Assembly (NCBI RefSeq): GCF_000427445.1
Contig: NZ_ATYA01000001.1
Location: 62,001-126,000 of the forward strand
Direction of reading: 5' to 3'
Source: Methylocapsa acidiphila B2
Lineage (GTDB): Bacteria; Pseudomonadota; Alphaproteobacteria; Rhizobiales; Beijerinckiaceae
DNA: 64,000 nt
Part shown: in pieces, positions 1 through 64,000 of the stretch
Layout: every line of letters begins with the position of its first letter
Position numbering within the stretch: position 1 is the first letter of the stretch
The notes under the pieces: generated by a model
The model's input: only the letters and a program-made list of their open reading frames with translations
Told to the model about the DNA's origin: nothing
The model's database searches: none
Position numbers and translations under genes: made by a program

Positions 1-158
1 CGATGCCAACACTAGAATTAATGAGCTTTCCGGTCAGATCACCGATCTTAAGCGTGGTCTTACAGCAATAGGAGATGCTCTAAGGTCTTCTGAAATCACC
101 CGCCAATCCCTCGAAGGAGAGGTTGAGTTCCTGAACCGCTATGTTTCCTATGTATCTA

Positions 159-1009
159 GGCCGCGTTGACAAATAGGATTCCCCTTGGGGCAAGGTTCTG
201 ATTCAAGTTCGCTTTCGGAAGGAGGCGGGCTTGATTCGGGGATTGATGTCGGATGAGGAATGGGCCTGCTTTGAACCCTTCGTGATGGTTCGCGGCGCAC
301 ACAGCGGACGCCGCCCAAAAGATCACCGGCTTGTTCTGGATGGAATTTTCTGGATTGCCCGCACCGGGGCGCAGTGGCGGGACCTGCACGAGCATTTCGG
401 CAAGTGGTCGTCGGTCTATCGACAGTTCCGGCGCTGGACGCTCGCCGGATTATGGGAACTCCTGCTGGAAGCCCTGAACGAGACCGAAGGCGTCGGCGAG
501 AGCGTCCAGATGATCGACTCGACCATTATCCGGGCGCATCACTGCGCCGCCGGCGCTAAAGGGGGACTCCGCCTCAGGGTCTTGGGCGCTCAAGAGGTGG
601 CTTCACGACAAAAATTCACCTCCGCACGAACGGCGAAGGGTTGCCGATAGCCGCCGAGATCAGCGCGGGCGAGGTCTCGGACTATTCCGGCTTCGGCCCA
701 TTGATGGAAGCGGAGGGGCCGCAGCCCAAAGTCCTTCTCGCAGATCGCGGCTACGACTCTGATCATATTCGCGAAACTCTGGAGGAAAAGGGCGCCGCGG
801 CGGTCATTCCGACGCGCCGGAACCGCAAAGCTCAAATCCCTGTCGACGGCTATATCTATGCCTTGCGCAACCGCATCGAGCACTGCTTCAACAAGCTCAA
901 GAACGCGCGTCGGCTCGCAACCCGATACGACAAAACCGCAGCCAGCTATCTCGGCTTCGTCCAAATCGCCGCCATTCGCTTATGGACAAACCAATTTGTC
1001 AACAGGACC
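159..1009 (+). mobile_element. IS5 family (IS427-group-like) insertion sequence
   Basis: An 851-bp element with imperfect terminal inverted repeats: the left end reads GGCCGCGTTGACAAAT and the right end, in reverse complement, reads GGTCCTGTTGACAAAT. It sits in a CTAG target with the TA doubled (157-158 and 1010-1011), typical of this IS5 subgroup. Length, ends and the two-frame transposase all agree. It interrupts a host coiled-coil gene, whose frame is restored exactly on paper by removing the element. Confidence 0.88.
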
Positions 1010-1012
1010 TAG
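231..1012 (+). CDS. IS5 family transposase, two frames joined by a -1 frameshift
   Basis: The first frame (231-650) carries the N-terminal DUF4096-type domain (MSDEEWACFEPF) and the first catalytic Asp (MIDSTIIRAH). From about base 575 the homologous sequence is in the -1 frame (QGLGRSRGGFTTKIHLRTNG), continuing to TAG at 1012 with the second Asp (LLADRGYDSDHIRE) and the catalytic Glu (NRIEHCFNKLKNARRLATRY). The switch falls on the AAAGGGGG run at 558-565. Programmed -1 frameshifting is established for this IS group, so the gene is probably functional; a one-base deletion in a dead copy cannot be excluded. The stop codon borrows the target-site TA. Confidence 0.82.
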
Positions 1013-1092
1013 CCCCAAGTTAGGTCCAGCAACAAAAAGCAAAGCTGGCGAATTTGGGATCGCCACGCGCCGCCGCCGAGCCACGGCCCTGA

Positions 1093-1126
1093 TTAGAAAA
1101 AAATCGGCCCAACGCGCTATTGGGCT
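1093..1126 (-). terminator. rho-independent terminator for the IHF-like gene
   Basis: Read on the minus strand, GCCCAA-tagcgcg-TTGGGC is followed within three bases by a run of seven T. It lies about 30 bp past the stop of the minus-strand IHF-like gene. It also sits inside the 3' end of the convergent interrupted gene. Confidence 0.7.
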
Positions 1127-1156
1127 TTACAGGGACTTATCCGAAGGTGGGACAGA

Positions 1157-1549
1157 TTACCCCCCGCGGTAGGGGTCTGGGCCATGGTCGCTTCTATCGA
1201 CAGGCGCCGCTAGCGAGCCCGTCGCACGGCGTTTACTCGGTCCGGCGCTATGATTGACGGCGTCGGAGAGAATCTTCGAGGGCTTGAACGACAGAACGCG
1301 GCGGGCGCTGATCGGAGCAGCGACTCCAGTGCGCGGATTGCGCCCGGCGCGCGCCCTTTTCTCTCGCACCGTAAACGTCCCTAGGCCAGGCAATTTCACG
1401 GTTTCGCCACGAGCCAAGGCCTCTACGATAATGTCGAGCGTCGCGTCCACCATCTCCTTTGCTTGAACCCGTGAAAGCGCAGGACAAGAGGCGCGAACGG
1501 CAGCGGAAAGGAGCTCTCTGGTAGCCGATTTTGGAACAAGCCCAGACAT
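1157..1549 (-). CDS. IHF/HU family DNA-bending protein, divergent
   Basis: A predicted nucleoid-associated DNA-bending protein of about 130 residues. The bacterial DNA-binding domain is complete: the helical dimerisation part (MVDATLDIIVEALARGE), the strand motif VKLPGLGTFTVREK, and the arm region GRNPRTG...APISARRVLSFKPS, closest in style to IHF alpha. I chose the ATG at 1549 (MSGLVPKS), which has a GGGA about five bases upstream; a GTG at 1618 would add 23 residues. The family is usually 90-100 residues, so this one has both N- and C-terminal extensions. A terminator follows on the same strand. It may be an accessory paralogue of chromosomal IHF, since it sits among IS elements. Confidence 0.8.
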   Translation of the reverse strand: MSGLVPKSATRELLSAAVRASCPALSRVQAKEMVDATLDIIVEALARGETVKLPGLGTFTVREKRARAGRNPRTGVAAPISARRVLSFKPSKILSDAVNHSAGPSKRRATGSLAAPVDRSDHGPDPYRGG

Positions 1550-1781
1550 TAGATCCCAATGAGCCTCTTCAGGAATTGTCGCCGGTCTCGCCGTTTCGGA
1601 AAATAGATCCACGGCCACGCTTCAGGTACTCGAAGATATTGTTAGACGCCACGCTAAATTTGACGCAATCTCGACGCGCGCCATCGTCGACGCACGCGAG
1701 AAATGCGTGCAAGTAGGCGCCGAAGGGTTTCCTCGGCATGCGAAGCAGGGCGAGCGATCTCGATGGAATTCAGACGCAGAG

Positions 1782-3513
1782 TGTTGATTTCCACTGAGAT
1801 GTGACCCTGGAAGGCCAGAATTTTTCACTGAGAACTGGCTCTGACTCATATTTGCTGCGTTTCGCCGGGACGCTCTTGCTGATTCGTCAGAGGAGCCGTG
1901 AATGGGTCAGCAATTTCAACGGGCCAGCCTGGCGCCAGACGGCTTTGCAGTTGATGGCGTCACGGTGGAAGGCGCCCGCGTCCAGATCCGGTTGCGGTCT
2001 CTTCAATCGTTTGGTCATTGTCCAGATTGCGGTCGAAGAAGCCGCCGGATTCAGAGCCGGTATTTGCGCCGCCCCGCCGACCTTCCCCTTGGCGGCCGCC
2101 AAGTCGAACTGATCGTTATTGCGCGCCGGTTCTGGTGCGACGCGGTTTTGTGCGGTCGACGCATCTTTTGCGAACGATTTGAGATTGGCGTCCTTTCCCC
2201 ATACGGCCGGCGCACCGGAAGACTTGAGACAATCGTCCATCATCTCGGTCTGGCGTTGGGTGGCAGACCTGCAGCGGCTTTCGCCCTTCGCTTGATGATG
2301 CCCGTCAGCAACGACACGCTTCTACGCGTTGTCCGTCGCCGCAGCATCCAGACCGGTGGCGCTGAGCTTACGGTCATCGGCATTGACGACTTCGCGTTTC
2401 GTCGAGGTCAGACCTACGGAACGATCGTCTGCGATCTTGAGCGCCGTCGCCCCGTGACGTTGTTGCCAGATCGTGCGCTGGATACCTCTCGGGCGTGGCT
2501 GGCTGAGCGGCCTTCAATAGTTACGGTCGCCCGAGACCGGGGCGGCGGCTACGGCGAGGCCATCGCCAAAGCCTTGCCGCACGCTGAGCAAGTCGCGGAT
2601 CGTTGGCGTCTCTTGGAGAACTCGAGCCGAGCCTTTCTCGATGCGGTCGGCAAATCTATGCGGCAGATCAGAAGGGTCATCGGCAGCAGCGTCATCGACC
2701 CCAAGCTTCTCACCTGTGCTGAGCGCCTCCAGTACGAGGGATATCTGCGTCGGCAGGAGACAAATGAGGCCATTCTGAAAATGTCGAAGCAAGGCGCCGC
2801 CATCAGGCAAATCGTGAGGGAGACGGGACACAGCCGCAAGCTTGTTCGGGACGTCCTGCGCGACCGGCGGACGGATGTCTTCCGGACAAGGCCAGTTCGC
2901 TGGATAGCTGGTCGCCCTGGCTGAATGATCGCTGGGAGCAAGGGGAGCGCAATGCGCTGGCGCTTTGGCGCGAAATGCGGGCGGCGGGCTTTCCCGGGCG
3001 GAGCGGCGTGGTGTCGCAATGGGCGCAGCGCCGACGGCTTGCGGAAAAGGCGGGTCGAAACGCGCTGGCGCGAACGCCGTCAGCTCGGATCATCGCCCGT
3101 CTAATGACGTCAGCCCGTGACGACCTGACAAAGTCTGAAGCCATTCTGGTGGCGGCCATTGAAGGAAATGTCCAGGATCTGGTTGCTGCTCGCGAGACCA
3201 TCATGGAGTTCCAGTCCATGATCCGATCAAAGGCGGCCGCCAAGCTGGATGCGTGGCTCGAAGCTGGAAAGGGAACCCTTGTTGGATCTTTCGCCAATGG
3301 TGTTGAGAAGGATCGCGCCGCCGTCCGAAATGCGATCATCTCGCCCTGGTCCAATGGACAGACGGAGGGACAAATCACACGTCTGAAACTTATCAAACGC
3401 CAGATGTACGGGCGCGCCAAGATCGATCTGCTTCAAGCCCGACTGATCGGCGCGGGGTAGCTGATCGCCTTCAGCAAAAATGCGTCAGAGCCAGTTCTCA
3501 GTGGAAATCAACA
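1782..3513 (+). mobile_element. ISL3-type insertion sequence, defective
   Basis: The ends carry a shared inverted string, TGTTGATTTCCACTGAGA at 1782-1799 and its complement at 3496-3513. A second inner pair, CACTGAGAACTGGCTCTGAC, lies at about 1826-1845 and 3484-3503. The element encodes a frameshifted ISL3-type transposase. No target duplication is visible outside either boundary, so the exact left edge (1782 or about 1822) is uncertain. The same terminal string also begins the IS21-type element at 27353. Confidence 0.65.
1902..3460 (+). pseudogene. ISL3 family transposase, frameshifted
   Basis: Residues 1 to about 325 match the ISL3 family: a zinc-finger region (HCPDCGRRSRRIQSRY), the first catalytic region (VIGIDDFAFRRGQTYGT), and the second (VARDRGGGYGEAIAKALPHA, then VADRWRLLEN). 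Near base 2885 the homologous frame shifts by one base; the continuation (SSLDSWSPWLNDRWEQGER) is in the frame open to 3460. That part holds the third catalytic region (NGQTEGQITRLKLIKRQMYG). This family does not normally use frameshifting, so I call it an inactivated transposase. The junction lies at about 2880-2895. Confidence 0.8.
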
Positions 3514-3526
3514 CCCTGTGGAGAAG

Positions 3527-3690
3527 GCACCAGCCGAGCTGGGCGTTTCCGAACATCGGGCCTGCGCCGGCCTCGGTCATCACGCGCCGCACAGCGGAAG
3601 ATCGTGAGGCCCACGAGGACGAGGGCAGCGCTGACCGTCGACATCATCGAGTTGGCCAAGATATTTGGTCGGTGCGGCTACGCGTCACAC
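3527..3690 (+). pseudogene. IS3 family orfB remnant
   Basis: A short stretch between the ISL3 element and the helicase gene translates, with stops and frame changes, to text typical of IS3/IS407-like OrfB: ELGVSEHRACAGLG, then LTVDIIELAKIFGRCGYA. The homologous motif in intact copies is of the form DIIELAxQFGRYGYR. It is a decayed fragment that marks the left border of the helicase-PLD operon. Confidence 0.45.
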
Positions 3691-6660
3691 TGGGGACCTG
3701 CCGATGTCAGATCTGCCGTCAACGAGTGGTCCAAGCCGCACGCGCAGGTCCTCGGTGAGCGCCGAGGGTAGCGGAGGCACCTCACTCTCATCGAGATTCC
3801 CGCGACCGATCTCCGGCGGCACGCCGAGTAGAAAGTCGAGCCACTTCTCTCGCTCCTTTACGCGCCGGTATCGCGATGGGTCGATGGTGCGCTCCAGTAG
3901 CGGAGTGTCGATGAGGATGTGTCCATCGGCCCCGCCTGTCTCGGTCAGCCATCGCTCGGCGAGGGAGCCGTGGCGATCAACGCGCCCGACGCGTTGCTCC
4001 ATGTCTGCGGGGTTCCAGCGTAGGTCGTGGTGCACGACGCGTCGGCACTGGCGCTGAAGGTTGAGGCCTTCCTGCATCGTCCGGTTCCCGACGAGGATCA
4101 TCGGGAAGAACGGCGTGTTGAAGGCGTCCTGGATTTTCTGCCGCCGTTCGCCCTGGTTGCCTCGCGCCGCGAACTCGCCGAGGGGCAGTGCGTAGCGAAG
4201 AACCTCAGCGCGTTCCTCCTTGCCGAGTTGCGGGAGGTACTCCAGAAACTCGCCAAGGTGGCGGCGCCATGGACACGTTGGGTCCGTCCACCACGCCTCC
4301 AGTGCGTCCCGGAACGAAGCGGACGTGGCCTCCGACCGGCCTGCCCGCTCAAGCACGTCCACCACGAACGGGACCTGCCGCCGCGTAAAGAAGGTCCGTA
4401 CCGCCTCGACGATGGCAACGCGCTCCGTCGCGTCCCACATCGTCATCTGCTCCCGGAATGGGAACCAGATGGATCGGCGGGAGGGGGCCAGGAGCGTGCG
4501 GAGAGTGTCTTCCGAGAGTGTCCACTCGATTGACAGGTCGGTTGCACCCGCCATGTCTTTTTCTTCGGCATCCTCGACGAGGCCGATCCCGAGACGAGGG
4601 TAGCTCGGGTCGAGGATCCGCAGAGGAAGACCGCCGTACTGACCGAAAACCTTCGTGCGGCGGCGCTCGAACCAGCGGGCGACCGCGACATCCACGCAAC
4701 GCCCAGCCATCCGATAGTCGAGGCGGGTTGCGTTGGTGCCGCTCGAACGCTGCGACCGCAACACGTCGTTGGCATCGGCCACGAGCATGGAGACATCGCC
4801 CCACAACTCAAGCGGAAGTGCCGATTCGTCTGGCCTGAGGAACAGCGTGTGCGGGTACGATTCGCGGAAGGCGACGGACAGTTCATCCTGTCCACGCGTG
4901 AACCGCATCGCCCATCGTTGGAAGATGCCGACCTTCCGCTCGTCACCCGATCCGGCACCGAACACCGCCTCCATGTCTGAGCCCGGATACATTCGCTCCC
5001 ACTGAGCGTGGAGTCGGTCCATCCAACGCTTCTCGATCTCCTCGTGGAGGCTGTCGATTGTCGCATTGCGCTCACAAAAAAGGAGGGATTTCTCCCACTT
5101 GTCCGCTGCAGACATTGCCGTTTCGAGGACACTAATGACCTTGGGGTGTACGTCGTCCGCCGCGACCAGGAGCTTCTGCAAAACGCTCTGGTACGCGACG
5201 GCTTCATCAGACGCGCCTTGCTCCTGCACCATCGCGCCCTTACGCGCCGCCGCGAAAGAGGACGCAATGCTCGTCTCAGCCGCCTCGACATGAGACCGGA
5301 CCCCGCTGCGTGCGCGCGCCGTCATCAAGCGCTGGTACATCAGCAGCGGCACCACTGCCCCCTCCTCGGGCGCAATTGGAAGGGGACGATCGTGACGTCG
5401 CTCCCGCTTCCCTGGCTTGAGGCTGCGGATCGCCCACCGGCGGAAGCCGTGCTCGACGCCATGATCCTTCAAACGCCGAAGCTCCCAGACGTACCGTGCG
5501 AGCGTCGCCACGTTTGGGTCGTCGATGCACTCGAGGCCCGGCACCGCTTGTCGCGGGTCAGCGGTTAGCGGGGCAACTGCCGCACAGGCATACCATTCGG
5601 CAAAGGCCGACGCCTGGCGCGAATCTGCGAAGCGCCAAGCCTCTTCGAAGGCTTCATAGGTGCGTTGATAGTCTGCGATGGAGTGGAACAGGGCGTTCAC
5701 GTCGTCGGGGAAGCCCGGCCGCACCTCGCTGGCACAGCCGAACAAGTCGAACACGCGCCGGAGTTCCTCTACGCCGAGTTGGAAGGGCGTGGCTGTGAGG
5801 AACGTCGCACCCTTGAAGCGGCCGCCGAGTACCTGCGCCACCGCCTGCGCCTGGACGGTCCAAGGGTTCTTCAGCTTGTGTGCCTCGTCCACGATGAGGA
5901 GGTCGAACTTCGGCAGTACTTTGCGCACAAGTTGGAACCTTACCCGATCCAACGCCTTTTTCACTCTCCACGCGTTTGTGAAGGCGTCGACGCCATCCGA
6001 ATTGTAGAGGTCGTCGAGGCCCGCGTGACCTCCCCGTTCCCCCTTGAAGGCGGCGGTCGGCAGCCTCCCGAAATCGACCGCTGTCCGGCCAAGAAAGTGG
6101 TGCCCGTCGCACACCTGGACGCCGCTTGCCTCGATCCGGCGCCGGATCGCAGCGCGCGTGGGTCCGGCCAGTTCGAGGTGTGTGAACCACAAATCAAGTA
6201 GGAAGCCGCGCTCGGCATGGCCGCGTGCGCTCGTGAAGACGTTTATTGGAGCGAACACGACGCGATGCCGCGCCGTCGCGTCGGGCAGTTCGGTGATATG
6301 CCCAACCTCATGGAACGTGTCCTTCGGGAAGCCGCCGTAGAATCCCTTCTGCTGGAACGTCTGTGCGGAGCGGAGCCACTGATGGTTGAGGTCCGGCCCG
6401 GGAGTGACCACGAGGACGTGGGGCTTACGGTCCTCCCCACGAGCAATCTCGAACGCGCAGGCCAATAGCCCGAGCGCCTGGTATGTCTTCCCCATGCCGA
6501 CCTCGTCGGCGAGTAGGACGCCCGGCTCGCGGTCAAGGATGCTGAGCGCGGCGAGGACGGTGTCCTCCTGCAGCCGGATCGCCGTGTCGGAGATCCGCTC
6601 CTGTTGCTGCAGCGCATCAAGGTGGAGGAAGCCCCGCAGCCAGGTCAAGTCGCGCGTCAT
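3685..6660 (-). CDS. SNF2-type DEAH helicase of a three-gene candidate defence operon
   Basis: A 991-residue superfamily 2 helicase. Walker A is ADEVGMGKT at residues 51-59, the DEAH box is at 258-261 (LLIVDEAHKLKNPW) and motif III is LTATP near 288-292. The C-terminal helicase lobe, with motifs V and VI, is at about 854-900 (MQEGLNLQRQCRRVV, QRVGRVDRHG). The long insert between the lobes (about 400-800) has no recognised domain. It would act as a DNA translocase in the cytoplasm. The ATG overlaps the stop of the PLD gene by four bases (ATGA), so it is the last gene of a translationally coupled operon. Helicases of this kind paired with PLD proteins occur in DISARM and related defence loci, but I see no DrmB/DUF1998 or methyltransferase here. 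Confidence 0.88.
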   Translation of the reverse strand: MTRDLTWLRGFLHLDALQQQERISDTAIRLQEDTVLAALSILDREPGVLLADEVGMGKTYQALGLLACAFEIARGEDRKPHVLVVTPGPDLNHQWLRSAQTFQQKGFYGGFPKDTFHEVGHITELPDATARHRVVFAPINVFTSARGHAERGFLLDLWFTHLELAGPTRAAIRRRIEASGVQVCDGHHFLGRTAVDFGRLPTAAFKGERGGHAGLDDLYNSDGVDAFTNAWRVKKALDRVRFQLVRKVLPKFDLLIVDEAHKLKNPWTVQAQAVAQVLGGRFKGATFLTATPFQLGVEELRRVFDLFGCASEVRPGFPDDVNALFHSIADYQRTYEAFEEAWRFADSRQASAFAEWYACAAVAPLTADPRQAVPGLECIDDPNVATLARYVWELRRLKDHGVEHGFRRWAIRSLKPGKRERRHDRPLPIAPEEGAVVPLLMYQRLMTARARSGVRSHVEAAETSIASSFAAARKGAMVQEQGASDEAVAYQSVLQKLLVAADDVHPKVISVLETAMSAADKWEKSLLFCERNATIDSLHEEIEKRWMDRLHAQWERMYPGSDMEAVFGAGSGDERKVGIFQRWAMRFTRGQDELSVAFRESYPHTLFLRPDESALPLELWGDVSMLVADANDVLRSQRSSGTNATRLDYRMAGRCVDVAVARWFERRRTKVFGQYGGLPLRILDPSYPRLGIGLVEDAEEKDMAGATDLSIEWTLSEDTLRTLLAPSRRSIWFPFREQMTMWDATERVAIVEAVRTFFTRRQVPFVVDVLERAGRSEATSASFRDALEAWWTDPTCPWRRHLGEFLEYLPQLGKEERAEVLRYALPLGEFAARGNQGERRQKIQDAFNTPFFPMILVGNRTMQEGLNLQRQCRRVVHHDLRWNPADMEQRVGRVDRHGSLAERWLTETGGADGHILIDTPLLERTIDPSRYRRVKEREKWLDFLLGVPPEIGRGNLDESEVPPLPSALTEDLRVRLGPLVDGRSDIGRSPV

Positions 6661-8780
6661 AACCCCCCCTCGTAGAAGTTACTCAGGTCGGTGATGCCCG
6701 GCGTTCCAGGCGCGGGCACCGAGACGCTCTCTCGGATCCATTGCACGACTTCGTCGCGCAACGTCGCCTTGTCACTTCCCGTGGGGTCGCCGTCGAAGGT
6801 GACACGCTTGAGCACCCGCGCAAGCTCCTGGGCATAGATCCAGGCCTCTGCGCGCATCAGCTCCCCACGCTCCGGGGCTTCCACGATGCGCTCCGCCAGC
6901 CGACACACCCCACAGGGGCCCCGAAGCTGCGCCTGGAATGCGCCGAGTGACGGAGCACGGACGAGTTCCGCGCCGATGGACAGGAGCGCCCGGAACACCT
7001 CTCGTGGGCTAAGAGCCGTTCCGAAGACCGACGCGGTATCCGACGACACATCCCGTGCGGCGGCTGCGGCCGCGCGCCGCGCCGCTATCCCCGCCGGGGT
7101 GTACCGGCCCGCGTGGAGCAAAAGCAGCTCCTGGAGGTCGAGCTCGCCGGTGATTCCAGCCACGGGGAGATCAAGGACGTGTTCGATCCGGAGCGGCACC
7201 CGCGCGGTCACTCTGGCTTCGGGGTCGGTGACCTCGAGCTCGCAGCACACAGGGTCGAGGTCGAACTCATCGAACACGGATGCTGTCGCGGGCACGCTGT
7301 CGAGCAGGATGCGACGGTCCGCTGTTGGGTAGGAGAGCATCAATCGCGGCGCGCCGGGTCGCCAAGTCACTCGCACGCGGCGCTCTCGCGCGTCGAAGAC
7401 AGCGTCGTCCACCCAGCGGGCAGGTGACGGCGCGAGAGCTGTGTACGATCGACCGTGCAGGGTCACCTGTTGCCGCGGCACCCACACGAGCCCGTCGCAA
7501 AGAAGGCCGAGGTGGTAGTGCCCATCCAACACGAGGTGCAAGGCGCATTCCACGTTGGCGCCGGTACGTAGGAGCGCGGCCGCGGAGGCGTTGGGGGAAC
7601 CGACGATCACGTGTGTCCGCTTCTTCTTGCCCTCGGTAACGGCTACCGCAAGGAGCTTGCCATGCAGCGGCTGCCGGTAGATGCGCCCCTCGCGCCTGTG
7701 GATCTCGGGGAACAGCCAGACCCGCAACGACGCACGATGCGCGGCCCGGTTTAGGAGGTCCTCCGGTGCGAAGGCTTCCAACTGCCCGGTGGGCCACGCC
7801 TTGCCCTCAGCGCACAGTGCGTTGAGTTCGCGCGTGCTCCGCCGGCCTCCCGCGCGTCCGTCATTGAACTCGAAGTTGTGGCCAACGTGTCTCCCGAGCA
7901 CGAACCACGAAGTGGTCTCCTTCCCTCGCGCCCCATCGACGACGCCCCACAGATCTCCAATGTGTGTGTCCAGATCGCGTGAATCGTCGCCGCCCGGCGC
8001 GACCGGGTTTCCCTCCCAAGATACGCCCACGTCGAGCACGAAACCGTGCGCACGCCGCCCCTCAGTAGCGTCAAGCAGGCGGTCAAATATCGCGCCGTCG
8101 GGTGGTGCCCCATCCTCCTGGTGGAAAGGAGCGAGCACGCCAATACGTTCGACCTTCGCATCGGGAGGCACCCGCGCGAGAAACGCATCGAGGAGCGGCA
8201 TCTTGTCGTACGTGTGAAGCAGCCATGGCGCCGCCGTGTCCGCGTCGTCTTCCGGGCCGAGGCGCGGCCGAAGCTCGGCTAGGAACCGGCTCCAGGCCTC
8301 GCCGTGTGCGCCAGAGGCTTCCACGAAAGCCACGACCCGCCGGAGCAGCCCCGCATCACGAGCGTAGTCGAGGGGAAGCACCGCTGAAAGCTCGGCGTTG
8401 TCGCCATAGCCTCCTGGTGTGAGGTTTCCGGAACCGACCACCATCCGCGCACATGGGCCGTAGAGGAGGAGAGCGAGCTTTGGGTGAAATAGCCGCGCGG
8501 TATCTGCGCGTAGCAGGTCGTAGGGCAGGCGCTGGCCGCCCCGCAGCATCCCCGGATCGGCGATAACGAGCACCGGCGTCTCGACCAATTTGCGCCGTCC
8601 TTCGTCGAGGAAGCGCCGAGTGGCCTCGGTCGGATCCTCTTGGAGTTGAAGCACGGCTGCCAGGACCTCCTCCTCGAAAAACCGCGCGTCGAACGTATAG
8701 GAAAGGAAGACTGCGCCGTGACAAGCACCGGCCGCGCCAACGAGGCGACCGAGCGCATCCGTCGTAACGATGTTGCCCAT
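6657..8780 (-). CDS. phospholipase D-like nuclease of the candidate defence operon
   Basis: A 707-residue protein with two PLD-type half sites. The first is FHPKLALL near residues 98-105 with GSGNLT at 116-121. The second is LHGKLLAV near 372-379 with GSPNAS at 394-399. Each has the HxK and the downstream Ser/Asn of the family, but the Asp of classical HxKxxxxD is not evident, as is common in nuclease-type members. No signal peptide is visible, so it should act in the cytoplasm on nucleic acid. I took the ATG at 8780, which overlaps the previous gene's TGA (ATGA), rather than the longer frame to 8921. The next gene, the helicase, is also ATGA-coupled. Confidence 0.85.
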   Translation of the reverse strand: MGNIVTTDALGRLVGAAGACHGAVFLSYTFDARFFEEEVLAAVLQLQEDPTEATRRFLDEGRRKLVETPVLVIADPGMLRGGQRLPYDLLRADTARLFHPKLALLLYGPCARMVVGSGNLTPGGYGDNAELSAVLPLDYARDAGLLRRVVAFVEASGAHGEAWSRFLAELRPRLGPEDDADTAAPWLLHTYDKMPLLDAFLARVPPDAKVERIGVLAPFHQEDGAPPDGAIFDRLLDATEGRRAHGFVLDVGVSWEGNPVAPGGDDSRDLDTHIGDLWGVVDGARGKETTSWFVLGRHVGHNFEFNDGRAGGRRSTRELNALCAEGKAWPTGQLEAFAPEDLLNRAAHRASLRVWLFPEIHRREGRIYRQPLHGKLLAVAVTEGKKKRTHVIVGSPNASAAALLRTGANVECALHLVLDGHYHLGLLCDGLVWVPRQQVTLHGRSYTALAPSPARWVDDAVFDARERRVRVTWRPGAPRLMLSYPTADRRILLDSVPATASVFDEFDLDPVCCELEVTDPEARVTARVPLRIEHVLDLPVAGITGELDLQELLLLHAGRYTPAGIAARRAAAAAARDVSSDTASVFGTALSPREVFRALLSIGAELVRAPSLGAFQAQLRGPCGVCRLAERIVEAPERGELMRAEAWIYAQELARVLKRVTFDGDPTGSDKATLRDEVVQWIRESVSVPAPGTPGITDLSNFYEGGL

Positions 8781-10204
8781 CAGGTCACCCGCCCGAGGTC
8801 GTGCAAAAGCTCCGTCATGGTTCCGACCTTGTAGCCGACAACCCATACCCGGCCGTCGAGGCTCCATGATCGATAGTTGCCCGCCTCCAGCAGCACGCGG
8901 TCTCCGTCGAGGGCGAGCCACGCCCCGGATTTTCCCCGCGCCACCTGGACCTGCCGGTGCAGATCTAGGAGGTGGACCAGGAAGTCGTTCGGCCGAGTGG
9001 GGTCGAGCTTGGCCGCCGCCGCGGCGAAGGCCCCCCCATGCGCCTCTTCCCGCACCATCCGCGCAGCATCGGGTGTGTCACGCCACGCTGCCAAACAGCT
9101 CGCGACGTGGGCAGCAGCATCCACATCAAGCAGGCACGCAGCTGCCACCGTAGCGAACGGCGCCTGATAACCGCCGTCGAGCACGGCGCGGTACGCGCGG
9201 TCGAAGCATGCCCGGAGCGCGGAGGCGAGGTCACCAAACACGACCGCGACACGTGCGTTCCGAGCGACCTCCAGCGAGGGCTTGCCCCACTGGCCTGATG
9301 CTACCCCGTCAATGAAGGTGCGTGTGTCGGCGACGCCGTCAGCGCGTGCATCCACCAGCCATCGCGCCATCTCCGGCAACACCCGGAGCGCGATCGGCGG
9401 CGGATGCTCGTCGATCAGGAGCCCGCCGAGCCGCGCCTGCAAGTCTTTTCGCTGCCATATCATGGACAGGCGGCATCGACGACCGAGCGATTTCAACGTC
9501 GTCCGACCGTGGCTTTCGATTGCGTGGGTCGTGCCCGGCTTGAGGCATTCCCGGACGAAGCTGTCGAACTCGTCGCCCGCCTCGCCCTTCGCCCACATCC
9601 AGTCCGCCAACTCGGCACCGATAGGCGTCGGGCGAAGGACGTCCGGCGAGAGTAGACCGTGCTGTACCAGGGAACTCCGGTAGGCCCCCATCGCTCCCAG
9701 CTCGATCTGGCGGGAAATGAGTGGGTAGTCGAGGGCGAGGTGACCGCCCCCGCGCGACCGCCAAGCGCGTACCACGCCGTTCTTGCCCCGCATCGCGTCA
9801 GTGTTCGGAATTGCGCCGTCGAAGAACGCGCATATGGCGAGCGCCCAGAGCCGTTCCCATCGCTCGAACCACGTGCGCCGGTTGTCGTCGTTCGCGACCA
9901 CTCCGTGTTCGTGGAGAAGATCGTCAACGGTGCGGAGGCCGTAGCAGACCATCACGTAGTAGAAGGCACGGCTAGTGCGGGTGGTGAATCCTGGCCAGAG
10001 GACATTGCCAATTTGCTGTTGAAGGTGGTCGATAGCGAGAGGATCCTCGGGGGTGAAGTCACCGCTGTCGAGACGGGGGGCGGACCAGCTGAGTGCCTCT
10101 ATGGGTGAAATGGCGGAGGTCACTGTAGGGTTCACCACGTATGTTACCCGTTGAAAAATTATGGACTTGACCTGGCTCTTCGACCTTTCCGTGACGGGTG
10201 TCAA
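8780..10204 (-). CDS. DUF6361-like protein, first gene of the candidate defence operon
   Basis: A 474-residue protein of unknown function. Its N-terminal block (LWPGFTTRTSRAFYYVMVCY near residues 69-88) resembles the LFPGTSTIQTRARYFLFVPW-type signature of DUF6361, a family I associate with helicase and PLD genes; this is recognition from memory, not a search. The rest is helical with no catalytic motif I can name. The start is uncertain: TTG at 10204 gives the longest frame, while GTG at 10138, 10135 or 10123 would still keep the conserved block. It opens a three-gene operon with ATGA coupling to the PLD gene. A cluster of 19-bp repeats begins immediately upstream. Confidence 0.7.
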   Translation of the reverse strand: MTPVTERSKSQVKSIIFQRVTYVVNPTVTSAISPIEALSWSAPRLDSGDFTPEDPLAIDHLQQQIGNVLWPGFTTRTSRAFYYVMVCYGLRTVDDLLHEHGVVANDDNRRTWFERWERLWALAICAFFDGAIPNTDAMRGKNGVVRAWRSRGGGHLALDYPLISRQIELGAMGAYRSSLVQHGLLSPDVLRPTPIGAELADWMWAKGEAGDEFDSFVRECLKPGTTHAIESHGRTTLKSLGRRCRLSMIWQRKDLQARLGGLLIDEHPPPIALRVLPEMARWLVDARADGVADTRTFIDGVASGQWGKPSLEVARNARVAVVFGDLASALRACFDRAYRAVLDGGYQAPFATVAAACLLDVDAAAHVASCLAAWRDTPDAARMVREEAHGGAFAAAAAKLDPTRPNDFLVHLLDLHRQVQVARGKSGAWLALDGDRVLLEAGNYRSWSLDGRVWVVGYKVGTMTELLHDLGRVT

Positions 10205-10212
10205 CTGTCACG

Positions 10213-10560
10213 CTGCAGTTAATCGCGAGACGGCCATTCATCCCGACTTCAATGGCTTACGATTGCATATAATTTGCTACTGTGCAGTTTATCGTGAAAC
10301 AAGGAACGGATTTATGCAGTTTATATGAGATTGTATGCCATTGACGTTGGGAAATATTCGCGTTCACCACGGCGTCAGAAATACGATAGTGGCCATCGGC
10401 GCGAAGTCGTTTAACCTCTAAGCACGCTTCGTCGACGTAGTCTTGACAATGTCTATTCCAATCTCACATTTGCAGCATATCTGAGACTGGATGGTTGTTG
10501 AGTCTCACAATTTACTGCAGCAGTTTTCACCAACCGGGTCAGTCTCACCATTACGTACAG
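10213..10560. repeat. six-copy 19-bp repeat cluster upstream of the candidate defence operon
   Basis: Six related sequences are seen: CTGCAGTTAATCGCGAGAC (10213), GTGCAGTTTATCGTGAAAC (10282), ATGCAGTTTATATGAGATT (10314), TTGCAGCATATCTGAGACT (10470) and two inverted copies, which read CTGCAGTAAATTGTGAGAC (10502-10520) and CTGTACGTAATGGTGAGAC (10542-10560). Two of the intervals (copies 2 to 3 and 4 to 5) are exactly 32 bp. Mixed orientation and irregular spacing argue against CRISPR and fit protein-binding sites. They lie just upstream of the DUF6361-like gene. Confidence 0.7.
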
Positions 10561-10801
10561 CGCGACATCTATTACGAATTTTTCAATCTGGCGAAGTTCT
10601 GGAACAGGCTGTTCCGGCCATTGATTCGGTTGCGAACTAGCTTCGTCCATCGTCCCTCGAAGGGCGTCTTTCCGCCAGTGGGCGTCACCGACTTCGGACT
10701 CGCAAACTTCGTTGATTTGACCAAAATCCGCAAAGAGCTGAAATCCCCCTACAAGTGGTGATGCATCGCTTGTCCAACGGCCGGCAGTCTAAGGGGAATG
10801 C
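10561..10801. other. intergenic, no supported gene
   Basis: This stretch follows the repeat cluster and precedes the 3' end of the spermidine-synthase-like gene. A plus-strand frame (10495-10761) covers it and two of the repeats, but it lacks a ribosome-binding site and has no recognisable family. I see no further repeat copy here. Confidence 0.4.
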
Positions 10802-11575
10802 TTACGTCGGAAACAAATATTGTTCCGCGGATACGTCAGAAACGGACGCATCCTTTCCCAAACACGCGATCCAGATGACGTGCCGTGCTCCGCCACGCGC
10901 TCCGTTGGCGCGCACCCGGACTTCATCCACGTCAAAACCGGTCTTGCGAAGTCGCTGGGTGAAATTCCTGTCTGGTCCCGAAGACCATACGGCCAGCACG
11001 CCGCCGGGACGCAGCGCCGCGCGGGCGGCCCGCAGTCCTTCCATGTCGTAAAGCCCGTCATTGGCTTTGCGGCTCAGCCCCTCGGGGCCGTTATCGACAT
11101 CGAGCAAGATTGCATCGTAAGTCGACCGGCCAGACCGTATCAGCCGGCCGACATCCGATTCCAGGATGCTGACGCGAGAATCCGTCAGGCTGCTTTGGAA
11201 GAGCTCCGCCATTGGACCACGGGCCCATGCCACGACGGCGGGCGCCAGTTCCGCGACGATGATCTCGGCCTCGGCGACGACTGCGGCAAGCGCGGCCCGA
11301 AGCGTGAAGCCCATGCCCAGCCCGCCGATCAGTATCCGCGGCCGCTCGCGGGTTTGAATTCTCGCGCAAGAGAGGGTGGCGAGCGCCTCCTCGGATCCGC
11401 TGAGGCGACTATTCATCAGTTCGGTTTGGCCCAGCCTGATGGAGAATTCGGCGCCGCGCTGCATCAGGCGGAGTTCGCCGCCTCCGCCGGGCATTTGCGC
11501 CTTGTCGAGCAGGGACCAGGGAATCAATGATAACTCTTCAGTCAGTTGCGAAACATTTTGCGCTAAAATATGCAT
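10802..11575 (-). CDS. spermidine synthase-like SAM-dependent methyltransferase-fold protein
   Basis: A 257-residue Rossmann-fold protein of the spermine/spermidine synthase superfamily. The SAM-binding glycine loop is ILIGGLGMGFTLRAAL near residues 80-95, followed by an acidic strand end (IIVAELAPAVVAW) and the post-motif region YDAILLDVDNGPEGL. The N-terminal strand text (GGGGELRLMQRGAEFSIRL, ELMNSR) is typical of SpeE-like proteins in proteobacteria that lack proven polyamine activity. Start: ATG at 11575, or TTG at 11527 (LIPWSLLDKAQMP), which better matches the family's usual start. It stands alone on the minus strand. Confidence 0.72.
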   Translation of the reverse strand: MHILAQNVSQLTEELSLIPWSLLDKAQMPGGGGELRLMQRGAEFSIRLGQTELMNSRLSGSEEALATLSCARIQTRERPRILIGGLGMGFTLRAALAAVVAEAEIIVAELAPAVVAWARGPMAELFQSSLTDSRVSILESDVGRLIRSGRSTYDAILLDVDNGPEGLSRKANDGLYDMEGLRAARAALRPGGVLAVWSSGPDRNFTQRLRKTGFDVDEVRVRANGARGGARHVIWIACLGKDASVSDVSAEQYLFPT

Positions 11576-11634
11576 TGGCTCAAAAGCGCGCGCTTGTCAC
11601 GAAGGAACGGTCCATTGCGCCAGTGAGCGAGCCG

Positions 11635-12177
11635 TTAGGGGCGTTGCGTCACAACCATCCGCCACAGCTCCGCCCAGACGAGGGCGTCGGCTTCGGCGCG
11701 GTGGCGGCGATTTTGCTCCGCCTCTTCCCTGGCCTGATGCAGACGCACCTGATCGAAATTTCGATCCGCGGCCGCCCGCTCGAGCAAGATTCCGGGGTCG
11801 GTGCGGCGAATAATGAAAGACGGCTCGACGCCGGCCGCATCAAAAACCTGACGGAGCCACCTTTCGTCATAGGAGCAGGCGTCTGAGAAGAGCTCGCGGC
11901 CGGCAAGTTCAGCATTCATGATCCGGGCGATTTCTTCGACCCGCCGACCATGCTCGCGCAAATGCGCCAGCGAAATGCCGTGCAGCCTTTCCGATTTCGC
12001 GCTCCACGCGTCTCTGATTTTCCAGTCGGGCGCGGGACGAACGAGATGAGCGGCGGAAACGATTTCTTCGCTGTCCATGGCGACGAAAGCCCAGCCGATC
12101 TCAATGATATAGCCGTCGAGGCTCGACGCTTCACAATCGAAGAACACCGGCCAGGACAGGGATGGATCGCTGTTCAT
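11635..12177 (-). CDS. DEDDh 3'-5' exonuclease (RNase T / epsilon-like)
   Basis: A 180-residue exonuclease-fold protein. Exo I is VFFDCEASSLDGYIIEIGWA (Asp-x-Glu), exo II is probably in the FSDACSYDERWLRQVF region, and exo III is HRAEADA near the C-terminus with His and Asp placed as in the DEDDh class. I use the ATG at 12177 (MNSDPSLSW); the upstream extension of the frame to 12327 is low-complexity and not needed. It would remove nucleotides from 3' ends of DNA or RNA; the substrate cannot be read from the sequence. It lies downstream of the AddAB-like genes on the same strand, separated by about 240 bp. Confidence 0.75.
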   Translation of the reverse strand: MNSDPSLSWPVFFDCEASSLDGYIIEIGWAFVAMDSEEIVSAAHLVRPAPDWKIRDAWSAKSERLHGISLAHLREHGRRVEEIARIMNAELAGRELFSDACSYDERWLRQVFDAAGVEPSFIIRRTDPGILLERAAADRNFDQVRLHQAREEAEQNRRHRAEADALVWAELWRMVVTQRP

Positions 12178-12418
12178 TTTAAAGGCATCCGACGGCGCAC
12201 AATCAACAAGCAATATCTGTTTTGGCGGCGTATTCGCGGCGCATGTTTCAGGACTCTCAAAACCGCTCAAGGCGTCACGATGAATCCCTTCGCTATCCAC
12301 GTTGGGCGCTTTTTTTTGCCTGCGCACGCGTCAGGCGCCTTTCCGGTGCGAGGCGCCTGTTTCGCGCGTATCCACATTCTTGCCAGCGCCGGGCGGCCGG
12401 AGACGGCAATCACCGTAG

Positions 12419-15400
12419 CTATCCGGGCAACACCTTGCCCTGCGTCATGAGGACCAGAAAAGCCTGCTTCGCGCCGGTTTCCTGACGATAGGTTTCAATC
12501 TGTGCGCGGTAGGATGCGAGTCGGCTGGCGTCGACCTCGACGTCACTTTTCCAATCTACGATCGCCTCGATATGCCCCTCGGGATCATAAGCGACAGCGT
12601 CGGCGATGCCGGAAATGATAATCTCGCGCTGATCGCCCTGGCGGCTCGCCAGGACCACGAGTTCGGGGACAAGCCGCGGACGCATTTCGGCAATTTCAGG
12701 AAGGTTCAACGTCCTGACGACGGTCGCTGCAATCTCCTCGGGCGCAATCCCGTCCTTCGCCGATTCAGATGGCGCAATCGCAAGCTGTATCAGAAGTTCC
12801 TTCGTGCGCGCGACGAGAGCAGGCGCGTCGTCCGGAGTCTCTCCGTTCAGCACTTCCTCGATCAGTTTGTGAAGGAGCGTTCCACGGGTCGCGCTACCGG
12901 CGACGGGTTGCCGCGCATCCTGGAATTCCTCAAGAGATTCGACGGTTGCAAAAACCGGTTCGCGCCGGAGTTCCGCAGCCTCGCTCGTTTCACTGCGGCT
13001 AGGCTGACGCCATTCGATCTTGCGATGGCTCTCGGTGATGCGCTGCGCTTCCTCGGCGAATATTTCGCGCGATTGAGGGTTTTCCTGAGGAAGGGAAGGC
13101 GACGGCATCGGGTCGCCGACCTCCTCGGGATCTATCGCTGGCTGCGATGGCAAGTCGAATTCGACAAGCTTCGCCCAGGCGCCGTTCGGCAAATCCGGTG
13201 AATGCCGCGGCATCACAAGGAGATCGCGCGCCCGCGTCGCGGCCACATACCAGAGCCGGACCCGTTCGCGATCGAGTTCTTCCGCGTTGCGGGTCTGTAT
13301 ATCTGCATAGACCTCGGGCGCGATTCCGAGAACGGGGATAGAGAACAGATCGGCCCTGCGGTCGTGCATGAGCCCGGAATCCGATTTCGGGCGGCCTGTC
13401 ATGTTGATCGGGATCACGATGGGCCATTCGAGCCCCTTGGACGCATGGATTGTGATGAGGGCGACGAACTGCTCTTCGGCGTCCGGACGGCCCTCGACCT
13501 GACGAACCGCGTCCTCCCAATTCGCGCGCATGTCGCGCGCAAAGGCGCGCAGACCGCGAACATCATAGGCGCGCGACATGTCGAGGAAAACATCGATATT
13601 GGCTTGCGCGCGATCGGCGCCCGCCTTGAAACGCCGCTGAAGCTGCGCCCGGACGTTCAGGATGCCGACGGCGTCGCTCAGCAAGGCGTAAGGCGTCGTC
13701 GAGCGAGCTTGCCTGGCGAGAGATTGCAACGACCGGATAAGTCCGCTCGCGAGTTCATGGCCGATCTCGTCCGGGTCGGTCCAGAGATTGAGCTGGCGCA
13801 GACGATCCGGTTGATCTGGATCGACAGGCAGGCCTTCGGCGATCTCGAGCAATTCGGCTTCCGTCAGCCCGACCAGGGGCCCTCTCAGCAATGCGCCGAG
13901 CGCCAGCGTGTCGCGGCCATCGGCAAGCGTTCGCGTCAAAGCGATGAGATCCTTGATTTCCTGACGCCGGAAGAAGCCCTTTCCCGCCTGGGTCGAAACG
14001 GCGATGCCGCAATTCTCGAGCGCCTCCTCGAATCGCCATAGCTCTGTCCCCACGGGCGCAAGCAGGGCGATATCGCCCAGCCGGGCCGGCCGCAGCGCGC
14101 CATCACGATCTCGGACAAGACGATTGCCAACGAGCCGGCGGCAGAGTTCGGCGATCCGATCCGCCTCGGCGTCGCGCTTTTCGCTGGCTTTCGCATCGTC
14201 TTCGGTCGCGATTTCGAGCGCCGCCACCGCAAGAGTTTTCGGCTCGGCGGTGCGCGTTGCGGCCAGTTCCGTGAAACCCGGCTGGCCGAGGGCCGTCGAC
14301 AACGGGGTTTCAAAAGCGGCGTTTACGAATGTCAGGATCGGTTCGACCGACCTGAAGTTCGCCGTGATTTTCAACAGCGCATCGGCGCCGATGGCGTCGC
14401 GCGCGCTGATATAGGCGTTCACGTCGGCGCCGCGGAAACGGTAGATCGCCTGTTTGGGATCGCCAACGAGAAACAGCGCCCCCGGCCGCAACGTTCGTTT
14501 GAGAGGAGCAGCATCGGGCTCTTCGACGGATTCGCCGCACAGGCGCCAAAGGAGGTCGATCTGCAAAGGGTCCGTGTCCTGAAACTCATCGACCAGAACA
14601 TGGCGAAACCGCCCGGCCAGAGCCTGTCTGACGGTTTCACGCTCGCGCACGAGATCTCGCGCCGTGTAAAGCAGGTCGTCGAAATCGAGCAGCGCGGCGT
14701 CGCGCTTCCAAGTCTGCCAATTCGCGATGAGCCCGTCCATCGATCGGGCGACGCGCGCAAGGACCTCGGCGGCGGTCCGCGTACGGAGCGCGGCGAAGGC
14801 GTCGTGACACGCGTCGTAACGGGATTTGGCTTCCTGATGGGCTTCTGTCCCGGCTGCCTTCGGTCTACCCGCCGCAGCGGCGGCCGTTTGCCATCGGCCC
14901 AGCGTCCTAAGTTGCCGAGCCCCGCCGGCCTGCGTGAAGCAGGCGGACGGATTGGCGAGGTTCAGTATCCCGACCAGACCGCGGCAGGGCGCAGATGCGT
15001 CGCGGGCCAAACCGACGACGGTTTGACCGAGATCGACGAAATGCTGCGCCCTTGACGCCGTTTCCTCTTCCTGAAACTCGATGCGGGCAAGTTCAGCAGA
15101 AAAATTTTCCGTCGCTTTTGTGAATGTCTCGATGAGCGTTGCTGACCAGTCGATGGAGCCCGGACGCGCGTCGCGATTGCGCCGGCGAAAATCGGCGACT
15201 TCCCGAATGAGCTTAAGCCCTCCATCTTCGTCGGCGAGAACGAGCTCGGCGACGATGTCGTCGCCAGCCTCGCCGGAGAGCCGCTCGCGGATCCAGGCGT
15301 CGTAGATTTCGGCGAAGGCGAGGTCCCCCTCAACCGGATCGATGATCTCCGCGCCGGGATCGATCCCGGCTTCGACCGGATAGGGTTTGATCACCGACTG

Positions 15401-15772
15401 CGCAAAACCATGGATTGTCGTGCAGACCAGTTGGTCGATCAGCGTGTTCGCCCGGTGCAGGTTCTTCCTCTGCGCGGGGGAGATGCCTTGCGGAAAGGCG
15501 ATGGCAAGATCCTCAGGGATCTTTTCGTCCACTAGGGCCGTGACGAAACGCGAGATGCGGCTCGTCAATTCGCTGGCTGCGAATTCGGTGAAGGTGATCG
15601 CCGCGATATGCTTCGGCTCAACGCCGCGGGCGAGTAGCATGGCGACGCGGCCGGCCATGATTGATGTCTTGCCCGATCCGGCCCCCGCCTCGACGAGAAG
15701 TGAGCGATCGAGTTCGGTGAGGGCGGCGAAGCGCGCCGCATGATCGGGGAGCTTTGCTTTCCTGCCATCCAT
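12419..15772 (-). CDS. AddA/RecB-like UvrD helicase with PD-(D/E)XK nuclease
   Basis: A 1117-residue superfamily 1 helicase fused to a nuclease. Walker A (VEAGAGSGKTS) is at residues 27-37 and the DExx box is in HVLVDEFQDTDPLQIDLLW. Helicase motifs continue with LVGDPKQAIYRFRGADV and ITIHASKGLEWPIV. The C-terminal nuclease has the GTLLHKLIEEVL helix and catalytic IEAIVDWKSDVE. It should process double-strand breaks as the motor and nuclease subunit. The ATG overlaps the upstream stop as TGATG at 15772, so it is coupled to the AddB-like gene. It looks like an accessory, divergent AddAB pair; whether the chromosome also carries standard addAB is not visible here. Confidence 0.85.
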   Translation of the reverse strand: MDGRKAKLPDHAARFAALTELDRSLLVEAGAGSGKTSIMAGRVAMLLARGVEPKHIAAITFTEFAASELTSRISRFVTALVDEKIPEDLAIAFPQGISPAQRKNLHRANTLIDQLVCTTIHGFAQSVIKPYPVEAGIDPGAEIIDPVEGDLAFAEIYDAWIRERLSGEAGDDIVAELVLADEDGGLKLIREVADFRRRNRDARPGSIDWSATLIETFTKATENFSAELARIEFQEEETASRAQHFVDLGQTVVGLARDASAPCRGLVGILNLANPSACFTQAGGARQLRTLGRWQTAAAAAGRPKAAGTEAHQEAKSRYDACHDAFAALRTRTAAEVLARVARSMDGLIANWQTWKRDAALLDFDDLLYTARDLVRERETVRQALAGRFRHVLVDEFQDTDPLQIDLLWRLCGESVEEPDAAPLKRTLRPGALFLVGDPKQAIYRFRGADVNAYISARDAIGADALLKITANFRSVEPILTFVNAAFETPLSTALGQPGFTELAATRTAEPKTLAVAALEIATEDDAKASEKRDAEADRIAELCRRLVGNRLVRDRDGALRPARLGDIALLAPVGTELWRFEEALENCGIAVSTQAGKGFFRRQEIKDLIALTRTLADGRDTLALGALLRGPLVGLTEAELLEIAEGLPVDPDQPDRLRQLNLWTDPDEIGHELASGLIRSLQSLARQARSTTPYALLSDAVGILNVRAQLQRRFKAGADRAQANIDVFLDMSRAYDVRGLRAFARDMRANWEDAVRQVEGRPDAEEQFVALITIHASKGLEWPIVIPINMTGRPKSDSGLMHDRRADLFSIPVLGIAPEVYADIQTRNAEELDRERVRLWYVAATRARDLLVMPRHSPDLPNGAWAKLVEFDLPSQPAIDPEEVGDPMPSPSLPQENPQSREIFAEEAQRITESHRKIEWRQPSRSETSEAAELRREPVFATVESLEEFQDARQPVAGSATRGTLLHKLIEEVLNGETPDDAPALVARTKELLIQLAIAPSESAKDGIAPEEIAATVVRTLNLPEIAEMRPRLVPELVVLASRQGDQREIIISGIADAVAYDPEGHIEAIVDWKSDVEVDASRLASYRAQIETYRQETGAKQAFLVLMTQGKVLPG

Positions 15773-18420
15773 CACGGCGCCTCCCAAATCTTCGTAGCTT
15801 GCCCGAGTTTTTCCGCCGCCGGCACGCTCTTTCGCGGCAGATAAGCGGCGCCGGCCGGCAAGGCGAACAGAAAATCGTTGTAAGCGTCCGCGGCGGCGAT
15901 GCCCGGCAAGGCCAGTCCGGACTCAATATTCGCCCGCGCAAGGCCGATCGCAGCGGCGAGTTGCGACAGCGCCTCATCGACGTCCGAAAGGGGGCACAGG
16001 GGCTGCTTGTCTTCGGCGGCGCGCGGGTAGAGCAGCGCGGCGTCGACTCTAATGTCGGGCCCGATAAGCGTTTTGACGGCGAAGGCGTAGAGACAGCGCT
16101 GCAACTCATCGCCGCCCCTTATCGCGACATCCGCCATGTCATCGGGCAGCTTCCCTGTCTTGTAATCGACGACCCGGGCCGCGGAGCAATCGCCGGCGAG
16201 ATCCAGCCGGTCGATATTGCCTTGAATGAAGACCCCCGTACCGGGAATCTCGACGCTGCGGGTCGGATCCCAGGGCATATCGGCCTGCGGCGGCCCATCC
16301 TGCCGTCCAAACGGTATTTCCGTCCAGCTCTTCTGCCCGCGCAGTAGCGGGAGCGGATAGGCGAGCGCTTTGAGCGTGAGGTTTTTCGCGTTTTCGAGCG
16401 CGGCGCCCCAGATCACGGGGGGCGGGGTTGGTTGTTCGCGCTCCCAGGCCAGTTTGACCGAAGCAATGGCCTCATCGACGGCTTGCTTCAACGTCGCCTC
16501 AGACGCGTGTCCGAAGCCGCCGGACGCCTCGAGCGATTGTACGGCTTCCTGCAGAATGCTGTGGACGAGAATGCCGAAGGCCAAAGCGTCGAGGTTCAGG
16601 GGCTCTTCAGCGACGTCCGGCTGCTTCCAGCCAAGGGCGTAGCGCCAGACGAAGCGGATCGGGTCCCGCAACAGAAGTTTCAGGGAAGTGGCCGACAGCG
16701 GCCCCTGAAACACGTCCTGGAGGCGCGGGCGTCCGGGACCAACGAGGCCGTCATGAGCGGTGATCTCCGGCCGCGACCAGTCCTCCCAGCAGGCGGCGCC
16801 CGATATTGCGATCGGGGTCTCCCTGAATTCGCCTGGCCGCGCCTGCAGCCGGTCCGATTCGCTGGCGGCATGCTCGGGCGTCCGCCCGCGGCTGAGATAG
16901 ATCTCATCGAAGGCATTTATCAGAGGCGATTTGCCAAGTAGCCGGCCGCCGACGTCGCGCCGGCTGAAGGACATCGCAGCCGATTGCGCGCTGCTCAGGA
17001 TTGTCAGAAAATCCCGCCGGTCGCCGTCGGCGACGGGTAGGGGGTCGAGCTCTTCGATTGGAATGATGTGATCCGGAATCAGCCTGTCTTCGGAAATCCG
17101 GCGGGGCCAACGACCGGAGTTAAGCGCCAGCAGTCGGACAAAGGGCCGCGTCGCGGAGGCGAGCGAAATCGCCGACGTCCAGATGACGTTCGCCGCCGGC
17201 TCGAGCCCATCGGGGATGCGGAGCTGCGCGAGGGTCACCGTCAACGCGGCGGCCGGCCCGTCGGCGAGCGCCTTCCGCCAGAGCGCGAGCGCTTTCCCGG
17301 AAAGAAGTCTTTCGCCTGTGTCCGCCGCTTCTTCGGGTCCCCGCTCGATGAGCTGGAGGACGTCCATCACGAGGTTCGAGCGGTCGATTCCCTCCGGCCA
17401 ATCCTCAGTCGGGACCTGGTCGAACGCCTGCCGCCAGCGCTGGACGGTCGTGAGCGGGGCGTCCTTCGGCAGGACTCGCGCCCAGTCGTTCGGGAGCCCT
17501 GCGAGTGCCGGCGTCGTGTCAGGCAGGAGCTTGAACAGACGGCCGATCCGTTCCTGCGATACGCCTTTCAGCAGCGTTTCGGCCAGAGCCGCCGCGGTCT
17601 GCCCGTCCCGCGTCGTCACCGCGCGTAGGCCGTGGACGAAATGAATCGGAATATTGGCGTCCGCCGAGAGCGCCATGATGTGATCGTCGAAGTCGGCCGG
17701 GCTCGCGGCGGCGATGGCGATGTCTTCGGGACGAGCCTTGCCGCTGGCGATGAGTTCGCGCATCCACCGAACCGCCTCGAGCGCCTCATGCTGCGGCGTC
17801 GCGCATGAAAACAGCGCCACGGTCGGGGCGGGGGGCATCTCCCGGCGGATCTCGACCACCGTTTCCTCCACCCACGATGGAACGGACCTCGCCTCGGCGA
17901 TCCAAACGACCGGAACCGCGTTGGCGAGCGCCAAAAGCAGGGGCCGCCAGCATGGCGACATTTCGCTATGGCCATGGATCTCCAGGGGTCCGATGACCGC
18001 CGGCGCATGACCGATGCGGGCGCAGGCGAGTTCGACGAGTCCGGCCGGGCGCTTCATCGAGGCGGGCAGACGCCGCAGCGTTTCAACTTCAAGCGTGCGC
18101 AGCGCCCGAAGACGAGGTTCGAGCGAAGCGGACAGATCGATCCCGGAGCGCCAGATCTTGTCTAGCGTATCGACCACGGCGCGAACCATGCCTGGAAGCG
18201 TCTTGATCGCGTCGAGATCGCCGAGGCTGCCGACAGACAACGCCTCTCGAACGGCGCTCTGGAGAGCATCAGGGTCGATCGGCTGCAGGAAGCCGCCGGC
18301 GAGCCGGCTCGCCAGCTGCGCCATGGTGAGGATCTGAACGCCATGCTCGCCGCGCCGGGCGGCGCCGACCCGCGCCATGTGGCCAGACAGTCGCGTGTGA
18401 ACGACGATCGTTCGGCGCAT
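15772..18420 (-). CDS. AddB-like PD-(D/E)XK nuclease family protein
   Basis: An 882-residue protein. The C-terminal nuclease domain is clear: FGILVHSILQEAV near residue 615, and the catalytic strand ARVVDYKTGKLPDDM followed by LQRCLYAFAVKTLIG. The N-terminal two-thirds look like the inactive helicase scaffold of AddB/RexB, with no Walker A lysine motif. I do not see the four-cysteine iron-sulphur pattern of some AddB proteins. It would pair with the AddA-like product to resect DNA ends. The start ATG at 18420 overlaps the stop of the upstream fragment as TAATG, and its own stop overlaps the next start as TGATG. Confidence 0.78.
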   Translation of the reverse strand: MRRTIVVHTRLSGHMARVGAARRGEHGVQILTMAQLASRLAGGFLQPIDPDALQSAVREALSVGSLGDLDAIKTLPGMVRAVVDTLDKIWRSGIDLSASLEPRLRALRTLEVETLRRLPASMKRPAGLVELACARIGHAPAVIGPLEIHGHSEMSPCWRPLLLALANAVPVVWIAEARSVPSWVEETVVEIRREMPPAPTVALFSCATPQHEALEAVRWMRELIASGKARPEDIAIAAASPADFDDHIMALSADANIPIHFVHGLRAVTTRDGQTAAALAETLLKGVSQERIGRLFKLLPDTTPALAGLPNDWARVLPKDAPLTTVQRWRQAFDQVPTEDWPEGIDRSNLVMDVLQLIERGPEEAADTGERLLSGKALALWRKALADGPAAALTVTLAQLRIPDGLEPAANVIWTSAISLASATRPFVRLLALNSGRWPRRISEDRLIPDHIIPIEELDPLPVADGDRRDFLTILSSAQSAAMSFSRRDVGGRLLGKSPLINAFDEIYLSRGRTPEHAASESDRLQARPGEFRETPIAISGAACWEDWSRPEITAHDGLVGPGRPRLQDVFQGPLSATSLKLLLRDPIRFVWRYALGWKQPDVAEEPLNLDALAFGILVHSILQEAVQSLEASGGFGHASEATLKQAVDEAIASVKLAWEREQPTPPPVIWGAALENAKNLTLKALAYPLPLLRGQKSWTEIPFGRQDGPPQADMPWDPTRSVEIPGTGVFIQGNIDRLDLAGDCSAARVVDYKTGKLPDDMADVAIRGGDELQRCLYAFAVKTLIGPDIRVDAALLYPRAAEDKQPLCPLSDVDEALSQLAAAIGLARANIESGLALPGIAAADAYNDFLFALPAGAAYLPRKSVPAAEKLGQATKIWEAP

Positions 18421-18701
18421 TACCGTTCTCCAATCCGAGAAATCGTGATGAAAAGGGCGGGCGTCATGGTGATGTCATCGGTCCATTCGCCCGGCTGGAG
18501 GCGAAACGGGGCGCCGCCGAGAATATCGCGGACTTCCGGGTTGCTATCCCGCCGCGAGAATTCGAGCGTCGCGCCCAGTGCGTCTCCGTCGGTGAGGCCC
18601 AGCATCGCGCCGATCGCGCGGTCGATGCCGATCTCGCCGCCGCAGGAAAGCTCCGTGTAGCCACCTTGCCGGGCGTCGCCGCCAAAATACTCATTGGTCA
18701 T
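18420..18701 (-). pseudogene. ADP-ribosylglycohydrolase N-terminal fragment
   Basis: A 93-residue frame matching only the start of the DraG/ARH family: AIGAMLGLTDGDALGATLEF, then PFRLQPGEWTDDITM, which holds the metal-binding Asp pair. Full-length members run near 300 residues, and here the frame stops soon after WTDD (LFITISRIGER). I therefore read it as a truncated gene. It could still be expressed as a short leader, because its stop overlaps the AddB-like start (TAATG). The ATG at 18701 is preferred over the longer frame to 18740. Confidence 0.68.
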
Positions 18702-18732
18702 GCTTGATCCGAAAGAAAATCGCATCGCGAAA

Positions 18733-18975
18733 ATGAACAATAAGAATTATCAGGGCCTACTACGTCAGATCTGGGCGCAACCATTAAGCTTAACGAATTC
18801 GCGTCCAATTGTGACAATGACCCTTGCCGGCGCCAAAATCCGTATCCACAAAGACGTTGGGAGATTTTTTCCTGTTGAGTTGGGCAGAATCGTTCTAATC
18901 CAATTCAGTGTTCGACCGAATTGCACGGAGATCGAAATTGAGTACTCCGACGCGATGGCGACACACTTCCTTTGA
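18733..18975 (+). CDS. possible small hypothetical protein
   Basis: An 80-residue frame beginning at an ATG (MNNKNYQGLLRQIW) and ending at TGA 18975. The text is plausible protein (alternating hydrophobic strands, LGRIVLIQFSVRPNCTEIEIEY) and is less GC-rich than its neighbours. No strong ribosome-binding site is visible and I recognise no family. It is divergent from the AddB-like group and convergent with the DUF262 gene. Confidence 0.3.
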   Translation: MNNKNYQGLLRQIWAQPLSLTNSRPIVTMTLAGAKIRIHKDVGRFFPVELGRIVLIQFSVRPNCTEIEIEYSDAMATHFL

Positions 18976-19010
18976 CGGAATACTCAAGGTCAGATGATCC
19001 CATCCCGCAG

Positions 19011-21341
19011 TCAGGAAGTCCAGGCCTCATAACCGAGATCATCGTGGAAGCACTCATACAGCCACGCGGCGCGCTGCTCTGCGGCCTGCTGGAATGCTGC
19101 AAGTCTGCCTGTGTTCCACCTCTTGTCCTTTCCCGCCGCCAGCCGCCATAAGGCCCGGTCGTCGGGCGGGAACGCCGATGCTTTCATTGCACGCAGTTCA
19201 TCCGGAGTGGGTTCAGCGCGGCCCTCGACAAAGGGCATCTTGACGGTAATTGCTACGTCCTGATCGTGCCGATTTTCCCAAGAAGCGATGAGGCGCAAGT
19301 TGCCGATTCCGTTGCCAACAGCATTTCTATTGTCTCGCATTTTTTGTCTTGCGGGATTGCCAACATCAATGCGTTGGGTCACCCTTCTCCAATCCTCCCC
19401 CCAGTCGCTCCATGGGCAGATATGATCAACGTCGTAGGGAAGATCATCTTCGTTATTCGTCAATGGCGCATATCCCGGGAACTTGTCTCTAATGTAATCC
19501 CGCTGCAGCCAAGGCAGTATTTTTTTGCCGTACCACCACCAATGCGAGCCGATGACATTTCGTTTGTTGCCTTCCCCAAACCGCTCAACATCGGTTTGCC
19601 AACTAGGGTCAACTTTCTTGCATAGGAGCCGTTTGAATTCGCAGGGCTGCATCAAAGGAGTTGCACAGCTCTCATCATCTCCGGCTTCGATAAGACGCAG
19701 GTAGAGTGCGGCGCCGGGGAAGTCCGCTCGGCTGGTAATCTTATTGTCCTTGATGTACTCGAAGGCCCAGTTCGCCGCTTTGTCGTTATTCGAGACGCAG
19801 AGATGCCAGAACAGCGCGAAGCGCACCGCTTCCTTTCGACAAAACTCTAGGTTCGTAGGATCGGGGCACTTCGCTGCCCAGAAGACCAGAACCTGCCACA
19901 ATTCCGCAGGAAGCTCGGTCAACAGAACATCCGGCATCCAAAAGTTACCGGCGTCTTTGTCATATGATAACAGGCCTTTGACCATCTCGAAGCTGCGGGA
20001 GAGGGGCCCTGGTTCACGGGGACCATCCGGCACTGACGTCCTGGGAATCAATTGTTCAAGCTGGAACCAGAGGTCGCTCTTTTTTTGCTTGGCCATCTCC
20101 TTGGCGAACACATCAACGCCTGGGAGCCAATTCCCATTTCCAGGCTCGTCGTGTGTACGCGCGTTGGCAATGCGCAACGCCGTCGCCGCGATCTTCGTTG
20201 GCGGCAGTATACGGCCAGCCGTATCATAAATCCTTTCGACTGCGTCGCGAAGCTCCGGCACGTAGTATTTGTAAATCGAAAATAGCTGCTCTTCGTTTGT
20301 GAGCGCAGTACCGCCTGCGCCGATCCTCCCGAACAATGCGAGCAGGTCTTTGCTGCTGTCGTGAAAATTTTCAGGATTTACACACAGCAACGCGACTTGC
20401 GCTTCTTCGACCTTGCGGAAGGCGTTGTCGAGTACCTGAAGTGCCGCCGGATCGATCGCGACAGGCGCATCCGGATCGATGCCATACGCCATCACCTGGC
20501 GGAGCGCTTTAATCCCCCCATCGGTATCGCGCGGCGAACGCTTGCGCCAAGCGGCGAGGAGGTTTTGAAGTTTGAAAGTCTTGCCCTTGGTAGCCCTGTA
20601 TGGACGCGGGGGGTGCTCTATTGGTTTGCCATCCTGAGTAACCGAACTGCCCATAAAAAGGTCCAGATCGTAGGCGAACCGTTCCTCTGAAGTCCCCGCG
20701 TCGAACATGATCGGATGGCTTTTTGGATCAGGCTCGATAGCCTCCCGCGCCTTACGTCGGTCATCCAAAGGAAGCTTTCTGCCGGTCTGCGGATCATATC
20801 CGAACGGCTGCGCCTTTGAGGTCAGATAAAGACGCGGAAAGTCTTTGGCGGCTTCCTCGCCGAGATCGACCCATAGGCATCGTTCCTCTTCGGCACAACC
20901 ATGGGTACCAACCCACAAAGCACGTACCCGCTGCTGGCCATCCAGCAGATCGAAGCCCGGAAATGGGGTTTCAATTGTTTTACCGCCGGTTCCATCGCCG
21001 TCCGCCATTGTCACTTTCCGCTTCTCGGCCTGCTTCACAAGATAAAAAGTCCCGATCGGCAAGCCGCGCATCAGTGAATCCCAAAAATCGAGTACTTGTT
21101 TGGGCCGCCAAACTGCGGAGCGCTGCACCGGTGGCATGGCGATCACCGGCATGCCATTCGGATTTTCACTTTTCTTCAGCACGCAGTTGGATGTCCGCAC
21201 CCAATCGACCAAATCGAGCAGATTCATTCCCGTGACAGTCGAAAATTTTCTGGTCTCGGTTGAGGTTTTTCCGGTGTCGGTCGAGGTTTCAAAATTTGGC
21301 CACCGATCCCGGCCAAACTCCTCGAAATTCTTGTCAACCAC
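19011..21341 (-). CDS. DUF262-HNH protein (GmrSD-like, candidate defence endonuclease)
   Basis: A 776-residue protein. The DUF262 domain spans roughly residues 40-330 with PPVQRSAVWRPKQVLDFW near 70-87 and the signature DGQQR at 134-138. A C-terminal HNH/DUF1524-like nuclease has YDVDHICPWSDW, then NAVGNGIGNLRLI and an ENRHDQD tail. DUF262-DUF1524 proteins include the type IV restriction enzyme GmrSD, which cleaves modified phage DNA; substrate here is inference. The start is GTG at 21341 with TAGGAG six bases upstream. Residues about 19-38 are a short tandem repeat (STDTGKTSTETRKFSTVTG), matched by roughly 21-bp repeats in the DNA. The WYL regulator gene lies 113 bp upstream on the same strand. 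Confidence 0.82.
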   Translation of the reverse strand: MVDKNFEEFGRDRWPNFETSTDTGKTSTETRKFSTVTGMNLLDLVDWVRTSNCVLKKSENPNGMPVIAMPPVQRSAVWRPKQVLDFWDSLMRGLPIGTFYLVKQAEKRKVTMADGDGTGGKTIETPFPGFDLLDGQQRVRALWVGTHGCAEEERCLWVDLGEEAAKDFPRLYLTSKAQPFGYDPQTGRKLPLDDRRKAREAIEPDPKSHPIMFDAGTSEERFAYDLDLFMGSSVTQDGKPIEHPPRPYRATKGKTFKLQNLLAAWRKRSPRDTDGGIKALRQVMAYGIDPDAPVAIDPAALQVLDNAFRKVEEAQVALLCVNPENFHDSSKDLLALFGRIGAGGTALTNEEQLFSIYKYYVPELRDAVERIYDTAGRILPPTKIAATALRIANARTHDEPGNGNWLPGVDVFAKEMAKQKKSDLWFQLEQLIPRTSVPDGPREPGPLSRSFEMVKGLLSYDKDAGNFWMPDVLLTELPAELWQVLVFWAAKCPDPTNLEFCRKEAVRFALFWHLCVSNNDKAANWAFEYIKDNKITSRADFPGAALYLRLIEAGDDESCATPLMQPCEFKRLLCKKVDPSWQTDVERFGEGNKRNVIGSHWWWYGKKILPWLQRDYIRDKFPGYAPLTNNEDDLPYDVDHICPWSDWGEDWRRVTQRIDVGNPARQKMRDNRNAVGNGIGNLRLIASWENRHDQDVAITVKMPFVEGRAEPTPDELRAMKASAFPPDDRALWRLAAGKDKRWNTGRLAAFQQAAEQRAAWLYECFHDDLGYEAWTS

Positions 21342-21454
21342 GACGTGCTCCTACGTTATCGTCCATCGTCATATTTTTGTCAGGGAAGGGGCAGCTTCGC
21401 GTGTGACCGATTTATTTGCGGCAGTATCGTTCCCGCTGCTCCGGGATTTGTCAT

Positions 21455-22471
21455 TCAAGTCTTTGGTCCGCCAAGCCGAATGACTGGTCCGCTGTGGTGC
21501 GTGGCCACGGCGGCAGCCTGTCCCGCGAGTTCCGCTCTCAACTCCTCTGGCTCCACGACGGTGACCGCCGTTCCCCAGGTGAACAAATGCCAGCACGTTT
21601 CCAGCGCGCCGCCCGCGCGGAAGCGCACGATCAGGGCGCCGTCCGAATCGCGCTCGGTGCTTTGCGACGGATGAAACATCCAGCCGGCGGCGTCATCAGC
21701 CGCCTCCGGCTCGAAGCGCAGCATCACGTCGATCGGCTCCTCCTGGAATACCCCGAAAGATTGCGCCGCATAGGCCGAGAGATCGAAGTCCTCGCGGCGC
21801 GTGAACCCGCGATCGAGCAAGTCGATTGAGACGATCCGGTCCAGCCGCCACAAACGCATGTCCGGTCGCTGGTCTGCATGGGCGACGAGCCACCCGCGTC
21901 CCCCATAGAGAATGCCATAGGGGCACAGGATGCGCGTCGCCGGCTCCTCTGCGTCTGGGCCATCGTATCGAATGACCACGAGCTGCATCCCGAGGATCGC
22001 GCGGCGCAATGTCGGCAGCACGCCTGCGGCTATGATCGGCCGCGGCCCCGGCCGCATCGCGATGCCCTCGGCCTCCATCAGCGCAGCGACATCGGGCTCG
22101 GCGCGGCGGAGCGCATCCGGCGCCATCACGGCCCGCAATGTGGTCGACGCCTCCCGCAGCAGCGCCGCGCGATCGTCTTCGCCCCGCATGGCGCATTCGC
22201 GCGCTGCGGTTTCGATCGCAGCCACGGCCTCAGGCCGGGGCTCGACGACGCCGACGAGGGCGCTTCCCGGCAGCCGCCAGCGGCGCACCCGCTCTTCATC
22301 CTCCCACCATGTCATCTGATGGAACATGGCCGCCAAGGAATCGCGCAGCCGCTCGGCCGTCCGGCGCGCGACTTCGAGCTCGGCCGCCATTTCGTCGAGC
22401 GTCAGCCCGGTGCGACTCGCAGCGAGGCTGAGGGCAAGACGAAACAGTCGTTGCGAGGGTTGGTAGCGCAT
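21455..22471 (-). CDS. WYL-domain transcriptional regulator
   Basis: A 338-residue regulator. It has an N-terminal winged helix-turn-helix (LTLDEMAAELEVARRTAERL near residues 22-41) and a central WYL-type ligand domain (LVVIRYDGPDAEEPATRIL, then YGILYGGRGWLVAHADQRPD). The C-terminal extension (EEPIDVMLRFEPEAADD) is as in BrxR/CapW-like proteins. I use the ATG at 22471 (MRYQPSQRL), where the family text begins; the frame upstream is not protein-like. WYL repressors often control neighbouring defence genes, and the DUF262-HNH gene follows directly on the same strand. Confidence 0.8.
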   Translation of the reverse strand: MRYQPSQRLFRLALSLAASRTGLTLDEMAAELEVARRTAERLRDSLAAMFHQMTWWEDEERVRRWRLPGSALVGVVEPRPEAVAAIETAARECAMRGEDDRAALLREASTTLRAVMAPDALRRAEPDVAALMEAEGIAMRPGPRPIIAAGVLPTLRRAILGMQLVVIRYDGPDAEEPATRILCPYGILYGGRGWLVAHADQRPDMRLWRLDRIVSIDLLDRGFTRREDFDLSAYAAQSFGVFQEEPIDVMLRFEPEAADDAAGWMFHPSQSTERDSDGALIVRFRAGGALETCWHLFTWGTAVTVVEPEELRAELAGQAAAVATHHSGPVIRLGGPKT

Positions 22472-22616
22472 TGAATGATCGTGACAGCCCGCGTGATTCT
22501 TCGCAATCATTCTCCGGCAGCGGCGCCAAATTTTATCAGCTGCGCCAGCAGGAGGTTCGATTTTCGTGCCGGTATGGTCGGACGCGCCTGAATGAAGAAC
22601 CCGAGCGCGTCCTGGT

Positions 22617-22985
22617 TCAGAGATCGAACGGTTCAAATCTGCGGCCGTCGACGTGGAACTCAAGCAGATCATCCTCCCGATATGTTCCGATGATGAGCGT
22701 CAGCGGTTCCTGAAAATAAGGGCTCGCAGCGCCATTCTCACACGGGTCAAAAACCGGGATTGGTAAAACGCCGGTCACGATGGCTGGCTCGCCATAGTCG
22801 GGGAATTTCCGGTTTTTCAGGCCAGGTTTCCACTTGACGAATTGGCCCTTGGCGAAGGCGTGAAACTGGTCGAGGCGGGAGGCGAGCTCTTCGAGCTTGC
22901 GCTTGCAGAGGTCGGCTGGAGCATCGCTCGGGCCGTCGGTCGAACGAACAACGGGGAAACTTCTGTCCTTGTGGTCATTGCGCAT
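22617..22985 (-). CDS. conserved hypothetical protein, 122 aa
   Basis: A soluble 122-residue protein with the internal text FAKGQFVKWKPGLKNRKFPD and a C-terminal LLEFHVDGRRFEPFDL. The start ATG at 22985 has GGAGG five bases upstream, a strong ribosome-binding site. I do not recognise a named family. It lies on the same strand as, and about 146 bp upstream of, the WYL regulator, so it may share its transcript. Confidence 0.6.
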   Translation of the reverse strand: MRNDHKDRSFPVVRSTDGPSDAPADLCKRKLEELASRLDQFHAFAKGQFVKWKPGLKNRKFPDYGEPAIVTGVLPIPVFDPCENGAASPYFQEPLTLIIGTYREDDLLEFHVDGRRFEPFDL

Positions 22986-23447
22986 GAACGCCTCCGCATG
23001 ATTTGATTCGATGCAACGACAATCCCACCCCGATACGACGGATCAGGACGTATGCCTCGAAACGCAGCGTCGGCCGACACCAAACGCCTCAGTGACGAAG
23101 CCATCGGCGCTGACGAACGCGGGTTCGCCAGCCCTCATTCAATCGAACAGTAAGCTGAACAGGACTGCATGCCGGCGGCGTCTCAACGCGGCGCGCGGTT
23201 GTCATCGCTCTACTATGGGAAAATCATGCTCGGGGTCTAGCTACGTCCGATCCTGACGCACAGCCCTGCCAATATTACCTGATCAGAGGCGCCGATCAGC
23301 TTTCGGGTCGCCGCTCCTGCGGGCTCTCATTGTCCTGAAGTCTTTCACACACTGAATTGAAAATCGCGATGCGGCGTCATCGAACGACTGCGCCTCGCAT
23401 AAGAAATATTGCGCGCAACAATTTTGCTCGATCCGGAGGTCGGACTT
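22986..23447. other. intergenic, no gene seen
   Basis: The start region between the divergent 122-aa gene and the DUF6197-like gene. Short frames here have no ribosome-binding sites or recognisable text. It should hold promoters for both neighbours; I cannot pick out convincing boxes. Confidence 0.35.
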
Positions 23448-23867
23448 ATGATGGATATTCCGTTGCGTCGCATGGGCATTGTCCTTGGCGACAAGATCCT
23501 TGTTGACGTGCTTCACGAGGCGAGCCGGCTGCTTCAGACGAAGGGCTGGAGCAGGTTCGCCATGGCGCGAAGCGCTGGTGGCGACGCCGTCGGCCTCAAC
23601 AGCGCCGACGCCTGTTCTTATTGCCTTTCCGGCGCAGTGGTTAAGGCGTGGCGAACGATCGACCCAAAGAACGAGGATATCTATTTTCCACTCTTCGAGA
23701 AGAAATTTTCCGCTACCCTTCGCGATGCCTATGGCTACGAGGGCAGCGTCTCGCGATGGAACGACGAAGTCGCCGTCTCTCGGGATGATGTGGTGACGTT
23801 GATCAATTCAGTGACCGCGTCGATTCAGCCGGTTGCGTTGTCTTTGAAGTCCAACTTGCAGGTTTGA
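23448..23867 (+). CDS. DUF6197-like protein
   Basis: A 139-residue protein. The central pattern LLQTKGWSRFAMARSAGGD, a cysteine pair (ADACSYCLSGAV), and the late WNDE motif followed by VVTLINSV are the layout I associate with DUF6197, whose function is unknown. The ATG at 23448 has GGAGG eight bases upstream; a second ATG follows at 23451. The IS6 element begins 78 bp after its stop. Confidence 0.6.
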   Translation: MMDIPLRRMGIVLGDKILVDVLHEASRLLQTKGWSRFAMARSAGGDAVGLNSADACSYCLSGAVVKAWRTIDPKNEDIYFPLFEKKFSATLRDAYGYEGSVSRWNDEVAVSRDDVVTLINSVTASIQPVALSLKSNLQV

Positions 23868-23945
23868 CTAAGCGATACCGCTATCAGGTTGCACTGCTTA
23901 ACGTCAATGATGACACGATAGACAATATCCGACCCCTCGGTAATT

Positions 23946-24781
23946 GGGTTGTGGTGCAAACTTCGGGAATCAACGTAACGAAACGTCGAGAGCTTGACTC
24001 GGCTCATGCGGCGAGAACTGCGTTCCAGATTTCGGGCGCCCTGTTGTCTTTGATGCGAAGCTTTCCGAGTTTGAACTGACCTTTTCTGACCCGATGTACG
24101 AGTTCAATACCGGCGATGGTGATAGAGGCGCTCCGAAACCGCTTCAATCCAAGCATTGGACCCAAACGAAGTTTGATCGATCGGTGATCCTGTTCTATCA
24201 GGTTATTCAAATATTTCGAGGATCGAACTTTGGTTCGGTTCCCGCGCTGATGTTCGTTGAGTATTTCCCGCGCCGCCCGATGCGAAGCCTGGTAACCGTC
24301 GAGCGTGATCTTTTGTGGCAGTCGACCCTGGCTTTTGAACGCCCGCCGGAAAAACGCTTTGGCGGCTGCGACATCCCGCTTGGCGCGGAGCAGAAAATCC
24401 ACCGTCTTTCCCTGCTTGTCGACAGCGCGGTAAAGATAAGTCCACTTGCCTTTGATCTTCACATAGGTTTCGTCGACGCGCCAAGATACGCCGGCTCGGC
24501 AGGCGAAGCGGTTCCAACGCTTTTCAAATTCCGGAACATAGCGCGTTATCCAGCGCATGATCGTCGTGTGAGCCAGTGAAACGCCCCGCTCGGCCATCAT
24601 TTCCACAAGATCGCGGAAGCTGAGCTTGAACCGAAGATACCAGCGGACGCAGAGGATGATGATCTCCCGGTCGAAATGGCGCCCCTTGAAAAGATCATCC
24701 ATACTCAGCATCCCGGTGCGCCTCCTCAAAAGCCGACTTGGCGGCGAATATGCCCCGCTTCTGCCGTTTGCACCAGAGCCC
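23946..24781 (-). mobile_element. IS6 family insertion sequence
   Basis: An 836-bp element with terminal inverted repeats GGGTTGTGGTGCAAAC (23946-23961) and GGGCTCTGGTGCAAAC, read inverted from 24781. It encodes one intact transposase on the minus strand. Flanking 8-bp sequences do not match, so there is no target duplication. The right end directly abuts an inverted partial copy of the same element, which fits an intramolecular replicative rearrangement, a known IS6 behaviour. Confidence 0.82.
24004..24702 (-). CDS. IS6 family transposase
   Basis: A 232-residue DDE transposase: a helical N-terminal domain (MDDLFKGRHFDREIIILCVR), the first Asp in WRVDETYVKIKGKWTYLYRA, the second in KITLDGYQASHRAA, and the Glu in NNLIEQDHRSIKLRLGPMLG. 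The length is normal for the family and the frame is unbroken, so it is probably active. ATG codons at 24711 and 24729 would add only a few residues; I chose the usual family start. Confidence 0.87.
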   Translation of the reverse strand: MDDLFKGRHFDREIIILCVRWYLRFKLSFRDLVEMMAERGVSLAHTTIMRWITRYVPEFEKRWNRFACRAGVSWRVDETYVKIKGKWTYLYRAVDKQGKTVDFLLRAKRDVAAAKAFFRRAFKSQGRLPQKITLDGYQASHRAAREILNEHQRGNRTKVRSSKYLNNLIEQDHRSIKLRLGPMLGLKRFRSASITIAGIELVHRVRKGQFKLGKLRIKDNRAPEIWNAVLAA

Positions 24782-25037
24782 CTGATAGAACAGGATCACC
24801 GATCGATCAAACTTCGTTTGGGTCCAATGCTTGGATTGAAGCGGTTTCGGAGCGCCTCTATCACCATCGCCGGTATTGAACTCGTACATCGGGTCAGAAA
24901 AGGTCAGTTCAAACTCGGAAAGCTTCGCATCAAAGACAACAGGGCGCCCGAAATCTGGAACGCAGTTCTCGCCGCATGAGCCGAGTCAAGCTCTCGACGT
25001 TTCGTTACGTTGATTCCCGAAGTTTGCACCACAACCC
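24782..25037 (+). pseudogene. inverted partial IS6 copy
   Basis: This segment is the inverted duplicate of the transposase 3' part of the adjacent IS6 element, from the LIEQDHRSIKL region through the stop to the terminal repeat, which ends at 25037 (GTTTGCACCACAACCC). It appears nearly identical to bases 23946-24200 in reverse complement. It cuts off the 3' end of the AT-rich gene to its right. Confidence 0.8.
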
Positions 25038-25686
25038 CATAGGGATTGCTGAGCGGCAGATTCGGCATGATGGCCGAACCGGGAAGGATGCCCACACTCG
25101 GATTGATGCCGGTTGGACCCTGCAGGCTGGAAACGCCGCCGCCTGTGTCCGATAGCGAAATACCCGCAACATACGCCATTGTTTGGTAGGAAAGTGGCTG
25201 ATACGTCAACGCATTCGCAACAGAGTCCTCGCCATTATTTGCCGATGCTAAAATGTTGTTATACGGAATGGTCACCTGTATCTCAGTTGAAGCGCCGTTT
25301 GGAAAGTGGCCAAGCTGAACGGTGCCTCCCAAAAAAGTACCCGCAATTCCCAATTCGCTACTTGCCGCAGTATAATATACGTATATTCCGACTCCCTCAT
25401 TGAAAAGTTGGATTACGGGACCTAAATGGAGGCTTATTTCGGGAGCTGTGACTGTGATTCCATTAGAACCTGCCAATGCACTCGCTTGCAAATCGAAGCC
25501 TAAGCCGAAATCGAACGCTTGCTGATATTCTGCACCAGCCTGGACGGCGCCATTGGACAGATCAACCTGTGTTTGCACACCAGCACCGGTAGGATTTCCA
25601 TACGTTGCGGTGAATTTAAACCCGACATCGACAACATTCAGAGCGTAGACATTTCCAACACTTGAAATATTTCGTAAAATAATCAT
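25038..25686 (-). pseudogene. unknown beta-rich protein, 3' end lost to IS6
   Basis: About 216 host-encoded residues (starting MIILRNISSVGNVYALNV), rich in Gly, Asn and Thr with alternating strands (VGFKFTATYGNPTGAGVQTQ, FDFGLGFDLQASALAGSNG). They end at NPYG, where the IS6 terminal repeat begins; the remaining 43 codons of the frame are IS sequence. No signal peptide is evident. The ATG overlaps the stop of the DUF2927 gene (ATGA), so the two were co-translated. Composition is clearly more AT-rich than the surroundings, suggesting a foreign origin. I do not recognise a family. Confidence 0.6.
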
Positions 25687-26519
25687 TTACAGTGCTCCGC
25701 CATGACAGACATCACTTCGTCGTTTTTCATACCATGTAATACAGATGGGTCATATTTCTCATGTACAGTTGTAAGTGCCTCGTATTTAATTCTACGAATA
25801 TCCGATGTGGTGAAGTTTTGACCAGGCAGGCCATTCCAGCTATTTCCGATCCCAAACATTTCTGTTAGCGCGATTGTAACGCATCGTTCGTCCTCGCCTG
25901 TTTGCAAATACACAAAAGCACCCACGATACCTTCAAACTTATTCGCTGCCAGAGCGGCACCGCAACGAGGCGTCATTTCCGCTATATGCTTGTGGTGAAA
26001 TGCAAGCATCTCGTTGAGATTCACCCCTGATCCCATCGCTGCCAACAAAAGATTCCTCACTGCTCCTGATATTATCGAATCTGTTTCGGTAATATTGTTA
26101 GAAATAACAATAAGTACATTTCCATTCTCAGGATCAGAGGTAATAGATAATCCAGCTGCGGCTGCGAATTTTTGTATTTCTTTGGCTATTTCTTCCTGGA
26201 GGTGGGATGATGCCTGAGGTTCATCGGTAAAGTCGTTGATTACGTATTGAATTGGCTTTTTCCATTTCGTAACATTCCACTTAGTGTCTGAGGCACCCTG
26301 CGGTCCCCATAAATTGTAGTATTTATAAAAATTATTCGAACAACTAATACCGTCATACGCAATCGTTTCGGTATAGTTACAAATGTGACTCATAAGTATT
26401 ATCGTATATATGTATAATAACCGCCTCGCTTTCCCCTTATAAATTGAATACATTCTGCTATGGAATCTATCAGCGATTAGCCGATATAACATACATGAAG
26501 AGTAAATATTTATTTTCAT
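25683..26519 (-). CDS. DUF2927 domain protein, AT-rich, probably exported
   Basis: A 278-residue protein with one hydrophobic segment near residues 34-50 (LLYIYTIILMSHIC), possibly an uncleaved signal anchor. The DUF2927-like body includes KWKKPIQYVINDF, VLIVISNNITETDS and the cysteine-containing CVTIALTEMFGIGNSWN. DUF2927 members are mostly uncharacterised secreted proteins. The gene is unusually AT-rich with many rare-looking codons for this genome. It is coupled by ATGA to the truncated beta-rich gene downstream. About 245 bp of AT-rich sequence separate its start from the TIGR03032 remnant. Confidence 0.65.
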   Translation of the reverse strand: MKINIYSSCMLYRLIADRFHSRMYSIYKGKARRLLYIYTIILMSHICNYTETIAYDGISCSNNFYKYYNLWGPQGASDTKWNVTKWKKPIQYVINDFTDEPQASSHLQEEIAKEIQKFAAAAGLSITSDPENGNVLIVISNNITETDSIISGAVRNLLLAAMGSGVNLNEMLAFHHKHIAEMTPRCGAALAANKFEGIVGAFVYLQTGEDERCVTIALTEMFGIGNSWNGLPGQNFTTSDIRRIKYEALTTVHEKYDPSVLHGMKNDEVMSVMAEHCK

Positions 26520-26765
26520 TTTTATTCACTCTCCATGATCAGGAAACAGCATAGCATTTCGCTACTGCAATTTGATTTAGAAACCAACATGTCGTGGCCT
26601 ATATCCTATATATTGAACGACTTAATTTGATTAGCGCGCCTATTCGAATGTTAAAGACTTGTATTTACGGTCTCATCTTTATCTTAACTTTAACGTATCT
26701 TTAAACAGAGCGCTACAAATGGTTTCGTTGGCATCAGTGCCATTGCTTTCAAGAAGAAGGCGACA

Positions 26766-27352
26766 TCACATCTCCTCCCCGCGCATCGCCTCGGCCAGTT
26801 CCGATGAATGTGGCCCAAGCCCCCTCGGGGAGCGGATATTCTCTATAACGCCCACGTCAAATAACTCCGTCACGTCACCCTCGAGCCGCCACCATTCAAC
26901 TATATCGCCATTGCGCAAATCGACGATCAAAAGGCCCCGCCATGGCGTCGCCCCCCGCGCGCGCATCTGCTCGGCGACGGCGAGCCCGTTGAAGGCGGCG
27001 ATGCGCGGCAGGGAGATCGTCAAGATCGCATAATGGCCCACGAAAGTCAGGCCGCGGGCAAAGCCCGGGCAGAAGGTCACGTCCTCGCGCCGGCCTGATT
27101 TGCGATCAAGCCGCACCAGCGCGCCGCGCCCGGATTCGAGAAAATAGATCGCCTCGCCCATGACGCGCGGCGAATGCGGCATGGACAGCCCGTCGGCGAT
27201 GATCGCATCCGTCTCGATGTCGATCAGCACGCCGCCATCGCGCCGGCCGCCGCGCCAGCTCTCGACGCTGTCGGTGGTCGAGCAGCAGGTAACGTAATGG
27301 GCGCGGCCGCCTTCCATCGCGATCCCGTTGAGATGGCATCGATCCTCCGGAG
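26766..27352 (-). pseudogene. TIGR03032 (DUF4915) family protein, N-terminus lost
   Basis: The frame keeps the C-terminal half of a TIGR03032 family protein: DRCHLNGIAMEGGRAHYV, then RRDGGVLIDIETD, LSMPHSPRVMGEAIYFL, and FCPGFARGLTFVGHYA. Full-length members are roughly 350 residues. The 5' part is cut off exactly where the outer IS21-type element begins (27353), and the apparent start (MEINT) is IS sequence. The 3' end at 26766 is intact. Confidence 0.7.
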
Positions 27353-27898
27353 TGTTGATTTCCACTGAGAACTGACCCGGGCAGCCGGGGTTTTTCCGCC
27401 GAGAACTGACCCATGTTCGAACCTTACCCTTTGGCCTGGCCGGGGGGCAACGGAGTGATCGACATGGAGTTATTGAGCGTCATCCGGCGCTGGCATTATC
27501 GAGACCATTTCTCGATCCGGGAGATATCGCGGCGCACGGGCCTGTCGCGGAACACGGTGCGCAAGCACCTGCGCTCTGACAGGATCGAGCCCAAGTTTCA
27601 TCTTCCTGACCGGCCGAGCGGGCTTGACCCCTACGCCGACAAGCTGTCGCATATGCTGCGACAAGAGGCAGGGAAGTCGCGCAAGCAGAAGCTGCGCGCC
27701 GACAATTAAACTGTCCGGTTCAACGACAACTATCTTGGCCGGTAAGGTCGTCCGCCAGCGCCGGTTGAAGGGAGGGGCGAGCCCCCGACCGGAGATCGGC
27801 GCTGGCGGACGACGGCGCTGTTAAACTCCCTTCTGGGGGCATCTGCCGCTCGGCGTCGAGGGTGGTATCGCGGCTCAATCAACCAAAGATTGAGCTCG

Positions 27899-29413
27899 AT
27901 GCCGAACCCTCATATTTCCGACAGACAGGTGATGCGCTACATGGCTTCGCGTTCACAGCACCATAATCAGGCAGCCGCCGCGGCAATGGCCGGCATCAGC
28001 GAGCGCTCAGCGCGCCGCATTGACAAAGATCCGCGTTTTCCGTCCCAGAAGAAGCAGCCGCGAACTTGGCGAACCCGCCCGGATCCACTGGAGACTGTCT
28101 GGCCGCGGGTTCTGGAGATGCTCAAAATCCCCGGCATCATGGCGGTGACGATTTTCGAAGAGCTCCAGGATGAGCTCGGCGCCGAGGTTCTCCCAGACAG
28201 CGTCCGCCGGACGCTTGAACGCCGCATCGCCAAATGGCGCGCCCTTCACGGCGCGGACAAGGAGGTTTTCTTCCCTCAACGCCATGATCCCGGCCGCCAG
28301 GCATTGTCCGATTTCACCGTCGCCGACAGCCTCGGGGTCACCATCGTCGGCGAGCCCTTGCCGCATCGCCTTTATCATTTCCGGCTGGCCTTCAGCGGTT
28401 GGGAGCACGCGCAAGTGATCCTTGGAGGCGAGAGCTTTTCAGCCGTCGCCGAGGGGCTGCAAGATGCGCTTTGGAAGCTCGGAGGCGTCCCGGAAGAGCA
28501 TCGGACCGACTCGCTGTCGGCCGCCTTCAAAAATCTTGACCGTGACGCCCAGCTCGATTTCACCAAGCGTTATGACGAGCTGTGCCGGCATTACGGCATG
28601 AAGGCGACCCGTAATAATCCAGGCGTGGCCAATGAGAACGGGAGCATCGAGGCGGCCAACGGCCATATCAAGATCCGCCTCGACCAAAGGCTCCGGCGGC
28701 GGGAGAGCCGAGATTTCGTCAGCCTTGAAGCCTACCGCGCCTTTGTCGACGGCGTCTGCAGCCGTTACAACGCCCGTTGCGCGACGCTCGTCGCGATCGA
28801 GCGCGAGAAGCTCGAGCCCTTGCCCAAGCGCCGGACGACCGACTTTGCTACGGTGACGGTGAAAGCGACGCGCAATAGCACCATCAATGTCGATCGAGTC
28901 ATCTACTCCGTCCCGTCTCGCCTGATCGGACACATGATCGAGGTGCATCTCTTCGACGATCGGCTTGAATGTTTCCTTGGGCCGGATCCGGTCATGCGCA
29001 TGGCGCGGGTGAGAACGGACGGCAAGCGCGCCCACTCCATCAATTATCGTCACCTGATCGGCTCGCTCCGGCGCAAGCCGCAAGCCCTTCGATATCTCGT
29101 CTATCAAGAAGCTCTCTTCCCGAGCGCCCCATATGCCCGTTCGTGGGCGGCTCTCGACGCCGGCTTGGCCCCCAGGCATGCATGCCGAACCATGGTCGGA
29201 TTGCTCGTTCTGGCAGCATCCGGCGAAGCCTGCGAGACGGCTTTGGCCGCCCGGCTCGACGCCATCCTTGACGCAGGCCTGCTACCCGACCTCGGCGAGC
29301 TCAAAAAGGAATTCCAGACCGCGCCACATCAGTCCCGCGACGTCACCATCCCTCCGCCAAACCTCGATGACTATAATCTGCTGCTGCCTTCCGCGTGCGA
29401 GGTGCGGCCATGA
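27899..29413 (+). CDS. istA: IS21 family transposase IstA (element B)
   Basis: A 504-residue IstA. The N-terminal helix-turn-helix has the text QAAAAAMAGISERSARRID, and the rve-type catalytic core includes FTVADSLGVTIVGEPLPHRL, EEHRTDSLSAAF and NNPGVANENGSIEAANGHIK. The C-terminal beta domain reads INVDRVIYSVPSRLIGH. The frame is unbroken. I take the ATG at 27899 (MPNPHISDRQ) over the TTG at 27890. The stop overlaps the istB start by four bases (ATGA). Confidence 0.87.
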   Translation: MPNPHISDRQVMRYMASRSQHHNQAAAAAMAGISERSARRIDKDPRFPSQKKQPRTWRTRPDPLETVWPRVLEMLKIPGIMAVTIFEELQDELGAEVLPDSVRRTLERRIAKWRALHGADKEVFFPQRHDPGRQALSDFTVADSLGVTIVGEPLPHRLYHFRLAFSGWEHAQVILGGESFSAVAEGLQDALWKLGGVPEEHRTDSLSAAFKNLDRDAQLDFTKRYDELCRHYGMKATRNNPGVANENGSIEAANGHIKIRLDQRLRRRESRDFVSLEAYRAFVDGVCSRYNARCATLVAIEREKLEPLPKRRTTDFATVTVKATRNSTINVDRVIYSVPSRLIGHMIEVHLFDDRLECFLGPDPVMRMARVRTDGKRAHSINYRHLIGSLRRKPQALRYLVYQEALFPSAPYARSWAALDAGLAPRHACRTMVGLLVLAASGEACETALAARLDAILDAGLLPDLGELKKEFQTAPHQSRDVTIPPPNLDDYNLLLPSACEVRP

Positions 29414-30183
29414 CCGACACGACCATTCTTCCTTCCTTGCTGGCCACCCTTCGGCTGCCCAGCATCGCCCGCAATTGGAAGCGGATCACCGAGGTCGCCA
29501 ATCGAGATGGATGGTCGGCCGAGAAGCTGCTTGCCACGCTGATGGAGATCGAAGTCACCGAGCGGGCGTCACGGCGCATCCAGCGCTATCGTGATCAGTC
29601 CGAAGCGCCAGCCGGAAAAACCTTCGCCAGTTTCGACTTCAAGGCCGCGCCGGGCGTGCGCAAGCAGCACCTTTTGGCGCTGGGCGCCGGCGGAGACTGG
29701 ATCAAGGATGGCGACAATCTCTTGGTTTTTGGTCAAAGCGGCACCGGCAAAAGCCATGCCCTGGCGGCCATATGCCATACGCTCATTGATGCTGGAACCC
29801 GGGTTTTATTCAATCGAACCATCGACATCGTTCAACGGCTGCAGATCGCGCGCCGTGACCTCTCCTTGGTCAGCGCCCTCGAGAAGCTCGACAAGTATGA
29901 TCTCATCGTGCTCGACGACCTCTCGTATGTTCGAAAAGATCAAGCCGAGACCAGCGTCTTGTTCGAACTCATCGCGCATCGATACGAACGCCGCAGCATC
30001 GCCATCACCGCCAATCAGCCATTTTCGGCTTGGTGCGAGGTTTTTCCAGATGCCGCAATGACCGCGGCGGCCGTCGATCGATTGGTCCATCACGCAACCA
30101 TCATCGAGATGAATGGCGACTCTTACCGAAAGCGCTCCGCTGTCCGCAGAACAACGAAGGAAGAACCCGGCGCATCGGAATAG
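29410..30183 (+). CDS. istB: IS21 family helper ATPase IstB (element B)
   Basis: A 257-residue AAA+ ATPase that helps IstA choose and capture target DNA. It has Walker A VFGQSGTGKSHALAAIC near residues 105-121 and Walker B DLIVLDDLSYVRKDQ. The family C-terminal text YERRSIAITANQPFSAW and a VHHATIIEMNGDSYR tail are present. The ATG at 29410 overlaps the istA stop. The gene appears intact. Confidence 0.87.
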   Translation: MTDTTILPSLLATLRLPSIARNWKRITEVANRDGWSAEKLLATLMEIEVTERASRRIQRYRDQSEAPAGKTFASFDFKAAPGVRKQHLLALGAGGDWIKDGDNLLVFGQSGTGKSHALAAICHTLIDAGTRVLFNRTIDIVQRLQIARRDLSLVSALEKLDKYDLIVLDDLSYVRKDQAETSVLFELIAHRYERRSIAITANQPFSAWCEVFPDAAMTAAAVDRLVHHATIIEMNGDSYRKRSAVRRTTKEEPGASE

Positions 30184-31709
30184 CCATGCGCGGCCAAACA
30201 CCCTCGCATGATGGAAACATAATCGCCGGCCACAGAGCGTCTGCCAACATAAACCCGTGCTTTGATCAGCGACAGTTAATGTAGTTGTCGCTGCGCTAAC
30301 CTGTTGCCAAACGACAATTAGATTGATACCTCTATCAGCGCTACTCGACGATGGCCCCTGCCGGCCAGTTTAATTGTCGATGACCGGCCATCATAATTGT
30401 CGTGTGTCACAGAAGCGCACGATCAAGCAGTTGCACGCCGATCTGGCGGCGCTGGGCTATGGCGGCTCCTACAATCGCGTGGCGGCCTTTGCGCGTGACT
30501 GGAAGGCCGCGCGGCAGCTGGAGCAGAAGACCACGGGCCGCGGCGTCTTCGTGCCCCTGGCGTTCATGGCCGGCGAGGCGTTTCAGTTCGACTGGTCAGA
30601 GGACTGGGCGGTCATCGCGGGCGAGCGGACCAAGCTCCAGGTCGCTCACTTCAAGCTCAGCTACAGCCGAGCCTTCTTCCTCCGGGCGTATCCTCAGCAG
30701 ACCCACGAGATGCTGTTCGACGCGCACAATCACGCCTTCCGCGTGTTGGGCGGCGTGCCGCGTCGGGGCATCTACGACAACATGCGAACGGCCGTCGATA
30801 AAGTCGGACGCGGGAAGGAGCGGCGGGTCAACGCCCGCTTCTCGGCCATGGTCGGCCATTTCCTGTTCGAAGCGGAGTTCTGCAATCCGGCGTCTGGGTG
30901 GGAGAAAGGGCAGATCGAGAAGAACGTCCAGGACGCCCGCCATCGACTTTGGCAGCCGACGCCCAGCTTTCCCTCCCTGAGGGAGCTGAACGATTGGCTG
31001 GAGACGCGCTGCCGGGAACTGTGGGCGCAAACGGCGCACAGCTCGCAGCCGGGCTCAGTAGCCGACGCCTGGGCCGAAGAGACGCTGCATCTGATGCAGC
31101 TTCCGAGGCCGTTTGACGGTTTCGTCGAATACGCCAAGCGCGTCTCGCCGACGTGCCTGGTCCATCTCGACCGCAATCGCTACAGCGTGCCGGCGTCCTT
31201 CGCCAATCGCCCGGTCAGCGTGCGGGTCTATCCCGAGCGTATCGTCGTCGCCGCCGAAGGGCGGATCGTCTGCGAGCACGCCCGCGTCTTCGCCCGCTCC
31301 CACGATCGCAAGAGCACGGCGACCGTTTTCGATTGGCGGCATTATCTGGCGGTCATACAGCGCAAGCCCGGAGCCCTGCGTAACGGCGCGCCCTTCGCCG
31401 AACTCCCGCCTGCCTTCCGGGCTTTGCAACAGCGCATGCTCAAGACGCCGGGCGGCGACCGCGAGATGGTCGAAATTCTGGCCTTGGTTCTCCAGCACGA
31501 CGAGCAAGCCGTGCTCACGGCTGTCGAACTAGCGCTGGAGGCTGGCGCGCCAACCAAGACGCATATTCTGAACCTGCTCCATAGGCTGGTCGACGGAAAG
31601 CCCATGGACACGCCTCCAATAAAGGCGCCGCAGGCTTTGACCTTGACCACCGAGCCGCAGGCGAACGTTGAACGCTACGACGCTCTGCGCAAGACCCGGG
31701 AGGCGCGTC

Positions 31710-32504
31710 ATGCGTCATAATCCCGCCGCCGGCGCCGTCGTCATCATGCTGCGGGCTCTCAAGATGCACGGCATGGCTCAAGCGGTCGGCGAACTGACCG
31801 AGCAAGGCTCTCCCGCCTTCGAGGCCGCTCTGCCGATCCTGTCGCAACTCCTGAAGGCGGAGACCGCCGACAGGGAGGTGCGGTCGATCGCCTACCAATT
31901 GAAGGCGGCCCGCTTCCCGAACTACCGTGACCTTGCCGGCTTCGACTTCGCCAGCAGCGAGGTCAACGAGGCGCTCGTCCGCCAGCTTCACCGCTGCGAG
32001 TTTCTCGAGGACGCGCACAACGTCGTCCTGGTCGGCGGCCCAGGCACGGGCAAAACGCATCTGGCCACGGCCATCGGCGTCCAGGCCATCGAACATCACC
32101 GCAAGCTCGTCCGGTTCTTCTCCACCGTCGAACTCGTCAACGCCCTCGAACAGGAGAAGAGCCAAGGGAAAGATGGCCAGATCGCAGGGCGGCTCGCCTA
32201 TTCCGACCTCGTCATCCTCGATGAGCTTGGTTACCTGCCGTTCAGCGCCTCTGGTGGAGCGCTGCTCTTCCATCTCTTGAGCAAGCTCTACGAGCGAACC
32301 AGCGTCACCATCACGACGAACCTAAGCTTCGGCGAATGGGCGAGCGTGTTCGGCGATCCCAAGATGACGACGGCGCTGCTCGACCGCCTCACCCATCGCT
32401 GCCACATCCTCGAAACCGGAAATGACAGCTTCCGCTTCAAAAACAGCTCGGCGAAGCCCGCTAAATCCACCAAGGAGAAACCGCGAAACTTGACGAACGC
32501 CTGA
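31710..32504 (+). CDS. istB: IS21 family helper ATPase IstB (element A)
   Basis: A 264-residue IstB. Walker A is [19 protein letters not shown] and Walker B is [17 protein letters not shown]; the C-terminal signature [17 protein letters not shown] and the tail [18 protein letters not shown] are present. The ATG at 31710 overlaps the end of istA by 11 bases. The gene is intact even though its partner istA is split, so it could only act in trans. Confidence 0.87.
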
Positions 32505-32576
32505 TCCACAAATCATCATCAAGCTGGGGTCAGTTCTAAATGGAAATCCCGGGTCAATTCTCGGCGGAAATCGACA

Positions 32577-33791
32577 GGCCAGGCCGATGAATATTGTGAT
32601 CATCGGCGGATTTGTTCGCATTGCGGCTCCCGTCGCGCCATTAAGGACTGGCGCGCTCGGCAGCTGACGACCCTGTTCGGGGTCGTGCAAGTCGAGGCGC
32701 CTCGTTTCAATCCCTGCCGCTGTGGAGTGGCCTCGCGCCGGATCGTTAGCCCGCTGGCTGAGATCATGCCGGATCGTTGCACGCGAGAATACGAGCGCAT
32801 TCTCGTCAAAATGGGGAGCCTGACCGCTTATGGCCGCGCGGCGGCGCTGATGGCGGAATTCCTTCCTCTGGACAAAGCGCCTGCGATCGAGACGACGCGT
32901 CGGCGAACCCTGCGGGTGGGCGCGAAATTGGAGCAGGAGATTCTGGCCGTCAAGCCGTTGGCCGGCCCACCATCGGCTCAGTCGATCGCGGTCTCGCTCG
33001 ACGGCGGCCATGTGAAGTCGATCAGAAGCTATCAGATGCGATCGTTCGAGGTCATGTTGGCTTGCGCCAGTAACGACCGAGGAGAGCAGCAGCTATTCAG
33101 CAGCGTCCCGGTCGAAGCGGATCGACAGCGTCAGCAGCTCAGTGGCGTCTTGCGCGACCTTGGCGCAACGGCCGCGACGCCGGTGACGGTGTTGAGCGAT
33201 GGAGCAGAAGGCCCACGCTTTCTGGGTGAGACCGCAAGCCCAGGACCGACCCGTCATGTCCTGGATTGGTTTCACCTTTCGATGCGAGTTCAGCACGTTA
33301 CACAAACAGCGCGAAGCTGGCCGCGCGGGACGAAAGAGGATCTCCAGCACGGCGATCTGCTCGCGAGAAAGATTGACCGGATCCGCTGGCGGCTATGGCA
33401 CGGCCGCCCCCAAGGGGCTCTCGATCTGATCGACGAAATTGTGGAGGAACTCGAGATGCCAAATCGCCAAATCCAGCTGACCGCAGTTTACACCAAAAAG
33501 CTCACCGGCGTTTTGCGGGAGCTTGATACATATGTCTCCGGGCAATTCAATTCGATTATCAATTATGCCGCCGCACGGCGTTCCGGCGAACCAATCTCGA
33601 CCGCGCAAACCGCGAGCGCGGTCCATAGGCTCCTCCATCGTAGGATGACAGCCAAACAACAAATGCGCTGGTCGCCGAGAGGAGCACACTTCATGCTCAA
33701 GGTGCGGACGTCCGTTATGAACGGAACATTCGAGCAAGACCACATCGCTCTCGCGCAATCAAAACACGGCCAGCAACGTCGTGCCGCATAG
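32577..33791 (+). pseudogene. ISKra4 family transposase, 5'-truncated
   Basis: The frame is open from the very end of IS21 element A (DEYCDHRRICSHCGSRRAIK, with a Cys-x2-Cys) and continues through RQLTTLFGVVQVEAPRFNPC to the C-terminal QQMRWSPRGAHFMLKVRTSV, all typical of ISKra4 transposases. It includes SIAVSLDGGHVKS, TPVTVLSDGAEGPRF and HVLDWFHLSMRVQHV. About 400 residues remain; family members are longer at the N-terminus, lost where element A abuts. Its 3' end cuts into the integrase gene to the right. Confidence 0.8.
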
Positions 33792-33804
33792 CGCCCCCAA
33801 CTTC

Positions 33805-34597
33805 GAGACGGTCTCTGCGTCGTGACGCCGGCGGCCTTGGCGCGCCTTTGGATCATCGCATAGGCGTTCGCTTGGGGCAGGGGATTGCCGGTCAGCTGGC
33901 CGGTGGTGCGGCGATAGGTCTGGAATAGGAGAGCCGTCAGGTCGGCCGCGCGGCCCGCGCCGTCCAGATATTCATGCAGGTAGGGCTCTAAATTGTGATG
34001 GCACGGCATGGCGTGCTCCTTGCCACCTTTCTCGTGCAGCCGCACACAGAGCCGCCGGTTCTGCGGATAAGCGTCCTCGACCCGCATGGCGATCGCCGCG
34101 CCGATGCGGGCGAAGGAATAGACCATGAGGCCGATGAGGGCGCGGTCGCGGAGGCCAATGACTGTCGAGGCGTCGATCGCGTCGATGAGCTGGCGCGCCT
34201 CGGCCGGATCAAGCACCGGCGTCTTGCCGCGCCGGACGATATGGCGCGGCCCGCGCACGGCGCTGGCCGGATTGACCGGCATGATCTGGCCGATCACCAT
34301 CCAATCGAACAAATGCCGCAAGGCCGCCAAGCGCAGCTTCGCGGTCGGCGCGGAGCGAGCCTTTTGCAGCTGCTCGATATAGGCGGCGACATGGACACTC
34401 TCGACCGCCGTGAGCTGCGTCACGCCCTTCGCCTCAAGCCAGTCGAAGAATTCCACAGCCGCGCGCGCATAGGCGCGACGCGTGTTCGAGTTGCGGATGT
34501 TGGCGGTGAAGAATTCGAAGAAGCGATAGGAGGCGCGGTCGCTGGAGGCGGCGACGAGGGCGGGGGCGCGGTCGGTAACGGGTACGAGCTGGTTCAG
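33805..34597 (-). pseudogene. tyrosine integrase, C-terminus lost (copy 1)
   Basis: The N-terminal SAM-like domain begins at NQLVPVTDRAPALVAA and continues through FFEFFTANIRNSNTRRAYAR. The catalytic domain has its first Arg (SFARIGAAIAMRVEDAY) and a Lys region (LHEKGGKEHAMPCHH). The frame is cut after RRAKAAG by the ISKra4 remnant, so the HxxR box and the catalytic Tyr are missing; the 60 or so residues beyond are antisense IS sequence. The first codon is CTG overlapping the stop of the DUF2513 gene (CTGA), whereas the second copy at 61 kb has ATGA. It is nearly identical in text to that copy. Confidence 0.8.
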
Positions 34598-34971
34598 GGC
34601 AAACCGAGCTTGGCCTTAATTTCAGCCTTCGCGATCTCCCACAAAAAGCTGAGGCCAATGTTAGTGACACCTTTGGCGCGCTCCTTCGTCTTATGCCACG
34701 TGTCCGCGTCACGAATGTCATTCAAGAATTGATGCCCTTTGGGGGTCAATTTGCTGATCATCACCGTGTTCAAGGAAGCCAACCTCGTGTTGCCTTCGAG
34801 CAGACCAGCATCAACCAACTGGCCCAAGTGATAGGTCACTTCCGCTTCGTCGTGGCCACTGATGCCAAGGCGGGCTGCATCAGCGCGCCGATCCTGTGGC
34901 CAACCATTGAAGCTTGGGTCTGCCTCGACGTTGAGCAAGATAGTGCGCGCAAAATCCACGTCGAAATTCAT
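34594..34971 (-). CDS. DUF2513-like winged-helix protein coupled to the integrase
   Basis: A 125-residue protein of DUF2513 layout: FDVDFARTILLNVEADPSFN, then AEVTYHLGQLVDAGLLEGN and LTPKGHQFLNDIRD, a winged-helix pattern. The C-terminal helix is FLWEIAKAEIKAKLG. The ATG at 34971 has AAGGGG six bases upstream. Its stop overlaps the first codon of integrase copy 1. A 20-bp promoter-like block upstream is shared with the module at 61 kb. A regulatory or accessory role for the recombinase is inference from position. Confidence 0.65.
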   Translation of the reverse strand: MNFDVDFARTILLNVEADPSFNGWPQDRRADAARLGISGHDEAEVTYHLGQLVDAGLLEGNTRLASLNTVMISKLTPKGHQFLNDIRDADTWHKTKERAKGVTNIGLSFLWEIAKAEIKAKLGLP

Positions 34972-35000
34972 GCCGACCCCTTGTCGCTTATTCTATATGA

Positions 35001-35020
35001 TAAAAGACATTATCTTATAC
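35001..35020 (-). promoter_or_regulatory. promoter-like block of integrase module, copy 1
   Basis: On the minus strand this reads GTATAAGATAATGTCTTTTA, with a -10-like TATAAGATAAT, about 30 bp upstream of the DUF2513 start. The equivalent block at 61845-61864 differs at one base of 20. A clear -35 box is not visible. Confidence 0.5.
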
Positions 35021-35070
35021 CGTGTGCGATCAATCTTTAGCGGCGCCCGAAATATCATGCGATAAGCAAT

Positions 35071-38000
35071 CTATTCAACCCGTAATATGTCTTCAGTCTG
35101 CTCTGGATTCGGAAATACCGAAGTGACCCACCGATAGTCGTTGAAGCCGCGAACCGGTTGTGACCGACGCTGCTCGAGCCTCTTTACGAGTTTTTCGGTT
35201 TCAAGCGCCGGGTTGTCGAACCAGTCTGTCGACCAAACGCGGATTAGATCCCAGCCGAGCCCTCGGAGTATCTCCTCGCGCAGGCGGTCACGATCTCGTG
35301 CGCTCTTGCTCGAATGATAGCTTGCGCCGTCGCATTCGACACCGGCGAGAAACATTTCGGGGTGATCAGGATGGCGAACACCGAGATCGATCCTGTAACC
35401 GGAAACGCCGACCTGCCGGACGATATCGTAACCCTTACGGCGCAGACGATCTGCCACTTCAATCTCGAAGTCGCTGTCTGGCTCGCCCCCAAGCGTCTGC
35501 ACCGCCGCGCGCCCCCGCGTCTCAGCGTATTCCAGATAGCGTTTTAGAATCTGGACGCCTTGGTGGCTCCCTTCGGGCGGCTTCACATCGGCCGATCCAA
35601 ATGATGCGAAAATGCAAACGCGAATGCGCGCTCGCGAAAAAAGGACGTTGAGACGCCGATGGCCTTGCTTCCCATTTATGGGCCCGAAACGCTGCTTCAT
35701 CGCAGTCGCGCCTGGCTCACGGCCATAAGTAAGGGAGATGAATATAAAGTCTCGCTCGTCTCCTTGAACGTTCTCAAGATTCTTTATGAAGACTTCCTCT
35801 CCCTTTGATTTCACCTTCTCCCGATAGCGGGCGACCAGCACATCATTGGCGGAAAGGCGATGTACCTCCTCGCGAAGCAATTCAAACTGGGTCGCGTTGA
35901 CCGCCACAATGCCGAGCGTAGGGATCGACTCTTCACTCTCCTCTGCAAAACGCCGCATGAATTCGACGGCTTCTTCCGCGAGCCGGCCCGCTTCGATTAC
36001 GTTTCTGCGAGCCTGATAGAAGCCATCAACACGCACGAGGTCCACCGAAAACGATGCGGGCCTTGCTTGTGGAAAAGTGATGAGGGCATTGTCATAGAAT
36101 TCGGCGTTCGAGAATGCGATCAAGCTTTCGCAGCGACTACGGTAATGCCATTTTAGACGACGGAGTTCACGGAAACTTCTCTGGCAGGCCTCTAGGATCG
36201 ATTCATCATCGATATCCTCGAAATCATCGTCAGAGGAGGGTCTGTCGTCGGAACGCGTAAAGAAATCGGTCGGGGGCAACTGCTTGGGATCACCGACCAC
36301 AACAATTTGCTTGGCCCGCAACAATCCACCAAGAGCATCCTCAGGCTGCATCTGAGAGGCTTCATCGATCACGATGAGATCGAACGCGAGCTTTCCGGGC
36401 GTGAGAAACTTGGCAAGAGAGAGCGGCGACATCATGAAACACGGCTTCAATGTCTGGATGGCTTGCCCGCCTCTTGACAGGAGGTCCCTCACTGGTGCGA
36501 AGCGCCGCTGCTTTGCGAATTCATTGCGGAGAAGCGCCGCATCCGTCCAAGTTGACTTCGGTCCGTAATTTGAACCATTGGGTGGCGTAGCGTGGAGGAG
36601 CTTGTCCTTCACCGTCTTTCGATCGCTCTTAATTTTTCGATGATCCCTCTCAGCAAATATTTTCCGCCACGCTTCAAGAGTAGATCCGTTGCTACTGAGG
36701 GCTGGCGTCGTTCGGCGTATGCGGTCGGCGCGCCGCTCCGAGACAAACGTTTCGAACACGTTCTGTAAGCGGATGCCTTCTAGCAAGAGCTTGTCTGCGC
36801 TGGTCAGGAATTCGGAAAGGCCGGCCTGTGAGAGGATCTGCCGTTGACGGCCTATAGCGATCAATTCGTTGAGTTCTACCTGGTGTTCGATCAAAAGATC
36901 GATTTGCTCGGCAAGGGACGACGCTGGAAGCGTTTCGAAATCACGCATCCCGAATTCGCCAGTGACAACAGCCAACAGCGCTTTGTAACGTGATTTGAGC
37001 GATGCTCCATCTTGGGCGGCCTCGCGTAATATATCGCGCTGGGTACTCGCATTTGGGGAGACGAGGCGTTTTTTCCAGAATTCGGGACAATTGGATCGGC
37101 GAATATCCCGGATCCATGCGATTGCGGCAAAGGCGGAGTCTATGTCGGCCTCGCTGTGCCCCAGCGCTTCAATAACGTCCCGCGTCGGCTTAGCTGCGAT
37201 CCGCTTACCAAGATCCTCCAGTCCGGCGATGCGCTCCGCCGTCTCGGCGATTTGCTTGATCGGAAAGTGAATCAGCGCGAGCTCTTGTTGCGGATCCAGT
37301 GAGAGGAATTGTCGTATGGTCGCAATTTCGGCGTCAAGTTCGACCAGTGCGCGATCGATGGATTTTGAGCTTAATCGGCTCTTGATCTCCGGACTTAGGG
37401 TCCCCAACGTTTGTCCTAGGTCGGCAAAGAGGCCGATCGCCTCAATTTGGCTAGGGCTGAGAGAGAATATTCGGGCGCTCACGCGCGCGCCGGTCGGAAG
37501 CGTCGAAACTTTCGCTTCGATAAAGCCACGTAGCTTCAGACCGATTGAGATATTTTCAAATGGGCTGTCGAGGCCGCGCCAATGCACGCCCAACATCGTG
37601 GCGGCGCCGACATCCTTTACGAAGGCGGATAATTCCTGGACGTGTCGGCTTAACGACTCGAGATGATCCGCAGTATCGTTTGTTTCGTCCAGTGAGAGCT
37701 TCGCAACGAGTGCGCGCGCCGCCTTCCCTGCTGCCCTCAGGCTAGCGATTCCTTTTCCTATTCCCTTTTTCCGAAAGAACGGAGCCGCGGCGTCGATCTC
37801 GTCGGCTGGCGGCCAGTTTCGTGAGCCATAGCGCTGGAGCTTGTCGCGCCAGTCCTGTTCCAAGGATACGAGGGCTGCCCATCTGGCATATAGTGGCCCA
37901 AAGGCGGCGTCGTGGAGAGTCGGCAGCTCGCCAATCCAGGGCCGATGTTCTGGATCTATCTTGGAAGCGATTATAGCCGCTGCGGCGACAGCATCAAGAC

Positions 38001-40257
38001 CGTTCGCTGGGTGAGAGCGGTCCAGTCCGATCTGATCGAGAAGAGGCATGAAGTCATTTAGGATTTCGACAACCGCCAGAGCCTGAGCCAATCGTCCTCC
38101 GGCAGCCGCGTAGGCGTCCTGAGCTGTCAATGTTCGAAATTCATTTGCCAGAGGATGTCTTAGGATAGATGTTGCGACGTTGAGCCTGCCGAGTGGTTCG
38201 CAACGAAGGTCTGGCAGCGATCTCAACTCAGCTTCGATGCCGAGAATGTCACGACGCAATGCAAAACCGTGCTCAAGTTCGGCGAGGTCGAGATTGACGA
38301 GTTCCGCAATGAGGCGATCGTCGGGCGCATCGGCGATTTGATCATTAAGCGCGACAAGATGATCAATGCCCCCGAGTGTTCCGGCGCCCAGATCATCATT
38401 CCGAGCGAAATACTTAGTGAGCTCCGACGCAGCGTCATGCAGCTTCGTCAACGTGTCGATGAGCCGGGGAATCTCAAAGGTTGGGAAATCCCCGAGTTGA
38501 ACGCACGCCCAAGGGGAATGGGCTGGATGGCCGAAGCTCGATGCAAAACTTGTCGAGAGGTGAGCATAAATTTCGATCTGGCCGCGCAGCTCGGCGAGTC
38601 GATTTGGGTCATCGAGGACGTCGGATGAAAGAACAATTGGTCGCATCGAGTCCATCACATCGCTATTGCGACTTCGGCCACGCACTGCCCTCCAGATGAG
38701 GTTGAAAGGCGTCAATCCACCTGCGTCCTCCGCATGCAGGGCAGCAACATAGCGACTAATCTCATCGCGGCTTTCAACCCAAGTTGGGTCTTTAGCGGTC
38801 ACTGTGCCGCTTGGAGTGGATTCCCGGCCGAGCTGCACGCGCGCCTGAAGGCTCTCGATCACCGACTTTGGTGAAGCCTTGTCCGAATGGAGCTCAAGAC
38901 AAAAGTCGCCGAGGCCAGCCTGATCGAGACGGCGCTTGACGACGTCGAGAGCAGCCTGCTTTTCAGCAAGGAACAAGACGCGTTTGCCCGCCCCTAGCGC
39001 GTTTGCTACGATATTGGTGATCGTTTGCGATTTGCCGGTGCCAGGCGGTCCCTGAATCACCAAATTTTTTTCTTTCATCACATCGATAAGCGCGCTGTGC
39101 TGCGATGCGTCTGCGTCATGGATCAGGATCGGTGCGATCTTCTCGAATTCTGGATCGTCAATTGGATAATCCGCTGGGACGCCAAGCAGTCCCGGCCCCT
39201 CGCCAGTGCGCTCGACTCCACTCAAAATCGCGTTTACGAGACTGTGAGCGGAAGGGTGCTCGGTCCAATTTTCTGGATTGAGGTCCGCATACATCGCGAA
39301 CCGGCCGAATGCAAAATGTCCAAGCACGAGCCATCGCCGGATCCCCCATCGCTTCAGTCCATTAACGGCGGCGCGCGTCTTCTCTAAATAGGACTCGATG
39401 GACCCGACAGGATCGTCTTCGCTGCATTCGAAGTCGGGAAGGGCGCGGTTGAAATCCTTTTCTACAACTTTCTGAAGGCTGAGATTTACCTCGACGGAAC
39501 CTTCACGGATCGAGAGGTAATAGACGGATTTTCCCTTGACCTTTTTCTCCTCAAGTCGCACCGGAAGGAGCAGCAATGGGGCGAAGAATTTTTTATCAGA
39601 AATGTCGGCTTCATACCATTCCAAGAAACCGAAAGCGAGAAACAGTGTTGAAAGCCCCATCTCTTGATCAGCAAGCCGTGCATCGCTCGAGATTTTTTCG
39701 AGGATGCTTTCGAGTTCGTCCGAATACATGAGAGTCTGGAGCGCAGAATCGGGGTGAACTTCCTTTTGTCGATTCGGTCGGAGCTCGAGACTGGGGTCAA
39801 CCCCAATCGATCTCGCGTGGTCAGCCCGATTAATCTCTTTTCTAGACGGCCGCGGCGGTAGCCCTAGCTGACTTCGAACCTTTTCACGTAGTTCACGTTC
39901 GAGAGTTGCGACGGCGATCTCGTCGTCCCTGCCCTCGCTCTCGAGGGCCTCGCGCTTAACGAGGTATTCAACATCTGACACCCTGGCATGCTCCAAGGCC
40001 GACTTAAACTCTTCGCTTCTCTCATCCGCCGGGATGTCGTCGGGATCAGGGAGGCCCTGGATCTCGAGAGCGGCTTCTTCCGCGACGAGTTTGCGGTAAA
40101 CATCCTCAAATACATGATCGATGATTTGCAGATGCTTCTTCGACCTCGTGGCGAAGCTGTAATTCAGCATTCGGTTTCTTTTCGATAAGTCGAGAAGTTT
40201 CAGGCGAAGCTGCTCATAAAGTTTCCCAAGGCGGGATTGTTCGGTCTCGTCCTGCAT
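35071..40257 (-). CDS. hhe: DUF4011-helicase-Vsr protein (Hhe-type anti-phage effector)
   Basis: A 1728-residue single-protein system. The N-terminal DUF4011-type region has LRLKLLDLSKRNRMLNYSF near residues 17-35. A superfamily 1 helicase follows, with Walker A GPPGTGKSQTITN near residue 400 and the DEAS box LIVIDEASQMQPEDALG near 1296. A C-terminal Vsr/MTES_1575-like endonuclease near 1620-1690 has ECDGASYHSSKSARDRDRLR and LGWDLIRVWSTDW. The DUF4011-helicase-Vsr architecture was reported as the defence gene hhe; I rely on memory for that name. I prefer the ATG at 40257, which follows an AAGGAG, over a TTG at 40284. It stands beside a broken integrase module. Confidence 0.82.
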   Translation of the reverse strand: MQDETEQSRLGKLYEQLRLKLLDLSKRNRMLNYSFATRSKKHLQIIDHVFEDVYRKLVAEEAALEIQGLPDPDDIPADERSEEFKSALEHARVSDVEYLVKREALESEGRDDEIAVATLERELREKVRSQLGLPPRPSRKEINRADHARSIGVDPSLELRPNRQKEVHPDSALQTLMYSDELESILEKISSDARLADQEMGLSTLFLAFGFLEWYEADISDKKFFAPLLLLPVRLEEKKVKGKSVYYLSIREGSVEVNLSLQKVVEKDFNRALPDFECSEDDPVGSIESYLEKTRAAVNGLKRWGIRRWLVLGHFAFGRFAMYADLNPENWTEHPSAHSLVNAILSGVERTGEGPGLLGVPADYPIDDPEFEKIAPILIHDADASQHSALIDVMKEKNLVIQGPPGTGKSQTITNIVANALGAGKRVLFLAEKQAALDVVKRRLDQAGLGDFCLELHSDKASPKSVIESLQARVQLGRESTPSGTVTAKDPTWVESRDEISRYVAALHAEDAGGLTPFNLIWRAVRGRSRNSDVMDSMRPIVLSSDVLDDPNRLAELRGQIEIYAHLSTSFASSFGHPAHSPWACVQLGDFPTFEIPRLIDTLTKLHDAASELTKYFARNDDLGAGTLGGIDHLVALNDQIADAPDDRLIAELVNLDLAELEHGFALRRDILGIEAELRSLPDLRCEPLGRLNVATSILRHPLANEFRTLTAQDAYAAAGGRLAQALAVVEILNDFMPLLDQIGLDRSHPANGLDAVAAAAIIASKIDPEHRPWIGELPTLHDAAFGPLYARWAALVSLEQDWRDKLQRYGSRNWPPADEIDAAAPFFRKKGIGKGIASLRAAGKAARALVAKLSLDETNDTADHLESLSRHVQELSAFVKDVGAATMLGVHWRGLDSPFENISIGLKLRGFIEAKVSTLPTGARVSARIFSLSPSQIEAIGLFADLGQTLGTLSPEIKSRLSSKSIDRALVELDAEIATIRQFLSLDPQQELALIHFPIKQIAETAERIAGLEDLGKRIAAKPTRDVIEALGHSEADIDSAFAAIAWIRDIRRSNCPEFWKKRLVSPNASTQRDILREAAQDGASLKSRYKALLAVVTGEFGMRDFETLPASSLAEQIDLLIEHQVELNELIAIGRQRQILSQAGLSEFLTSADKLLLEGIRLQNVFETFVSERRADRIRRTTPALSSNGSTLEAWRKIFAERDHRKIKSDRKTVKDKLLHATPPNGSNYGPKSTWTDAALLRNEFAKQRRFAPVRDLLSRGGQAIQTLKPCFMMSPLSLAKFLTPGKLAFDLIVIDEASQMQPEDALGGLLRAKQIVVVGDPKQLPPTDFFTRSDDRPSSDDDFEDIDDESILEACQRSFRELRRLKWHYRSRCESLIAFSNAEFYDNALITFPQARPASFSVDLVRVDGFYQARRNVIEAGRLAEEAVEFMRRFAEESEESIPTLGIVAVNATQFELLREEVHRLSANDVLVARYREKVKSKGEEVFIKNLENVQGDERDFIFISLTYGREPGATAMKQRFGPINGKQGHRRLNVLFSRARIRVCIFASFGSADVKPPEGSHQGVQILKRYLEYAETRGRAAVQTLGGEPDSDFEIEVADRLRRKGYDIVRQVGVSGYRIDLGVRHPDHPEMFLAGVECDGASYHSSKSARDRDRLREEILRGLGWDLIRVWSTDWFDNPALETEKLVKRLEQRRSQPVRGFNDYRWVTSVFPNPEQTEDILRVE

Positions 40258-40415
40258 GGACGCGTTAGCTCCTTGTACCGGCAATTTTAAAATCCAAATA
40301 TTTGCTTCGTATCACATACGCTAGCGATGGACAGGGGCGCCGCTCCCCGACCCAGAACCGACCAAATTAATCGGGAAGACTCCAAGCGCGATGGAAGCTC
40401 TCCAAAACAATCTTC

Positions 40416-40547
40416 TTATGATTTGATGATCTCGACATAAGGATTGTGCATGTTCTCTCCTGACGCCCCCACGTCAATGAGCTTCAACCCCTCCTCGAAA
40501 ATATTGCCGTACACGCGTTGCGCGAGAGACATGTCATGCTGTCGCAT
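40416..40547 (-). CDS. possible small protein, 43 aa
   Basis: A short frame, MRQHDMSLAQRVYGNIFEEG at the start and NPYVEIIKS at the end. It sits 159 bp upstream of the helicase-Vsr gene on the same strand. A GAGGAG lies only two bases before the ATG, so the internal ATG (MSLAQRV) may be the true start. No family is recognised. The rest of 40258-40664 shows no other supported gene. Confidence 0.35.
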   Translation of the reverse strand: MRQHDMSLAQRVYGNIFEEGLKLIDVGASGENMHNPYVEIIKS

Positions 40548-40664
40548 AACTCCTCAATACGGAATTGGAATCGCCGGCAATGGTGTAAAGGCGATTGAGG
40601 ATTTGAATATTGCCCCAATATGCCTAGTGGATAGCCGGTCGCGACATTTCGGCTCACAAATCGA

Positions 40665-41813
40665 CTAAAGCTCTAGGCTCAATTGGGGCGGCTCGTTCGC
40701 CTGATCGTCGCCCAGCGACGACAATGACGCGCCGAGAAGCCGGATGCCTTTTGCGAGCGGAGAAAGGCTTTCGAGGAGTTCGAGGGTTTGCCGTTCAAGG
40801 TCGGCGCGCGTCTCAAATGGCGCTGCGCTCGTCCGGCTTCGCGTGATCTGCTGGAAATCGGCGTATTTGACCTTCAGCGTCACCGTCCGCCCACGCGCTC
40901 CAGCGCTCTCGCAATGACGCCAGACCTTTTCCACGATCGGCTGCAGCGCATCGCGCGCACTCTCGAGGGTGAAGATGTCAGCTGAAAAGGTGTTTTCGGC
41001 ACCGACCGACTTCCGAATCCGATCGGAGCGAACCGGCCGTTCGTCGATCCCGCGCGCGATCCAGTAATAGTATGGCCCTGCTTTCCCGAATTGTTCCTGT
41101 AAATAGGCGAGAGGATGGGCCTTCAGGTCGAGCCCGGTCGCGATCCCAAGCCTGTTCATCTTCGCAGCGGTCGCAGGTCCGACTCCATGGAATTTTCGGA
41201 CGGGCAGGGTCTCGACAAAGGCCGGCCCCATCTTTGGCGTGATCACAAATATTCCGTCGGGCTTACGATGCTCCGATGCGAGCTTCGCCAGAAACTTGTT
41301 GTATGACACGCCAGCGGAGGCGGTGAGGCTCGTCTCGGCGCGGATCTTCGCCCGGATCTGTTCCGCGATCTCGGTTGCGGAGACTATCCCCTTGAGATTT
41401 TCCGTCACGTCCAAATAGGCTTCGTCGAGCGACAGCGGCTCGATGATGGCCGTGTATTCGGCGAAGATGGCGCGCATCTGTTGGGAGACTGCCCTGTAGA
41501 CGTCGAACCGAGGCTTCACGAAAATCAGGTCCGGACATTTCCGCTTGGCCATGATCGAGGGCATCGCCGATCGGACGCCGAATTCCCGCGCCTCGTAGCT
41601 CGCGGCCGCGACAACTCCGCGTTCGCGTGACCCGCCGACCGCGACCGGCTTTCCGCGCAGCCAGGGATTGTCGCGCTGCTCAACGGAAGCGAAAAAGGCG
41701 TCCATGTCGACATGGAGGATCTTACGGCGCCGCGCGGGCTCGATCGGCAAGCCCCGATCCTGATGATCGGACCGAGTCGTTCTCCGGTTTCGATCAGCAT
41801 CCGACACGAGCAT
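40665..41813 (-). CDS. dinB: DNA polymerase IV (Y family)
   Basis: A 382-residue translesion polymerase. The catalytic acidic motifs are intact: ILHVDMDAFFASVEQRDNP in the first block and PLSLDEAYLDVT in the second. The thumb helix-hairpin-helix is at KFHGVGPATAAKMNRLGI, and the little-finger domain follows (VTLKVKYADFQQITRSRT). It would copy past damaged template bases. The ATG at 41813 lies five bases after the SRAP stop, so it is the third gene of the uvrD-like, SRAP, dinB operon. The C-terminus ends without an obvious beta-clamp peptide that I can name. Confidence 0.88.
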   Translation of the reverse strand: MLVSDADRNRRTTRSDHQDRGLPIEPARRRKILHVDMDAFFASVEQRDNPWLRGKPVAVGGSRERGVVAAASYEAREFGVRSAMPSIMAKRKCPDLIFVKPRFDVYRAVSQQMRAIFAEYTAIIEPLSLDEAYLDVTENLKGIVSATEIAEQIRAKIRAETSLTASAGVSYNKFLAKLASEHRKPDGIFVITPKMGPAFVETLPVRKFHGVGPATAAKMNRLGIATGLDLKAHPLAYLQEQFGKAGPYYYWIARGIDERPVRSDRIRKSVGAENTFSADIFTLESARDALQPIVEKVWRHCESAGARGRTVTLKVKYADFQQITRSRTSAAPFETRADLERQTLELLESLSPLAKGIRLLGASLSSLGDDQANEPPQLSLEL

Positions 41814-41818
41814 GACGA

Positions 41819-42484
41819 TCAGGCCGCAAGGCCTCCCTCGTCTTTCCTTTCGCCCCTTGCGACGATGATAAGAGCGTCGTCGGGAAGCGGCCGCTGCAGC
41901 TTCAGAGCCTCCACTGCAGGCGCGGTCATCCAAAGGTCGATTTCTTCCTGCGTCATCAGAATGACGGGCATGGCTTTCGGATGGATCTGAGCCACGACCG
42001 CGTTGGGCTCGGTCGTCAGAAACGCGAAGATGTCATTGTTCGTCTCGCCTTCTTTCACTTTCCTGACCGATGTCCAATTGGTCCAGATTCCGGCGAAGAA
42101 AGCGAGAGGCCGGGTTTCGTTCAATGCAAACCAGACTGGCGGATGCGTGCCGTCAGGAAGCGCTTCGTTCTCGGAAAAGCTTGTGAAAGGAACGACACAA
42201 CGATTCTCGACGCCGAGCCATCGGCGCCAGTGCGGCGACTTCACATTGCGGACGTTGGTGACGCCTGGATCGGACTTCTTCCCCTTTAGCGCGAAGACAG
42301 GTGCCGGCATGCCCCACCGCGCCATCGTGAGTTCGCGTCCATCGGGCTGATTGCGCACGATCGGGGCCGCATAGTCAGGAAAGATCCCAGGAAAGGGCGG
42401 TAGGTTGCCCGTGCGGTCGCTCATGGCGCGGGCGAATTCGCGGATCGCCTGCTGGCCTTTGGTCAAAGCGTAAAGGTTGCACAT
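41819..42484 (-). CDS. SRAP (YedK/HMCES-type) abasic-site DNA-protein crosslinking protein
   Basis: A 221-residue SOS response-associated peptidase family protein. The ATG at 42484 places the essential Cys at residue 2 (MCNLYALTKGQQAI), needed for covalent trapping of abasic sites in single-stranded DNA. Other family marks are the MARWGMPAP block, NVRNVKSPHWRRWL, RCVVPFTSFSE and the active-site His in QIHPKAMPVIL. It sits between a UvrD-like helicase gene and dinB, a position that fits lesion protection during damage tolerance. Confidence 0.9.
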   Translation of the reverse strand: MCNLYALTKGQQAIREFARAMSDRTGNLPPFPGIFPDYAAPIVRNQPDGRELTMARWGMPAPVFALKGKKSDPGVTNVRNVKSPHWRRWLGVENRCVVPFTSFSENEALPDGTHPPVWFALNETRPLAFFAGIWTNWTSVRKVKEGETNNDIFAFLTTEPNAVVAQIHPKAMPVILMTQEEIDLWMTAPAVEALKLQRPLPDDALIIVARGERKDEGGLAA

Positions 42485-42495
42485 CGGCGATCCTC

Positions 42496-44565
42496 CTACC
42501 GCCACATCCCGCGCATGCGCGCGCCGACATCGACGCGGACCTGCCTCGGATCGAGCCGCCCCTCAGCCGTAGTCGCTGCGACGGGCCATGCGCAGATCTC
42601 GAAGAGCTGAAGAAGCGTCGCTGGAATGAAGCGCGTGCGCGAGGCATAAACATGACGGTCGCCCTGCGCGTTCTGGCCATGGGTGAAGAAACGCTGCGGC
42701 AAGACGAGATGTAGATCGTCTTTCGCCCGCGTCATGGCGACGTAGAGAAGGCGCCGCTCCTCCTCGATTTCAGCGGTCGTTCCAGCGCCGAGGTCGGAAG
42801 GAATGCAGCCGTCGACGGTGTTGAGCAGAAACACCGATTTCCATTCCTGCCCCTTCGCGGAATGGATGGTGGAAAGGATCAGATAATCTTCGTCCAAATG
42901 CGGCGCGCCGGCCTGATCGCTTGTGGCGTCCGGCGGGTCCAGCGTCAGTTCCGTCAAGAAGCGCTCCCGGGACGGATAGCCGGACGCGATCTGTTCGAGC
43001 TGCAGGAGGTCGGCCTGTCGGATGGAGACGTCTTCATGGATGCGGGTGAGATGCGGCTCATACCAGAGCCGCGCCTGCTCGATCTCCGCGGGCCATCCGG
43101 CCTCGCCCGCGCGAAGGCGCAGCAAAATGTCCACGAACTCCATCCAGGCGGCTCCGGCGCGCGGCGGCGACGGACTGTCGGCGAGCGCGGCAAGCGGGTC
43201 CGGCCCATCCGCCATCAGGTCGAGCGCGCGCTGCGCCGTGGTCGGCCCGACGCCTGGCAGGAGCTGCATGAGGCGGAAGCCAGCGACCCGGTCGCGCGGG
43301 TTCTGCGCAAAGCGCAGCAGCGCCAGCATGTCCTTGACATGGGCGCTGTCGAGGAATTTGAGACCGCCGAATTTGACGAAGGGAATGTTGCGCCGGGTCA
43401 GTTCGACCTCGAGCGGGCCGCTATGATGGGACGTGCGGAACAAGACGGCCTGCTGCTTCAGCGCCGCGCCGCCCTCCCGGTTTTCCAGAACCGTCTCGAC
43501 GACATAGCGCGCCTGATCGGCCTCGTCGCGGACATTGACGAGCCGAGGGCGATCCGCCGACGGGCGGTCGGTCCAGAGGTTCTTGGTGAAGCGCTCCGCG
43601 GCGAGATCGATGACGCCATTGGCGGCCGCAAGGATCGGCTGGGTCGAGCGGTAATTGCGATCGAGCGTGATGACGTCGGCCGGCGGGCTGAATTCGGCGG
43701 GAAAATCGAGGATGTTGCGCACCGATGCGGCGCGGAAGGAATAGATCGACTGCGCATCGTCGCCGACGACGGTGAGACCCCTGCCGCTGGGCTTCAGCGC
43801 CATCAGGATCGAGGCCTGCAGGCGGTTGGTGTCCTGATATTCATCGACCAGCACATGGTCAAACCGGCCGCCGATATCCTCGGCGAGCAGCGGATCGCCG
43901 ACCGTCTGCGCCCAGTAGAGCAGGAGGTCATCGTAATCGAGAATATTCTGCGCCTGCTTGGCCTCGACATATGCCGCGAACAGCTCGCGCAATTGCTCGC
44001 TCCATCCGGCGCACCACGGGTAGGAGCCGCGCAGCACGTCGTCCAGCGGCAGTTCCGCGTTGACGGCGCGGGAATAGATCGCGAGGCACGTCCCCTTGGT
44101 CGGAAACCGGCTTTCCATCTTTGAGAAGCCGAGCTCGTGCCGGACGAAGTTCATGAGGTCGGCGCTATCTTCCCGGTCGTGGATCGTAAAAGCCGGATCG
44201 AGGCCGATCTGTTCGGCATAGTCGCGCAAAAGCCTTGCGCCGATCCCATGAAACGTCCCCGCCCATGCGAGCGCATTGGTCATGACGCCTGATTTGCTCC
44301 CAAGAACCTTGGCGCAGATGCGCTCGACGCGTCGGCTCATTTCGGCCGCCGCCCGGCGGGAAAAGGTCATCAGCAGGATGCGGCGCGGATCGGCGCCGCT
44401 GACGATCAGATGGGCGACACGATGCGCCAGCGTGTTGGTCTTGCCGGAACCCGCACCTGCAATGATCAGCAGCGGGCCGCCGATCGCTCCGTCGGCAAGG
44501 CCAACCCCATGCTCCACGGCGCGGCGCTGTTCGCTGTTCAATGTCTCCAGATGCGCCGCGCTCAC
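42496..44565 (-). CDS. UvrD/Rep-like superfamily 1 DNA helicase
   Basis: A 689-residue 3'-5' helicase. Walker A is IIAGAGSGKTNTLAHRV, motif II is HVLVDEYQDTNRLQ, motif III is VVGDDAQSIYSFRAASV, then LDRNYRST and the C-terminal LSTIHSAKGQEWKSVFLL and LLYVAMTRAKDDLHLV. No nuclease domain is attached. Of the UvrD family, it resembles the shorter helicases often found next to imuA in alphaproteobacteria. It is the first gene of a leftward operon with SRAP and dinB, divergent from imuA, with a LexA box in the shared upstream region. Confidence 0.87.
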   Translation of the reverse strand: MSAAHLETLNSEQRRAVEHGVGLADGAIGGPLLIIAGAGSGKTNTLAHRVAHLIVSGADPRRILLMTFSRRAAAEMSRRVERICAKVLGSKSGVMTNALAWAGTFHGIGARLLRDYAEQIGLDPAFTIHDREDSADLMNFVRHELGFSKMESRFPTKGTCLAIYSRAVNAELPLDDVLRGSYPWCAGWSEQLRELFAAYVEAKQAQNILDYDDLLLYWAQTVGDPLLAEDIGGRFDHVLVDEYQDTNRLQASILMALKPSGRGLTVVGDDAQSIYSFRAASVRNILDFPAEFSPPADVITLDRNYRSTQPILAAANGVIDLAAERFTKNLWTDRPSADRPRLVNVRDEADQARYVVETVLENREGGAALKQQAVLFRTSHHSGPLEVELTRRNIPFVKFGGLKFLDSAHVKDMLALLRFAQNPRDRVAGFRLMQLLPGVGPTTAQRALDLMADGPDPLAALADSPSPPRAGAAWMEFVDILLRLRAGEAGWPAEIEQARLWYEPHLTRIHEDVSIRQADLLQLEQIASGYPSRERFLTELTLDPPDATSDQAGAPHLDEDYLILSTIHSAKGQEWKSVFLLNTVDGCIPSDLGAGTTAEIEEERRLLYVAMTRAKDDLHLVLPQRFFTHGQNAQGDRHVYASRTRFIPATLLQLFEICAWPVAATTAEGRLDPRQVRVDVGARMRGMWR

Positions 44566-44690
44566 GAATGCCCCGATATCTTGCTGTTATTCCTCAGCGA
44601 TTCGCCGACCCCTGTTACATACCGCACTTCAAGCTCCACGGCTGCGTCAATGAAGGTTGATGCGACGGATTGACTCACGCGGCCAGATAA

Positions 44691-44705
44691 GAACATTTAG
44701 GGAAC
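44691..44705. promoter_or_regulatory. LexA operator, GAAC-N7-GAAC
   Basis: The sequence GAACATTTAGGGAAC matches the direct-repeat SOS box of alphaproteobacteria (GTTC-N7-GTTC on the other strand). It lies 52 bp upstream of the imuA ATG and 126 bp upstream of the divergent UvrD-like start, so it could repress both operons. Confidence 0.8.
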
Positions 44706-44756
44706 ATAACATTCAAAGAAACCGCTGGGAAGACCTCTGAGAGGGCCTTTTTGCCT

Positions 44757-45518
44757 ATGAAGGAAGCCGCCGCCAGCCCCATCGTCGCCGAACTTCGCGC
44801 GCGCATTCAGCGCCTCGAAGGCGGACGCGCGCACGGTCGCACGGTGCTGCCATTCGGGATCAAGGAGATCGACGGCCGTCTGCCGGGCGGAGGGCTGGCG
44901 TTCGGCGCGCTGCATGAGGCGGCGGGCGGCGGCAATGGCGCGATCGACGGCGCGGCGGCCGCGCTTTTCGCGGCGGGGATCGCGGCGCGGACGCGCGGCA
45001 AGATCCTGTGGTGCGTCGCCCGCCAGGATCTTTTCGCCCCGGCACTCGCGCAGGCGGGGTTGGCGCCGGACCGCGTGATCTATGTCGAGGCCGGCGATGA
45101 GAAGTCGGTTCTCGCCTGCTTCGAGGAAGGTCTGCGCCATGGCGGGCTTGGCGGGGTCGTGGCAGAGGTCGCCCGACTGTCCATGACTGCCTCGCGCCGG
45201 CTGCAGCTCGCGGCCGAAAGCTCCGGCACGATCGGCTTTGCCGTCCGTCGCTGGCGGAGGCAGGCCGAAGCCGCCGAATTCGGGCAGCCGACCGCCTCCG
45301 TCACCCGCTGGCGCGTGACGGCGCTTCCCTCCGCCCCTTTGCCGGTCCCAGGCGTTGGACGCGCAAGGTGGCGGCTCGAATTGATCCGGTGCCGGGCCGG
45401 CGAGAGCGCCGATTTCGAAGTGGAGGCCTGCGATGGCAAGGGTCGTCTCCATCTTCCTTCCGACCTGGCCCACGGACCGGATCAGAAGAAAGCTGGGCGC
45501 CGCCGCGCCGTCAGCTGA
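44757..45518 (+). CDS. imuA: ImuA, RecA-like mutagenesis accessory protein
   Basis: A 253-residue RecA-related protein of the mutasome. The opening VAELRARIQRLEGG, the region LPFGIKEIDGRLPGGGLAFG and the LHEAAGG turn are typical of ImuA; the last corresponds to the nucleotide-binding loop in RecA but is degenerate here. LWCVARQDLFAPALAQAGL follows. I use the ATG at 44757, three codons into the frame, with a GAGAGGG upstream. A LexA box lies 52 bp upstream. The 3' end overlaps imuB by 86 bases. Confidence 0.87.
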   Translation: MKEAAASPIVAELRARIQRLEGGRAHGRTVLPFGIKEIDGRLPGGGLAFGALHEAAGGGNGAIDGAAAALFAAGIAARTRGKILWCVARQDLFAPALAQAGLAPDRVIYVEAGDEKSVLACFEEGLRHGGLGGVVAEVARLSMTASRRLQLAAESSGTIGFAVRRWRRQAEAAEFGQPTASVTRWRVTALPSAPLPVPGVGRARWRLELIRCRAGESADFEVEACDGKGRLHLPSDLAHGPDQKKAGRRRAVS

Positions 45519-46956
45519 AGCGCCGCTCGTGCTCATAGGCAGGGACGGAAGACGGCGCGTGGTGCTGGCTGCCGACGCAGCCGCTCAAGCCGCGGGCTTG
45601 CGCGTCCGCATGCCCGTGACCAAGGCGCAGGCGCTGGTGAAAGGTCTGGTCGTCATGGACGCCGATCCGGCGGGCGACGCCGAAGCGCTTGAGCGCCTCG
45701 CCCTCTGGGCGCTGCAGCGCTATGCGCCGATCGCCGCGGCCGACCTGCCGGACGGGATCGTGATGGACGTCGCCGGCGCGGCGCATCTTCATAGCGGAGA
45801 AGACGCCATGGCAAAGGGGATAGTCGAGCGGATCGCCGCCGCCGGCGTCGCAGCGCGCGCCGCCCTCGCCGATAGTTGGGGCGCCGCTCATGCGTTGGCG
45901 CGTTTCGCCGCGCGTCCCGCCATCATCATTCCTCCTGGCGGGAGCGCGAAAGCGATCCTCGAGCTGCCGATTCGCGCCCTGCGCCTGCCGAAGGATATAG
46001 TGGACGGTCTTCGCGTCCTCGGCTTCGAGAGCATCGGGGAACTGGCGGCGACGCCCCGCGCGCCGCTCGCCCTGCGCTTTGGTTCCGAACTTGGCCGCCG
46101 CCTCGATCAGGCCTTCGGGAGGATCAGCGAGCAGATCGATCCCCTGCGGCCGCCGGACCTTATCGAGGTTCGCCGCGCCTTTGCCGAACCGATCGGCGCT
46201 GCGGAAACAATTGCCCGCTACACGGGCAAACTTGTCGTCCAGCTTTGCCAAGCGCTCGAGGCGAAGGGCCTCGGAGCCCGACGCCTGGACCTTGTCTTTC
46301 ATCGGGTCGACAACCGCATCGAGGCCATCCGCATCGGAACGGCGCTGCCCGTTCGCGACGTAAAGCGCCTGACCCGGATGCTCTGCGACAAGATCGAGAC
46401 CGTCGATCCCGCCTTCGGCGTCGAGATCATGCGGCTTGCGGCGTCCGTCGCCGAGCCTCTGGAGGACAAACAGACGATTTCGTCGCTGACGGAGGAGCCG
46501 GAGGCCGACGTCTCGGCTCTGATCGATGCGCTCGCCAACCGCGTCGGCGAGGACAGGATCTATCGCTTCGCCCCGGTCGCCAGCGATGTGCCGGAACGCT
46601 CCGTTACGCGGATCGCGCCGTTGGCGCCCGATACGGGTGAAGCGTGGCCGGACCATTGGCCGCGGCCTTCACGCCTGTTGCCAGTCCCCGAACCCATCGA
46701 CGCCATGGCGCTGCTTCCCGATCATCCGCCGGTCAGCTTCACCTGGCGCGGCGTTCGCCGCCGGGTGAAGCGCGCCGACGGTCCCGAGCGCGTCTTTGGC
46801 GAATGGTGGAAACGCGACGCCGAACTGGTTGCGGTGCGCGACTATTTTCAGGTCGAGGACGAGGCCGGCGAACGGTTCTGGATCTATCGCGCCGGCGACG
46901 GCGAAGACGCCGCAACCGGTTCGCAGCGCTGGTTCCTGCACGGGGTTTTTGGATGA
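45433..46956 (+). CDS. imuB: ImuB, catalytically inactive Y-family polymerase scaffold
   Basis: A 507-residue Y-family-like protein. The start [20 protein letters not shown] stands where active enzymes have the DMDAFFA motif, and the second acidic motif (SLDEAY) is absent, so it should not polymerise; ImuB is known to bridge DnaE2 to the clamp. Helix-hairpin-helix text ([20 protein letters not shown]) and a C-terminal domain ending [12 protein letters not shown] are present. It overlaps imuA at the 5' end and dnaE2 by ATGA at the 3' end. Confidence 0.88.
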
Positions 46957-49900
46957 GCGCGCCCCGCTATGTTGAACTGCAATGCACGTCGCATTTCAGC
47001 TTCCTGCGCGGGGCGAGTTCCTGCGATGAACTGTTCGCGCAAGCTGCAAAGCTCGGCATGGAGGCGCTCGCCATCGTCGACCGAAACAGCCTGGCCGGAA
47101 TCGTTCGCGCCCATGAGGCGGCGAAGGCGACGGGCCTCCGTCTGATCGTCGGCTGCCGCCTCGATCTCGCCGACGGCATGTCCGTCCTCGTCTATCCGAT
47201 CGATCGACCCGCCTACGCCCGGCTTTGCCGGCTGCTTTCGCTCGGCAAAAGGCGCGGCGGCAAGGCCCAATGCCGGCTCGACTGGTCCGATCTCGTCGCC
47301 TATGCCGAGGGCCTGATCGCGATCCTCGTCCCCGACGGGGCCGATGAGGCCTGCGCGCAGCGCCTGCGCCGGCTCGCGCAAGCGTTCGGAGACCGCGCCT
47401 ATATGGCGCTGACCCTCCGCCGCCGGCCCAACGACGCCCTGCGGCTGCATCGCCTGTCGAACATGGCGGCGCGGGCAGAGGTCGCGACCGTCGTCAGCAA
47501 TGACGTGCTCTTCCATATCCCGGCGCGGCGCATGCTGCAGGATGTCGTCACCTGCATCCGGCACAATTGCGCCATCGACGACGCCGGGTTCCGGCGCGAG
47601 CGGCACGCGGACCGCTATCTTAAGCCGCCGGAAGAAATGGCCCGGCTGTTCGGCCGTTATCCCGAGGCGCTGGCGCGCACGCTCGAAATCGCCGATCGCT
47701 GCCGCTTCTCGTTGAGTGAGCTTGCTTATCAATATCCGCACGAGGCTGCGATCCCCGGCCTGACGCCGCAGCAGGCCTTGGAGAAACTGGTTTGGGAGGG
47801 CGCGGCCGACCGTTACCCCGAGGGCGTCCCCGACAAGGTGACCGCGCTCCTCAAGCATGAACTGCGTCTGATCGAGACGCTGCATTATGCTCCCTATTTC
47901 CTGACTGTGAACGCAATCGTCCGCTTCGCCCGCAGTCAGGACATTCTTTGCCAGGGCCGCGGCTCCGCCGCCAACAGCGCCGTCTGCTACGTGCTCGGGA
48001 TCACCTCGATCGATCCTGAGCGCAACGACCTTCTCTTCGAGCGCTTCGTATCTGAGGCGCGACGTGAGCCGCCCGACATCGACGTGGATTTCGAGCACGA
48101 GCGGCGCGAGATCGTCATGCAGTGGGTGTTTGATCACTATGGCCGCGATCACGCCGCCCTTTGCTCGACCGTCATTCGCTATCGCGCCAAAGGCGCGTTG
48201 CGCGACGTCGGCAAGGCGCTCGGCCTGCCGGAAGACCTCATCAAAATGCTGTCGTCCCAGATCTGGGGCTGGTCGAGGGAAGGCGTCGAGCCAAAGCACG
48301 TGGAGGAGCTGAACCTCAATCTCGGCGATCGACGCCTACGCCTTGCTCTGGACCTCGCCCGCGAGTTGATCGGCGCCCCACGGCATCTCTCGCAACATCC
48401 CGGCGGCTTCGTCCTCACCCATGACCGGCTCGACGAGCTCGTTCCGATCGAGCCGGCGGCCATGAAAGACCGGCAGGTGATCGAATGGGACAAGGACGAC
48501 ATCGACGCGCTGAAATTCATGAAGGTCGATTGCCTGGCGCTCGGCATGCTGTCCTGCATGAAGCGCGGCCTCGATCTGCTGGCTGAGCATAAAGGCGTCG
48601 CGCTCGACCTCGCCACCATCCCGGCCGAGGATCCCAGCACCTATGCGATGATCCGCAAGGCCGACACGATCGGGGTTTTCCAGATCGAGAGCCGCGCGCA
48701 GATGGCCATGCTGCCGCGGATCAAGCCCCGCACCTTCTATGATCTGGTCATCGAGGTGGCGATCGTCCGGCCCGGCCCCATTCAGGGCGACATGGTCCAT
48801 CCCTATCTGCGCCGCCGCGAAGGCAAGGAAGACGTGGTCTATCCGAAGCCCGAGCTCGAGAAAGTGCTCGGCAAGACGCTCGGCGTGCCCTTGTTCCAGG
48901 AACAAGCGATGAGGGTTGCGATCGAATGCGCCGGATTCACAGCCGCCGAGGCCGACCAGCTTCGCCGGTCGATGGCGACGTTCAAACATACCGGCGGGGT
49001 CTCAAAGTTCCGCGACAAGCTCATTTCCGGCATGGTCGCCAAGGGCTACGAACGCGAATTTGCAGAAAAGACCTTCAACCAGCTGGAGGGCTTCGGCAGT
49101 TACGGCTTTCCCGAAAGCCACGCCGCCTCATTCGCGCTGCTCGCCTACGCATCGTCCTGGCTCAAACGCCATCACCCGGATGTGTTCTGCGCGGCGCTCT
49201 TGAACGCGCAGCCCATGGGTTTTTACGCGCCCGCGCAAATCGTCAGGGATGCCCGCGACCATGACGTCGAGGTTCGCCCCATCTGCGTCAACGCCTCGCG
49301 TTGGGACTGCACGCTTGAGCCGGCCGGCGACGAAGACCGCTTCGCCGTGCGGCTTGGCCTGCGCATTGCGCGGGGTCTCTCCAACGCCAACGTGGCCGCC
49401 ATCATTGGCGCGCGAGCCGACCGGCCCTACGCATCGGTCGACGATCTTTGGCGTCGCGCCGGCGTTCCGGCCGCCTGTCTCGTGCAAATCGCCGAGGCCG
49501 ACGCCTTCCAACCGTCGTTAAAACTCGCCCGGCGCGAGGCGCTCTGGGCGATCAAGGCGCTACGCGATGAACCGCTTCCTCTCTTCGCCGCCGCCGCGGC
49601 CCGCGAAGCCGAGACTGTGCCCGAAATAAATGAGCCTGCGGTGGCGCTCCGCCCGATGACCGCCGGCGGCGACGTCGTCGAGGACTACGGCCATGTCGGA
49701 CTGTCGCTCCGCGCGCACCCTGTGTCATTCCTCCGCGAAGAATTGCGTCGCAAAGGCGTCGCGACCTGCGCCGAAGCGATGCAAGCGCGCGACGGACGCT
49801 GGGTTCGCGCCGCAGGACTTGTCCTCATTCGGCAAATGCCCGGCTCCGCCAAGGGCGTCATGTTCATCACCATCGAGGACGAAACGGGCGTCGCCAATCT

Positions 49901-50207
49901 CGTCATCTGGCCAAAGCTCTTTGAAAAGCAGCGCCGCGTGATCCTCTCCGCCGGCATGCTGGCCGTTCATGGCCGCATTCAGCGGGAAGGGGAGGTCGCC
50001 CATCTCGTCGCCCAGCGACTTGCCGACCTCTCGCGGCTCCTCGCGAGCATCGGCAATCGCGACTTGGCTGCTCCGCCGCCGCATGGGCGCGGAGACGACC
50101 TCCATCGCACAAGTCCCGGCGGTCCGTCGCCCAACGGACTTAAAAGCCACGGCGCCCCACCTCTATGCCTCGATGCGATCAAGGTGAAGGCGCGGGATTT
50201 CCGGTAG
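46953..50207 (+). CDS. dnaE2: error-prone DNA polymerase III alpha subunit DnaE2
   Basis: A 1084-residue C-family polymerase. The N-terminal PHP domain begins [20 protein letters not shown]. The catalytic core has [20 protein letters not shown] and the acidic [14 protein letters not shown]. The later [20 protein letters not shown] and an OB-fold with [18 protein letters not shown] are typical of DnaE2. It is the active polymerase of the damage-induced mutasome with ImuA and ImuB. The ATG at 46953 overlaps the imuB stop (ATGA); the longer frame to 46644 is an overlap artefact. Confidence 0.92.
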
Positions 50208-50231
50208 GGCCGGCGACTCTGCTAACAGCCT

Positions 50232-50708
50232 TTAAGCCGCCGCCTTTGTCTCCTCGGCGCTGGCGCCAGCCACTGATGCAGGTCGACGACCGCGCGCCTT
50301 TGGCGCCGCCCACTTGCCGTCGGCGTTTTTGGCGAGGCCGCGTTTCTTCAACGCTTGAAGCGCGAAGGACACCGTCCGATTATTGATGTCCCGGCCTGTG
50401 GCCTTGACCTGCTCGGCGATCTCGGCGACCGAAAGGGGGCCATGCTCGGCGAGGACCGCGGAGATCGCGGCGCCGATGGTCTGGCGCGCCTCGCCCGGTT
50501 CACTCGCCTCCGGCTTACCTCTGAGCTTCGGCTGGCGACCTGCCTTTGGCCCCGGCTTTTGTTTCGCCTTCGGCTCCGACGTTGTTTTTGTCTGGCGCGC
50601 CGAAACCTTTTCGAGAACTAGGAGCTCCCGCTCGGCGATGCGCAGGTCGCCGATCTTCGCCTCCAATTCGGCGATCTTCGCGTGGATGCGTTCGAGTGCG
50701 GTGTCCAT
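50232..50708 (-). CDS. hypothetical winged-helix protein with coiled-coil start
   Basis: A 158-residue protein. Residues 1-35 form a charged helical stretch (RIHAKIAELEAKIGDLRIAE), followed by a Lys/Pro linker (KAKQKPGPKAGRQPKLRG). The folded part resembles a winged helix: AISAVLAEHGPLSVAEIAEQ, then NRTVSFALQALKKRGLAKNA. The ATG at 50708 has AGGAG ten bases upstream. It is convergent with dnaE2. DNA binding is likely but the family is not recognised. Confidence 0.6.
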   Translation of the reverse strand: MDTALERIHAKIAELEAKIGDLRIAERELLVLEKVSARQTKTTSEPKAKQKPGPKAGRQPKLRGKPEASEPGEARQTIGAAISAVLAEHGPLSVAEIAEQVKATGRDINNRTVSFALQALKKRGLAKNADGKWAAPKARGRRPASVAGASAEETKAAA

Positions 50709-51453
50709 CGGCAATTTGCTCCTGTTGATCGGGGGATGGGGACGCTTGCAGTCGAATCAAGCCGAGTTGGCCGATCCTGCAAACTATGAAATGGGGAAGC
50801 GCCTACTCTGAATCAATTATCCAGTTCGCGCCCCTTTCAGGAAACCATTTCCAAAGGACGCGGTGAGTCGCACGGATGAGTCTTCGAATATATAGACGCC
50901 GAAAAGTCAACAGTTGATTTCCAACACCGCCGCTTGAGATGTGAAGTCCCAGCTGCGCAATCGCGCAGTTGCTTGACGCTACGCGAGCTGTGGATTCATC
51001 CGGCGACCGTCGGCCGGGCGGTGGCGATGGCCGAAACGTCGGCGCCCCACATGAGACTTTCCGGCAGCTTTAGGATGCGCCCACTCGATCTCCGCTGACC
51101 GCGCCGATCCGGGTCCACAAGAATTTTAGACGTGCGATATCCAACCTGCGCCGGCCAAACGACTTAAACTGGCGAGATGGCGCCGGCGTCCCCGCTTCCG
51201 CTTCTCAACGAGCATTCGCCGTCGCAGTATCTCGCGGCTGGCCTATTCGGTAGCCCATAATTCCGCGCAAACAGTCATAGGAATTTCCCGGACTACCTGA
51301 GACAGCTGTCCATCCCTAGCGCTGAACATCTCCCTGGCCATGACGAAGCGGAAGCGCATCGGCCGCCGCCAACGGCTTGGGCGTTATTGCAAGGGGATCG
51401 GAAGAGTCGTTTGATGTCATTTATCTATCTCCTTCCAACAAAGGCAGGGAGCC
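50709..51453. other. intergenic, no gene recognised
   Basis: About 745 bp between the winged-helix gene and recD2. Frames are short and broken on both strands and no transposase or RNA gene text could be made out; it may hold decayed coding DNA. The last bases contain AGGGAG just before the recD2 start. Confidence 0.4.
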
Positions 51454-53646
51454 TTGAAGTCAGCCACCCAGTTTGCTCCTCCCCGTGAAACGCTCGTCGG
51501 CTCGGTCGAGCGGGTGACCTTTCACAATGAGGAGAATGGCTTCGCGGTCCTGAGGGTGAAGGCGCGTGGGCGGCGCGATCTCGTCTCGGTCGTCGGCCAT
51601 GCGGCTTCGATCTCCGCCGGCGAATTCATCCACGCGGTCGGCGTCTGGCTCACCGATCGCACGCATGGGCTTCAGTTCAAGGCTGATCTTCTTAAGATGA
51701 CTCCACCGACGACGGCCGAAGGCATCGAGAAATATCTCGGCTTTGGCATGGTCCGCGGCATCGGGCCGAAGCTCGCGAACAGGATCGTCGGCGTATTCGG
51801 CGAAGGGACCTTCGAAATCATCGAGGCCAATCCAGAGAAGCTGAGGGAGGTGTCCGGCATCGGCGAATTCCGCGCCGGGAAAATCGCCGCGGGCTGGGCC
51901 GAGCAGAAGGCCGTCCGCGACATCATGCTCTTCCTGCATTCGCACGGCGTCGGAACGTCGCGGGCGGTCCGCATCTTCAAAACCTATGGCCATGACGCCA
52001 TCCAGGTGATGACCGAGGATCCCTATCGGCTCGCCCGCGACATTAAAGGGATCGGCTTTCGGACAGCCGACGCCATCGCCATGAAGATGGGCATGACCCG
52101 CGAAGCGCCGCAGCGGGTTCGGGCCGGGATCTCCTTCGCTCTGCAGGAGGCGACTGACGAAGGCCATTGCGGGCTTCCCATCGAGTTGCTCGTCGAGCTC
52201 GCGATCAAGCTCCTCGAGGTCGACAAGACCATCGTCAGATCGGCGCTGGAGCATGAGCTCGCTCATGACGAGGTCGTCGCCGACGCGATCGGCGGAGAGC
52301 CCTGCATTTTTCTGCGCGGCCTCTATCTCGCCGAAAGGGGCGTCGCCGACCGGCTTCTTTCTCTCGCCCAAGGCTCACCGTCATGGCCGCCGATCGACGC
52401 CGAAAAGGCGATCCCCTGGGTCGAAAAGAGGACAGGCAAGACGCTCGCCGCCTCGCAGCGCGCCGCGATCGGGCTGGCGCTTCAGGCGAAAGTGGCGGTC
52501 GTCACCGGCGGCCCCGGCGTCGGCAAGACGACGCTGCTCGACGCCATCCTGCGCATCCTTTCCGCCAAGGGCGTGAAAATCCTGCTCGGCGCGCCGACCG
52601 GACGCGCCGCCAAACGCATGACCGAGCAGACGGGCCTCGAGGCGAAGACCATCCATCGCCTGCTCGAGATCGATCCCATGCACGGCGGGTTCAAGCGCAA
52701 CGCCGAGAACCCGCTCGACTGCGACCTGCTCGTGATCGACGAGACGAGCATGGTCGACATTTCGCTCATGTTCGCCGTCATGAAGGCGATCCCATCCAGA
52801 GCGGCCCTGCTGCTTGTCGGCGACGTCGACCAGCTTCCTTCGGTCGGGCCCGGCCAGGTCCTCTCCGACATTATCGCTTCCGGAGCGATTCCCGTCGCCC
52901 GCTTGACCGAAGTGTTCCGCCAGGCCGCCGAGAGCCGCATCATCGTCAACGCCCACCGGATCAATCGCAGCGAAACGCCGGAATGGCCAAAACGCGGCGA
53001 AGAGTCGGACTTCTGGTTCGTCGAGGCGAAAGATCCCGAGGACGGCGCGGCCAAGGTCGTCGAGCTTGTCCGCGAGCGCATTCCGAGGCGGTTCGGCCTC
53101 GACCCGATCCACGACATCCAGGTTCTTTGTCCCATGCAACGCGGCGTTCTCGGCGCGCGGTCGCTCAACGCCGACCTCCAGAAGGCGCTCAATCCAAACC
53201 CGTCCGTCCGCATCGAAAAATTCGGCTCGGTCTTCGCCCCCGGCGACAAGATCATGCAGACCGAGAACGATTACGACCGCGACGTCTTCAACGGCGACCT
53301 TGGGACGGTGCTGCGCATTGATGAGGCTGAAGGCCTGCTAATCGCCGGCTTCGACGGGCGGGAGGTGGAATATCCCTTCGGAGAGCTTGATGCGCTGTTT
53401 CCCGCCTATGCGATGACAATCCACAAATTGCAAGGATCCGAATATCCGGCCGTCGTCATCACCCTTGCGACGCAGCATTACACGATGCTGGCGCGAAACC
53501 TCGTCTATACAGCCGTCACGCGCGGCAAGCGCCTCGTAGTCATCGTCGGCCAGCGCCGGGCGATGGCGATCGCGGTGAGAAGCGGGGCAGGGCGGCGGCG
53601 CTGGACGAAACTGGAAGAGTGGATGAAGACGGCGCACAGGACCTGA
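51454..53646 (+). CDS. recD2: RecD2-like ATP-dependent 5'-3' DNA helicase
   Basis: A 730-residue helicase of the RecD/RecD2 type. The N-terminal OB-like region (GSVERVTFHNEENGFAVLRV) and helix-hairpin-helix repeats (GFGMVRGIGPKLANRIVGVF) are characteristic of RecD2. Walker A is VTGGPGVGKTTLLDAIL, motif II is LLVIDETSMVDISL, then LLVGDVDQLPSVGPGQVL and late motifs AYAMTIHKLQGSEYP and YTAVTRGKRL. The start is TTG at 51454 with AGGGAG close by; no better ATG precedes the conserved text. It adds to the repair gene cluster. Confidence 0.9.
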   Translation: MKSATQFAPPRETLVGSVERVTFHNEENGFAVLRVKARGRRDLVSVVGHAASISAGEFIHAVGVWLTDRTHGLQFKADLLKMTPPTTAEGIEKYLGFGMVRGIGPKLANRIVGVFGEGTFEIIEANPEKLREVSGIGEFRAGKIAAGWAEQKAVRDIMLFLHSHGVGTSRAVRIFKTYGHDAIQVMTEDPYRLARDIKGIGFRTADAIAMKMGMTREAPQRVRAGISFALQEATDEGHCGLPIELLVELAIKLLEVDKTIVRSALEHELAHDEVVADAIGGEPCIFLRGLYLAERGVADRLLSLAQGSPSWPPIDAEKAIPWVEKRTGKTLAASQRAAIGLALQAKVAVVTGGPGVGKTTLLDAILRILSAKGVKILLGAPTGRAAKRMTEQTGLEAKTIHRLLEIDPMHGGFKRNAENPLDCDLLVIDETSMVDISLMFAVMKAIPSRAALLLVGDVDQLPSVGPGQVLSDIIASGAIPVARLTEVFRQAAESRIIVNAHRINRSETPEWPKRGEESDFWFVEAKDPEDGAAKVVELVRERIPRRFGLDPIHDIQVLCPMQRGVLGARSLNADLQKALNPNPSVRIEKFGSVFAPGDKIMQTENDYDRDVFNGDLGTVLRIDEAEGLLIAGFDGREVEYPFGELDALFPAYAMTIHKLQGSEYPAVVITLATQHYTMLARNLVYTAVTRGKRLVVIVGQRRAMAIAVRSGAGRRRWTKLEEWMKTAHRT

Positions 53647-53898
53647 CGGACTGCTTCCTGAATAACGGGCCTACGGAGCGACGGCTGCGTTCGATGGCCG
53701 CGCGCGCCCGGATTGCGGCTCCCTGAAAATGCCCCGGGTTTGGTCGTTGGCTGCAAGCGGCGGCGCTTCAGTTGGATGATGAGACCTGCATAGCAATCGA
53801 GAGTCGCCCACCGCCAACGCACTCGGCCTTTAGCGCATTCGTGCGTTGATCATATCGGCCGGCGCGGACTGGAGGCATGATCAAGCGCGCTGAGACGA

Positions 53899-54330
53899 TT
53901 ACCCGAATTTGTAAGGCCCGAGGAACAGATCGCCGAGCGCTTTGCGCATGCGCAGCGTGAGCCAGCGCTGGCGGCGATGCTCATCCCGATCATGCAGCAG
54001 GTGGCAGCGCTGGCAGAGAGCCTTCAGATTGCGCGGACCGTTGTTTGCTGGATCATGATCGAGATGCGCGGTCGCCAAATACACGCGTGTGGAGCGGATT
54101 TCAGCCAACGAGATTGTCTCGAGCCCATTCCGCAAAAGCCGGCCTTGGCCGTCGCGCCACGCCGAGCGCTCTGCGTCCCACCAACGCCCGTCGCCGAGGC
54201 AGATGACGATCCGGCCATGCGGCCGCGCGCAATGTTCGCAGCGGCCTTTCGCCCGCTCGAAACGGATCACGATCGAAAGCTCCCGCCAATCGATCGGATA
54301 GAACCAGCGAAATTGGGGGCGGATGGGCAT
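53899..54330 (-). CDS. HNH endonuclease
   Basis: A 143-residue HNH protein. One zinc knuckle is CEHCARPHG, a second is CQRCHLLHDRDEH, and the catalytic histidines lie in TAHLDHDPANNGPRNLKALC. It resembles small HNH proteins on rhizobial plasmids; the target is unknown. The ATG at 54330 (MPIRPQFRWFYPID) is preferred over upstream codons. About 250 bp between recD2 and its 3' end hold no supported gene. Confidence 0.78.
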   Translation of the reverse strand: MPIRPQFRWFYPIDWRELSIVIRFERAKGRCEHCARPHGRIVICLGDGRWWDAERSAWRDGQGRLLRNGLETISLAEIRSTRVYLATAHLDHDPANNGPRNLKALCQRCHLLHDRDEHRRQRWLTLRMRKALGDLFLGPYKFG

Positions 54331-54792
54331 GTTGAATCGATAGCCGAGAACCAATGCTCACGACAAGACCCGGAAGCGCTTGATGGGTCCGGCAGCTCCG
54401 AGACCTCAAATGCGCCAAAGCCCCGCGGTTTGGCGGCGAAGGCGTTGGAGGCAAGACCATTGACGTCCAGCGGCGAAGTGTCGAAGGCAGATGCATGCCG
54501 GCGCATTCAGACCGGGTTCTACGGGCGGAGCGACTCGGCGCGAACGCGGGAATGCCCCGGACATAGCGGCGGACGCCCTGCACGCGGGCGCGCACAGCGG
54601 GGACACTTCACAGTCGGGCCTATCGGAGCTGACGATTGCAACCAAGCGCTCGGCTCTTGCGCCCGCTGCCAACCAGTTGTAGAACAAATAACGAACACGA
54701 AGTGCGGACTCGCAAGGTCAAGCGATCGATTTCATCGTCCAGGGCGCAGTTTAAGGTCATGAATGAAACGCCGCGGGCGAGGAGGGGACATT

Positions 54793-55058
54793 CCATGGCG
54801 AGGATAATCACAAGCGCGTGGCGTCAGCCCACGCGAACGGAATATCGGATCGAGTTCATCCGTCACATGGACGGATTTACTGAGCCGGAAGTCTTGCACG
54901 TTGTCGCCGGCGCGTTTGAAAGCCTCGACGACGCCGTTGCCGAAGGAAATCAGCTCTGGCCCTCCATTCACGACGCGCGCGGGGCGGAAGGCTTTCGCGT
55001 ATCGCCAAATGGCGGAAAGCCGATCGCGCATCGATTCCGCGGCGATTCACGCCTTTAA
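54793..55058 (+). CDS. hypothetical protein, 88 aa
   Basis: A small protein starting MARIITSAWRQPTRTEYRIE and ending GGKPIAHRFRGDSRL. The ATG at 54793 has GGAGGGG about eight bases upstream. Its stop lies one base before the start of the secreted PLD nuclease gene, so the two are probably co-translated. No family is recognised. Confidence 0.55.
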
Positions 55059-55059
55059 C

Positions 55060-55629
55060 ATGGCTTATCGCCGCATTTTCTATGTCATGGCGGCCGCGAC
55101 TAGCCTTCTCGCTTTGACGACGGCCGGCCCTGCCATGCGCCGGCATTATGACGGCGCCGCGCAGATTGTCGCCGAGGCGTCCGCCCTCCACTATGCGCCG
55201 GCCGAAAACCTGGAGCATATAGACGTGGCCCTGATCGATCAGGCAAGGACGAGCATCGATATGGCGGCCTACGTGCTGACCGATTTTGCCGTGATCCAGG
55301 CGCTTACGGGAGCCGCTGACCGTGGCGTCGCCATTCGTGTCTATCTGGACGGTGGACAGTTTGGCTCGCGCGAGCCCAAGCAGCCCTTTTATGACTTGAA
55401 GCTGACGCCTGGCGTTGTGATCAAGAGAAAGAAATCGGGCGGGCCGCTCATGCACCTCAAAGCGTTCCAGATCGACGGGCGCGTCCTGCGCACCGGCTCC
55501 GCCAATTTCTCGCCGTCCGGCCTGAAGCGGCAGGACAATGACCTCGTGGTCATTGAGAGCGTCAAAGCGGTCGACGCGTTTAGGCGGAATTTCGATCGTG
55601 TCTTTCAGACTGGCGAGGCGCTGCAATGA
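55060..55629 (+). CDS. secreted phospholipase D-family nuclease (Nuc-like)
   Basis: A 189-residue protein with an N-terminal hydrophobic segment (MAYRRIFYVMAAATSLLALT), likely a signal peptide or anchor. A single PLD active site follows: HLKAFQIDGRVLRTGSANFS, with HxK, Asp and the Ser-x-Asn pair. One-site PLD proteins of this size act as dimeric periplasmic nucleases (Nuc family), common on plasmids. The ATG at 55060 starts one base after the upstream stop; the longer frame to 54901 is not supported. Confidence 0.8.
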   Translation: MAYRRIFYVMAAATSLLALTTAGPAMRRHYDGAAQIVAEASALHYAPAENLEHIDVALIDQARTSIDMAAYVLTDFAVIQALTGAADRGVAIRVYLDGGQFGSREPKQPFYDLKLTPGVVIKRKKSGGPLMHLKAFQIDGRVLRTGSANFSPSGLKRQDNDLVVIESVKAVDAFRRNFDRVFQTGEALQ

Positions 55630-55852
55630 GTGTTGGAGCGACGCAGCGCGTCGCGTGAAGGCGGTGGCGCAGCGAACTAAACATAATGGTGGCGCGTCGC
55701 GCTTTAAGGTGACCCGGATATTGTTGTGGCGACGGACAGCAGAATGCGATTTCCGCTCTTCCAACAGGTCTATCCCGGATGTGAACATTGACAGGGCCAA
55801 CGAATGACTGCCGTATAACGACCAGGTGTATTTAATTTAGGTTGGGCCTGGC

Positions 55853-56497
55853 TTGAACAAAGATTGCAGCGCTTTCATCCGCGCCAACACCAGGCTCTCG
55901 CAGGTCCCTCTGACGCCGCGTATAAAACTCTATCTCGCTGAAGAGGGGACGGAACTATGGCGAAAGACCGAGGATGAAATGGAGCGAGGGCTTGGCCCGC
56001 CACCCTTCTGGGCTTTTGCCTGGGCCGGAGGCCAGGCGCTTGCACGCTATATCTGCGATCATCCCGAACTGGTGAGGGGAAAAAGAGTGCTCGATTTGGC
56101 GGCGGGCTCCGGCCTTGTCGCAATCGCCGCGGCGCAAGCTGGGGCAAGTGAAGTTGAAGCCAATGATCTCGATTGTTTCGCCGGGGCGGCGATTGCGCTG
56201 AATGCAATTGAAAACGCGGTGATCATCAAAACGCGACTCTGCGACCTGGTCGGCTCCGAGGAGCCATGGGATCTTATTTTGGCGGGTGATGTTTCCTATC
56301 AGCCTGATATGGCCGCGCGAATTACAATCTGGCTGGAAGATCGCGCAAGGAGCGGAACCCCGGTTCTCATTGGCGACCCGGGGCGCGCTTATCTGCCCCG
56401 AGAAAAACTTTGCTCGCTCGCTTCCTATGATGTTCCGGTCCCGCTGGCTTTGGAAGACGTCACGATGAAGCGGACGGACATTTGGGGCTTTATCTGA
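55853..56497 (+). CDS. class I SAM-dependent methyltransferase (ETFB-KMT / L11-like)
   Basis: A 214-residue methyltransferase. The family start FIRANTRLSQVPLTPRIKLY and PPPFWAFAWAGGQALARYI precede the SAM-binding motif VLDLAAGSGLVAIAAAQAG near residues 78-96, then EVEANDLDCFAGAA and WDLILAGDVSYQPDM. Related proteins methylate lysines (ETF beta) or ribosomal protein L11; the substrate here is unknown. The start is TTG at 55853, needed to keep the conserved N-terminus. The 3' end overlaps the NUDIX frame by 16 bases. Confidence 0.75.
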   Translation: MNKDCSAFIRANTRLSQVPLTPRIKLYLAEEGTELWRKTEDEMERGLGPPPFWAFAWAGGQALARYICDHPELVRGKRVLDLAAGSGLVAIAAAQAGASEVEANDLDCFAGAAIALNAIENAVIIKTRLCDLVGSEEPWDLILAGDVSYQPDMAARITIWLEDRARSGTPVLIGDPGRAYLPREKLCSLASYDVPVPLALEDVTMKRTDIWGFI

Positions 56498-57045
56498 AAG
56501 CCCAAAATTTTCGCCGCGGCGCGCCACGGTGTGGCGCCCCAATCAGGGGAAGACCGATTTCCAGAAGCAAATCTGCTCCGAAGCCCAGCTTGGCGGTCCG
56601 CCTTCAATATGGCGCTTTGCCTTACCGCCTGACCAAATCAGGAGCTCCTGAGATTCTTCTCGTCACCACAAGGCAGACAAAGCGGTGGATCATTCCCAAA
56701 GGCTGGCCCATCAAAGGACTGACGCCGGCGAAGTCGGCCGCCCGCGAAGCTTTTGAGGAGGCCGGGGTGCGGGGCTCGATCAAGACAAAGGCCATCGGAG
56801 TTTTCTTCTACGACAAGCACCTGGATGAGGATGGAATTATCATTCCCTGCGAGGTGCGCGTATTTCCCCTGCTGGTAAAGCGGCTGAGTAAGACCTGGCC
56901 CGAGTCTCAACAGCGAGAGACGCAATGGTTTGAGCCGGCGGCGGCGATATCTTTGATTGAAGAGGAAAGCTTGCGAATATTGATATCCTCTTTCTTCGAA
57001 CATCTGGCTGCCGGAACATTGGCGTCAAAGGCGCCCACGCGATAG
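56482..57045 (+). CDS. NUDIX hydrolase (intact copy)
   Basis: A 187-residue NUDIX protein. The Nudix helix keeps REAFEEAG in the block IIPKGWPIKGLTPAKSAARE, but the first Glu of the canonical box is replaced by Leu, as also in the second copy at 59.7 kb. Other text, VQ/LQYGALPYRLTKSG and ILLVTTRQTKRW, is shared by this proteobacterial subgroup. The start is uncertain (TTG at 56482, or a TTG near SLAVRLQYG). The likely role is hydrolysis of a nucleoside diphosphate derivative. Confidence 0.78.
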   Translation: MGLYLKAQNFRRGAPRCGAPIRGRPISRSKSAPKPSLAVRLQYGALPYRLTKSGAPEILLVTTRQTKRWIIPKGWPIKGLTPAKSAAREAFEEAGVRGSIKTKAIGVFFYDKHLDEDGIIIPCEVRVFPLLVKRLSKTWPESQQRETQWFEPAAAISLIEEESLRILISSFFEHLAAGTLASKAPTR

Positions 57046-57199
57046 GGTGTGGCTTGAAGATTGCGGCGGGGGAGGTCCGCCGGGGCCTTTCGAGACTATG
57101 GAAGGTCCTTTCCACTTCGCGCAGGCAAATGGCGGAGGCCCAGGCTACTGACCCGGCGCCAACGCTCGGCCGCTGAAGCCCGAGAAGCACACGCAGCTG

Positions 57200-58309
57200 A
57201 TGGGGGAGCAAGCAATTCCTGATTTGATCCCTTGGGATAAAATTTCGGGTCCGCTCGCGGCCGCGGAAGACGCGCTCGCCCGGCTCGACGAACGGCTGCG
57301 GTCGAGCCCCATCGTTGAGGGCTGGATCAGCCGGACCCATTTCCAGGACGCCTGCGCCAGCCTTTGGCTCGCCGGCGAGCTCGTGACCCTCGAGGATCTC
57401 GTCCTGCATGACGCGCGGATGGACGTCCGTTCGCCGACGCATGAATTGACCCGCGCCCAGGCGGCGCTGCGGACCCGTCGGCGAATCGCCGGCGGCGCGC
57501 CGGATTGGGCCATGAGCGCAGAGGGTCTCGCCATTCTTCGCGGTGATGGCGATAGCAAGTCCGCGGACGCGACGCGCGCGGATGAGGCGGCAAAGCGTGG
57601 AGAAGCGACAACGCCGGACTCAGCCGGCGCTGCCGGCGCAGACCCACTCGCAGAAGAGCTCGCAGCGCTGGATCGCGCGTTCGAGAGCAACAACCGATTC
57701 CTCGCCGGAGGCCCAGCCGTGGCGAGGCCCGTGCGGGATCCGCTCATCTATGATCCGGATTGGGAGGATGGCGAGAAGCTGGCGGCCTGGCGGAGCGGCG
57801 CCGCGGCGTCCCAATCCGATCCTCCCCTCCTGGCGGCGGCTCTGCTGTGGGACGCCTGGGAGACCAATCCGCCGCTCGAGGGTCAGGTTTAGCTCGGCAA
57901 TCTGCTGGTTCCTGCGCTGCTTCGGGAGCGGCGGAAAACGCGGGCGCATCTCCTTTGCCTGAATTCCGGGCTGCGCCACATCCGGCGGGAGAAGCGTCGG
58001 TCCCCTGATCGACTGACGCGACTCAACGCCTTCCTGGAGGCGATTGCGATGCGGGTCGAGGCCGGCATGAAGGATCATGACCGCTGGCTGCTCGCCCGAC
58101 GGAGCTTGGAGAACAAGCTCAAGAGCAAACGTTCCAGCTCCCGCTTGCCCGCTTTGGTCGATTTCATTCTCGCGCGGCCGATCGCCTCGGCCGGCATGAT
58201 CGCAGCCGTACTCGGCGTGACGCCGCGCGCGGCGCAAGACATGGTCGGCGAGCTTGGCCTCCGCGAGATCACGGGGCGGGGGCGCTATCGAGCTTGGGGA
58301 ATCCTGTGA
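57200..58309 (+). pseudogene. DUF1612 / RHE_PE00001-type plasmid protein with one premature stop
   Basis: The frame runs from ATG 57200 (MGEQAIPDLIPWDKISGPLA) to a TAG at 57890-57892. In the same frame it continues directly (LGNLLVPALLRERRKTRAHL) to 58309. The two parts together make a 369-codon gene with the family layout: N-terminal PLAAAEDALARLDERLR, mid FQDACASLWLAGELVTLED, and a C-terminal helix-turn-helix (AGMIAAVLGVTPRAAQDMVG). Where the stop lies, homologues as I recall them have Trp, so a TGG-to-TAG change explains it. Such genes are frequent on rhizobial plasmids; the function is unknown. Confidence 0.72.
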
Positions 58310-58321
58310 TCGGAGCTTTTG

Positions 58322-58906
58322 CTATGTCTTCGCCGCGAGCCGCGTCGTCCGATAGGCGGCGGCGAGAGGCATGCTGAAGGTGATGCTCTCGAGGGTCAGC
58401 TCGCCGGTCTCGATGGTCAAGGGCTTGCTCGGCCAGGATCCGTCCTGATTGCGGCGGAGAAGCTCGGCGCCGATCGAGGCGGTCTTGAGGACAAGGATTT
58501 CCTGGACGCTCGGGATGGTCGTGTAGGCCCAGACATTGGCCCAAGTTTCCGCCTGATTGCTCGGGGAGAGGATCTCGATCAGCAAGACAGGGTTGGCAAG
58601 AGCGCTCTCTTCAGCGTCATAGCCGGAACAGGTCACAGCGAGGTCCGGGATACGGACATTTGTCTCGGATTGAACGTGGGGGATCACGCCGGGCGTCGTA
58701 ATGACGCGGCATGGGCTCATTCGTTCGCCGAAGTGGTTAGCAATCAACCGGCCAAGTTCGTTTTGGATGGCGCCATGGGTGATGCTGGCGGGCGCCATTG
58801 CCTGCGGCTCGCCGTCGACCAACTGCCAGAGCTGGGGCGAGGGCGGGTTCCAGGCGAAGAACTCCGCGACGGTCATTCGGATCGGGATCTTGGGCAGCGC
58901 GCTCAT
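58322..58906 (-). CDS. Uma2 family (DUF820) endonuclease-fold protein
   Basis: A 194-residue protein of the Uma2/DUF820 group with a PD-(D/E)XK-like core: WQLVDGEPQAMAPASITHGA, then IPHVQSETNVRIPDLAVTCS with the Asp, and NPVLLIEILSPSNQAETWAN with the Glu. These proteins have a restriction-endonuclease fold but mostly unknown substrates. The start is the ATG at 58906. It is convergent with the DUF1612 gene. Confidence 0.8.
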   Translation of the reverse strand: MSALPKIPIRMTVAEFFAWNPPSPQLWQLVDGEPQAMAPASITHGAIQNELGRLIANHFGERMSPCRVITTPGVIPHVQSETNVRIPDLAVTCSGYDAEESALANPVLLIEILSPSNQAETWANVWAYTTIPSVQEILVLKTASIGAELLRRNQDGSWPSKPLTIETGELTLESITFSMPLAAAYRTTRLAAKT

Positions 58907-59025
58907 CGAGGAAATCTAGCAGAAAAACCGACTGCGGGTAAGAGGTAGGCAGAAGGCGAGCCTTGCACAGTCTGCCCATTGAAGAGCTACGCCAGAGCTT
59001 ATCGTCATTTTCGGCTGGAATTGTC

Positions 59026-59235
59026 CTAAGAAGTAGCAGCGTAACAGGGCCATGCGGCGATTTCGGAAACAGCGTCCGTCACAGGAGCATAGTTGTTATA
59101 GTCATTCCGCGGCTGACCTGGATGGGCTTTGGCATAGGCGAGGTCCTCCTCGAATTCTTCGAGGCTGTATTTGGAGAGGTGCTCTTGCGCGATCGCTTTC
59201 CTGACCAATAGTTTCAGATTGAAGAGCCCGAGCAT
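59026..59235 (-). CDS. possible small hypothetical protein
   Basis: A 69-residue frame with text that looks like protein (KYSLEEFEEDLAYAKAHPG, then NYAPVTDAVSEIAAWP). No ribosome-binding site is visible before the ATG at 59235, and no family is recognised. It could be a fragment. Confidence 0.35.
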   Translation of the reverse strand: MLGLFNLKLLVRKAIAQEHLSKYSLEEFEEDLAYAKAHPGQPRNDYNNYAPVTDAVSEIAAWPCYAATS

Positions 59236-59364
59236 GCCGATGAGCCGGCCAAATCACGGCAATATGGAACCTGCCGCACTGCCATTATTGCGGCTGGGCG
59301 CGATCTTATAGAATGGCGCTTATGCGACATGTCCGCGCAAAGGCAAGCCTAGTTGTGCAGGCAA

Positions 59365-59592
59365 TTATTCATTACGGCTCCTCTGCAGTGAAAGCTCGAT
59401 TGAGGACACGTTCAGCGCGGGCCGAGCCTGATGTGCCAGTGCGGCACGCAAATCATCACGTTCAGAGAGCAACTGATCGCGTGCTTTTGTGAGAGCTGCG
59501 TTGGCATCGCGTAAGACGGCGACCTCTGCGTAGAGATTGTCAAGCTCGCTTAATTCGTCCGGAACCTGTTCCGACTTTCCGGAAATAATCAT
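59365..59592 (-). CDS. small coiled-coil protein
   Basis: A 75-residue protein, largely one charged helix (DELSELDNLYAEVAVLRDAN, then LTKARDQLLSERDDLRAALA). The ATG at 59592 has AGGAG about six bases upstream. The frame upstream of this ATG is not protein-like. No named family. Confidence 0.5.
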   Translation of the reverse strand: MIISGKSEQVPDELSELDNLYAEVAVLRDANAALTKARDQLLSERDDLRAALAHQARPALNVSSIELSLQRSRNE

Positions 59593-59697
59593 TTCCACTC
59601 CTATCTTGCTTAGCTTAGGACATGCGTGGAGCAAAAAACGAAAATATATTGTATTAACAGCCTTGTGCGAGGCGCAAGAAAGCAGGCTCTCAGGAAA

Positions 59698-60174
59698 TGG
59701 AGTTGAAAGCAGAGAGAAAAATAACCCCGCCGCGTGGCAATAAGAGGGCATCCCAGAAAGCGGATCGGGCAATTCGAGTACAATATGGCGCATTACCGTA
59801 TAGATTTACAGAAACCAAGACGCTGGATCATCCCCAAGGGCTGGCCCATTAAAGGATTAAAGCCGCCGAAATCCGCCGCGCGGGAAGCCTATGAAGAAGC
59901 AGGGATCCGGGGCACAGTCGGCGCAAAATCGATTGGAATTTTCTCTTACGAGAAACGTCTGGAAGAAAATAGCGCCGTCGTACCGTGTGAAGTGCGGGTG
60001 TTTCCGATGTTGGTCAAGCGGCAGCTTGATACTTGGCCAGAAGCCCATGAAAGAGAAGCGCGGTGGTTCGAACCCAGTAAAGCCTTGTCCATGATAAAAG
60101 ACGAAGGCCTCCGCGAACTGATCGAGTCGTTTGTACGAAGAATGAATGCAAAAACATTCCCCAAGGTGGCCTGA
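59698..60174 (+). pseudogene. NUDIX hydrolase, second copy, with a frame-breaking deletion
   Basis: From ATG 59698 (MELKAERKITPPRGNKRASQ, AGGAA upstream) the frame reads IRVQYGALPYRFTE, matching the intact copy at 56.5 kb. It then lacks about a dozen codons (SGAPEILLVTTRQ in the intact copy) and changes frame. The continuation (RRWIIPKGWPIKGLKPPKSA, then REAYEEAG) is in the frame ending at 60174. The C-terminal part is complete. I read it as a disrupted paralogue. Confidence 0.68.
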
Positions 60175-60248
60175 GCGATGGCAGACGCATCACGCAAGGC
60201 GGCCAGTGCGCCCACTGGGGCCGCGCCCTCGGACGAAACGCTCCGGCC

Positions 60249-60359
60249 TCATGGCAAAACGCCCTTGTAAATGTCAGGGGCAAATCCGAAAGCGATATAG
60301 AGCAGGGTGATGGCGAACACAGAAGCTATGCCGATGAGAACGATAGTCCGGCTTTCCAT
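60249..60359 (-). CDS. small single-span membrane protein, 36 aa
   Basis: A short frame starting MESRTIVLIGIASVFAITLL and ending YKGVLP, with one hydrophobic span of about 20 residues. The ATG at 60359 has AAAGGTG five bases upstream, a good ribosome-binding site. No named family; similar to many single-span small proteins. Confidence 0.5.
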   Translation of the reverse strand: MESRTIVLIGIASVFAITLLYIAFGFAPDIYKGVLP

Positions 60360-60432
60360 GAGTCACCTTTCACACTTCAAATATTCGGCATCTGCTTAGC
60401 AGGAAAACGCACCGCGCAATTAAGCTATCGGC

Positions 60433-61370
60433 TCAAACAAGTATCCGTTCGACCTCGTCGAGGGTCACTTTCTCGGCGCGGCGGTCGTAAAGCTGCGTCG
60501 TTCGCGTGCTCGCATGGTTCCGCCATCTGCGCGGCGCGTTCGAGCGTGCCTCCGTTCTTCAGATTGGCGGCGACGCTCGTCGCCCGAAAGGTGTGGTTGC
60601 CAACACGCGTGGCGATCCCGGCGGCCTTGGCGCGCCTTTGGATCATTGCATAAGCGTTGGCTTGGGGCAGGGCATTGCCGGTGAGCTGGCCGGAGCTTCG
60701 GCTGTAGGTCTGGAACAGAAGCGCCCTCGGGTCGCGCGCGAGGCCCGCGCCGTCCAGATATTCATGCAGGTATGCCTCAAGATTGTGATGGCAGGGCATG
60801 GCGTGCTCCTTGCCGCCCTTCTCATGTAGCCGCACCCAAAGCCGCCGGTTCTGCGGGTACGCGTCCTCGACGGGCATGGAGATCGCCGCGCCGATGCGCG
60901 CGAAGGAATAGACCATGAGGCCGATGAGCGCGCGGTCGCGCAGGCCGATGACGGTGGAGGCGTCGATCGCGTCGATGAGCTGGCGCGCCTCGGCGGGGTC
61001 GAGCACCGGCGTCTTGCCGCGCCGGACAATATGGCGCGGCCCGCGCACGGCGGCGGCGGGAATTGTCGGCATGATCTGACCGATGACCATCCAATCGAAC
61101 AAATGCCGCAAGGCGGCGAGACGCAGCTTCGCGGTCGGCGCGGAGCGCGCCTTGTGAAGCTCTTCTACATAAGCGGCGACATGCACGCTCTCGATCGCCG
61201 CGAGCCGCGTCACACCATGCGCCGCCAGCCAGTCGAAATATTCATGCGCGGCGCGTGTTTGGGTTGCGGATATTGGCGGTGAAGAATTCAAAGAAGCGAT
61301 AGGCGGCGCGGTCGCCGGAGGCGGCGATGAGAGCGGGGGCGCGGTCGGTGAAGGCGACGAGCTGGTTCAT
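60433..61370 (-). pseudogene. tyrosine integrase, frameshifted (copy 2)
   Basis: It starts ATG AAC CAG at 61370 and matches copy 1 at 34 kb. After NIRNPNTRRA a deletion of about four codons plus a frame change introduces TGA; the homologous frame resumes at EYFDWLAAHGVTRLAAIESV. The catalytic domain includes SFARIGAAISM, GGKEHAMPCHH and the NHTFRAT box. One inserted base near 60515 then breaks the end; reading it out restores the usual NHASTRTTQLYDRR with the catalytic Tyr, to TGA at 60433. Two lesions make it inactive. The start overlaps the small upstream gene (ATGA). Confidence 0.82.
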
Positions 61371-61840
61371 TTCTGCTCCTTCCACCAACTCAACACCCGC
61401 CGACACGCTTCCTTGAGATCAAGGCTCATGCCCCAGAAAGAAGGCTTCAAGGTCAGCAGTTCGTTCTTCTTCTCTTCGGCTTGCGGTGATCGCGCGGAAG
61501 CCAAGTAGCTGGGGGCCACGCCACACTCTCCCATACCGGGAAAGCGAATATCTATGCTGGGCGCGCGGGCATCAGTGACGACATCGATTCCAGTGCCCGT
61601 GATCTTCGCCCTCCCAATCGCAAGCCGCCCAATCGGATGGTTGAAAAGCTCCCATCGGATATACCCGGCGTCGGCCAAATGTTCGCACGCGTTTGAAATG
61701 GCCGGACGGCTGACCGGGTGCGGGCTTAGAATAATCTCGTCCGTTTGACACCATCCGTCGTTGGCGTCTCGCAACCTGTGAAAGTGCTTGAGCAACCAGC
61801 CTCTGATTTCCGCGTCGTCGATCATACCTATTCCAAACAT
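61367..61840 (-). CDS. winged-helix-like small protein coupled to integrase copy 2
   Basis: A 157-residue protein from ATG 61840 (MFGIGMIDDAEIRGWLLKHF) with a winged-helix-like pattern: SRPAISNACEHLADAGYIRW, then IGRAKITGTGIDVVTD. It occupies the same position as the DUF2513 gene in copy 1 and has a similar plan, but the sequences are clearly different. Its stop overlaps the integrase start (ATGA), and a near-identical promoter block lies a few bases upstream. Function unknown. Confidence 0.6.
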   Translation of the reverse strand: MFGIGMIDDAEIRGWLLKHFHRLRDANDGWCQTDEIILSPHPVSRPAISNACEHLADAGYIRWELFNHPIGRLAIGRAKITGTGIDVVTDARAPSIDIRFPGMGECGVAPSYLASARSPQAEEKKNELLTLKPSFWGMSLDLKEACRRVLSWWKEQK

Positions 61841-61844
61841 AGAA

Positions 61845-61864
61845 TAAAAGACATTATCATATAC
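61845..61864 (-). promoter_or_regulatory. promoter-like block of integrase module, copy 2
   Basis: On the minus strand it reads GTATATGATAATGTCTTTTA, one base different from the block at 35001-35020. It has a -10-like TATGATAAT and lies only five bases upstream of the ATG at 61840, closer than in copy 1, so the transcript may be nearly leaderless or start at the ATG at 61825. Confidence 0.5.
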
Positions 61865-61867
61865 TAC

Positions 61868-62042
61868 GGCGCGAGAGGCAAGGAGCAGGGGGTGAAAGTC
61901 CGCCGCGATGAAGGAGTAGCGATCCACATCAGCCCCGAGCCGCGCGCCAATTTCCGCGAGGAGGCTGGCGAAGCGCCGGTAGGGGAGCGCATAGGCCAGC
62001 CATCGAACCGCGAAAAGTCTTTTCTATTCGGGAACAGACGCG
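61868..62042 (+). pseudogene. group II intron remnant (5' part and start of its ORF)
   Basis: The DNA GGGGGTGAAAGTCC followed by a translated stretch EGVAIHISPEPRANFREEAG and EAPVGERIGQPSNREKS matches the region just before bacterial group II intron reverse transcriptases as I know it. No reverse transcriptase domain follows: the frame stops at 62047, and an IS3 scrap lies beyond. Only a short piece of the intron survives. Confidence 0.5.
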
Positions 62043-62109
62043 CTTGATAACGCGGAAGGCAAGAGGGGAAAGCGCGTCACCGCGCGCGCTATCCCACCCC
62101 GCCTGGTCA

Positions 62110-62247
62110 AAAACACTGGCATATGCGGACAACGTCTTCATCGAGCGGCAAAGACGGTTCTTGAAGCGCAAGGACACCTATCTCAAGCGCTACGCCGATG
62201 GCCGTGAGACAAAAGTCGGCATCTCATCCCGGAGCGGGACCGCTTGA
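62110..62247 (+). pseudogene. IS3 family orfB C-terminal remnant
   Basis: The translated text YADNVFIERQRRFLKRKDTY followed by LKRYADGRETKVGIS matches the end of the IS3 integrase core, where intact copies read DNVFVERLWRSLKYE. It is a short decayed fragment with no ends visible. Confidence 0.5.
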
Positions 62248-62578
62248 ACTACATTTTCAGTTAAACCCCTAGCCGCTCAGGATCTTCTCCAAAATCCTAC
62301 TATGCAGTCCTGGCCTGCGCCTTTTACTCCTGCGGTGGGCACGTGGGCACCACATTTGCGTTGCCCACAGCTTGCTTTCCTACCCTCACCCAAGGTGTAC
62401 CAAATATATCACATCTAGGATCTATTGCCGTCGAAATAGCCATGCCTTCTTGACCGCTAAGGGGATTTGCTGACTTGTTAACAGTCAACTCACTTTATGC
62501 AGCTTTATAAGAGATATCTTACGCCGGGAGCTAAAGTCGAAGCCGAAGGGGGAATAAGGTACGGCAGCGCTGGTCTAG
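62248..62578. other. intergenic, AT-richer, no gene seen
   Basis: No supported frame. It contains ATGCAGCTTTATAAGAGAT near 62496, similar to copy 3 of the 19-bp repeats at 10.3 kb, but as a lone match this may be chance. Confidence 0.3.
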
Positions 62579-62762
62579 CGTACCTGTACGCCCGCCGGTT
62601 GTTTCGCTGAAAACGACGTCACCGCCGATCAATTGAAAGCCTTTCGTGGGCGTACAACCTCGGGGCAAATCGTTCTAACAGATCGTGCAGGAAAAACATT
62701 CACACTACAGATTTCATCTGCGTGGCTTGGACCAGGCGCTGGACGCCTTGTTCAAGCACTGA
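62579..62762 (+). pseudogene. IalB-like (invasion-associated locus B) C-terminal remnant
   Basis: The frame after a TAG at 62576 reads RTCTPAGCFAENDVTADQLK, then GQIVLTDRAGKTFTLQIS, as in the C-terminal part of IalB family proteins with the PxGC cysteine. After TLQIS a one-base shift gives LRGLDQALDALFKH and TGA at 62760-62762, the usual family ending. The N-terminus is missing and the frame is broken. Confidence 0.5.
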
Positions 62763-62917
62763 GAACAAATGCCTGTATCGTTCGGGCGAGGGCGACCAAT
62801 AAGACGAACAGATGGACCGTCTCCGCCATGAAAGCGGAGGCAATATTCGCGGTCCTTCGGAAACAATGTGGCTTTCGGCATCACGACCCGACGGGTGTTA
62901 GCAGTAGGGGGCATTCC

Positions 62918-64000
62918 ATGTCAACATTATCGCGTGGGGCGCCAACTCCCTACTTTGGGTCAATGCTGAAACTGGCTGGGAGCCTCGCCCCTTTCCTGCT
63001 TGTCCCAACCGTGTTTATGCCGCGCGACGCGGCGGCGCAGTGCGCTCCTTTGACGGGCACGGTGAATTGTGCCGGCAATCTGACGGGCGTCAACACGACT
63101 TTCACTAATCCGCCAGTGACAGAAGTGGATCTCAGCGGACTGACGAGCAACATAGTAGGCCAGACCGGCGCGCAGCTCACCAGTAGTTTCGGGACGGCGG
63201 GATCTGGACATATAGGTGTCGGCTTCATTGATGGGGGTACGGGCGATGGCGGGACGAATGCCGGAGACGTCACCATTAACGTCACGGCCCCACCCCCTGG
63301 GGCGGGTTTTCAGCTAAATGCGGGCAACGCCATCGGCCTCGATGCGGAGAGCCATGGCGGGACCGGCGGCGCAGGCGGCACGAATTTCGCCACGTCGCTG
63401 CTCCTGCCACCCTTTTTTGCATTTGGAACGGGCGGCACAGGCGGCGCGGGCGGCAGTGGTGGGGCGGTCAACATTACCACCAGCGGATCCGGCCTTATCA
63501 CAACAACTGGTGATAACCATCACGGGATTCTTGCGCTGAGCATTGGTGGCGCAGGCGGGACCGGTGGCGACGCCGACGCTTTGCTTGGCTTTGTCGGCAA
63601 CGGTGGCAACGGCGGCAATGGCGGGGCGTCCAATTCGGTGACCGTAAAGAATACACTTGATGTTACGACCTCCGGGGGTGCTGCCGCAGGCATTTGGGCG
63701 CAAAGCGTCGGTGGGGCTGGAGGCAACGGCGGAACCGCAGCCGGTAGTGCGGTAAACAATGGCGGGAGCGGCGCCGCCGCGGCCAGCGGTAGCCCGGTGC
63801 AGGTCACCAATTCAGGAACGATTCTCACTCAAAATACAAATGCGGTGGGCATCTTCGCGCAAAGCGTTGGCGGGTTCGCAGGGTCGGGCGGCGGCGCGTA
63901 CGGCGCGTTTTCCTTTGGTGGAAACCCGTCTAGCGCTGGCAACGGCGGGCCGGTCACCGTAACGGCGACGGGTGGCGCGATCACGACGACAGGCGTCGGG
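62918..64000 (+). CDS. glycine-rich autotransporter-type surface protein (5' part)
   Basis: An open frame of 361 codons from ATG 62918 (AGGGGG six bases upstream) to the end of the window. A signal peptide is likely (MLKLAGSLAPFLLVPTVFM with cleavage near DAAAQC). The passenger is Gly/Asn/Thr-rich with repeats of the type GILALSIGGAGGTGG (63524), GIWAQSVGGAGGNGG (63689) and GIFAQSVGGFAGSGG (63848), about 160 bp apart, typical of type V secreted beta-helix adhesins with a C-terminal barrel. The barrel would lie beyond the window. The frame also extends upstream in phase through the IalB remnant, but the strong ribosome-binding site supports this ATG. Confidence 0.78.
   Translation, partial: MSTLSRGAPTPYFGSMLKLAGSLAPFLLVPTVFMPRDAAAQCAPLTGTVNCAGNLTGVNTTFTNPPVTEVDLSGLTSNIVGQTGAQLTSSFGTAGSGHIGVGFIDGGTGDGGTNAGDVTINVTAPPPGAGFQLNAGNAIGLDAESHGGTGGAGGTNFATSLLLPPFFAFGTGGTGGAGGSGGAVNITTSGSGLITTTGDNHHGILALSIGGAGGTGGDADALLGFVGNGGNGGNGGASNSVTVKNTLDVTTSGGAAAGIWAQSVGGAGGNGGTAAGSAVNNGGSGAAAASGSPVQVTNSGTILTQNTNAVGIFAQSVGGFAGSGGGAYGAFSFGGNPSSAGNGGPVTVTATGGAITTTGVG

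Follow-up and report, generated by a model that had tools for sequence, protein, structure and literature searches.

Three adjacent genes in the window, the 64,000-nucleotide stretch of Methylocapsa acidiphila B2 DNA analysed here, are, as far as sequence comparison can tell, an intact, selected and recurrent three-gene defence candidate, and they form a distant branch of an architecture that bears names elsewhere. PADLOC-DB 2.0 holds this architecture twice, as Zac (the DUF6361 protein ZacA, the PLD protein ZacB and the helicase ZacC) and as PDC-M27A, B and C, in which PDC presumably stands for phage defence candidate. The sequence-only reading had matched the set to no named system and had let its novelty hang on this; that statement is overturned, because both PADLOC entries share the architecture of the trio, and the claim of novelty is weakened by that reading's own rule. 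Judged by its scores, the window trio is a separate branch, far from both the Zac and the PDC-M27 models.

Structure and conservation of the three genes

On the minus strand, three adjacent intact ORFs run from 10204 to 8780, from 8921 to 6657 and from 6660 to 3685, and we refer to the corresponding genes as A, B and C. The longest ORF of gene A comprises 474 amino acids with a TTG start at 10204, but the annotation of the close relative described below favours a later start, at the GTG of 10135 or within a few codons downstream (approximately 10123-10135); gene A would thus lie at 8780..10135 and encode a protein of approximately 450 amino acids, the positional counterpart of ZacA/DUF6361 and PDC-M27A. 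Gene B (6657..8780, minus strand) starts with the ATG at 8780 and encodes a PLD-superfamily nuclease of 707 amino acids with two HxK half-sites (754 amino acids in its longest ORF form), and gene C (3685..6660, minus strand) encodes a SNF2/RapA-type SF2 helicase-like motor of 991 amino acids. The genes had been described as joined by two ATGA overlaps; this holds for the B/C junction, whereas A and B meet in a TGATG with one base in common. The close coupling survives this correction, and the trio can be regarded as a tightly coupled operon.

A trio that is 92-94% identical to the window's at the protein level is present on a plasmid of Methylocystis sp. MJC1 (NZ_CP107561.1). When window positions 3385-12500 were compared with MJC1 DNA (30001-39425 of locus L033 and 1-4200 of locus L034), the homology extended from window position 10202 to 3704 and stopped at the edges of the trio. 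The contig of the window measures 186,693 bases in a two-contig genome of 4.10 Mb, and the replicon resembles a plasmid and presumably is one. Because the homology in the stretches compared is confined to the trio block, the trio would seem to have been moved or kept together as one unit. The Ka/Ks ratios against the MJC1 copies (0.12 for A, 0.21 for B and 0.18 for C) argue that none of the three genes is a chance ORF. On the MJC1 plasmid, the trio stands in a run of defence-type genes (L033, 12702-39345) that includes SIR2, Fic and 7-cyano-7-deazaguanine synthase genes, a DNA repair exonuclease with an AAA ATPase, and AddAB-like genes.

Just outside the shared block, the region 10205-10567 carries imperfect inverted ends (TGTC[A/G]CGCTG...GAGAC) with further internal copies facing inward; the whole window has 7 matches to the pattern against 2.6 expected, and as many were obtained in 2 of 100 shuffles. 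The region occurs as a single copy in the genome and may be a small transposable-element relic. Downstream of the trio lies an ISL3-type transposase in two ORFs (1902-3457).

Motor and nuclease

The protein of gene C is a SNF2-type helicase, as had been proposed: Pfam recognises SNF2-rel_dom at 7.5e-12 and Helicase_C at 7.6e-10, the motifs DEVGMGKT, DEAH and QRVGRVDR are intact, and a large insertion separates the two helicase halves. The Walker A lysine, the DEAH acids and the motif VI arginines are invariant across four aligned motors, and the closest solved structure to a profile of these four sequences is RapA (5e-21). The best PADLOC models are PDC-M27C (8.1e-41, 138 bits) and ZacC (4e-31, 106 bits), the match to ZacC being located in the helicase halves common to other SNF2-type families.

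Gene B is found by Pfam only as PLDc_2 at E 0.076, and the PADLOC models ZacB (1.1e-11, 42 bits, partial coverage only) and PDC-M27B (1.2e-4, 19 bits) match it. Profile-profile comparison yielded 95.7% for ZacB (reversed control, 0.6%) and 96.0% for PDC-M27B (reversed control, 0.1%). The half-sites H146/K148 and H420/K422, numbered on the 754-amino acid ORF, are both invariant in the seven aligned sequences of the window, G579, M27 and pair set (7/7), and the corresponding half-sites are likewise invariant in 9/9 ZacB sequences; together with the ZacB match, this bears out the description of gene B as a two-site PLD-like nuclease. Against solved structures, the best match of the PLD profile was 7CLG (2e-5), followed by the exonuclease PLD4 (0.0036) and BfiI (2C1L, 0.062); its matches to 9r1o and 7a9d look like chance. 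7CLG is the restriction enzyme SauUSI (PMC7913695), which was absent from the 55 solved-structure matches of the motor profile. On these comparisons, we regard the homology of motor and nuclease to Zac/PDC-M27 as solid and that of gene A as only suggestive.

A SNF2-type helicase together with a PLD nuclease also recalls DISARM, and a degenerate relative of that system could be proposed, given that gene C matches the PADLOC model DrmD at 1.2e-21 and that DrmC models weakly match the PLD relatives. Gene C, however, scores better with PDC-M27C and ZacC, no DISARM gene set was found among the neighbours scanned, and the only protein recognised there in the place of a DISARM-type DNA methyltransferase was a spermidine-synthase-like SAM protein with weak similarity to mads_2. 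The trio also differs in having no partner with PF09369 (MZB), which we take to be the former DUF1998: this family had no match in the window's genome at E<=0.01, as the sequence-only reading had anticipated for the DUF1998 partner. Its separation of the trio from DISARM stands on both counts, the missing DUF1998 and the motor closer to PDC-M27C and ZacC than to DrmD; we reject membership, and a degenerate DISARM origin appears highly improbable.

Gene A and DUF6361

The identity of ZacA with DUF6361 is evident from the protein of locus L035, which matches Pfam DUF6361 at 9.9e-92 and PADLOC ZacA at 1.7e-136, and in several plasmid records a DUF6361 gene is followed by genes annotated as phospholipase D family protein and helicase. 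Gene A of the window had been called DUF6361-like. Its position does match that of DUF6361 in the related operons, but no Pfam or NCBIfam family, DUF6361 included, was found at E<=1, and the remaining links are weak profile bridges. PADLOC ZacA matches gene A at E 0.0035 (15 bits) and PDC-M27A does not match it at E<=1; the MJC1 copy matches ZacA at 0.0023 with its N-terminus and PDC-M27A at 0.075 with its C-terminus.

In profile comparisons, gene A of the window against ZacA alone gave 6% (reversed ZacA, 1%) and, in a separate earlier comparison, 1.3%. The value was 42% against ZacA combined with the A-proteins of two-gene relatives, and 70% when the pooled window, G579 and M27 A-proteins were compared with the pooled ZacA and two-gene set; the A-proteins of the two-gene relatives themselves gave 85% against ZacA. 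M27A against ZacA (0.3%) did not exceed its reversed control (0.5%), and G579 A against ZacA and window A against G579 A gave 0.4% and 0.2%, respectively. On these weak bridges, we take gene A as probably homologous to ZacA/DUF6361. The predicted structures of gene A and ZacA are mostly helical and of low confidence (mean pLDDT 41.8 and 36.7, respectively). The ZacA profile had a single match among solved structures, at E 0.3, which we take as chance, and no target-recognition domain was recognised in A or B with Pfam, PADLOC and NCBIfam profiles.

Zac and PDC-M27 branches and recurrence of the trio

The window trio resembles Zac in its gene order, in its kinds of protein (a DUF6361-type A, a PLD B with two HxK sites and a helicase C) and in its AddAB-like neighbours; ZacB and ZacC are recognised (1.1e-11 and 4e-31), but B and A reach 42 and 15 bits, against the 547-577 bits that the top five ZacB loci attain. 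It likewise resembles PDC-M27 in order and architecture, and PDC-M27C is the top match of gene C; PDC-M27A, however, misses gene A of the window, gene B reaches 19 bits, and all three components are thus not recognised together (M27C, 8e-41; M27B, 1.2e-4; M27A, none at E<=1). By comparison, the trio of genome G436 (locus L150) is a true PDC-M27, with values of 4.9e-175, 6.7e-225 and 0, and that of G579 (L151) is, like the window's, an unmodelled trio. The window motor scores 127 bits against the G579 motor, 94 against that of G436 and 45-53 against seven Zac motors. M27 trios are also found on plasmids of Vibrio nigripulchritudo and Rhodoferax antarcticus, and a relative lies on a viral contig (L152).

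The co-occurrence check proposed in the sequence-only reading turned out positive, since genes related to A, B and C are repeatedly found side by side. In Zac-seeded searches, 22/24 Zac-branch loci have A-B-C in one order and on one strand, the exceptions being L163, in which gene A is broken, and L039, in which the order is not settled; gene C runs into the contig end in L036 and L040, both counted among the Zac-branch loci. This sample is non-random and consists of ten genome loci (six with a strong ZacB and four others) and 14 plasmid loci hand-picked from 45 records for spread and top scores, which include an archaeon (Halomarina) and a Bacteroidota. In the plasmid of Haliscomenobacter hydrossis (L164, 6510-20134), the Zac trio is flanked by the S gene and the R gene of a type I RM set. 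A ZacB match was obtained in 30 genomes; six strong ones besides the window (391-577 bits) were counted as Zac, and the 23 weak PLD matches were left out of the 24 loci. Of these 23, 14 were inspected (L041-L054): 11 had no A-B-C set and did not enter the gene-order survey, and three (L041, L042 and L043) were pairs of ZacA-like and PLD genes, in which no motor C was recognised within the stretch taken. Such pairs are a possible reduced form.

In the branch of the window and M27, A-B-C stand in order in 7/9 loci (the window, MJC1, L150, L151, L152, L155 and L156), gene B of L152 having been taken from a separate search below the cut-off of the gene-order survey; the exceptions are L154, with a truncated C, and L153, a viral contig with a C-like helicase alone. 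A search of the genomes of 99 relatives with gene B yielded, beyond its own genome, one weak match (E 8.5e-4), and nothing was confirmed with gene B in genome contigs or with two gene A profiles in viral contigs.

The AddAB-like gene pair

An AddAB-like pair is encoded on the strand of the trio, 2.2 kb upstream, with two further genes between. The AddA-like gene (12419..15787, minus strand) encodes a UvrD helicase with a C-terminal PD-(D/E)XK nuclease, and the AddB-like gene (15772..18420, minus strand) encodes a PD-(D/E)XK protein as its partner; the pair is associated with the trio and is only possibly part of the system. Both carry the domains of AddA and AddB and so resemble AddAB/RecBCD, but the AddA-like protein scores 273 bits against a curated AddA cut-off of 860.75 bits. 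The AddB-like gene matches no PADLOC family at E<=1, and only generic UvrD-type models are among the best 25 PADLOC matches listed for the AddA-like gene.

In Niveispirillum (G272) and in G367, an AddB-AddA pair lies four bases upstream of the ZacA of a canonical ZacABC, and its AddA is 49-50% identical to that of the window. This order of five genes is shared by Bradyrhizobium sp. 195, which has a divergent WYL gene as well, by Shinella, Mesorhizobium L-2-11 and Agrobacterium tumefaciens F2 and, found through AddA, by Rhizobiales Y(2018) (L073). A different AddA-like gene directly precedes ZacABC in G664 (L062), and in Komagataeibacter (L154) a relative of the second AddA-like type follows the truncated motor. 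Within the stretch taken, an AddA-like gene is present in 9/24 Zac-seeded loci (L035, L036, L037, L061, L062, L157, L158, L169 and L170), several contigs ending too early to tell, and an AddAB-like pair in 2/9 loci of the window/M27 branch (the window and L154).

Zac trios are significantly associated with the AddAB-like pair. In the alphaproteobacterial samples, besides the window, a strong ZacB was found in six genomes (289 searched) and an AddA of the window's clade in six (279 searched); four genomes have both, with a hypergeometric P of 9e-7 if the two draws hold the same genomes. A count of one genome per genus, which handles relatedness roughly, left three shared of five and five (P 6e-5). 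In two draft genomes (G163 and G158), ZacB and AddA are on different contigs.

The reverse search qualifies this picture. The best 79 loci of a genome-wide AddA scan contain a close group of 19 (L066-L084), in all of which AddB stands beside AddA (19/19, that of L078 being cut by the contig); a Zac trio is found in the stretch taken in 3/19 (L067, L073 and L076). Among ten neighbour proteins from six of these loci are BrxC (L068), HmaA and HEC-07 (L067), SngC (L084), presumably of Shango, and pPIWI (L080). Given that only three of the 19 have the trio and that others have different defence neighbours, the pair resembles a general island module, one that shows enrichment with the trio. The MJC1 trio, furthermore, is without a close AddAB-like pair, a pair of the distant type being approximately 16 kb off, and a close pair is therefore not needed for retention of the trio.

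These loci could be read as a five-gene, two-stage system, in which A-B-C would open foreign DNA and a dedicated AddAB-like clade, distinct from the repair enzyme of the cell, would degrade the ends, with WYL control in some loci and the window trio as a third, unmodelled branch. We consider this reading a tentative one that is more doubtful than not.

Genomic neighbourhood and the question of a methyltransferase

The trio had been placed among other defence-type loci, and the window agrees with this in having a WYL-domain regulator, a GmrSD-like gene and a PDC-S37/Hhe-type gene. The WYL-domain gene (21455..22672, minus strand) is a possible controller of the neighbourhood, its membership in the system being doubtful. 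The GmrSD_N/HEC-05-like gene (19011-21341, 776 amino acids) is probably another defence gene, and the defence-type gene at 35071-40284 encodes a 1737-amino acid helicase with a REase_MTES_1575 end (PDC-S37, 1070 bits; Hhe, 750 bits). An ORF of 106 amino acids at 18420-18740 is a fragment matching the start of ADP-ribosylglycohydrolase, and a group II intron lies at 61895-62116 (Rfam RF02005, 127.6 bits). The genes at 40665-50207 (a UvrD helicase, a SRAP peptidase, a Y-family polymerase, a second IMS/DUF6504 gene and a DNA polymerase III alpha-type gene) resemble a mutagenesis cassette.

Many copies of the trio are carried by plasmids, and the genes of the window include those for AddAB-like, SRAP, Y-family polymerase and DNA polymerase III alpha-type proteins. 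Such surroundings would suit a role in plasmid biology or repair in place of anti-phage defence, for instance DNA-end processing or plasmid competition. This role is nonetheless quite unlikely, because the families of the relatives are listed in a defence database and because several trios have defence-type genes beside them, such as those of WYL regulators or type I RM.

Two genes of doubtful membership separate the trio from the AddA-like gene, a DEDDh 3'-5' exonuclease gene (11635..12327, minus strand) and a spermidine-synthase/SAM-fold-like gene (10802..11575, minus strand). The latter bears on whether the trio is a classical RM enzyme of the NgoAVII or CglI sort, in which a PLD nuclease and an SF2 ATPase are likewise paired (PMC7913695); the SAM-fold-like gene, on the same strand upstream and weakly similar to mads_2, would be its methyltransferase. 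Its product, however, looks like spermidine synthase and not like a DNA methyltransferase, and it lies outside the block shared with MJC1. Of the plasmid loci, 5/17 (L158, L161, L162, L164 and L170) have an annotated methyltransferase within 9-10 kb flanks, which would suit an RM enzyme, and 12/17 have none, which speaks against one; the PLSDB gene tables behind this count are incomplete and may miss methyltransferases. Taken together, these observations make a classical RM enzyme improbable here.

Discussion

We consider it somewhat more probable than the contrary that the trio encodes a three-subunit, ATP-driven DNA-cutting defence complex and is a distant branch of Zac/PDC-M27, as its sequence relationships suggest. 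By analogy with characterised enzymes, it would most likely be a methyltransferase-independent, ATP-driven restriction complex that resembles SauUSI split into subunits. The paired HxK PLD nuclease and the SF2 ATPase are features of PLD-type ATP-dependent restriction enzymes. In SauUSI, one polypeptide comprises the PLD nuclease, the SF2 ATPase and the target recognition domain; recognition of the target triggers ATP hydrolysis and translocation, with the DNA between sites being shredded (PMC7913695). The trio is like SauUSI in having the PLD nuclease and the SF2 ATPase as working parts and unlike it in that SauUSI is a single chain with its own recognition domain and has one PLD site per chain, so that it works as a dimer. 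SauUSI, a type IV restriction enzyme, acts on a methylated target and hence needs no protecting methyltransferase. In NgoAVII and CglI, the nuclease and the ATPase are on two subunits (PMC7913695), which brings them close to the trio as multi-subunit enzymes; they differ in having two subunits, with a B3 domain on the nuclease subunit, and in being RM systems (PMC7913695).

In the proposed mechanism, foreign DNA, whether of phage or plasmid origin, would be recognised either through A, as the recognition or coupling subunit, or through the unassigned C-terminal part of B, and no dedicated methyltransferase would be involved. C would be the motor that hydrolyses ATP and translocates on double-stranded DNA, and B, a single chain with the two half-sites, would cleave or shred the DNA in the way that single-chain SauUSI does. 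The ends so made would be a possible substrate for the AddAB-like helicase-nuclease pair near this and other trios. We infer, in this scheme, the formation of the complex, its target, the cutting, the antiviral effect and the roles of A and of the AddAB-like pair. The nuclease could instead destroy host DNA as well on sensing infection, and the trio would then act by abortive infection. That no self-protection gene was seen conserved with the trio fits such a role, but the combination of a motor with PLD modules is known in restriction enzymes directed against foreign DNA, and we think abortive infection unlikely.

PADLOC lists Zac and PDC-M27, yet no paper on their function was found in the open-licence literature searched; that literature yielded neither a description of a Zac, PDC-M27 or DUF6361 system nor the publication that named Zac, and the available parts of PMC12458937 and PMC12839542 do not describe the trio. 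For the AddAB-like pair, the papers listed made rare mention or none of AddA and AddB. Joining Zac, PDC-M27 and the window trio, with their conserved active sites and the solved cousin SauUSI, provides a testable mechanism for this family. The association with the AddAB-like pair is a more interesting lead than the novelty of the trio: if the pair works with the trio, this would explain how the DNA of a cut invader is disposed of.
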